Positions 1 through 33,654 of a DNA stretch of 33,654 nt are shown here, one piece after another. The stretch is from NCBI GenBank assembly GCA_019456225.1, contig VRUI01000052.1:1-33654 (forward strand), given 5' to 3'. The notes under the pieces were generated by a model. It had not been told where the DNA came from, ran no database searches, and saw only the letters and a program-made list of their open reading frames with translations. Position 1 is the stretch's first letter; each line of letters opens with the position of its first letter. A program made the translations under genes and the position numbers. Source of the DNA: Planctomycetota bacterium. Lineage in GTDB: Bacteria > Planctomycetota > Phycisphaerae > Sedimentisphaerales > Anaerohalosphaeraceae.

Positions 1-12
1 ATATTTCGCATT

Positions 13-39
13 AAAAGTAAAACAGGCCTTCGCAGCCTG
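13..39 (-). terminator. Possible terminator after the metallopeptidase/SUMF1 gene
   Basis: On the minus strand a short stem (CAGGC / GCCTG, 7-nt loop) is followed by TTTTACTTTT. It lies about 70 nt beyond the stop codon at 108. The stem is only 5 bp, so this is a weak intrinsic terminator call. Confidence 0.35.
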
Positions 40-107
40 ATAAATTAACCAACTTTTTGGGAGTTGAACCTCTTTTTGTTCTTTTAGCGTCAGGGGTTCA
101 CTTGCGT

Positions 108-1868
108 TTATTTTGATTTCGTTGGAATGGTGCAGACTACGCGGAACCCGATGTCGTCGCAAGCTCCGTCGCCCCTGGATCGGACCGCCGAGCGACAGGC
201 CCCGGGATAGCTGCGGTAGGACCCGCCCCGAACAACTCGGGCGGTCCCTTTCGACGGTCCCCTGGGGTCGCTTTTCGGACCATCGCCGTATGGTGCGTAC
301 ATGTCGGCGCACCATTCGCTGAGATTTCCGTGCATGTCGTACAGCCCCCATGCGTTGTTATGTGTCCTGCCGACTTGCATGGGCTTTGGGCGGTGCTTGG
401 AACTCTTGCCTTTATCGAAGGCGTAGTTGCGGTCATAGTTGGCTTGGTTGGCTGTTATTGTCGGACCAAAGCTGAACGGCGTGTCGGTTCCGGCTCGGCA
501 GGCGTATTCCCACTGGGCTTCGGTCGGTAGGGCGTAGGTGCGTTTGTCGGTTTTGGCGAGCATTTGGCAGAACTTATCGGCGTCCGGCCAGGAGATATTC
601 ACAGCGGGCATATTGTCGCCTTTTGTACCCTTTGCACCTTTTTTACCACTGACCGCGTTGTAGTACTTCTGGGTGACTTCGTGGATGGACATGTAAAACG
701 CTTTGGTCAGCGTGACTTTGTGTCGCGGATGCTCGCCAGCGAACATCTTTGGCTGGGCGTCGGGCCGGTTGGAGAGTTTCGCGACCTGGTCGGGGGTGAT
801 CTTCGAGCCCATCATGAACTCACCTGGCGGGATCAGGACGAATCGCATTCCGACGGAGTTTTCGAATGCGACCGGCGCGCCGAGGGCTTTGGCGGTCGCG
901 ATCTGCTTTATGGACACTCTTGCCCAGGGTATCTTGGCCCGGAGTTTCTTCTGATCTTCAATCGCGTAGAATTTTTCGGCGAGTCCTTCCGGCCAGCGGA
1001 ACGTCGGCGCCTTTTCGAGATTGAAGCCTTTTAAATGGGGTTCGTGTAGTCGTTTTGATATGGGCACGTAAGTCCATTTGTTTTGTGCGAATGACTCGTC
1101 GAGCAGTTTGGCTAGACCGGGCAGATATTTTTTCACATGCTCTCTGCGTTGGATGTGGATTACGTGCTCACCGTTGGGGCCGATCCTTTCGAGTGAACTT
1201 TGCCCACCGCCTGATTTCGGTCTGGTGGCCCCGTTGCAGTTGAACCAGGCCTGCACGCTCTCGGCCCAGAACTCGCTCGAATTCTTGACGCCGTATCCGC
1301 GGAACAGCCCGCTCTTGGCGGCCTTGGCGTGCAACGCATCCAGGCGCTTTTGGAATTCCTTGTCTATGCTCCTAAAGGCACTGTTTAGCCCGTGACCGAA
1401 TTCGTGGATGAAGATGTTCTCACCGGCCCAGGGGTCTCCCTTGAAGCACAGGACGTTCTCTTCACCGCAACTGATCGTACTGCCGGCCAAGCCGCGGGCG
1501 CGGTAGTCCCACCAGGGGCTCATTCCGCGGCATGCCGGAAGGGCGCTCTGCATCTCGGTATACGCCAAAACGGTAAGCAACCTGGTGTATCCGTTCAGCA
1601 CGTCCGGACGGTTGGCCAGTAGTTTCCTCGCAAGGTACGCCACCTCCTGAAGGGCTCGCATGGAGACCTTCTCCGAACCGGCGACCATTGTCCCGCCGAC
1701 CGGGACGTACTGCTTGAAGAACGGGTCCAGCTTCTTGACCCTGGCGGCGATCGAGGCGCGTTTCGCCGCGGCGTCCGGACTGGCCGCCGACACCGCGCAC
1801 GTAAAGAGCAGGCAGCATGCGGCGCATGCCAGGAACAGGCTGCTGTATCGAGAGAGTCTTGCGTCCAT
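108..1868 (-). CDS. Secreted zincin metallopeptidase fused to a SUMF1 (FGE-like) domain
   Basis: A 586-aa exported protein. Residues 1-28 form a signal peptide (basic start, long Cys/Leu/Ala core, VSA-A type cleavage). Residues about 40-260 carry HEFGH at 155-159 and a downstream EFWAE (E199/E203), the arrangement of gluzincin-like metallopeptidases in which two His and a later Glu bind zinc. Residues about 337-582 are a SUMF1/formylglycine-generating-enzyme fold (FVLIPPGEFMMGS, ALPTEAQWEYACRAG, GLYDMHGNLSEW, GFRVVC). Aligned back from GFR, the two catalytic Cys positions of true FGE read Pro and Ser, so a structural or binding role is more likely than sulfatase activation. ATG at 1868 is chosen because AAGGA lies 7 nt upstream; in-frame ATG 1883 and GTG 1898 would extend it. 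The promoter cassette at 1912-2064 points into it. Protease activity is inferred from motifs only. Confidence 0.85.
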   Translation of the reverse strand: MDARLSRYSSLFLACAACCLLFTCAVSAASPDAAAKRASIAARVKKLDPFFKQYVPVGGTMVAGSEKVSMRALQEVAYLARKLLANRPDVLNGYTRLLTVLAYTEMQSALPACRGMSPWWDYRARGLAGSTISCGEENVLCFKGDPWAGENIFIHEFGHGLNSAFRSIDKEFQKRLDALHAKAAKSGLFRGYGVKNSSEFWAESVQAWFNCNGATRPKSGGGQSSLERIGPNGEHVIHIQRREHVKKYLPGLAKLLDESFAQNKWTYVPISKRLHEPHLKGFNLEKAPTFRWPEGLAEKFYAIEDQKKLRAKIPWARVSIKQIATAKALGAPVAFENSVGMRFVLIPPGEFMMGSKITPDQVAKLSNRPDAQPKMFAGEHPRHKVTLTKAFYMSIHEVTQKYYNAVSGKKGAKGTKGDNMPAVNISWPDADKFCQMLAKTDKRTYALPTEAQWEYACRAGTDTPFSFGPTITANQANYDRNYAFDKGKSSKHRPKPMQVGRTHNNAWGLYDMHGNLSEWCADMYAPYGDGPKSDPRGPSKGTARVVRGGSYRSYPGACRSAVRSRGDGACDDIGFRVVCTIPTKSK

Positions 1869-1879
1869 TGATAGTTCCT

Positions 1880-1969
1880 TCATAATTCGGCGGGCCACTC
1901 TTCATCTTGATAACCGTTCACGGGAATTTTGAGCGTATTGAGCAACGCACTCAATGTCAAAATGCCCAT
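1880..1969 (-). other. Possible leader mini-ORF of promoter cassette copy 1 (29 aa)
   Basis: The transcribed part of the cassette holds an ATG-started frame beginning MGILTLSALLNTLKIPVNG, shared by all three cassette copies. In this copy it runs on for ten more codons and its TGA overlaps an in-frame ATG (1883) of the metallopeptidase gene. There is no convincing ribosome-binding site at its ATG. It could be a leader peptide, a relic of a coding 5' end, or chance. Confidence 0.2.
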
Positions 1970-2064
1970 TTTCGACTCGATCAAATACAAATCCCTATGC
2001 TTTTGATGAATTATAGCATATTCAAGGTGGTATGTCAATATTTGTCTCAAGCAAAGCCCTAAAT
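1912..2064 (-). repeat. Promoter/leader cassette, copy 1 of 3
   Basis: A 153-bp sequence running (minus strand) from ATTTAGGG to GTGAACGGTT. It is nearly identical to 19697-19849 (same length) and 28919-29068 (150 bp, with a 3-nt net deletion just after the -10). It contains a consensus promoter and, in the leader, overlapping inverted repeats: TTGAG/CTCAA around a 7-nt loop, and an alternative outer pairing ATTTTGA/TCAAAAT. The ends lack inverted repeats, so it is not an ordinary MITE. Its downstream edge is 43 bp from the ATG at 1868. Confidence 0.9.
2010..2038 (-). promoter_or_regulatory. Consensus sigma-70 promoter in cassette copy 1
   Basis: On the minus strand, TTGACA (2033-2038), a 17-bp spacer and TATAAT (2010-2015), with TG one base before the -10 (extended -10). 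This matches the bacterial housekeeping consensus at every hexamer position and reads toward the metallopeptidase/SUMF1 gene. Expected start is near 2003. Confidence 0.8.
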
Positions 2065-2259
2065 TTGTCCAATAATAATCGTGTTGGCAACCTCGCTGAA
2101 CAGGCGATACGATTTGTTGTTATAGACCGTTATATTACCCAGGGAACCCGCAGCGAAAACGGCAGGAACTGGAGTGAACGCATCTGGACCGTAATGGCAA
2201 CCTGTGCCAGCCAGGGCCGAAATGCATTCGATTTTATATACCAGTCTATCCAAGCTCAT
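2059..2259 (-). pseudogene. Short unidentified ORF cut by the cassette
   Basis: A 66-codon frame with GGAG just before its ATG at 2259. It ends Gly-Gln-Ile-stop, the last Ile codon and TAG being supplied by the first bases of the cassette. I do not recognise the sequence. It lies 81 nt beyond the glycosidase stop and could be the remaining 5' part of a third gene of that operon, truncated when the cassette arrived. The rest of the interval 2065-2340 shows only a hairpin at 2310-2336. Confidence 0.25.
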
Positions 2260-2309
2260 TTCTCCAATCAGCCTTTTTCATCACTACTGGGGCCATAATC
2301 CACATTTAT

Positions 2310-2336
2310 GCCCTGTGAACGGTTACAACTCAGGGC
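2310..2336 (-). terminator. Hairpin after the probable glycosidase gene
   Basis: GCCCTG and CAGGGC are separated by 15 nt, directly beyond the stop at 2341. The minus-strand 3' side has no T-run, while a GTTTT follows on the plus strand. The loop contains GTGAACGGTTA, which is also the terminal motif of the 150-bp cassette. Confidence 0.3.
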
Positions 2337-2340
2337 GTTT

Positions 2341-5310
2341 TCAGTCGGCAATCGTATCGGTGTACTCGTTCTCGACATGCTCGAAGAAGAGCCCTTGGAA
2401 CTGCCCAGGACGCAGTCCCTCGGGGAGGGTCACCTTAACGTGATATTCTGTGTCGGGACTAAGGTTTGAAATGTCTGCGTACATTCCCATGCAAGTTCGG
2501 GTTACGTAGGGATAAACGCCGTTGTAGCCTTCACGAACCTCCACCGGTTTTCCATTGATTTCAATTACTATGTCTTCCTTGCCGTACGGGATGTTACGCA
2601 CGATTTTGACGTCGTCGCTACCTCGCTTGACAGTGATTTCCTTGTCGGCGTACGGCTCGGCGATCTGTGCGTAAAGCAACAGCCGCGAGTTGTCGACCCA
2701 CGGTGCGACGCGATCATCTTCCGTATAGGGAACCGGCCACTCTGCTTTGCGCCGCCGAAGTTGATCGAAAATCCGTTTCGGAATAGTAAAGTCGCCTTCG
2801 ACCACTTGGCCATTGAAGTTGGAGTCGTAGTTGCCGATCTGTTGCGATTGCGAGAAAGGCTTTCCAGCGAAGGTAACGTTCAAGTTAACGATTTTGCCTT
2901 GCTGCTTGAAGGGGACCTCATTTCCACCTACCGTAACCGTTTTGATCCTTGCTTCCTGGCCAAGGCGGACGATCAGGTCTTTCTTTTCGCCGACAGGACC
3001 TGAAACACCCGAGAGGACCAGCTTACCATCGGCAAGTTTCGCCTTGCCCGAGGCGCCGAAGAGAACCGGGGCATCGGTCGGGTATTCGATCGGCTTGATC
3101 TTTAGCACGCAAGCGCTAGCGCCGCCCATCGTTATGGAAACTTTATCACCGTAGCTCCAGTACCCGCTGTTCGGTTTGCCGATGTTCGGGCCTTCGTTAG
3201 GATAGAGCTGCTGGACCAGGAAGGATTGTCCGCCCTCGAGTCCGATCGATGCATCAAGTTTGAACTCGGCGTTCATCTTGCGGTAATTGGGATTGAAGAG
3301 GAAGACAAAACCGCGGTCATCCTTAACCGCCGCTGTCCCATCGCAACGTCCAATCATGGGCTGCCCTATGATCGGGCGGACGTGACGCATGACATCCATA
3401 TTCTTGTCGGTGAAGTCGAGCCAGCGCCGGAAGAAGGCCTTGTCTTCCTTGGAGAAGCTCTTGAACTCGTCGCTGTCGCGGGCCGGTATATAGTTGACGA
3501 CATGGTTGAAGGGCGCCGTTGCAACCGACGAGATCAGGTTATACTTCCACCCGAGAGTATCCCAGTCGCGCGTGCGGTAATGGTCACGCCGCATAACGCG
3601 TTTGGCGTCGCTCCGCTGGGTCTGGTGCGTTATGAAGCCGGGAAGGATTTCGATCGGGCAGAAATCCCGTGTCATCAGCCGCCATGCAATGAAACGCTGC
3701 CGGGCGCCGTTGACACGATCGGTGCTCAGGTCGACAATCGCGTTGAAGCTGCCCGGCTGTTCGTCCGACATCATTGGATGGGGATAGGTCCCCGACAGCC
3801 ACGTCCAGGTACCAAAGTGGTGATACTGTTGACGACCATCCATAATGACATCGGGCATCCGCTTTCGGAGGTTTTCGAGAATCCTCCGACAACCGTACCA
3901 CTGCTGGTAGATACTCGACACGTCGCCGAGGTCCGCTTTGTAGGCGGTCCACCAGTGGTCGAAGGAATAGCCGGCACAACCTGTTGCGTCGCAGAAAGCG
4001 ACGAGACTGTCGACGTACCAATCCTGGAAACTTCGAAGGCCCGTGTCGACGGTCAGGTAGTTAGACGGTGTCTTTCCCTGCTTAGTTAGCCACTCGGTCC
4101 ACTCGGGATTCTGCATGTAGGGGAGCGACGGATAGGCATAGGCGAGCAATTTGATGTTCTTCGATTTCGCATAGCCGAGGACCTCCTTGATGTCCGTCGG
4201 GATGGCGTCTTTGCCTGGAACCCACTCGCCCTTGCGAAACTTTTGGCCGAGGTTCAACATGAGGTTGCTTTCCCACCGCCAGGCGTCGCGGCATTCCCCG
4301 AGCGGGGCTAATGTGCTGTGCGACGGGGTGTAAAGCACATACTGGCATCCCATCGCGGCCGCCTGATCGATGATGCGGCGGTATTCGACTTTGCCTTCGT
4401 CCGTGCCGAAATCGATCTGGTAGTCGTTCTCACACCAGCCGATGTGAACGCGGACACTCTTCGTTCGATCTTCCAAGAGAAACGCCCTTGCACAATCGGT
4501 GACCGCTTCGATCTCGGCCCAGTCAATGCGGTCCCCCTCGGCAAGAAACTTGTCCGGATCCTGGATGTAACGCCACTCGGGCATCATGTCCGCACGGAAC
4601 GTATTGCCGGTCAACTTGAAAGTTCCGATACACATCCGGTCAGAGCGGAAAGGCCCATCGGCGGGCTTCCATTTCATCTTCGGTTCATAGGTCAACGTCA
4701 CCGACGACTCGGCCGTCTCGGTCCGCGTGTGCGGGTTCTGGACGAGCAGGAAACAGCCCCAGGCCGCCGACTCGCCGCCGGGAGCGTCGGGCATTCGCAG
4801 CGATACGCCATAGCGATCACCGTTCAGGCGAACCGGTTCTGCGATGGTGTTGGTCAGTTGTCCGTCAAAGGGTTTGATCTTCTCGATGAAGAGTTCTTTC
4901 CCGCGAGGTCCTGTCAGGAACAACTGCTTGCTGACGAAACGCCAGCCCGTTTCCAGTTCATAGACGACCTTGACGGTATAGTCGTCGGATCGATACACAT
5001 AAGCGACCGTTGTGTCACTCTCCTTTTTCACCTTTGGCCTAATCGAGCCGCTCTCGATGATGTTGCCGTTGACGGCCAGAGAGAACTTATCGCGGGACAG
5101 ATCGATGGTCCGGTCGATCTGCTTGTCATGAATCTTTCTAATCCCTTGCCCGTCGAGCGAGACTTTCAGCAAGTCGTTTTCCAGGGTGATCATAGGGTTC
5201 GCTGCTTCAACGGTCGCAGCGAACGCCGTTGTCGCAATCAATGCTGCCAAAATTAATCTCGCTATAGTCATTAACACGATTGTAGAATTCTTTTTGATCA
5301 TGATAAACAT
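2341..5310 (-). CDS. Secreted multidomain protein, probable TIM-barrel glycoside hydrolase
   Basis: A 989-aa protein with an N-terminal signal peptide (IARLILAALIATTAFAATVEA). About residues 37-260 look like an all-beta N-terminal domain (mutarotase-like opening MITLENDLLKVSL). About 280-620 read as an alpha/beta barrel: VRVHIGWCEND, YVLYTPSHST, NIKLLAYAYPSLPY, AGYSFDHWW, PDVIMDGRQQYHHFG, then an arginine-rich DRVNGARQRF stretch. The C-terminal third is beta-rich. The Asp in SFDHWW and in VIMDGRQ sit where retaining clan-D (GH36/GH27-like) barrels place catalytic acids, but I cannot assign a GH family. ATG 5310 has AGGA close upstream; ATG 5301 is an alternative start. It follows the carbohydrate-binding-like gene by 30 nt, so the two are probably one operon acting on an extracellular polysaccharide. 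Confidence 0.7.
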   Translation of the reverse strand: MFIMIKKNSTIVLMTIARLILAALIATTAFAATVEAANPMITLENDLLKVSLDGQGIRKIHDKQIDRTIDLSRDKFSLAVNGNIIESGSIRPKVKKESDTTVAYVYRSDDYTVKVVYELETGWRFVSKQLFLTGPRGKELFIEKIKPFDGQLTNTIAEPVRLNGDRYGVSLRMPDAPGGESAAWGCFLLVQNPHTRTETAESSVTLTYEPKMKWKPADGPFRSDRMCIGTFKLTGNTFRADMMPEWRYIQDPDKFLAEGDRIDWAEIEAVTDCARAFLLEDRTKSVRVHIGWCENDYQIDFGTDEGKVEYRRIIDQAAAMGCQYVLYTPSHSTLAPLGECRDAWRWESNLMLNLGQKFRKGEWVPGKDAIPTDIKEVLGYAKSKNIKLLAYAYPSLPYMQNPEWTEWLTKQGKTPSNYLTVDTGLRSFQDWYVDSLVAFCDATGCAGYSFDHWWTAYKADLGDVSSIYQQWYGCRRILENLRKRMPDVIMDGRQQYHHFGTWTWLSGTYPHPMMSDEQPGSFNAIVDLSTDRVNGARQRFIAWRLMTRDFCPIEILPGFITHQTQRSDAKRVMRRDHYRTRDWDTLGWKYNLISSVATAPFNHVVNYIPARDSDEFKSFSKEDKAFFRRWLDFTDKNMDVMRHVRPIIGQPMIGRCDGTAAVKDDRGFVFLFNPNYRKMNAEFKLDASIGLEGGQSFLVQQLYPNEGPNIGKPNSGYWSYGDKVSITMGGASACVLKIKPIEYPTDAPVLFGASGKAKLADGKLVLSGVSGPVGEKKDLIVRLGQEARIKTVTVGGNEVPFKQQGKIVNLNVTFAGKPFSQSQQIGNYDSNFNGQVVEGDFTIPKRIFDQLRRRKAEWPVPYTEDDRVAPWVDNSRLLLYAQIAEPYADKEITVKRGSDDVKIVRNIPYGKEDIVIEINGKPVEVREGYNGVYPYVTRTCMGMYADISNLSPDTEYHVKVTLPEGLRPGQFQGLFFEHVENEYTDTIAD

Positions 5311-5340
5311 ATTTCCTTTCGTTGTTATAGCTGAAAACGC

Positions 5341-5880
5341 TTATTGTGTTTTTACAATGTCCCCACCGTCACGGGGGCTCTCTGCCGGGCCTTTATCCTT
5401 GGGCAGTTGTCCGAAGGTGGTGATGACGATCTTGTCGATCATCGCGCCATCTTCCCGCATCCAAAGGTTGATTTTGTGAAGCCCGGCGTGAGGCACCTCG
5501 AACTTCTTGCCACCCATCCATTTGTATTCTCCGGAACGGGAGGGGAAGGAGCCGATAGCAATAAGCCCGGGCGATTGCTGCATGTCGAGCCCGCCGTGGC
5601 AGGAGTCGCCGTTGGGGTTGATGCCATGTCCTCGGACGTGCATGAAGTAGGTGCCCGGTTTGTTGAACATGACGTTGTTGTCATCGCGAGCCAGCATAAA
5701 CTCGGCATGGTTGTCGATGGCGAGCAAACCGTCCGACTCGCTCTCTCCGACATAGATCATTCGCGCATCGGTCTGCTCCTCGCCAGCGTGAAATGGTTTA
5801 GGCACCGGGACCACGCCAGCAAAGGCGTGGGGTGCCGCAAAAACTAAGACTATTGCATAGAATACGGTTCTCTTCATCAT
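5341..5880 (-). CDS. Small secreted carbohydrate-binding-like protein
   Basis: A 179-aa protein with a signal peptide (cleavage near AFA-G, about residue 22). The mature part is one beta-sandwich-like domain. LDM and IAIGSFPSRSGEYKW, then a C-terminal HKINLWMREDGAMIDKIV, resemble the motif H.I..WMR.DG..IDKI.L found in carbohydrate-binding-like modules and in the C-terminal domain of GH115 enzymes. PGTYFMHVRGHG marks the middle strand. It is the first gene of an operon with the downstream probable glycosidase and has its own upstream promoter (5968-5996). Binding partner unknown; a substrate-binding accessory to the neighbouring enzyme is inferred. Confidence 0.65.
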   Translation of the reverse strand: MMKRTVFYAIVLVFAAPHAFAGVVPVPKPFHAGEEQTDARMIYVGESESDGLLAIDNHAEFMLARDDNNVMFNKPGTYFMHVRGHGINPNGDSCHGGLDMQQSPGLIAIGSFPSRSGEYKWMGGKKFEVPHAGLHKINLWMREDGAMIDKIVITTFGQLPKDKGPAESPRDGGDIVKTQ

Positions 5881-5967
5881 ATAATTTCTTTCAATTTCCT
5901 ATTTATACTGCTCCCGATTGAAAAATCCCGTATATTTCAATCAGAAAGTAATTTATGTCCGATAATT

Positions 5968-5996
5968 AGTATATATGACGGATTACACATTGTCAA
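5968..5996 (-). promoter_or_regulatory. Sigma-70-type promoter formed at the edge of the fold-back element
   Basis: Minus strand: TTGACA (5991-5996), 17 bp, TATACT (5968-5973). It reads into the carbohydrate-binding/glycosidase operon, whose first ATG is at 5880. The first two bases of the -35 hexamer belong to the outer end of the inverted repeat (5995), so the promoter is a hybrid of element and host DNA. Confidence 0.6.
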
Positions 5997-6499
5997 TGAG
6001 CCTGTTGCACAATGATTTTCGAACCCAACCGTTGGATCCGATGGCTGCCTGGGACAGATGGCTCAATTCTCTGCTTCCAATACAGCCTTAGGTATTAATA
6101 TAGTTGTAAACGCAGAGTATGCAGGTTTTATTTCCATAATGTGCGAAAAATTCGTATTTTGACTATTGTTTTGGCAGAAACAGCCTCAAAATGAAGCTGG
6201 AAAGCTTGAGTTTTTGAGGTCAATCTGGTATTCTATTGGAAAAGAGGCTTAGCGGCGTAGCGGAAAAGTCTGCTGGAATTGATAGAAAGGCCGTTTTTTT
6301 GACAATTTGGAGTTGAGTTTGCTTGAACAGTAAGAAAAAAACGAAATTTTCATAAAATATGAAATAAAACCTGCGTACTCTACGTTTAAACTAAGATAAT
6401 ATTAATGGCTGCATGAGCACGAGAAAATTGAGCCATCTCACTCAGGCAGCCATCGGATCCAACGGTTGGGTTCGAAAATCATTGTGCAACAGGCTCATT
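5995..6499. mobile_element. Fold-back element made of inverted IS66-like end fragments
   Basis: The outer ~80 bp (5995-6075) returns inverted, almost unchanged, at about 6420-6499. A second imperfect inverted pair lies inside: 6082-6155 against 6340-6408. The inner arms also match the IS66 relic at 12.96-13.11 kb: 6082-6155 equals the reverse complement of about 13035-13112, and 6265-6408 matches 12958-13100. The element therefore appears to be two copies of one IS end, head to head, with no intact ORF. It fills almost all of the gap between the divergent operons. Confidence 0.75.
6229..6264 (+). repeat. Degenerate copy of a leader motif
   Basis: The stretch with CTATTGGAAAAGAGGC and AGCGGCGTAGC resembles 6497-6533, just upstream of the HZS-alpha-like gene. 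Both carry ATTGGAAA, a GGC, then AGCGGCGTAGC with nearly the same spacing. Confidence 0.5.
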
Positions 6500-6518
6500 A
6501 TATTGGAAATAAGGCCTA

Positions 6519-6533
6519 GCGGCGTAGCTGAGC
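6519..6533 (+). promoter_or_regulatory. 15-nt upstream motif shared with the gene at 32.27 kb
   Basis: GCGGCGTAGCTGAGC lies 58 nt before the ATG at 6591. The identical 15-mer is found on the minus strand at 32326-32340, 53 nt before the ATG at 32273. A TATATTGG precedes it in both places. Role unknown; it may be the start of a shared 5' untranslated leader. Confidence 0.4.
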
Positions 6534-6590
6534 TAAGATATATAAGGATATATGGGAAATCTTAGATTGATTATTAGGAGATTCAAAATT

Positions 6591-9500
6591 ATGTATGAAA
6601 TAAAAAAAACAAATATTAAGAGATTTACCCTACTATGTGCGGTTGTTATGGCCATTGCATGTGTTGTGACGCCGGTTGACGCCGGATCGATTGTGATTCC
6701 GGCCTGGTCGTTTACGCGTGGCAACGCCCAGGTCCACGCTGATCCAGCCCAGTACGCCGATGCCGGGCCGATCGTGGTCAACGGCCTAGCCGAAAACTGG
6801 GGTTGGACCGTTGAGTATGACTTCGAGGTCCCTGTTGAAGCCAAATACACGATTCAGATCTGCTATGCATCGGCCGAGTCGCGGCCGGTCAATGTCCTTG
6901 TGGACTCGAAGTGGGTGGGCACAGCGTGCGACCGCGTGACGTTTGGTCCGAAAGACCCGGACACCCCCACATCAAATAGCAGCGGCGCGACATGGGACCT
7001 AGTATCCGGGAGGTGGGAAGATGTCGTGACGATCTGGCGCAAGTCGCCACTCAGTAAGGGCAAGCACACAGTGAAACTCACGCGACGCCAGCCGCTGCCG
7101 CACGTGCTAGCTATACGTATTGAGACCGACACAGAATTTCCCAAAGACTGGCAGCAGCCTCAGTTCAAGGTGCGCGACATCAACAGCATCCCGGCAAAGT
7201 ACCGCGAGGCCTTGCTGGATTCTGGCAGCGCCCTGGCGACACTGCCGCCACCGCTGGTGCTTCCGAAGACGAAGGCTCTCGGATCCTTGAAGATTCCAGC
7301 CCATACATTCGATCGCGGCAATGCCAACATCTACGCGAGCCCCGACCAATATGTCATGGCCGGCACGTTGACCGGCAATGGCCCGTCTGCTTCAGGCGAG
7401 TCGGTGGTCGAATACGACATCGAGTTCCCGGTCACCGCCGAGTATACGTTCCAAGTTCGTTATGCGGCGGTCGAACCGCGGCCGACCGATGTCTACCTCG
7501 ACGGCAAGAAGTTCGGCAAGAGCTGCGTCGGCATATCGCATAATACGTCGAACTATGTGCGGCCCCACAAATTCCCGGTCAACAGTGAGACCACGAAGGC
7601 CGAGAGCCTCTATGACTATAAGAAGGGAACCGTTCTGAAGATGTCGATCGCCCAGGGCAAGCACACGGTGAAACTTGCCCGGCGCGGGCTGCTTCCTCAT
7701 CTCGTGTCACTGACATTCGATTCCGATACGGCATTTCCGAAGGATTGGCAGCAGCCGGAGCGAAAGACGGACCTGAGCAAACTTCCCGCACCGCAGCATA
7801 CGGCCTTTCTGCCTAAGGGCGCCGTTAACGTGGCCGCCATGAAGCTGGCCGTTCAGGATGCGATCAAGACATATGGTTCGCGGTATCCGAAAGGCTCTCA
7901 GTATTTGAAGCAACTGTCCGAGTTGGCCGCGAAGCAAGGAGCCGAGGACGCAACCCCGGAGCAGCAGAAAGAAATCCATAACGAGTCGCTAGCGCTTCGG
8001 CGTGAAATCATGCTGGCCCATCCGAAGATGGATTTCGATAAGCTGCTCTTCCTCAAACGGTCATCCCGCCATTACAGCCACACCTATGCGGGTCCGCAGG
8101 CCAACATCATGGGCGGCAGTCTTTGTGTCCTCTCGCCGGTATCGCCGGACGGCAAGGTCACCTCGCTCGTGCCGGAGCTTGAAGGTGGATTGTTTGGCCG
8201 GTTCGATCTGTCGTTCGACGCGAAGAAGGTGGTTTTCACCTACAAGAAGACGCCCCGGGGAGCGTTCCGAATATACGAGGTGGATATCAATCCATCGGCC
8301 GGAACGATGATCACGGGCAGTCTGCGTCAGCTTACCTTCGGCGGCGACGAGGATGAGAAAGAGGCGAAGCGATGCCAGACTACAGACTGGTTGAAGGGCG
8401 GCTTCTGCGACATGTACCCGTGCTATTTGCCTAGCGGCAAGATCATGTTCGCGAGCACGCGCGCGCAGCGCATTGTCTACTGTGCGCCGCAGCCGGTGAC
8501 GACGCTGTACGTGATGGACGCTGACGGCAAGAACATGCGGCAACTGTCGGAGAACGTGGTCAGTGAGACCATCCCAACAATGCTGAACGACGGCCGGGTG
8601 ATCTACACGCGCTGGGAGTATCTCGACAAGGGATTGGGCGGCGTCCAGAACCTTTGGGCAATGCGTCCCGACGGCAGGGGTGTCGATCACGTCTATAAGT
8701 TGAACAACAACTGGCCCTCCGCCATGGGCGCCACCCGCGCCATTCCGGGCAGTGAGAAGTTCGTGACGGTTGCCGGAAACCACTACCAGCCGTCATGGGG
8801 CTCGGTTGTGCTGCTTGACGTGCGCCGCAGTCGGCGTACACATGAGGCGATGCACTGCATCACGCCCGCTATCCCGTATCGCCCCAGGTACAATAACAAC
8901 CTGCTGCAGTACGGCGCCTTCACGGATCCGTACCCGTTCTCGGAGAAGTTCTTCCTCGCTTCCCATCAAGCCGCCGGCGTCAAGTATGAGCGCGGCTCGG
9001 AGTTTGGGCTCTGCTTACTGGACGCGTGGGGCAACAGCGCGGAGTTGTATCGAGACCCGGCGATATCGTCCTTTGAACCCATGCCGCTGCGACCCCGTCA
9101 GAAGCCGCCAGAAGTCGTTGCGGCGGATATCACTGACCGGGCCGACCGGGCCGGTAAAGAGAAGAAGACCGGCACCATGTTCATACAGGACATATACCAG
9201 GGAATGACGGGCATCGAGCGCGGCCGGGTCAAGTATGTGCGGGTCATGGGCGCGCTGGAGTGGCCATGGGACGAAACAGGCATGTCGTGGACTCTCGGTA
9301 AGGATCCACATCGGAAAGTGATCTACGGCGTCGCCAAGGTGCATGCAGATGGGTCGGCCTACTTCACCGTGCCGGCGAAAGAAAATGTCTTCTTCCAGGC
9401 GCTGGACAAGGACTACATGGCCGTGCAGGAGATGGCAACTTACATCAACGTGATGCCGGGCGAGAGCCGGTCCTGTGTCGGATGTCATGAGCCGCGTCGC

Positions 9501-10022
9501 AACGCGCCCGCCGTTGCCGGCAGCCGGGCGATGGCCATGGAATATCCTCCCGAAACGCCTGCGCCGCAGCCGGGCGATACGGGGGTCCGTATCGTCGACT
9601 TCACCGCAGATATTCAGTCGATCATCGATGAGAATTGCATTACGTGTCATAGCGGCAAGACCCCCAAGGGCCGCCTGAATCTTGCGAATGTGCCGAACGG
9701 GAAGTTTAGTCGTTCATACGACAACCTGGTCGCCACCGACTTCATACGCTACAGGGGTCAGGGCGTGGCTGCCAACAAAGCCGTGCCACCACTGACGCAC
9801 GGCTCGCGCGTGAGCCAATTTATGGAAATGTTTGGGAAGAACGCTTCTGCTTCCACGTATGGGCACGCCAAGGTCGTCCTCTCTCGCGAGGAGATGATCA
9901 GGATATCCACCTGGATAGATGCCAATGTCCCGTACTGGGGCAGTTATCGCGGCCCATACCATGTCACGGAAAAGGATAACCCGGACTTCCGTCTGTTGCC
10001 GCTGCCGGGGGTGGTGAAATGA
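6591..10022 (+). CDS. HZS-alpha-like dihaem c-type cytochrome with beta-propeller (paralogue 1)
   Basis: A 1143-aa exported protein. After a signal peptide (to about residue 32) come two related beta-sandwich domains (about 33-180 and 240-365), each opening IPA.(S/T)F.RGNA. About 480-860 is a TolB/WD-like propeller (YVMDADGKNMRQLS, MLNDGRVIYTRWEY, AMRPDGRGVDHVY). The next segment (MFIQDIYQGM, KVHADGSAYFTVPA, INVMPGESRSCVGCH) matches the hydrazine synthase alpha-subunit middle-domain family. Haem c motifs are CVGCH at C962 and CITCH at C1016. Homologues are common in non-anammox planctomycetes, so the name does not imply hydrazine synthesis. ATG 6591 has AGGAG 10 nt upstream and gives a clean signal peptide; ATG 6552 (AAGGA nearby) is a possible longer start. 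It overlaps the next gene by ATGA, implying translational coupling. Confidence 0.8.
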   Translation: MYEIKKTNIKRFTLLCAVVMAIACVVTPVDAGSIVIPAWSFTRGNAQVHADPAQYADAGPIVVNGLAENWGWTVEYDFEVPVEAKYTIQICYASAESRPVNVLVDSKWVGTACDRVTFGPKDPDTPTSNSSGATWDLVSGRWEDVVTIWRKSPLSKGKHTVKLTRRQPLPHVLAIRIETDTEFPKDWQQPQFKVRDINSIPAKYREALLDSGSALATLPPPLVLPKTKALGSLKIPAHTFDRGNANIYASPDQYVMAGTLTGNGPSASGESVVEYDIEFPVTAEYTFQVRYAAVEPRPTDVYLDGKKFGKSCVGISHNTSNYVRPHKFPVNSETTKAESLYDYKKGTVLKMSIAQGKHTVKLARRGLLPHLVSLTFDSDTAFPKDWQQPERKTDLSKLPAPQHTAFLPKGAVNVAAMKLAVQDAIKTYGSRYPKGSQYLKQLSELAAKQGAEDATPEQQKEIHNESLALRREIMLAHPKMDFDKLLFLKRSSRHYSHTYAGPQANIMGGSLCVLSPVSPDGKVTSLVPELEGGLFGRFDLSFDAKKVVFTYKKTPRGAFRIYEVDINPSAGTMITGSLRQLTFGGDEDEKEAKRCQTTDWLKGGFCDMYPCYLPSGKIMFASTRAQRIVYCAPQPVTTLYVMDADGKNMRQLSENVVSETIPTMLNDGRVIYTRWEYLDKGLGGVQNLWAMRPDGRGVDHVYKLNNNWPSAMGATRAIPGSEKFVTVAGNHYQPSWGSVVLLDVRRSRRTHEAMHCITPAIPYRPRYNNNLLQYGAFTDPYPFSEKFFLASHQAAGVKYERGSEFGLCLLDAWGNSAELYRDPAISSFEPMPLRPRQKPPEVVAADITDRADRAGKEKKTGTMFIQDIYQGMTGIERGRVKYVRVMGALEWPWDETGMSWTLGKDPHRKVIYGVAKVHADGSAYFTVPAKENVFFQALDKDYMAVQEMATYINVMPGESRSCVGCHEPRRNAPAVAGSRAMAMEYPPETPAPQPGDTGVRIVDFTADIQSIIDENCITCHSGKTPKGRLNLANVPNGKFSRSYDNLVATDFIRYRGQGVAANKAVPPLTHGSRVSQFMEMFGKNASASTYGHAKVVLSREEMIRISTWIDANVPYWGSYRGPYHVTEKDNPDFRLLPLPGVVK

Positions 10023-11638
10023 GTTATGCTGCAACAACAGTCAGGACTCTCGTCGCCGTGCTTCTCACATTCGCGGTCGTCGCGCCTGCGGCTCAGAAGG
10101 CTCCGCTGAGGGACGAATTCCAGAATCTATACGCGGATTTCGGGCAGAAGACCATGGTGCGGTTGAGCACCATATCCGGCCCCAAGGCCGTGAAGATGCG
10201 CCGAGATCAATTGCCTGGCAAGCAGTGGATGGTGACGACCGGCAGCTACAACTTCAAGCTGACCATTCAGGACAAGGCCGATTACAGCATTGAGAAACTG
10301 ATGGCTATGCTTGAAAAACTGCCAGCCATATACTTGAGCGTTGGTGTCGCTGCATCCGACGATGGGGAAGACGGCATAGCCGTCTATGCGGACCTCGGCG
10401 GGGCAACGTGCAGCGGCGGGTTGGGGTATATCGACATGCTTCCTACTGCAGCCACCGCCGCGATGGTCCGGGCACTCGGCCGCGCGATGGCAGAGGAAGC
10501 CAAGTCGGAGGACGAGACGGTACCGCAGCAATGGATCGCGGCCAGTAAGAGGGACGCTATACCGGTCTCCGCCGGCGTCAGTTCATCATGGGACGCAGAA
10601 ATCGAAGAGTACGCGGAGCTATATGCCGTGTGCATGTACGCGAAGAATGCATACAAATTTACTCTTCTCCGGATTCGTTCGCAAAGGCGTTTCGCGATCT
10701 GGACAAAGATAGTGGCCAGCCAGGCCCCGATTCTGGGGCAGACGCCAGCGGTGGCAAAGGTGTCAGAAGCGCAGATCGCCGAAGCTCAGAAGCTGGGGAT
10801 CCCGGTCGCTTTCACGAATGAGATCGGCATGAAGTTTGTGCTCGTGCCCGCGGGCACCTTCATGATGGGCTCACGGGACTCGGTGAAGGAAGTTGCACAA
10901 CGCTGCAACATGCCGCAAGCGCAGTTAGGTTGGTTCGTCGACGAGGTCCCGCGCCACGAAGTGACGCTCACAGCCTTCTACATGTCGATCCATGAAGTCA
11001 CGCAAGGGCAGTACGCTTCGCTTATACGGCCGAGCGGCCACGACCGACGCGATGCAGACTGGGTAATCATGAGGTGTCCCGCGGAGTTACAGGGAGCGAC
11101 CAAGCCGGTTGTCTTAGTTTCCAGGGACGACTCAGAGAAGTTCTTCAAGGCCTTGGGCCAGCGAGAGGCGAAGGATGGGCGGAATTATTCGCTTCCCACG
11201 GAAGCGCAGTGGGAATACGCCTGCCGCGCGGGTAGTACGACTCCATTCTCTTTCGGCGAGACCATCTCGACCGACCAAGCGAACTATGATGGCCGCTACA
11301 CCTACGCCGACGGCAAGCAGGGCGAGAATCGCGGGGAAACCGTGGCCGTAGGCAGTCTGCCTGCCAATGCGTGGGGCCTTCATGAGATGCACGGTAATGT
11401 CAGTGAGTGGTGCCACGACTGGCACGCCGAATATGTTGGCGGGCCTGAGACAGATCCCAAAGGGCCGAAGAAAGGCGTTAGAGAGCACATTATCCGCGGC
11501 GGCGCCTGGCGCAGCTATCCCGGTGCGTGCCGGTCCGCATGCCGCCTGCAGGCACACACCAGCTTCCGGTCCCACCACGTCGGCTTCCGCGCGGTATGCG
11601 CAATCCCCATCAAGCCCGCCGAGCCCACACAGAAGTAG
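10019..11638 (+). CDS. Secreted SUMF1-domain protein with degenerate peptidase-like N-terminus
   Basis: A 539-aa protein with a signal peptide (to about residue 25). It starts in the ATGA overlap with the HZS-alpha-like gene. About residues 30-235 form an N-terminal domain that appears related to the zincin domain of the 108-1868 protein, but the HEXXH position reads VRALGRA; a later EEYAELYAVCMY parallels EFWAESVQAWF. About 255-535 is a SUMF1/FGE-like domain (FVLVPAGTFMMGS, SLPTEAQWEYACRAGSTTP, GLHEMHGNVSEW, GFRAVC). The two catalytic Cys positions of true FGE fall on Pro and Ser when aligned from GFR. Close coupling to the dihaem protein suggests the two work together, perhaps as a binding or assembly partner. 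No sulfatase gene is present in the window. Confidence 0.8.
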   Translation: MSYAATTVRTLVAVLLTFAVVAPAAQKAPLRDEFQNLYADFGQKTMVRLSTISGPKAVKMRRDQLPGKQWMVTTGSYNFKLTIQDKADYSIEKLMAMLEKLPAIYLSVGVAASDDGEDGIAVYADLGGATCSGGLGYIDMLPTAATAAMVRALGRAMAEEAKSEDETVPQQWIAASKRDAIPVSAGVSSSWDAEIEEYAELYAVCMYAKNAYKFTLLRIRSQRRFAIWTKIVASQAPILGQTPAVAKVSEAQIAEAQKLGIPVAFTNEIGMKFVLVPAGTFMMGSRDSVKEVAQRCNMPQAQLGWFVDEVPRHEVTLTAFYMSIHEVTQGQYASLIRPSGHDRRDADWVIMRCPAELQGATKPVVLVSRDDSEKFFKALGQREAKDGRNYSLPTEAQWEYACRAGSTTPFSFGETISTDQANYDGRYTYADGKQGENRGETVAVGSLPANAWGLHEMHGNVSEWCHDWHAEYVGGPETDPKGPKKGVREHIIRGGAWRSYPGACRSACRLQAHTSFRSHHVGFRAVCAIPIKPAEPTQK

Positions 11639-11832
11639 CGGCAGGGCTCTTGGACCCGCGAACCTCTGCTCCGTGCCTCCGTGGTGAATCTCTTTTGCAA
11701 AGGAAAAGTCCCGAATGTCGGTTGAGTACGGGATGCCGGAAAAGTTAGTAAACTCGCGTAGTTTAAGGCCAATTTCATGGCCTATGGGATGGTAGTTAAT
11801 TAAAGGAGACTATTGTCAATACACTCACAACA
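11639..11832. other. Short intergenic spacer between two SUMF1 genes
   Basis: The segment 11664-11690 contains CTCCGTGCCTCCGTGGTGAA, a type of short dispersed intergenic sequence that I have seen in many environmental bacterial genomes. AAAGGAG lies at 11802-11808. No terminator-like hairpin was seen. Confidence 0.3.
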
Positions 11833-12792
11833 GTGACAAAGGATCTGGCCACGCAAAGCGTTTTTGTGCTGCTGGTCGCCACAACCTGCTGTCTTGCGGG
11901 CTGCGCCTCCGCGCGCGATGGCGAGCATGGAACAGCGACGCCCGGCACGGAGCTGCCGCCGACGCCATCCTGGGCGCAGGTCTCCAAGGCCCAGATTGCC
12001 GAGGCGAGGAAGTTGGACGTTCCGGTCGCCTTTGCCAATAAGGCCGGCATCAAGTTTGTATTGGTTCCCGAGGGTGACTTCTTGATGGGCAGCGCCGAGG
12101 ATGAGCCGGGCAGGTATCCGGTAGAGGGCCCCCAGCACAAGGTCACGATTCGAAAGCCATTCTATGTTGCGATCCACCAGGTGACACAAGGCCAATGGAA
12201 GTCCGCTGTGGGCACCAAACCATGGTTGGTCGAACGAGCGCACAGCGTGCGGGACGATCCCGCCAACGTGGCCACCTGGGTCGATTGGGACGATGCCACG
12301 AATTTTTGTGCCAGGCTCAGCAAGAAAGAGAGTAGGCCCTATCGTCTTCTGTCAGAAGCCGAATGGGAGTACATGTGCCGAGCCGGCAGCACAACACGTT
12401 ACTTTTATGGCGATGATCTCAAGCTGGAAAAGCTGAATGAATACGGCTGGTACGGTCAAGAGGGCTGGTACGGGCGCGCCGCCGACGATAGATACGTGCG
12501 GCCGCCGGGATTGAAGAAACCGAATGCCTGGGGCATCTATGACACCATCGGCAGCGTCTGGGAAATGTGCCAGGATGTCATGCACCCGAACTATGAAGGC
12601 GCACCTGCCGACGGCAGCGCTTGGATCACGGGTGGCCCCATTGATAAAGAACCGGATCACCCGCTTCGCGGCGGCGGTTCGCATAGCGATGACAGGCGTG
12701 TTCGTACAGCAAGCCGCCACTCCTATCACCAGTCGGCCAGCAGCCACTATGTTGGTTTTCGCGTCTGTTGTGATCTTCCTCCGCGCAAGTAA
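11833..12792 (+). CDS. SUMF1-domain lipoprotein
   Basis: A 319-aa protein with a lipobox (LAGC, Cys24), so probably lipid-anchored. About residues 50-315 form a SUMF1/FGE-like domain (FVLVPEGDFLMGS, RLLSEAEWEYMCRAGSTTRY, GIYDTIGSVWEMCQD, VGFRVCC). The C-terminal core lacks both FGE catalytic cysteines. The segment before the domain (VSKAQIAEARKLDVPVAFANKAG) is closely related to the matching linker in the other two SUMF1 proteins here, so the three are paralogues. The start is uncertain: GTG 11833 has no ribosome-binding site, while a good AAAGGAG at 11802-11808 faces ATT 11812 and GTC 11815 in the same frame, suggesting a non-standard or mutated start. The 3' end abuts an IS66 relic. Confidence 0.7.
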   Translation: MTKDLATQSVFVLLVATTCCLAGCASARDGEHGTATPGTELPPTPSWAQVSKAQIAEARKLDVPVAFANKAGIKFVLVPEGDFLMGSAEDEPGRYPVEGPQHKVTIRKPFYVAIHQVTQGQWKSAVGTKPWLVERAHSVRDDPANVATWVDWDDATNFCARLSKKESRPYRLLSEAEWEYMCRAGSTTRYFYGDDLKLEKLNEYGWYGQEGWYGRAADDRYVRPPGLKKPNAWGIYDTIGSVWEMCQDVMHPNYEGAPADGSAWITGGPIDKEPDHPLRGGGSHSDDRRVRTASRHSYHQSASSHYVGFRVCCDLPPRK

Positions 12793-13049
12793 AGTGTATG
12801 TATCGGCGCGAAAACACCATGTCCAGAAACGCTTTTTGTTTTCCTTATGTCCGGTTTCATCTACATTAAGTTTTGCTTCATTGGGCAGATATTCAAGTAG
12901 TACAGCAACCTGTTTTTCAAGTTTCGCGATGCGGCGAATATAGAATTGTTCTGTTTTTCAAGTCTGCTGGGATTGATAGAAAGGCCATTTTTAGCTAATT
13001 TGAAGTTAAGTTTTGCTTGATCAGTAAGAAAAAAACGAATTTTTCGCAC
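12790..13049 (-). pseudogene. IS66-family transposase relic, internally deleted and frameshifted
   Basis: Minus-strand translation gives a coiled-coil segment (IRRIAKLEKQVAVLLEYL) joined directly to PNEAKLNVDETGHKENKKR and FWTWCFRADTYTLL. VDETG....K..WTWCFRA is the start of the IS66 DDE catalytic domain. The zinc-finger and linker region that normally separates the coiled coil from the catalytic domain is missing, and the far N-terminal part (KLNFKLAKNGLSINPSRLEKQ) is in another frame. The end toward 12790 stops in the last codons of the SUMF1 lipoprotein gene. Confidence 0.7.
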
Positions 13050-13112
13050 ATTATGGAAATAAAACCTGCATACTCTGCGTTTAAAACTATATTAATACCT
13101 AAGGCTGTATGG
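12958..13112 (-). repeat. IS66-like end shared with the fold-back element at 6 kb
   Basis: This stretch matches 6265-6408 in the same orientation and 6082-6155 inverted, with nearly identical blocks such as GCAGGTTTTATTTCCATAA on the minus strand. It is the DNA just 5' of the deleted transposase. From 13113 to 13254 I see no gene; AGGAG for the next gene is at 13243-13247. Confidence 0.65.
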
Positions 13113-13254
13113 GAAATGTCAGATTATAAGGCTCAGCCATATCGACCGTAACAGCGTAGACTTCGCAAATCGGAAAGTTATTAACCCGAAGCCACGTCTT
13201 GCCCCGGTCATAAGATATATATATCATAACTGAAATTGCACTAGGAGAATCAAC

Positions 13255-14550
13255 ATGGTCTCGAAATCAGCACCGGCAGCACTACCGTTCGTAGTCGTAT
13301 GCCTCATTCTTGGTAGCGTCTTGTCGGCCGTTCCGGCTTCGGCAGAGGACACGCCGTCAACGTGGCCGCAATGGCATGGCATCAATCGCGACGCCAAATC
13401 ACCCGAAACGGGGCTACTGAAAGCATGGCCGGAAGGCGGCCCCAAAAAACTATGGTCTGTCACCAACGGGCTCGGCTATGGATGGTCCACGGTGTCCATC
13501 TATGACGGGCTGATCTATGCCACGGGCCTCAGGCACGAAGGCACAAACTACAGCGAAGACGCCGGAAATATATGGCTGACAGCGCTTGATATGGACGGCA
13601 ACATCAAGTGGCGCAAGGACGTTGGCCCCGCCTACGTGGGGCATCACGTCTACCAGGGCTCACGCGCAACACCCACATGCGATGACGGGAATGTGTATCT
13701 GCTGCGCTGCCTGGGCATACTCGGCTGCTACGATGCCAAGACCGGAGAGACGAAGTGGCAACGGAATATCAAGAAAGACTTCAAGGGACAGAAGGTCAGG
13801 TGGGAGTACTCCGAGTCGGTGATGATTCTCGATGATCTCGTGATCGTCACACCGGGCGGCGTCAACAGTTTCATGGTGGCCCTCAACAAGAAGAACGGCA
13901 AGACTGTGTGGGAGTCGGGCCCATTTGGAGCCGCTGGCTACAGCTCACCGATCTACGTTGAGCACGAGGGCATCCCGATGATCATTAACGGTGCCGGCAG
14001 CGGCATTGCCGGCGTCCACGCCAAGACAGGCAAGATCCTGTGGACCAACGGATTCGCCGCGAAGAACATGGCCAACTGCCCCACACCGATATTCGCGGAC
14101 GGCCATGTGTTCTGGGCGGTCGGCTACGGCAAGGGCGGTATCTGCATCAAGCTGTCGGTAGACGGCGACAAGGTGACAGCGACAGAAGCATGGCGAACCA
14201 AGAAAATAAGAACCCAGTATGGCGGGTACGTGTATCACGACGGCTACCTTTACGGAAACAATATGTACAAATGGTCATGCCTTGAGTTCAAGACCGGCAA
14301 AGTGATGTGGGAGGCCAAGGGCATCAAGAAAGGTGCGATCAGCTATGCCGACGGGATGCTCTATCTTTTCGGCATAGACAAGGGGCACACCATGCTCGTG
14401 CCGGCAACGCCAAAGGAATTCAAACCCACCGGCGAGTTCAAGCTATCCGAGGAGAAGGGCGAGCCTGCACGACCGCACCCGGTGATCGAAGGTGGCCGCC
14501 TCTATTTGAGGTTCTATGAGAAATTGCATTGCTTTGATATCAAGGACTGA
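13255..14550 (+). CDS. Secreted PQQ-type beta-propeller protein (paralogue 1)
   Basis: A 431-aa protein with a signal peptide (cleavage near ASA-E, residue 30). The mature protein opens [18 protein letters not shown] and then runs as repeated blades of the PQQ_2/BamB-like type ([53 protein letters not shown], closing [16 protein letters not shown]). Members of this family in planctomycetes are annotated as PQQ-binding-like propellers. No PQQ-ligating dehydrogenase motif or haem site is visible, so a scaffold or binding role is as likely as catalysis. ATG 13255 is well placed behind AGGAG. The next PQQ gene follows after 45 nt. Ten codons of a near-identical 5' end recur at 19605. Confidence 0.8.
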
Positions 14551-14595
14551 GTTACTATAACTATCTATCGTTAACGTACACAAAGGAGCACCATC

Positions 14596-16023
14596 GTGAA
14601 GAACAAAAAAGTCTATCGAATCGCGTACCTAATCCCCGTCCTCGCCGTCCTGCTCGGAGGCCAAAGCGTCACCCAGGCGGAAGTCGGTCCTGTAGCGACT
14701 GGCTGGCCGCAATGGCGCGGCCCGAATCGCGACGGTAAATCGGCCGACACAGGCCTGCTCAAAAGCTGGCCGAAGGGTGGACCGAAGAAACTGTGGGAGG
14801 TCAAAGATATCGGCAATGGCTATTCCAGCGTCACTCTTGATGACGGCCTGGTCTATATCACCGGTCGCAAACCGCATGCGGACGAAAAGATCGAATATAA
14901 GAACCCCCCGAAGCACATCTGGCAGATCAAGGGCCAGGGCTTCTATATCACTGCTATCGACGACGCTACCGGAAAAGTGAAGCAGTCCAAAGATGTCACT
15001 ACCGCGTATTACGATCAACTCCGTGCCGATGGCACCCGCGAGAATCTCTCCTACAAAGGCACGCGTGCCAGCATCACAATCGAGGACGACCGCCTCTATG
15101 TCACCACCGGCCTGGGCGAAATCATGTGTCTGAAGAAGGATACATTCGAACGCATTTGGACGCGCAAAGTCCAGGAAAAGGAGTTTGGCAGCGGCATTAC
15201 CGGTCATGGGTGGGGGTTTGCTGAATCGATCCTGATCCATAAAGACAAGGCCATCTATTGCACCGGCGGTGACATAACGTACATGATCGCACTGGACAAG
15301 ATGACGGGTAAGACTCTGTGGAAATCGCCTCCGAACGGCCAGAGCCAATACGGCTCGACCATTTATGCTGACGTGGATGGTGTGCCGATGCTTGTCAATG
15401 GCAGCCGTGTCGGCCTCATGGGCGTTCACGCTGAAACAGGCGCAGAACTCTGGAAGTATGAATTCGCCAAGGGCAACACGGCAAGCTGCAATACGCCGAT
15501 CTATTCGGACGGCTTTGTCTTCTGGCCCTGCGGCTACGGCAAAGGCGGCATCTGCCTTAAGATGACTGCCGACGGTCAAAAGGTTGCAGCCACTAAGGCC
15601 TGGGAAACCAAAGACGCGAGCTGTCACCACGGTGGCATGATCTTGCACGAGGGTTATCTCTACGGAAACAACAAGAACGGTTTCGTCTGCATCGATTTCA
15701 AAACGGGCGAAACCATGTGGAAGACGAAGGACTTCGACAAGGACAAAAGGATTCCAAAGGGGTCCCTCTGCTGGGCCGATGGCATGTTCTACGTTTTCGC
15801 CGAGAAAGCCGGTGAAATGTTCCTGTGCGACTGCACCCCGAAAGGCTATGAGATCAAGGGCCGCTTCTTCGCCGAAGGTTTTGCCGACAAGTCCGGCTGG
15901 ACGAAGGAACTGAAACGCACCATGGGCCCCAGTTGGGCTCACCCGGTGGTCACCGGCGGAAAGCTATACCTGCGTCACTTCGACAAATTGTATTGCTTTG
16001 ATGTCACTGCGGCCCAGCATTGA
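14596..16023 (+). CDS. Secreted PQQ-type beta-propeller protein (paralogue 2)
   Basis: A 475-aa protein starting at GTG behind AAAGGAG (spacing 7), with a signal peptide ending near residue 28. It opens GWPQWRGPNRDGKSADTGL and carries blade signatures (AIDDATGKVKQS, ALDKMTGKTLWKSP, GVHAETGAELWKYE, IDFKTGETMWKTKD, final LYLRHFDKLYCFDV). It is longer than paralogues 1 and 3 through inserts near residues 95-160. The intergenic leader and first ~45 codons are almost identical in DNA to those of the gene at 19912. It lies between paralogue 1 and the second HZS-alpha-like gene (58 nt downstream), so these three are probably co-transcribed. Confidence 0.8.
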   Translation: MKNKKVYRIAYLIPVLAVLLGGQSVTQAEVGPVATGWPQWRGPNRDGKSADTGLLKSWPKGGPKKLWEVKDIGNGYSSVTLDDGLVYITGRKPHADEKIEYKNPPKHIWQIKGQGFYITAIDDATGKVKQSKDVTTAYYDQLRADGTRENLSYKGTRASITIEDDRLYVTTGLGEIMCLKKDTFERIWTRKVQEKEFGSGITGHGWGFAESILIHKDKAIYCTGGDITYMIALDKMTGKTLWKSPPNGQSQYGSTIYADVDGVPMLVNGSRVGLMGVHAETGAELWKYEFAKGNTASCNTPIYSDGFVFWPCGYGKGGICLKMTADGQKVAATKAWETKDASCHHGGMILHEGYLYGNNKNGFVCIDFKTGETMWKTKDFDKDKRIPKGSLCWADGMFYVFAEKAGEMFLCDCTPKGYEIKGRFFAEGFADKSGWTKELKRTMGPSWAHPVVTGGKLYLRHFDKLYCFDVTAAQH

Positions 16024-16081
16024 TCCCGCAGTGAAAACTGAGTATTTTATATGTATCATATTCACATGAGGAATTGCTGAT

Positions 16082-19000
16082 ATGGAAGCACTTGAACATT
16101 CAAGACGATTGACCGTGTCTATCCCCCTGGTTGCACTCTGTGTTCTTTTGATCGTCCTGTTCGCAGTACCTGCGCAGGCGGGCACGATCGAGATTCCTGC
16201 TTGGTCCTTCGCTCGCGGCAACGGTCGAATCCATGCCGACCCGAAGGAATATGCCGATGCCGGGCCGGTAGTGGCAAGCGGAGAGCGGCAGCCCTGGGGC
16301 TGGTCGCTCGAATACGACGTTGAGTATCCCGTCGATGGCATGTACCGACTTCACATCCAATACGCGTCCGCCGAGTCCCGGCCGGTCAGCATCAGGTTCG
16401 ACACGCGTGACCTCACCAAGTGCTGTTTGGGTATCAGCTTGAAGCCCGGAGTATCCGGAGAGCCTACGTGGAAGAGCAGCGGCGCAAGATATGAACTCGC
16501 TTCCAACAGATTCGGCGAGCCCGACAATATATCGAGTGACCCGAAGCAGAAGGCGCGGGCCGGAAAACACACGATAGTCCTGACGAGTCGCAACCCGCTG
16601 CCCCACCTGATCTCCCTGCGACTCACTACGTCGGAGCCTTTTCCGGAAGATTGGCAACCGCCCAAGTACAAGGTGCGTGATCTCGGCAGCATTCCAACCA
16701 AGTACCGCAAGCTCTTCACTCCGCCAAAGAACGTCGACGTCGCCGCCTTGAGGCGACCCGTTGCAGATCCAACGGCCCCGAAGTTTGCGTCCGCGCTAAT
16801 GATTCCTGCATGGACGTTCGATCGGGGCAATGCACGCATCTACGCGAGTCCGGACGAATACGCAAATGCCGGCCCCATGATTGGCGGCGGCACGAAGGAC
16901 GGGCACTCATTCGTCGAATACGACATCGAGTTCCCCGTGGCGGGAGACTACACACTCATCACCAAGTATGCATCGGCGGACGCCAGGCCTACAGAGGTTC
17001 TTCTCGACAATAAGAGCGCAGGCTGGTGTTGCAATGGCGTGGCATTCAATTCGCCGCCACACCAGCTACCACTCGTGACCTCCGACGATAGCTGGGACGT
17101 GATAGAAGGACGCGAGGGCGTTACTATATCGGCCCCGAAAGGCACGCACACCCTCAAACTGTCACGCCAAGGCCCGCTCCCGCACTTAGTATCGCTCAAG
17201 CTCGGCGCGCACACTGCGTTCCCAAAGGGGTGGAAGCAATCGCGTCGAGTGATGACGCATTTCGACCAGGTTCCATCTGCGCACCAGAGTGTGTTTCTGC
17301 CTGCAAACAGCGTCAACGTCCCCGCCCTGCGAAAGGCAATTGAAAACACCATCAACGCCTACGGCCCAGGCTATTCGGGCGGACAGGAATACATCGATCG
17401 GCTGGCGGCGTTTGAGAAGAAGGAACACAAGATCTTGATTGGCGCGCCGGTCGGCAAGACGTTCAGAACCGCGAGGACGTGGCTAGAGGAAGAGAGCAAG
17501 CCCACAGAGCAGAGAACCATTGACAAGGACCTGGCGGCCTTGCGGCGCGAAGCGCTGCTCGCCCACCCCGCTCTGAAGTTTGACAAACTCCTGTTTGTCA
17601 AACGCGCGCCGTTCAAGGGACATATCTACGAGGATCAGCACAACTGGGACAAGGGTGGCAACATATATCTACTTTCGCCTGTAAGACCGGACGGCATTGT
17701 CACGAAGCTGCTTCCGGAACTTGATGGCGGCACGTTCGGCCGTTTCGACCTGTCATACGATGCATCAACAGTTGTCTTCTGCTATGCCAAAAAGCTGGAC
17801 GGAATTAGCAAGGACAAGAAGGGCAAAGGCGTATACGGGCCGTTCCACATTTACGAGTTCCGGCTTGATCCCACGACCGGCTTGAAGATTCCCGGCAGCC
17901 TGCGGCAACTAACGTTCAGCGGCGGCAAGGCCGAAGCCGACGCAATCAAGAGCCACACCTGGGGGAGGCATTTTGTCGCGGAGGGTTTCCACGACATTGA
18001 CCCCTGCTACCTGCCTAACGGTGACATCGTATTTCTGTCCGCACGTCCACAACGGTGCGTCTTCTGCTTCCCCTCAACGTCTGCCAGCCTCCACGTTATG
18101 GATGCTGACGGCAAGAACATGCGGTGCATTTCACAGGGCACACTCCCAGAGATGACGCCGTCGGTTATGAACGACGGGCGAGTCGTCTACACTCGCTGGG
18201 AGTACGTCGATAAGGGTCTTGGAAACGGACAGGCGATCTGGGCAATACGGCCGGACGGCAGCGGCGTCGATCACGTATTCAAGAACAGCACTATGAGACC
18301 ATCAGGGATGATCCACACCCGCGGCATTCCCGGCAGTCAGCGACTGGTGTCGGTCGCCAATCCTCACTGCGGCCGCGAGGGTGGCGCGGTCGTGTTGATC
18401 GACAACCGTGCGACGCGACGCACAGCGGCAGCTATCACTTCACTCACCCCGGAGATTGCGTATCCTTGCATGTACCGTGCCACGGCACACATGGGGTACT
18501 TCCTGACACCCTACCCCCTCTCCGAGGACTTCTACCTCGTCTCACACGCTCTCGGCAGCGACAACAAACACTATGGAATCTACGTGTTGGACAGATGGGG
18601 GAATCGCGCCGAGCTTTACAACGACCCCAACGTCTCATCCTTCCTGCCCGTGCCGCTTCGGCCGCGCCGTAAACCTACACAGATGGCTACACAGCTGGAA
18701 CCCACCGCGGTTGCAGCCAAGCCGCACGAGGCGTACGAGGCACAGAATGGGACGGGCACGATGTTCATCCAGGACATCTACCAGGGCATGACGGGTATTG
18801 CGCGCGGGCGAGTCAAGTACGTGCGAGTAATGGGTGTACTGCCCTGGCCCTGGGGCGAGAATGGCGTCTTCCGAATCGGGCTGCCGGGGTCCGTTCATCG
18901 CAAGAAAATCTATGGCTTGGCAAAGGTCCACGAAGACGGATCCGCCTACTTCACAGTGCCGGCAGAACAGAACCTTCTCTTCCAGGCACTGGACGAGAAC

Positions 19001-19594
19001 TACATGCAGCTTCAGCATATGCCCACGTTCATCAACGTAAGGCCGGGCGAGAACAGATCATGCATAGGGTGTCACGAGCACCGGCGGCAGGCTCCAGCGG
19101 TGACCACTCGCCCCCTGGCTCTGACCCATCCTGTTCAGAACCTAACGCCACAGCCCGGTGACGACGGCCCGCGAACGGTCCACTACGCGACAGACGTTCA
19201 GGCCACTTTCGACAAGCGATGCATATCATGTCACAGCGGCGACAAAGCCAAAGCCGGCCTGGTCCTCACAGGCGAGCCAACCAAGGAGTGGTGTCGCTCT
19301 TACGAGAACATCTTTGGCAAGGGGCTCGTCGCTGTCAGGCACTGTGGGTACGGGCGATCCCAATATGTTCCGCAACCGCCTCTGCACTATGGCTCGCATC
19401 TCAGCAAGCTGACGGCGCGGCTCAGAGAAGACCCGTGCAAGGGGGAACTCACGAAAGAGGAGTTCATCAGAATCGTTACCTGGATGGACGCCAATATACC
19501 GTTTTATGGAACCTACCGTGGCAAGCGGGATCTGAAATACATCGCTGAACCGGACTTCCGGCCGCCGCCGCAGGTGGTAAAACAAAAGCACTAG
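16082..19594 (+). CDS. HZS-alpha-like dihaem c-type cytochrome with beta-propeller (paralogue 2)
   Basis: A 1170-aa exported protein with a signal peptide to about residue 34. Its domain order matches the 6591 protein: two beta-sandwich domains opening IPAWSFARGNGR and IPAWTFDRGNAR, a propeller (HVMDADGKNMRCIS, VMNDGRVVYTRWEY, AIRPDGSGVDHVF), then the hydrazine-synthase-alpha-type middle domain (MFIQDIYQGMTGIARGRVK, KVHEDGSAYFTVPAEQN) and a C-terminal cytochrome-like part. Haem c motifs are CIGCH at C994 and CISCH at C1047. A lysine-rich insert (KKLDGISKDKKGKG) is absent from paralogue 1. GAGG lies about 11 nt before ATG 16082. Its stop codon TAG overlaps the ribosome-binding region of a truncated PQQ gene remnant. 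Confidence 0.8.
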   Translation: MEALEHSRRLTVSIPLVALCVLLIVLFAVPAQAGTIEIPAWSFARGNGRIHADPKEYADAGPVVASGERQPWGWSLEYDVEYPVDGMYRLHIQYASAESRPVSIRFDTRDLTKCCLGISLKPGVSGEPTWKSSGARYELASNRFGEPDNISSDPKQKARAGKHTIVLTSRNPLPHLISLRLTTSEPFPEDWQPPKYKVRDLGSIPTKYRKLFTPPKNVDVAALRRPVADPTAPKFASALMIPAWTFDRGNARIYASPDEYANAGPMIGGGTKDGHSFVEYDIEFPVAGDYTLITKYASADARPTEVLLDNKSAGWCCNGVAFNSPPHQLPLVTSDDSWDVIEGREGVTISAPKGTHTLKLSRQGPLPHLVSLKLGAHTAFPKGWKQSRRVMTHFDQVPSAHQSVFLPANSVNVPALRKAIENTINAYGPGYSGGQEYIDRLAAFEKKEHKILIGAPVGKTFRTARTWLEEESKPTEQRTIDKDLAALRREALLAHPALKFDKLLFVKRAPFKGHIYEDQHNWDKGGNIYLLSPVRPDGIVTKLLPELDGGTFGRFDLSYDASTVVFCYAKKLDGISKDKKGKGVYGPFHIYEFRLDPTTGLKIPGSLRQLTFSGGKAEADAIKSHTWGRHFVAEGFHDIDPCYLPNGDIVFLSARPQRCVFCFPSTSASLHVMDADGKNMRCISQGTLPEMTPSVMNDGRVVYTRWEYVDKGLGNGQAIWAIRPDGSGVDHVFKNSTMRPSGMIHTRGIPGSQRLVSVANPHCGREGGAVVLIDNRATRRTAAAITSLTPEIAYPCMYRATAHMGYFLTPYPLSEDFYLVSHALGSDNKHYGIYVLDRWGNRAELYNDPNVSSFLPVPLRPRRKPTQMATQLEPTAVAAKPHEAYEAQNGTGTMFIQDIYQGMTGIARGRVKYVRVMGVLPWPWGENGVFRIGLPGSVHRKKIYGLAKVHEDGSAYFTVPAEQNLLFQALDENYMQLQHMPTFINVRPGENRSCIGCHEHRRQAPAVTTRPLALTHPVQNLTPQPGDDGPRTVHYATDVQATFDKRCISCHSGDKAKAGLVLTGEPTKEWCRSYENIFGKGLVAVRHCGYGRSQYVPQPPLHYGSHLSKLTARLREDPCKGELTKEEFIRIVTWMDANIPFYGTYRGKRDLKYIAEPDFRPPPQVVKQKH

Positions 19595-19673
19595 GAGAAT
19601 CGACATGGTCTCGAAATCAGCACCGGCAGCACTACGTTGCAGGGCTAATCAGCGTTTCATCAACTACTTGTAG
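19588..19673 (+). pseudogene. 5' stub of a deleted PQQ-propeller gene
   Basis: Positions 19588-19635 are 48 bp almost identical (one mismatch) to 13238-13285: the ribosome-binding site, ATG and first ten codons of PQQ paralogue 1. Identity then stops and the frame ends at TAG 19671. The matching 3' stub (GATATCAAG, one codon, TGA) is at 19851-19866, on the far side of the promoter cassette. Confidence 0.75.
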
Positions 19674-19696
19674 CGAATTGGTTGTTCTCCCTAAGG

Positions 19697-19849
19697 ATTT
19701 AGGGCTTTGCTTGAGACAAATATTGACATACCACCTTGAACATGCTACAATTCATCAAAAGCATAAGGGTTTGTATTTGATCGAATCGAAAATGGGCATT
19801 TTGACATTGAGTGCGTTGCTCAATACGCTCAAAATTCCCGTGAACGGTT
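19697..19849 (+). repeat. Promoter/leader cassette, copy 2 of 3
   Basis: A 153-bp copy in plus orientation, nearly identical to the copies at 1912 and 28919. It replaces the body of a PQQ gene whose two ends flank it. The downstream gene (GTG 19912) starts 62 nt beyond the cassette. The bases between 19636 and 19696 match nothing else that I can see in the window. Confidence 0.9.
19723..19751 (+). promoter_or_regulatory. Sigma-70 promoter in cassette copy 2
   Basis: TTGACA (19723-19728), 17-bp spacer, TACAAT (19746-19751), with TG one base before the -10. There is one mismatch to consensus in the -10. It points at the PQQ gene at 19912. Confidence 0.75.
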
Positions 19850-19866
19850 GCGATATCAAGGGCTGA
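19792..19866 (+). other. Possible leader mini-ORF of cassette copy 2 (24 aa)
   Basis: Same 19-residue opening as in the other copies (MGILTLSALLNTLKIPVNG). Here it continues in frame into the last codons of the deleted PQQ gene (DIKG, stop at 19866). Confidence 0.2.
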
Positions 19867-19911
19867 GTTACTATAATTATCTGTCGCTAACATACACAAA
19901 GGAGCACCATC

Positions 19912-21198
19912 GTGAAGAATAAAAACGTCTATCGAATCGCGTACCTAATCCCCGTCCTCGCCGTCCTCGCCATCCTGCTCGGAGACCAAAGCGTCACCCA
20001 GGCCCAAGCCGGTTCTGTAGCGACTGGCTGGCCGCAATGGCGCGGACCCAACCGCGACGGAAAGTCGCTGGACACCGGACTGCTGAAAGCCTGGCCTGAA
20101 GGCGGCCCCAAACAGATCTGGAAGGCTACAGGCATGGCCAAGGGCTTCTCCACCGTATCAATCGGCGGCGGGCAGCTCTACACGACCGGCATTATTTTGC
20201 CCGATCCCAAGGACAAGAAGACCTGGCGCCTCCAGATGACTGCCGTAGACCTCGGTGGCGAGGTCAAGTGGCAGAAAAATGTTGGACCGGCCTACACAGG
20301 CTCCTACTCAGGCTCTCGGGCGACCCCCACCTACGACAACGGCAACCTCTACCTGCAATCCGGCAAGGGCCTCCTCGGTTGCTACGACGCAAAGACAGGC
20401 GAGACGAAGTGGACCAAGGACAACAGTGAGTTCGGCGGGAAGCACGCAAATTGGGGTTACACAGAGTCCATACTGATCCTTGGCGACCTGTTGATTGTAA
20501 CGCCCGGCGGCGAGAAGGGATTCATGGTTGCCCTTAACAAGAACACTGGCGAAAAGGTCTGGCAGTCGGAACCGTTCGGCTATCCACATTACAGCTCTCC
20601 GATCCATGTGACCTACAAGGGCGTGCCAATGATTATCACCGCAGCACGCAGTGGCATAATCGCTGTCGACCCGAAGACCGGCAAAATCCTCTGGACGCAT
20701 GCGTTCGCAGTCGGAAACGTTGCCAACTGTCCGGATCCGGCGTTCTATGACGGCTACGTATTCTGGTCGGTTGGTTATGGCAAGGGCTGCGTTTGCTTGA
20801 AACTGTCAGTAGATGGCGACAAGGTGACTGCCACCGAGGCATGGCAGAACAAGGACATGGTTTGTCACCACGGCGGTTACGTCATTCTCGATGGCTATGT
20901 CTTTGGCAATCACAACAAGGGCATGACATGCCTGGATCTCAAGACGGGCGCAGTGAAGTGGTACGATGACGCTGTAGGCAAAGGCTCTGTCTGCTACGCC
21001 GACGGTATGCTGTACCTCCTCGGTGAAAAGAAAGGCAAAGTCGGACTTGCCGCAGCATCGCCGAACGGGTTCAAGCTCGCCGGCACCTTCAGTATTGAAG
21101 GCAAGGCCGCGAGCTGGGCGCATCCCGTCGTCAATGATGGCCGCCTCTACCTGCGTTACGACGACAACCTCTACTGCTTTGATGTAAAGGCGAAGTAG
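19912..21198 (+). CDS. Secreted PQQ-type beta-propeller protein (paralogue 3, chimeric 5' end)
   Basis: A 428-aa protein with GTG start behind AAAGGAG (spacing 7) and a signal peptide to about residue 31. The leader and first ~45 codons are nearly identical at DNA level to paralogue 2, apart from a 9-nt insertion in the signal-peptide core. The body resembles paralogue 1 more ([64 protein letters not shown]). Closing blade: LYLRYDDNLYCFDVKAK. The gene is therefore probably a recombinant of the two types. It is driven by cassette copy 2 and followed after 41 nt by the YVTN/cytochrome gene, likely in the same transcript. Confidence 0.8.
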   Translation: MKNKNVYRIAYLIPVLAVLAILLGDQSVTQAQAGSVATGWPQWRGPNRDGKSLDTGLLKAWPEGGPKQIWKATGMAKGFSTVSIGGGQLYTTGIILPDPKDKKTWRLQMTAVDLGGEVKWQKNVGPAYTGSYSGSRATPTYDNGNLYLQSGKGLLGCYDAKTGETKWTKDNSEFGGKHANWGYTESILILGDLLIVTPGGEKGFMVALNKNTGEKVWQSEPFGYPHYSSPIHVTYKGVPMIITAARSGIIAVDPKTGKILWTHAFAVGNVANCPDPAFYDGYVFWSVGYGKGCVCLKLSVDGDKVTATEAWQNKDMVCHHGGYVILDGYVFGNHNKGMTCLDLKTGAVKWYDDAVGKGSVCYADGMLYLLGEKKGKVGLAAASPNGFKLAGTFSIEGKAASWAHPVVNDGRLYLRYDDNLYCFDVKAK

Positions 21199-21239
21199 TT
21201 AGAAACAGCACAAAACACAGACAAGGGGACAAACGCAAT

Positions 21240-23051
21240 ATGACAACACTCAGACCAATCCTCACAATTATGTTAATAGCAGTTGTCGCCACAAACGCAG
21301 CTGCCGACAAGAAGTACGTCTCACCCCTCGCCGTTGTGGCGAACACAGAGGGTGACACACTGTACGTCGCCGGATATACCGCAGAGAAGGTTTCGATACT
21401 GAACGTGGCAACGGGTAAGACGAAGCCTGTCTCGGTCCCGGGTCGCCCGACAGGCCTGGCACTGTCCAAGAACGGCAAGGAGCTGTTTGTCAGCGTAGCC
21501 GGCCCCGCCGGTGGCGTGCATGTACTGAAAGCCAAGGGCGGCAAAGTCACACGCTCGTTGCCCACAGGCCACACACCCATGTCGCCCGTGCTCAGCCCGG
21601 ACGGCAAGACGCTCTACGTTTGCAACCAATTCACCGATGACGTTTCTGTCATCACCTTGAAAGGCGACGCAAAGCCCGTTCGTATCCCGGTCAAGCGTCA
21701 GCCGGTCGCCGCAGCCATCACACCCGATGGCAAGCAGTTGTTCGTGGCCAACTTGCTCCCTGAGGGTGCGGCCAACGGCGCCTATGTTGCGGCCTCTGTA
21801 TCGGTGATTGATACTGCTGCTCTGAAAGTGACCGCAACACTCCAGCTGCCGAACGGGAGCTCGAGTTTGAGAGGCATCTGCGTCTCACCCGACGGCAAGC
21901 ACGTGTATGTGACTCATATCCTCGGTCGTTACCATATGCCGACCATCCAGGTGGAACGTGGATGGATGAACACCAATGCCATGACCATCATCGATGTCAC
22001 AAAGATGAAGGTCCTGAACACCGTGTTGCTCGATGACACCGAACTCGGCGCGGCAAATCCCTGGGGTGTGGCATGCACGGCAGATGGCAAGTACATCTGC
22101 GTAGCGCACTCGGGAACTCACGAACTCAGCGTGATCGATCAGCAAGCATTGCTCGCAAACCTGCAGTCCGTTGAGAAACCTGATGAAGTGTGTGACGACC
22201 TCGCATTCTTGGTAGGCATCCGGAGACGTCTGAACCTGAGCGGCCAAGGGCCGCGCGGATTGGTAATGGTAGGCAGCGTAGCCTATGCCGCTGAGTACTT
22301 CACCGATAGCGTAGGAGTCCTGGACATCAACCCCGACGCTAGCCCAAGGCCGAAAGCCAAGTCACTGCCGTTGGGCCCGAAGATCACGGAAAGCGTGGCG
22401 CGCAAGGGCGAAAGAATCTTCTATGATGGCAAGGCTTGTTTCCAGCAGTGGCAAAGCTGCGCTACCTGTCATCCTGACACGCGTGTCGATGGGCTGAATT
22501 GGGACCTCTTGAACGACGGGATGGGTAACCTCAAGCAGGTCAAGAGCATGCTCCTCTCGCACAAGACGCCACCGGCGATGGCAACCGGCATACGCGGCTC
22601 GGCCGAGATCGCCGTGCGAGCTGGATTCAAATTCATTCACTTCGCCGTCCGACCTGAGGAAGACGCGACGGCGGTTGACGAATACCTTAAGTCCCTCAAG
22701 CCCGTGCCCAGCCCCTACCTGGTCGACGGCAAGCTCAGTGATTCCGCCAAGCGCGGCAAGAAGCTGTTCTTCGACAAGAAGGTCGGCTGTGCTGCATGCC
22801 ACCCCAAGCCACTCTACACCGATCTCAGCTCATACGACGTAGGCAGCAAAACCGGGAACGATAAGACCAGCGTCTTCGACACTCCGACACTGATCGAGTG
22901 TTGGCGGACCGCCCCCTACATGCACGACGGGCAGTTCTCGGACATGAAGTCGTTGTTGACCGATGGAAAACACGGCATAGAGAAGGGCAGTGAGAACACG
23001 CTCAGCAAAGAGCAACTCAACGACCTCATCGAATTCGTGCTATCACTCTAG
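21240..23051 (+). CDS. YVTN-propeller protein fused to a MauG/cytochrome c peroxidase-like dihaem domain
   Basis: A 603-aa exported protein with a signal peptide to about residue 21. Residues about 25-385 are a YVTN-type propeller (LSKNGKELFVSV, LSPDGKTLYVCNQFTDDVSVI, ITPDGKQLFVAN, VSPDGKHVYVTH). Residues about 390-600 hold two haem c sites, CATCH at C407 and CAACH at C517, in a layout like MauG/bacterial cytochrome c peroxidase, with the late APYMHDGQF.......L segment typical of that family. AGGGG precedes ATG 21240. It is the last gene of the propeller/cytochrome run and is the best candidate for a peroxidase or electron-accepting partner of the HZS-alpha-like proteins. Its TAG stop lies inside the CTAG bordering a MITE. 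Confidence 0.8.
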   Translation: MTTLRPILTIMLIAVVATNAAADKKYVSPLAVVANTEGDTLYVAGYTAEKVSILNVATGKTKPVSVPGRPTGLALSKNGKELFVSVAGPAGGVHVLKAKGGKVTRSLPTGHTPMSPVLSPDGKTLYVCNQFTDDVSVITLKGDAKPVRIPVKRQPVAAAITPDGKQLFVANLLPEGAANGAYVAASVSVIDTAALKVTATLQLPNGSSSLRGICVSPDGKHVYVTHILGRYHMPTIQVERGWMNTNAMTIIDVTKMKVLNTVLLDDTELGAANPWGVACTADGKYICVAHSGTHELSVIDQQALLANLQSVEKPDEVCDDLAFLVGIRRRLNLSGQGPRGLVMVGSVAYAAEYFTDSVGVLDINPDASPRPKAKSLPLGPKITESVARKGERIFYDGKACFQQWQSCATCHPDTRVDGLNWDLLNDGMGNLKQVKSMLLSHKTPPAMATGIRGSAEIAVRAGFKFIHFAVRPEEDATAVDEYLKSLKPVPSPYLVDGKLSDSAKRGKKLFFDKKVGCAACHPKPLYTDLSSYDVGSKTGNDKTSVFDTPTLIECWRTAPYMHDGQFSDMKSLLTDGKHGIEKGSENTLSKEQLNDLIEFVLSL

Positions 23052-23212
23052 TGCTTTGTCCTCTGTAAAATTCTGGTTTTATAACAGATTAAGTTAGTCA
23101 GCCGCAAGGCCGGCGAAGCAGGCAATGTTGTAATATTGCCGATGCAGCCGAACGCAGTGGATGGCTGATTGCAGCAAGCTGATCCTGAATTTTATCAGGG
23201 ACACAGTACTAG
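23048..23212. mobile_element. 165-bp palindromic MITE, copy 1
   Basis: Bounded on both sides by CTAG. Imperfect terminal inverted repeats run from TGCTTTGTCCTCTGTAAAAT to ATTTTATCAGGGACACAGTA. An inner pair (AGTCAGCC / GGCTGATT) and a central 8-bp hairpin (23121-23140) make the whole element foldable. It is about 95% identical to 30899-31063. No ORF. It sits on the stop codon of the YVTN/cytochrome gene without changing it, and could also act as a transcription barrier. Confidence 0.75.
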
Positions 23213-23371
23213 TGCCATGGATACTAAACCCAAAGGGCACCTGACTATGAGCACAAACTACTCGAAACTTCGGAAAGCCGTGGGGTACAAATATATATAG
23301 CCATCCTGAATTATGCTAACACAATAACAGATAATCCTTGAGAAATCAAGAAGTTATGATACAATTGGCTC

Positions 23372-23490
23372 ATGGGAAATGCAGCGAATCAAAAAGCTGC
23401 TAACAAATGGCTAAGTGTGCCGATTATCGCAACGGTCACTCGATTATTGTGCCGTGAGTTGACACTTCAGAACGAACAAATCTTCACCAA
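23372..23490 (+). pseudogene. N-terminal stub of an integrase-type (IS3/IS481-like) transposase
   Basis: The first ~36 codons, including WLSVPIIATVTRLLCRELTL followed by QNEQ, resemble the N-terminus of rve-integrase transposases (usual form RLLCRELTLQNEYLR.EN.IL). The reading then diverges into unrelated sequence (frame open to 23632). TTGAGA-16-TACAAT at 23338-23365 directly precedes the ATG and might be a promoter. Recognition is from memory of the family, without a search. The rest of 23213-23371 and 23491-23569 shows nothing that I can name. Confidence 0.45.
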
Positions 23491-23569
23491 CATAGTTTGC
23501 CATGGTGATAGCGCTATAAGACCTGCTGATCAACTGGGGAAGATAATTTTCGCGTTTAGTCTTTATATT

Positions 23570-23607
23570 AACAACGCTGCGAATCGGAAGAGATTCGCAG
23601 CGTTGTT
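23570..23607. terminator. Strong hairpin after the lamin-tail/CotH gene
   Basis: A perfect 16-bp stem (AACAACGCTGCGAATC with its complement, 6-nt loop) lies 19 nt beyond the stop at 23627. GCTTTT follows on the plus strand. The minus side is less T-rich but still A/T-rich. It probably ends minus-strand transcription of the giant surface-protein gene and may be bidirectional. Confidence 0.65.
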
Positions 23608-23626
23608 GCTTTTCACTAATTGCTTG

Positions 23627-26600
23627 TCATGAACCTGGTGATGGTGTCCCTGCCGTCCAGTTGGCTACGTCGTTGCCGTAGCTTGTCAAGCTGGAACGGT
23701 GCAGGGAATGTCCCAGGCCGCCAAGAGAGTCGCCGTCAGCACTTTCAGGCCAGGGGTCGATATAGTCCAACTCGCGGAAGTTTTCGCCGTGTAAGCCATC
23801 GCTGTAATTTACCCGGTCAACGCGAATGTACGGCACGAAGCCATCTGGTTCAGGAGTGCCGGGCTTTTGGAGTTCAATCTTTTCGCCGCCATTGCTTAAT
23901 CGGCCTTCGAGCCATTCGAGTGTCGTTACAGAAGCGGGAGAGAACTCCTCGTTCAGCGCCACGTCGTTCTTGGTCAGCAGCAGGTAGCTGCCAGCGGTCA
24001 GGTTTGTACCTGGGGGAATGTAGTACTCGATGCCGCCTGTCTCATCTATCAGGAGCCAGTCATCAAGTGTAACGGTGCCGCCGGAGATATTCTTGATCTC
24101 GACGTACTCGGCATAGTCGTTGCCTGCTGGATGATACATTATCTCACTGATAACAACCGGGCCGACCTTGGGTGAACTGCCGGTGTTGGCCGCGTCACGA
24201 GTAGGAGCATCCATCGACACGAAATCAACGTCGTAGCCTGCTGCGGCACTCTTTGTATATCTGCCGAAGCTGACCCCATCTTCTGATGCCTTGAAGTCTT
24301 CCTTCGTGCAGAATCCGCCTGCCAATTCGCCGCCTGAGCCGGAACAGAGATATGCGGTTTCACCGAGTTCGCTGTATCCAAACTGTACTTTAGAGCCGAG
24401 GTCACCTGCATTGCCGAAATCGTCATCCTGTGTGAAAACTACGTAACCACCCGGCGGTATGGATGCCCGCGGGTCGCCTGCTTGTATCTCGTATTTTTTG
24501 AAGTCGTTGTCATCATCGCTGAGGAACCAGCCGGCGATGTTGATAGTCGAGCCGGAGGTGTTGTGCAGCTCAATCCAGTCGTTGGGGGAGCTGTTAGTAT
24601 GCGCCATGATCTCACTGATGACGATGTCGCCGGGTAATGCAACATGGCCGGTGTCACCGTTTGATGGTGTACCGCCTGCGACGGCGCTTGGCTGCCAGTA
24701 CTGGGCGTATTCCCAGCTATTGAGGTCGGTATTGGTTGGGTCGATGATGTTGAGCGAGAAATCGTCGCCATCGGTGATTGGATACCAGCCGTCCTTGAAC
24801 CGGAAGTTCAATATCGTTTCGCCGAGTGCATCGACCAGCTCTATCCTTTCGCCACCATTGTTTATCGAACCGGTATAGGTTCCGGCAATCAGCGACGGTG
24901 ATACGCCCGGATAACGAGCCTCAAAAGCGGCCTGATTCTTGACGACCACGCAATAACCACCTGCGGGCAGGATGTGGCTTGGAAATGTAAAATCTATGCC
25001 GTCGGTAAAGCGAACGAGGTTCAGATTCAGAGCCGTACCGCCAATATTCTTCAACTCGATAAACTCAAAATCCTCGTCTATGAGAGTCTGGTTTTCGGCG
25101 TCATCTTTTTCATCTTGTGTCGGATCAGTTGGATGGTACATGATCTCCGTAATACGAATCGAATCAGCAACACTGCCAACGGCGAAGACCGCCTCATTTA
25201 AAGCACTCCACTCGTCGCTACTATTCCGTACTCTTGCCTTTATTTGTTTGGTGCCGTTGAGTATGTACGGCAAGGAAGAAGAAGCGCTGCCTGAGACTGC
25301 GCCGCCCTGGAGGCGTGGGTCGGAACCGTCTGTGGTGTACCAGATAGTTCCGCCGCCGTTTTTGGTCATTGTCAGACTCGCGCCGGCTGATACGTAACCG
25401 CCATGCTGGCTGAACACAGGAGCGTCAACGTTGGGATACAAGCCAATAGCTTTGTATTGGTTAAAAAGTATACCCGAACGGAAGCCCATAAAGTCATTAA
25501 GAATCCAGTCTTGCGCAACGATCCAGTCAGCGCGAGTATAGGAGTCGCCGTTGTTCGGATAATTGCCGATTTTTAAATTCAGTTCAGCATCACCCCACCT
25601 GGCCGATTCGCCGATGATTGCTGTGTCAAGCTCATTGGCGCGACGCATCCATCGTTGGCGGCATGGCTCCGGTGTCATGAGCCCGCCGTTGAAGAAATGG
25701 CGGTGCAAATGATCGGCAAATAACAAGCGGAACTCTGGATTCTGACGTAATTGGTTATAGATCCGTCTGGGGGATTTAGGCCAGTCTACTACCAATTCGT
25801 GGTTCACATCAAAGAAGGACATCTCCGAGTCCCAGAGGAAAAACTTGAACCCGGCGACGGGCAGGCGTCTTCGGCCGACATACCAGTTCGATTCTTCCCA
25901 GTCCGTATTTTGGGTATAATGCTGAGTGATCACAAAATCAATCAGGTTATCCACGTCAAGGTAGTCCTTGATACGGTCGTAACCCACCTGGGTCGACACT
26001 CCAGGCAGTCCTGTCACTCTACCTTCCACTATATCATGCATGTAGTCCCAGGCTGCACTGTCACCATCTATAACATTTGCGGCATGATGGGCCGGGTCCG
26101 GATTATCGGGGTTCCACCCTGCGCTGCCGTTAATAGAATCCCAATCTTCCCTCTGCCCGCCGAGATGGTCCGCAAGAAACGGCGCATTGGGCCGCTCACT
26201 CGGGTTGTACAGGCCCCAGTACAGACCATTTAGATAAAGATGGACGTATCTGCTGCGCGAGGCAGGATGCCCCAAAGCCAACTGGGTGTCCCGTGCCCAA
26301 ACATCGCGAATGCTGGATTGGGCTTTAGGCCTATTCGTGTCATTGCCTGTGCGATGGTTGTTCCACTGGAGATTGTTTCCACCGCGAAGTACTATGGTGT
26401 CAAATTGGTCTACGGGCGAGCCTTCAAAAAGGGGATAATTGAGCTTCGATGCTGCTCCATTCTCACCATTGAACAGCAAACGGAAAGAGTGCTTGAGATT
26501 CTCATTAATGTCCCTGCTTCCACCACCGTGGTTACGGATATTGCAATTGATTTCAAAACCTTGTGTTCCATCAGAATGTATCAGTTCTACTGAAGCTGGC

Positions 26601-28843
26601 TTCTGATCATTAGCACCAGGATGGGCATAGATCCCGCCTTCCCCCTTAATGAACAGGTCGTCCATATCCATGACAATGGACATAGTGGCAATGGAAGTGA
26701 ATGCATCATCAAGCTGTGATATAGAATTGGACGAAATAACAACGGGATCGATTCCATAATCTACGGGCTCTACTGTACTACTATTAAAGTCATGCCAGGT
26801 ATTAGGAAATCCGACTGGTTGGTCCGGTTGACTGTATACATCGTCGAGTGATATATATGAATTAGTCTCAACGGGGCCAAGTGTATAGCCCGATTCGATA
26901 GCTGCGGCGCGGATAATCGCAGTGCTGTTAACGGTAAACGGCCCGCCATAGACTTGTCCGTGTGATGCAGTCGGTTTGCTGCCATCGGTTGTGTAACGAA
27001 TAGTTGCGACAGATTTAGTCGTTAAGCCTAAGGAAAAACTGCCTTTAAAGAGTCCGGCTGGGCGAGAGAAGTAAACCTCTCCGGACATGGGCGCAACATT
27101 GGGAAGGCCCTTTGTGGCGTTGGCCATGTTATACCAGTTATCGGTAGCGTTAGGATATCGACCATAGGATACATCTGTGTCCATGGAACTAAAGCTTTTA
27201 GTGTCAATAACAGTTATGCCGTCAGTATCATATAGGGTAACGCTGTCACCGTTTGCACTGAGTTTGAAGTTGGTATGAAGATCGCCCTCGCTGGTTTCAT
27301 CATCTGCCCATTCTCCATCTGCCCAGAAGATCTTGTACCCGTAGCCGTTAATAGAAACGCCGGAAGGTATCGTCCATGTATTACCATCGTCAGCCAGAAC
27401 CATACTGGCCATATTAACAGTCGAAGATCCCGGATTGTAGATTTCAATCCAGTCATCATGATCGCCATGTTCATCGTAGATATCGCTACTATCGTCATTA
27501 GAGGCCATCATTTCATTGATGACGAGCACAGGCAGGATATGCGGAGCTTCGGTTGTAGCAGATGCCCCACCTGATGCGGCACCAACATTAGGCGTAGGCG
27601 AAACAGAGTCACGCATCTGAACCGTGTAGGTGTACTCCGTCGAAGGAGCCAAACCTGTGTCGGTATAGCTTTCACTTGTCCGCCATGTACTGCTGTGACC
27701 ACCGCCTGCTGTACAGGTAAAGAGATACTCTACCGGACCAGTTGCATCGGTACCCGTTGTAGCTGTCATGCTGATAGCAGTATCGCTATCGGCAGACGGT
27801 GCCGAAGCAAACGTAGCAGGATCCGGTGTCGGCGGATCACCGGCGTCCTGCCAATTGGCGGAAAAAATGGCAAAGTCGGCACCGTTAACTCCGTCTTGTT
27901 CATTCAGGTCTGCGCATTCGTCCTGATGGCCCGCGCAACCATAAGGGTCCAGCCATTGCAATGCGAAAATCAAAAGATCGTCAATATCGCAATCACAGTC
28001 ATCATCCAGGTCACCGTCTGGACATTCACCCGAAGGTATATCGCCTGTGGTCACCGGGTATGGGTCAGACCAACCGGTCTCATTCTGTTGTGGCGACTGG
28101 TCACGCATTTTGACTCGGTAAGTGTATTGTGTTTGGGGATTAAGGGAGTGGTCGGTGTAATTGTTTTCTGTCTGCCAGTCGCTTGAGCTGCCGCCTTCGT
28201 TGTTGCTGGTTTCTTCAAAATAGTATTCGACACCGCTGGGATCGGTGCCGGTGTTGGCGACCATTGAAATTGACCAGGCACCGTCAGCAGACGGTGCCGA
28301 AGCAAACGTAGCAGGATCCGGTGTCGGCGGATCAGTATCTGGAGGAGGCGGGTCACCGGAACCCGTAAGTGCTGCGCCTGTTATGGCGGCGCCGATGGGG
28401 TTATCAATATTCCCCGTTCCGGTGCCAAAATTAATCGTGGAGACCGTATAGAGATAGGGACCAGGCGGGGCGAAATCGCTGTCGATGAAAAGGGACAGCG
28501 GCGTATCATCCGAAGTGGCCATCAGGAGCCTCACCACAAACTTGAAGGCGCTCTGATCAAATGTCTCCGGCACGCCGGCGACATTGAACGAAGCTGCCAC
28601 TATGGCATCATTGAAGCTGTCGGGGCCGTCGCCGTTGAGCCTCCAGATATACGTGTCTACTCCTCCAGAGCTATCGTCAGGAGCAAAGTCGGTATCAAAG
28701 GTTATAGTACCTGTGATCACGTCATCATCCATCGTGAGCACATAATCGACGGACGCGGCTGTCGCGACGCCCGCAACGAAGCCTAAGACCAAAACAAAAA
28801 TAATTAAATAAAACAGTCTTTTACACATAAAATATTTAACCAT
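23627..28843 (-). CDS. Giant secreted lamin-tail / CotH-kinase surface protein
   Basis: A 1738-aa protein. Signal peptide (MCKRLFYLIIFVLVLGF...ATA) nearly identical to that of the 31065-32273 gene. Rough domain order: N-terminal beta domain shared with the two neighbouring surface genes (35-165); FN3-like (175-270); dockerin-like calcium-binding segment (GDLDDDCDCDIDDLLIFALQ, 277-340); FN3-like (345-435); lamin-tail domain (445-580); chitobiase/FN3-like (590-670); CotH kinase-like (700-1120, with ESNWYVG and FFLWDSEMSFFD); second chitobiase-like (1180-1245); three more lamin-tail domains (about 1255-1740, each starting with I.EIM or similar). CotH proteins phosphorylate proteins; this family is common in Phycisphaerae and its role there is unknown. 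No ribosome-binding site is strong: ATG 28843 is taken, with ATG 28828 and TTG 28852 as alternatives. Cassette copy 3 drives it. Confidence 0.8.
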   Translation of the reverse strand: MVKYFMCKRLFYLIIFVLVLGFVAGVATAASVDYVLTMDDDVITGTITFDTDFAPDDSSGGVDTYIWRLNGDGPDSFNDAIVAASFNVAGVPETFDQSAFKFVVRLLMATSDDTPLSLFIDSDFAPPGPYLYTVSTINFGTGTGNIDNPIGAAITGAALTGSGDPPPPDTDPPTPDPATFASAPSADGAWSISMVANTGTDPSGVEYYFEETSNNEGGSSSDWQTENNYTDHSLNPQTQYTYRVKMRDQSPQQNETGWSDPYPVTTGDIPSGECPDGDLDDDCDCDIDDLLIFALQWLDPYGCAGHQDECADLNEQDGVNGADFAIFSANWQDAGDPPTPDPATFASAPSADSDTAISMTATTGTDATGPVEYLFTCTAGGGHSSTWRTSESYTDTGLAPSTEYTYTVQMRDSVSPTPNVGAASGGASATTEAPHILPVLVINEMMASNDDSSDIYDEHGDHDDWIEIYNPGSSTVNMASMVLADDGNTWTIPSGVSINGYGYKIFWADGEWADDETSEGDLHTNFKLSANGDSVTLYDTDGITVIDTKSFSSMDTDVSYGRYPNATDNWYNMANATKGLPNVAPMSGEVYFSRPAGLFKGSFSLGLTTKSVATIRYTTDGSKPTASHGQVYGGPFTVNSTAIIRAAAIESGYTLGPVETNSYISLDDVYSQPDQPVGFPNTWHDFNSSTVEPVDYGIDPVVISSNSISQLDDAFTSIATMSIVMDMDDLFIKGEGGIYAHPGANDQKPASVELIHSDGTQGFEINCNIRNHGGGSRDINENLKHSFRLLFNGENGAASKLNYPLFEGSPVDQFDTIVLRGGNNLQWNNHRTGNDTNRPKAQSSIRDVWARDTQLALGHPASRSRYVHLYLNGLYWGLYNPSERPNAPFLADHLGGQREDWDSINGSAGWNPDNPDPAHHAANVIDGDSAAWDYMHDIVEGRVTGLPGVSTQVGYDRIKDYLDVDNLIDFVITQHYTQNTDWEESNWYVGRRRLPVAGFKFFLWDSEMSFFDVNHELVVDWPKSPRRIYNQLRQNPEFRLLFADHLHRHFFNGGLMTPEPCRQRWMRRANELDTAIIGESARWGDAELNLKIGNYPNNGDSYTRADWIVAQDWILNDFMGFRSGILFNQYKAIGLYPNVDAPVFSQHGGYVSAGASLTMTKNGGGTIWYTTDGSDPRLQGGAVSGSASSSLPYILNGTKQIKARVRNSSDEWSALNEAVFAVGSVADSIRITEIMYHPTDPTQDEKDDAENQTLIDEDFEFIELKNIGGTALNLNLVRFTDGIDFTFPSHILPAGGYCVVVKNQAAFEARYPGVSPSLIAGTYTGSINNGGERIELVDALGETILNFRFKDGWYPITDGDDFSLNIIDPTNTDLNSWEYAQYWQPSAVAGGTPSNGDTGHVALPGDIVISEIMAHTNSSPNDWIELHNTSGSTINIAGWFLSDDDNDFKKYEIQAGDPRASIPPGGYVVFTQDDDFGNAGDLGSKVQFGYSELGETAYLCSGSGGELAGGFCTKEDFKASEDGVSFGRYTKSAAAGYDVDFVSMDAPTRDAANTGSSPKVGPVVISEIMYHPAGNDYAEYVEIKNISGGTVTLDDWLLIDETGGIEYYIPPGTNLTAGSYLLLTKNDVALNEEFSPASVTTLEWLEGRLSNGGEKIELQKPGTPEPDGFVPYIRVDRVNYSDGLHGENFRELDYIDPWPESADGDSLGGLGHSLHRSSLTSYGNDVANWTAGTPSPGS
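27792..27839 (-). repeat. Internal 48-bp direct repeat, copy A
   Basis: Identical to 28287-28334 inside the same gene. It encodes the linker and first strand (DPPTPDPATFASAPSAD) that open each of the two FN3-like modules. Exact DNA identity indicates recent duplication or conversion. Confidence 0.8.
28287..28334 (-). repeat. Internal 48-bp direct repeat, copy B
   Basis: Partner of 27792-27839, about 495 bp apart in the same orientation. Recombination between the two would delete one FN3-like module and the dockerin-like segment in frame (495 is divisible by 3). Confidence 0.8.
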
Positions 28844-28871
28844 CTTCAACAATTGAAAGAATAATTGTTAT

Positions 28872-28976
28872 TTACCCAGCCCTTCTGAGGGGCAAACCCG
28901 TAGGGTACAAATATTCGTAACCGTTCACGGGTATTTTGAGCGTATTGAGCAACGCACTCAATGTCAAAATGCCCAT
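28872..28976 (-). other. Possible leader mini-ORF of cassette copy 3 (34 aa)
   Basis: Same 19-residue opening as in the other two copies, then 15 copy-specific codons ending in TAA at 28872. The one base change inside the shared 19 codons is synonymous (ATT to ATA). Confidence 0.2.
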
Positions 28977-29068
28977 TTTCGACTTGATCAAATACAAATC
29001 CCTACGTGATGAATTATAGCATATTCAAGGTGGTATGTCAATATTTGTCTCAAGCAAAGGCCCTAAAT
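28919..29068 (-). repeat. Promoter/leader cassette, copy 3 of 3
   Basis: A 150-bp minus-strand copy, nearly identical to 1912-2064 apart from a few substitutions and a short gap after the -10. It lies 75 nt before the ATG of the lamin-tail/CotH gene. Confidence 0.9.
29013..29041 (-). promoter_or_regulatory. Consensus sigma-70 promoter in cassette copy 3
   Basis: Minus strand: TTGACA (29036-29041), 17 bp, TATAAT (29013-29018), extended -10 TG. It reads into the 23627-28843 gene. Confidence 0.8.
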
Positions 29069-29358
29069 GAGCCAAAACATGGAATTGATGAAAACGCTGA
29101 CATCCAATGTATCAAACGACTTGGCGGACTGTTGAAGTCTTATCATACGGATTTTAGAAAATTCTCGTGCATTCATTCGCGGGTAAAACCTTTTTTTACA
29201 ACAACTTAAAACCTCTGCAACGCGCGAGTAATAAATACCATTGGTATCACAGGTTGGAAGCATAAGAATTGGTAGGGGGGCTCAACTTGCAAATAGATGT
29301 ACGATCGGTGTGCCCGGAATTTGTGGTGCTTGTCTGGATGTGTATTCTCAGCGCATAG
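29069..29358. other. Intergenic DNA upstream of cassette copy 3
   Basis: No recognisable gene. A minus-strand open frame (29063-29263) ends Trp-Leu-Ile-stop, with ATT TAG supplied by the edge of the cassette, as in the fragment next to copy 1. Its sequence is unfamiliar. Confidence 0.3.
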
Positions 29359-29390
29359 CAAGGGGCGCTCCCTTGCCGGTGCGCCCCTTG
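29359..29390. terminator. GC-rich hairpin after the PEP-CTERM gene
   Basis: CAAGGGGCGC and GCGCCCCTTG form a perfect 10-bp stem with a 12-nt loop, 34 nt beyond the stop at 29425. There is no T-run on either side, so if it ends transcription it is not a classical intrinsic terminator. Confidence 0.4.
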
Positions 29391-29424
29391 GATAATCTAA
29401 TCTATTCTATTGTCTATGCGTCAA

Positions 29425-29934
29425 TTACGCACGTCTGCGGCGGCGAAGCATCGCCAGTCCGCCAAGAGCCAGAAGGCTCATCGTAGCAGGTTCGGGTATC
29501 GTAAGTGCTGCGCCTGTCAGGTCGCCCGGGCCGACTATCCGTCCGAGTCCGGTGCCAAAATCTAATATCTGCTCAGTGTAGAGAAAATCTCCAGAGCCAC
29601 CGGTGTCGTCAATGTCGATAAACAGTGTCAGCGGCGTATCATCTGCAGTGCTCATCGTGAGATAGAACTCATAGACGTCGTCGTTCAGATCATCGAATAT
29701 CCCCGTGGTCCCGTCCCGAAAGAACGAAAATCCCACTATGGCGGGAGTGGAATAGGTATAAGTATCTACTGTTCCATCGGTGGAAGTAGGACCAAAGTCG
29801 GTATCAAAGGTTAAAGTACCTCCGAGCACGCCACCATCAACCGTGAGTTCATACACGACGGGCGCGGCCGTCGCTGCTCCGGCGAACATCAAACAGACCA
29901 CCATTGCTACATACATCGTTTTCTTTTTCATCAT
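29425..29934 (-). CDS. PEP-CTERM sorted surface protein
   Basis: A 169-aa protein with a signal peptide (MMKKKTMYVAMVVCLMFAG, cleavage near ATA-A) and a C-terminal PEP-CTERM tripartite signal: IPEPATMSLLALGGLAML followed by RRRRRA. This directs processing by an exosortase and surface or extracellular-polymer attachment. The mature domain (about 25-140) is related to the N-terminal domains of the genes at 23627 and 31065: (V/D)YVLT or YELT opening, TFDTDFG, DDTPL(T/S)LFID, and the closing FGTG.G.I..P..(L/I)TGAALT. AAGGA lies 5 nt before ATG 29931, with ATG 29934 adjacent. Longer in-frame starts lack a ribosome-binding site. No exosortase gene is in the window. Confidence 0.85.
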   Translation of the reverse strand: MMKKKTMYVAMVVCLMFAGAATAAPVVYELTVDGGVLGGTLTFDTDFGPTSTDGTVDTYTYSTPAIVGFSFFRDGTTGIFDDLNDDVYEFYLTMSTADDTPLTLFIDIDDTGGSGDFLYTEQILDFGTGLGRIVGPGDLTGAALTIPEPATMSLLALGGLAMLRRRRRA

Positions 29935-29991
29935 TCTTCCTTTCATCAAAACAAAGTTTTCGAGGTTTAAAGGAACGAACCCAAAACTCAA

Positions 29992-30619
29992 GTATAATAG
30001 ATGCTGGCCCTACACAGGCCCAGCTTACATACGATCTACATTTATCTAACCGGATGAACGTAGAATTAACCGTTACATAAATTAACCTACCTTTTGCAAC
30101 TTATCTATATTACCACAGATTCTGAACTATGTCAAGCACTTTCTTTTGCATTTTTTGAAAATTAAGAAAATTAAGAGGTCCGGTACTTTTTTTGAGTAAA
30201 TCTCCATTTTTGCTGCCATAAACATTGATTATTTACCTCTCTGAAATAATAACTATTTGAAACAGCATTCATTTGCGACCTCATGCGCTTGTCAAGCAGA
30301 AATGGAACCACTGCATCGAGCTGCCTGACGGATTCGTTTGACTGATGATGCGCTTCTAGTAGGCCGATTTAATGGCACGGCACTGGCAGTTAGAGTCAGA
30401 AGTAAATAAAGTCGCTCAGAATCGAAATATGAGCTTCTCAGAGCAAGCCAGGAAAGGGCTTGCTCGTGAATGAGTTTTTTTAGAGGCATTTATAATATCT
30501 TTGTATAGCGTGACTTATCGAAGTTTTCTGAAAGTAGATAGTAGAAAGTAGACCGCAGTAGCAGTTTTACTGTATTTCGAAGTGCCTTTAATGTCAAGTA
30601 TGCTCTTTTTCGTAACACT
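29992..30619. other. A/T-rich intergenic region without a gene
   Basis: No credible coding sequence. It contains one terminator-like hairpin (30441-30481) and scattered T-runs. Short open frames on either strand have no ribosome-binding site or family resemblance. Confidence 0.4.
30441..30481 (+). terminator. Hairpin with T-run, no obvious upstream gene
   Basis: GAGCAAGCC / GGCTTGCTC form a perfect 9-bp stem with a 7-nt loop. An outer CTCA/TGAG pair and TTTTTTT follow. It would stop plus-strand transcription, yet no plus-strand gene precedes it for 7 kb, so it may end a small RNA or be a decayed remnant. Confidence 0.35.
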
Positions 30620-30723
30620 TTAGCCAAGTGTCCTGTGTGTTTTGTCATTCCCGCGAAGGCGGGAATCCATGATGAAAATAGCCTCCGCCGCAGGCGGTTA
30701 CCAAATTTTTTACACTTGGCTAA
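30620..30723. repeat. Nested palindromes including a REP-like hairpin
   Basis: Outer 12-bp inverted repeat TTAGCCAAGTGT (30620-30631) / ACACTTGGCTAA (30712-30723). Inside are ATTCCCGC-GAAG-GCGGGAAT (30647-30666), a sequence type widely dispersed in bacterial intergenic DNA, and CCGCC-GCA-GGCGG (30685-30697). Flanking pyrimidine/purine tracts around 30528-30560 and 30731-30768 are also roughly complementary. Confidence 0.65.
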
Positions 30724-30769
30724 GCTCTTACTCTTTTTCTACTTTCTACTCACTATTTTCTACTGCTCT

Positions 30770-30808
30770 GTGAGTGAGATTTTTTTGCCACAAAAAAATC
30801 TCACTCAC
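30770..30808. repeat. Perfect 18-bp inverted repeat
   Basis: GTGAGTGAGATTTTTTTG and its exact complement are separated by three bases (CCA). The T7/A7 tracts lie inside the stem, so it can extrude as a hairpin on either strand. It may be a bidirectional transcription stop. Confidence 0.65.
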
Positions 30809-30837
30809 GCTTGCTCCGGTGTGCTGCGCATACAGTT

Positions 30838-30873
30838 AAAAAAAGCCGGGAGTCGCAAAAGCAACTCCCGGCT
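30838..30873 (-). terminator. Intrinsic terminator (minus strand)
   Basis: AGCCGGGAGT / ACTCCCGGCT, a 10-bp stem with a 10-nt loop, followed on the minus strand by TTTTTTT. It is about 190 nt beyond the stop of the dockerin-like surface gene. The MITE at 30899-31063 has been inserted between gene and terminator. Confidence 0.7.
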
Positions 30874-30898
30874 GAAAACTTCTAAAAACTAAAACAAA

Positions 30899-31063
30899 CT
30901 AGTGCTTTGTCCTCTGTAAAATTCTGGTTTTATAACAGACTAAGTTAGTCAGCCGCAAGGCCGGCGAAGCAGGCAATGCTATAGCATTGTCGATGCAGCC
31001 GAACGCAGCGGATGGCTGATTGCAGCAAGCTGATCCTGAATTTTATCAGGGACACAGTACTAG
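30899..31063. mobile_element. 165-bp palindromic MITE, copy 2
   Basis: Same structure as 23048-23212: CTAG at each border, imperfect terminal inverted repeats, central hairpin at 30972-30991. It ends one base before the CTAG that holds the stop codon of the 31065-32273 gene. No transposase for it is recognisable in the window. Confidence 0.75.
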
Positions 31064-31064
31064 A

Positions 31065-32273
31065 CTAGAATGATACATTATCCAGCCAGTTTAATGCCAT
31101 AGCAGCAAGGTCAACTAAGTTAACTTCACAGTCATAGTTCGTATCGCCCATGGTACCAGCCTCAGTTTCACTGTAAGGGAGCTCAATCTTAGCAGCTTCA
31201 CAACCATCAGCATAAACAGTGACATTGACAGTATCAGTTATATAGTGCACATCGTTGTCATTAACTTCGACTTCCAGGATATAATCGCCAGCAGTAGTAA
31301 AAGTAACATCCGCAGACAAATCAACTCCAGTACCTGTATCATTAGACAAAGCAATGGTACCAAAAGTCGCACCGGCTGTCGGTGAACCAGCCGCAACCCT
31401 ATATGTATAAGTATGGTCACCAATGCCATCCGCATCGGTTACAGTAGCAGCAATAGCCATTGTCTTTGTACCGCCAACCAACCACTCATAATCTAAAGCA
31501 AGGGGAGTCACTGTGATTGTAGGCGCCAGATTGGTACTTTCAGTTATTAACGAGTAAACAGCCTCTCCCGTAACAACAGGCGTGCCGCCAGTGTTCGGAT
31601 CAGTAGCAACGATCTTCCAGTAATATGTCCCAATGGCATCGGCTGTCACATCAACCGTTAGTGCCTCGGGCGATTCTGTCAGGACCTGGGTTCCGCCGCT
31701 ACCATCTTCTAACGTGTCCCAATAGACATCGACCTTTGTGGAATCAGCCACATTACAGGGATCTGCTGGCAGATTCAACCAACTCAAAGCCAAAGGATCA
31801 GCTACAACAACGGTAGCGCCGTCCCCCGGTGTAGGATCGAAATCAAATCCGCCGCCGCCAACTGGCGTCATTGCTGCGCCGGTGATATCGTAAGCGGGGT
31901 TGTCTAAGTGACCCAGCCCGGTGGTAAAATCAATGGGTACGTCAGTATAGAGAAACCAGCCGCCTTGGGCGTCGTCGATGTCGATCAGAAGTGATATCGG
32001 GTTATTTGAACCGTCCACACCGATAACCAGCTCAGTGACACTGTCGGTCTCATCGTATGTATCCGTGGTACCAACGGGGTTAACGAGCGAAAATGCCGTT
32101 ATGCCGCCATCGGCAAAGGAAAGACCAACGTTGACATCCCAGGTTATAGTACCGCCAAATCCCGCAGGTGTGTCTGCCGTGAGTTCATACACGACGGGAT
32201 CGGCTATCGCGACGCCCGCAGCGAAGCCTAAAGCCAAAACAAAAGTAATTAAATAAAACAGTCTTTTACACAT
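31065..32273 (-). CDS. Secreted surface protein with dockerin-like C-terminus
   Basis: A 402-aa protein. The signal peptide (MCKRLFYLITFVLALGFAAG) is nearly identical to that of the giant lamin-tail/CotH protein. Residues about 25-140 are the shared N-terminal domain (PVVYELTADTP, FTTGLGHLDNPAYDITGAAM). Residues about 145-350 form Ig/cadherin-like beta modules (SWLNLPADPCNVADSTKVDV; TVTDADGIGDHTYTYRVAAG; YILEVEVNDNDVHY). The C-terminus (DTNYDCEVNLVDLAAMALN, then WLDNVSF) is the dockerin-type calcium-binding repeat frequent in Phycisphaerae. ATG 32273 is chosen because AAAGGG lies 8 nt upstream; GTG 32282 is in frame. Adhesion or complex assembly outside the cell is inferred. Confidence 0.8.
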   Translation of the reverse strand: MCKRLFYLITFVLALGFAAGVAIADPVVYELTADTPAGFGGTITWDVNVGLSFADGGITAFSLVNPVGTTDTYDETDSVTELVIGVDGSNNPISLLIDIDDAQGGWFLYTDVPIDFTTGLGHLDNPAYDITGAAMTPVGGGGFDFDPTPGDGATVVVADPLALSWLNLPADPCNVADSTKVDVYWDTLEDGSGGTQVLTESPEALTVDVTADAIGTYYWKIVATDPNTGGTPVVTGEAVYSLITESTNLAPTITVTPLALDYEWLVGGTKTMAIAATVTDADGIGDHTYTYRVAAGSPTAGATFGTIALSNDTGTGVDLSADVTFTTAGDYILEVEVNDNDVHYITDTVNVTVYADGCEAAKIELPYSETEAGTMGDTNYDCEVNLVDLAAMALNWLDNVSF

Positions 32274-32325
32274 AACATTCACCCTTTCAAAAAAAAAAAA
32301 TTAGTAACATTGTATTACACCAACT

Positions 32326-32340
32326 GCTCAGCTACGCCGC
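32326..32340 (-). promoter_or_regulatory. 15-nt upstream motif shared with the HZS-alpha-like gene at 6.6 kb
   Basis: GCGGCGTAGCTGAGC on the minus strand, 53 nt before ATG 32273, identical to 6519-6533. ATATTGG lies just upstream here too. Confidence 0.4.
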
Positions 32341-32460
32341 AAAGCGACCAATATATATATTAGCGAAATAGCCCGTCTAATGCAAGGGTTATTCTCTAGT
32401 TTTTTTGAAATTCTCTGGCGGATGGAGAAAATTGGAAAATTAAAGCGACTGTTATCAAAA

Positions 32461-33402
32461 TCAAGCATATAATTCAGAATTCCAATATTCTTTTTTCGCT
32501 ACCATGACGTTTAAAATCGTCAACATTTTCCGCATGCACGCTGTTACAGCGGTCATTTTTGTTTTGCCGGCTTTGAGTAGTCGCCGGTAAAACTCTCTGA
32601 TTGCCGGGTTATATTGTATTGCCACCAAAGTTGGCATATACAACTTTGCACGAACATCTCCCCGGCCACCGCCGGTCATGCGTTTACCTTTGAACGTTCC
32701 GCTGTCTCTGGCTATTGGAGCCAGGCCAACCAGTGAAGCAATTTGTCGACGAGTTAGCGATCCCAACTCAGGCAGTTCTGACACCAGCATTGAGGATGTA
32801 ACTTCACCAATGCCAGGCATACTTTCGGTGATCTTAGCTTTACTATTCATCTCTGGATCATTGTTTATACAGCCTTTGATTTCCTCGTCAATACTTTCGA
32901 TTTGTTTTTCCAGCAGTTTAATCGTAACTTTTAAACTTTTGCCTACAAACTTATCGACCGTATGGCCCTGACGATTCATCTCAGCGGTTCGCATTCTGAT
33001 CAGCTGGGCTCGTCGAGCAACCAGAGATTTGATCTTACGAGTGCTTTCAGTAATCATTGCGGTAGTTGGCGGTTTCAATGCACTGGCAAAAAAGGATATA
33101 GCCTTAGCATCAATATCGTCTGTTTTAGCCAGTATCCCGGCAGCTTTGGCGAAATTTCTGATCCTGGCTGGGTTAATAACCGAAACCGCCAACCCAGCCT
33201 GTTGAAGACCCATTGCCAAATTCATTTCATAGCCGCCGGTAGCTTCAATTACGACCAATACCGGAGCGAGTTTAACAAGTGCTTTAGAACATTTCTTGAC
33301 ACCCTTGACATCATTATTGAAATGTTCCACCTTGTTATTGCCGTTGACATTGAGATCAAAAGCAAACTTTGACACATCTATTCCTGCAAATTTTTCACTC
33401 AT
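32461..33402 (-). CDS. IS110-family transposase (DEDD recombinase), complete
   Basis: A 313-aa protein starting with ATG behind AAGGATGGG. The N-terminal RuvC-like DEDD domain shows FAGIDVSK (D9), VVIEATGGYE, and AKTDDIDAKAI. A coiled-coil linker (about 120-185) leads to the C-terminal Tnp domain with SMPGIGEVTSSMLVSELPEL, LVGLAPI, and RDSGTFKGKRMTGGGRGDVR. Length and all motifs are as expected for an intact family member. IS110 enzymes act on a circular intermediate using a structured RNA made from the element's non-coding end. Element borders are not visible; the window stops 252 bp upstream of the gene. Confidence 0.92.
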   Translation of the reverse strand: MSEKFAGIDVSKFAFDLNVNGNNKVEHFNNDVKGVKKCSKALVKLAPVLVVIEATGGYEMNLAMGLQQAGLAVSVINPARIRNFAKAAGILAKTDDIDAKAISFFASALKPPTTAMITESTRKIKSLVARRAQLIRMRTAEMNRQGHTVDKFVGKSLKVTIKLLEKQIESIDEEIKGCINNDPEMNSKAKITESMPGIGEVTSSMLVSELPELGSLTRRQIASLVGLAPIARDSGTFKGKRMTGGGRGDVRAKLYMPTLVAIQYNPAIREFYRRLLKAGKTKMTAVTACMRKMLTILNVMVAKKEYWNSELYA

Positions 33403-33654
33403 AATTTTCCCATCCTTGCAAATGCGGGCTCATCAGCATACAATGTCCCTTGCGACTGTTCGGGTTAATATTATAATAGCAGCAGCGTCTCATGCTTTAA
33501 TACGGGATTTACTCCCAAGGGGTCATCGAGTTCACTGCCGCCGGTAGCCTCTACGCAAGGCTAATAAAACTAACGGGTTATAGCTTAATTCCTTAAAGAG
33601 TTAAGCATTCTAATATTATCGAATAGTCGCTTATTTTTGCTTAATTTTTCAATT
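33403..33654 (-). ncRNA. Candidate bridge-RNA region of the IS110 element
   Basis: Non-coding DNA directly 5' of the transposase. In IS110-group elements the long left end encodes the bridge RNA. On the minus strand it contains a TATAAT near 33470 and short complementary segments, for example TGCGTAGAGGCTACCGGCGG, with pairing potential. The region may extend beyond the window. I could not fold it or define the guide loops, so this call rests on position and family knowledge. Confidence 0.3.

Follow-up and report, generated by a model that had tools for sequence, protein, structure and literature searches.

The 153-bp unit that occurs three times in the window (the whole 33,654-nucleotide stretch of DNA analyzed here) is one end, that on the transposase-start side, of a single-ORF (ISBst12-like) insertion sequence (IS) of the IS66 family. 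Judging from sequence and placement, the ends of this element probably act as mobile promoters, and some of them appear to have been turned into 5′-UTR leaders. The original prediction had seen in the unit a mobile or gene-converted transcription module that could not be matched to any named class of elements. Its mobile nature is borne out by the IS66-family identity, which also makes gene conversion unnecessary to explain the copies and provides the class that was missing, the unit being part of a larger, ordinary insertion sequence, an outcome that the prediction itself had listed as counting against it.

The identity of the unit emerges from its edges. When flanked copies are aligned, they share a sharp 3′ edge at GTGAACGGTTAC and no common 5′ edge; the former is the IS tip, while the latter is no element boundary. 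Several copies enter, on their upstream side, an ORF of the opposite strand, and in a relative (G044) this ORF is a complete transposase of 479 amino acids, matching the IS66 models NCBIfam NF033517 (300 bits, cutoff 180) and Pfam PF03050 (1.2e-41). This single ORF occupies most of the full-length element of 1,647 bp between its tips, with no tnpA or tnpB. The element starts with GTAACCGTTCACAGGG and ends with CCGTGAACGGTTAC, with GTAACCG inverted repeats, and is flanked on both sides by an 8-bp target duplication, TCGTTTTC (8/8). Terminal inverted repeats starting with GTAA are a mark of the IS66 family, and both termini of this element carry them. Three other candidates were tried and set aside: gene conversion together with the downstream gene, as the flanks past the tip are unrelated; an integron attC-like site, as orientation is mixed and inverted repeats plus a target duplication fit IS66; and an IS200/IS605-type hairpin end, given up once the IS66 transposase was found.

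In the genome from which the window derives, represented by a 4.45-Mb draft assembly of 152 contigs, a profile search found no PF03050 match, only fragments of the transposase being present. However, IS stubs of approximately 75 bp are found at contig ends (C117, C26, and C80 for the promoter side, C79 and C139 for the other side, these five ends all sitting at contig edges), which suggests that intact copies exist in this genome but failed to assemble. Three shorter elements share the IS66 termini without possessing the 153-bp unit, and their target duplications (Table 1) imply that such termini have been mobile in this genome. As to elements with both ends of the IS itself, one (C102:51953-52742) has a target duplication of 7/8, and none was found at copy 1 of the window, C10, or C99.

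Table 1. Features of the window, with three related mini-elements located elsewhere in the same genome (IR, inverted repeat; TSD, target duplication).
Feature	Position	Strand	Remarks
Copy 1 of the 153-bp unit	1912..2064	-	-35 at 2038-2033, -10 at 2015-2010
Copy 2 of the 153-bp unit, solo IS end	19697..19849	+	-35 at 19723-19728, -10 at 19746-19751
Copy 3 of the 153-bp unit, solo IS end	28919..29068	-	-35 at 29041-29036, -10 at 29018-29013
65-nt hairpin-plus-tip module, copy 1	1910..1974	-	Covariance models R1 and R2
65-nt module, copy 2	19787..19851	+	Hairpin 19794-19839, IS tip 19840-19851
65-nt hairpin-plus-tip module, copy 3	28917..28981	-	Covariance models
Copy 1 element, IS66 family, internally deleted, both terminal IRs, no TSD	1910..2326	-	IR matches 1910-1924, 2312-2326
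Far (transposase-3′ side) IR GTAACCGTTCACAGGG, missed in the original prediction	2311..2326	-	
IS66 transposase remnant	2083..2295	+	Residues 409-479 of the relative's protein, 85% identical
Two further IS fragments, neither end included	12791..12964	+	Query 678-791 and 1413-1466
Match to IS-free paralogous stretch 14536-14651	19852..19967	+	94% identical, begins exactly past the IS tip; family D5
Target gene 1, signal peptide-like, FGE-sulfatase (SUMF1-like) domain	111..1868	-	
Target gene 2, signal peptide-like, PQQ_2 beta-propeller	19912..21198	+	
Target gene 3, signal peptide-like, lamin-tail/CotH/CHB_HEX domains	23627..28843	-	
Mini-element with IS66 termini	L140:1823-2152		TSD 7/8
Mini-element with IS66 termini	L140:4520-4748		TSD 8/8
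Mini-element with IS66 termini	L148:13378-13596		TSD 8/8

The three copies are indeed near-identical, copies 1 and 3 matching copy 2 at 97% and 92% identity. They had been described as ending without inverted repeats, which does not hold, as their 3′ end, GTGAACGGTTAC, is a terminal inverted repeat with a partner, GTAACCGTTCACAGGG, at the far end of the copy 1 element. The reported lack of a target duplication is correct for copy 1 (CCTGAGTT versus CAAGATGA) but not for the full-length copy in the relative, and the abrupt divergence outside the unit is true of the 3′ side only, as copy 1 continues to position 2326 as IS sequence. In a blastn comparison with the full-length IS, query positions 1-238 align at 2326-2089 and 1484-1645 at 2090-1912. 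Among the 16 other ends in the genome that are uncut by a contig edge, 13 reach further upstream than does copy 2, and six of these run well into the transposase gene. For copy 2, similarity to an IS-free paralogous stretch starts exactly past the tip, so the tip is the junction, and on the upstream side positions 19588-19635 match 13238-13285 at 98%. The duplicated PQQ-gene block (13238-14651 versus 19588-19967) presents an occupied/unoccupied site pair for an IS66 end, and most of the first PQQ gene of the duplicated pair appears to have given way to copy 2, which now stands directly before the second.

Each copy carries a promoter-like motif, TTGACA-17-TATAAT in copies 1 and 3 and with TACAAT as the -10 in copy 2, with TG before the -10 in all three. 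In consensus scans of the window, these stood out as had been claimed, 12/12 sites being those of copies 1 and 3 only; copy 2 scored 11/12 with TG, and a single further site, at 5996-5968 on the minus strand, scored 11/12 without TG. We infer that the IS end bears an outward sigma-70-type promoter (TTGACA-17-TGnTATAAT). All three copies aim at the start of a gene, with likely start codons at +42, +61, and +74 past the tip, and all three genes encode signal-peptide-like N-termini, with starts, ORFs, and signal peptides called here and throughout by simple heuristics of our own rather than by trained predictors. The domains proposed for these genes were recovered (FGE-sulfatase, PQQ_2, and LTD/CotH), with the exception of the metallopeptidase proposed for gene 1, no metallopeptidase match being found there in Pfam. 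Other repeats are present in the window. An inverted-repeat mini-element (GAGCCTGTTGCACAA...) at 5995-6105 and 6389-6499 has further copies in the genome, several of its arms adjoining gene starts, and a 165-bp repeat, 96% identical between 23048-23212 and 30899-31063, lies at the 3′ ends of two oppositely running ORFs.

The placement seen in the window is repeated across the genome, in which the 153-bp query has 23 matches, a number not due to chance. Of the 22 promoter-side ends scored (C57:60073-60107, consisting of a 5′ part with no tip, was left out), 21 face the start of an ORF at 18-223 bp. The only exception is C99, where the tip is mutated and the gene ahead is convergent; a 58-aa ORF that follows this end is covered by the convergent ORF of 268 aa. 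When intergenic positions are drawn at random and both directions are considered, a start lies ahead at no more than 223 bp in 30.5% of cases in 20 background stretches, and in 28.0% of cases locally, around the ends themselves. The other end of the IS, used as its own query, gave eight matches, of which seven are ends, and only one of the seven faces a start (21/22 versus 1/7, Fisher 1e-4). The gene-facing promoter-side ends comprise 15 solo ends, three in two-ended elements, and three contig-end stubs, versus one solo end, four in two-ended elements, and two stubs for the other side; the excess of solo ends, 15 to 1, has a one-sided binomial probability of 2.6e-4, two head-to-head ends on C103 being counted as two solo ends. 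This pair (L054:4078-4732, that is, C103:33077-33731) stands before a prepilin-like gene and a phytase gene. The trait by which mobile promoters are recognized, near-identical sequence preceding non-homologous genes of the same genome, is thus present, the genes belonging to varied Pfam families. Both inverted repeats without a transposase, the trait of MITEs, are found in copy 1, C10, C99, and C102, and not in copies 2 and 3 of the window or in the other solo ends.

The last 65 nt of the unit are predicted to fold into a hairpin followed by the tip, and this module is conserved beyond the genome in question. In 29 sequences, 94.6% of cells pair, with four pairs changed on both sides (0/500 shuffles). 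For the inner stem, an alignment (A3) whose 51 rows were picked by hand shows 27 double-change cells (0/500 shuffles) in three pairs (25/500); 24 of the 27 come from one column pair and may represent few events, and such counts are inflated by relatedness of the sequences. The structure given by RNAalifold for alignment A2, carried by model R1, looked wrong on account of gap columns, and the hairpin was therefore tested either as a named structure or as the stored structure of R2. A covariance model detects the module in 34 of the 161 genomes in the order. A second such model, applied to 397 genomes sampled from the class, detects it in 23, just two of which fall outside the order; the genome in question is included in both counts. 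The exact tip pattern is found in 20 stretches, named as Sedimentisphaerales, Phycisphaerae, Phycisphaerales, Planctomycetes, Planctomycetota, and one uncultured bacterium. Rfam gave no matches in the window at the gathering threshold, and, at E up to 0.5 over five loci, the matches were a tRNA and a single weak one, each lying outside the module.

Copies in related genomes show both similarities to and departures from this picture. Of 70 matches tabulated across the order (69 in relatives and one in the genome in question), 66 could be scored, four having less than 600 bp downstream; 51 of these have a start ahead of them at no more than 300 bp, the gene being signal-peptide-like for 38 of the 51, and 15 have none. 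Copies that are intact or look recent give a mixed picture: full copies in G044 and G070 face convergent ORFs, and a near-intact copy in G147 faces a gene 89 bp away that is signal-peptide-like. G019 has three near-identical copies at contig ends, of which one meets a convergent ORF and the others point at doubtful ORFs 199 and 242 bp away. Thirteen of the 24 module-bearing genomes searched have no transposase match at 1e-15. In the searched genomes of this transposase-less kind, 20 of 28 gene-facing copies have a start within 40 nt (median 28), versus 7 of 21 in the genome in question (median 59, p = 0.043) and, for relatives that bear the transposase, 13 of 32 (median 68.5, p = 0.11), a weak tendency toward shorter start distances where the transposase is missing. 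This set consists of searched genomes only, so that unsearched genomes among G087, G088, G097, G139, and G165 are excluded, along with one locus of the genome in question and with G185 (a transposase fragment beside the module) and G022, G039, and G101 (partial transposase matches beside the module). Among 16 deeper matches (one, with 180 bp downstream, unscored), a start lies 12-37 nt downstream in 14 of 15, and only 8 of 15 genes are signal-peptide-like. A promoter score of at least 10 is reached by 16 of 44 copies in relatives, versus 5% of shuffles. The remaining 28 are below 10, including all six of the G155 copies scored, which reach only 7-8, and promoter delivery is thus not the whole story there.

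One example is presented by G155, a genome with no transposase match. Two of its copies have lost the tip, their outer stems being changed yet still complementary, and each stands upstream of a signal-peptide gene. In 301 kb of this genome, three of nine matches with E below 0.001 are without the tip; a strict hairpin-motif scan of the same 301 kb returned two matches, both already known, and cmsearch added one new tip-less copy (L322:3279-3344). G155 also possesses, at L220:1499-1830 and L215:8928-9245, a related element of approximately 330 bp with two same-direction hairpins, 83% identical between the two loci, with no transposase match nearby.

The persistence of the hairpin bears on what it is for. 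Its function may be confined to the IS, such as a block to read-through transcription into the transposase gene, with no role for the host, and its position between the tip and the transposase start fits such a function, hairpins in this position being known in other insertion sequences. We consider this unlikely, as pairing is kept in genomes without a transposase match, with compensatory changes: the inner stem in 33 matches from 29 loci of searched genomes of this kind, in an alignment fitted to the covariance model, has 11 double-change cells (0/500 shuffles), four double-change pairs (10/500), and 10 further pair types (0/500). It is likewise kept in copies that have lost the tip. The converse possibility, that a native leader RNA with its promoter, common to exported-protein genes across the order, was captured by an IS, could draw on the same covariation, on the short distance to the start codon in the deeper matches, on the tip-less copies of G155 with their rebuilt outer stems, and on the genomes in which no transposase is matched. 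It is made improbable by the conserved tip, which is the inverted repeat found at both ends of the IS and resembles the tip of another IS of the ISBst12 group, and by the patchy spread of the module through order and class. Rather, the location near the start codon, the lack of a nearby transposase, and a hairpin that outlasts the tip suggest that, in related genomes, the hairpin of some IS66 ends is now used as a 5′-UTR leader. Whether this amounts to an order-wide domestication is a more tentative matter: it is possible that in the Sedimentisphaerales an IS66 end has become a standing 5′-UTR leader, often on secretome genes, kept by selection after transposase, promoter, and even tip were gone.

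As to the genes faced by the ends, signal-peptide-like targets make up 20 of 21, versus 91 of 285 background genes. However, among the other genes in the same neighborhoods, 46 of 76 are also signal-peptide-like, and the export bias of the targets is thus largely regional, even if 20/21 still exceeds the neighborhood rate (p = 4e-4); these counts are kept as computed, some of the “non-signal” genes resembling, by eye, Tat signals or wrong starts. By Pfam matches, the 21 targets include three sulfatases, one FGE-sulfatase, three GH127, one GH2, one PQQ propeller, three CotH/lamin-tail proteins, one phytase, three proteins with a hydrazine-synthase-alpha-like domain, one N-methylation (prepilin) protein, one DUF5695, one DUF6055, one protein without a Pfam match, and one PALP enzyme, which does not look exported. 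Exported polysaccharide-active enzymes and large surface-type proteins prevail among the targets, in part since such genes dominate the neighborhoods. A second repeated promoter/leader-like unit is present in the window at 6148-6264 (with 6497-6560), with TTGAGT-17-TATTCT by eye, followed by a short hairpin and ATATGGGAAATC. This repeat, family A, has at least 14 matches in the genome and is found in 18 of 59 genomes searched, the genome in question included. With identical 40-bp keys collapsed and weak partial copies left out, 13 copies were scored, and every one of them has a gene start ahead of it, 14-327 bp away, the gene being signal-peptide-like in 11 cases. The proposed common control of exported proteins is therefore retained in part: the targets are mostly exported, but local gene density explains much of this, and another repeat family is placed alike. 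A simple claim that exported proteins are selected is weakened by the same two controls.

With the signal-peptide bias being mostly regional and family A being placed alike, a general tolerance of insertions just 5′ of genes may account for the placement. In its strongest form, this would be ordinary IS66 decay without function, the remnants sitting before exported-protein genes because upstream regions are tolerant. The unit is indeed an IS, the local genes are rich in signal peptides, and other repeat families occupy similar places. Yet decay of this kind seems quite unlikely to be the full account, given that promoter-side and other-side ends differ so strongly in facing a start, that solo ends are nearly all of the promoter side, and that fewer than a third of random local intergenic positions face a start at such distances.

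We therefore return to the IS66 ends as probable mobile promoters, for which the following sequence of events is proposed. An outward sigma-70-type promoter in the IS end would drive transcription through the hairpin, past the tip, and into the neighboring gene, and insertions activating a useful gene would be kept, while deletions, either internal or flanking, would remove the transposase body, so that solo promoter ends remain. In related genomes, the hairpin of some ends would be kept as the tip decays, within a few tens of nucleotides of the start codon, becoming a 5′-UTR leader. The host thus seems to have recycled IS ends as switches. If true, this would be a bacterial transposon seeding promoters along with a structured leader before many genes, caught at the stages of intact IS, deleted IS, solo end, and tip-less leader. 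It would make the building of bacterial regulons from mobile DNA testable, and it would offer a rewiring mechanism for the large repertoire of exported enzymes in these Planctomycetota.

The system described here did not turn up in the searches made of an open-licence library, though outward promoters of IS66 elements may still be in print; its parts have known counterparts. MITEs are comparable in that copy 1 and several sibling elements possess both inverted repeats and no complete transposase, but most copies of the unit carry only one inverted repeat. ISDge4 of Deinococcus geothermalis, of the ISBst12 group of IS66, is described, in the portion of the source available, as having a single ORF of 449 amino acids, a GTAAC tip, and an 8-bp duplication (PMC12898284). 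The element in question shares the single transposase ORF (479 amino acids), the tip, and the size of the duplication, while the outward promoter-like sequence, the hairpin, and the solo ends before host genes are features of the present element. Insertion sequences with complete outward-directed promoters are known, 40 being listed in a review cited in PMC9208149, and the likeness is in a putative outward promoter located in an IS end and facing a neighboring gene. What differs here is that approximately 20 ends of a single IS type, solo or deleted, face genes in one genome and that related modules are spread across an order. Mobile promoters in prokaryotes are also known (Nijveen, Matus-Garcia, van Passel and co-workers, cited in PMC9208149), and, like these, the unit places near-identical promoter sequences before unrelated genes of one genome; in comparison with the brief account given there, the vehicle here is an IS66 end, the end retained is strongly biased, and a structured leader travels along.
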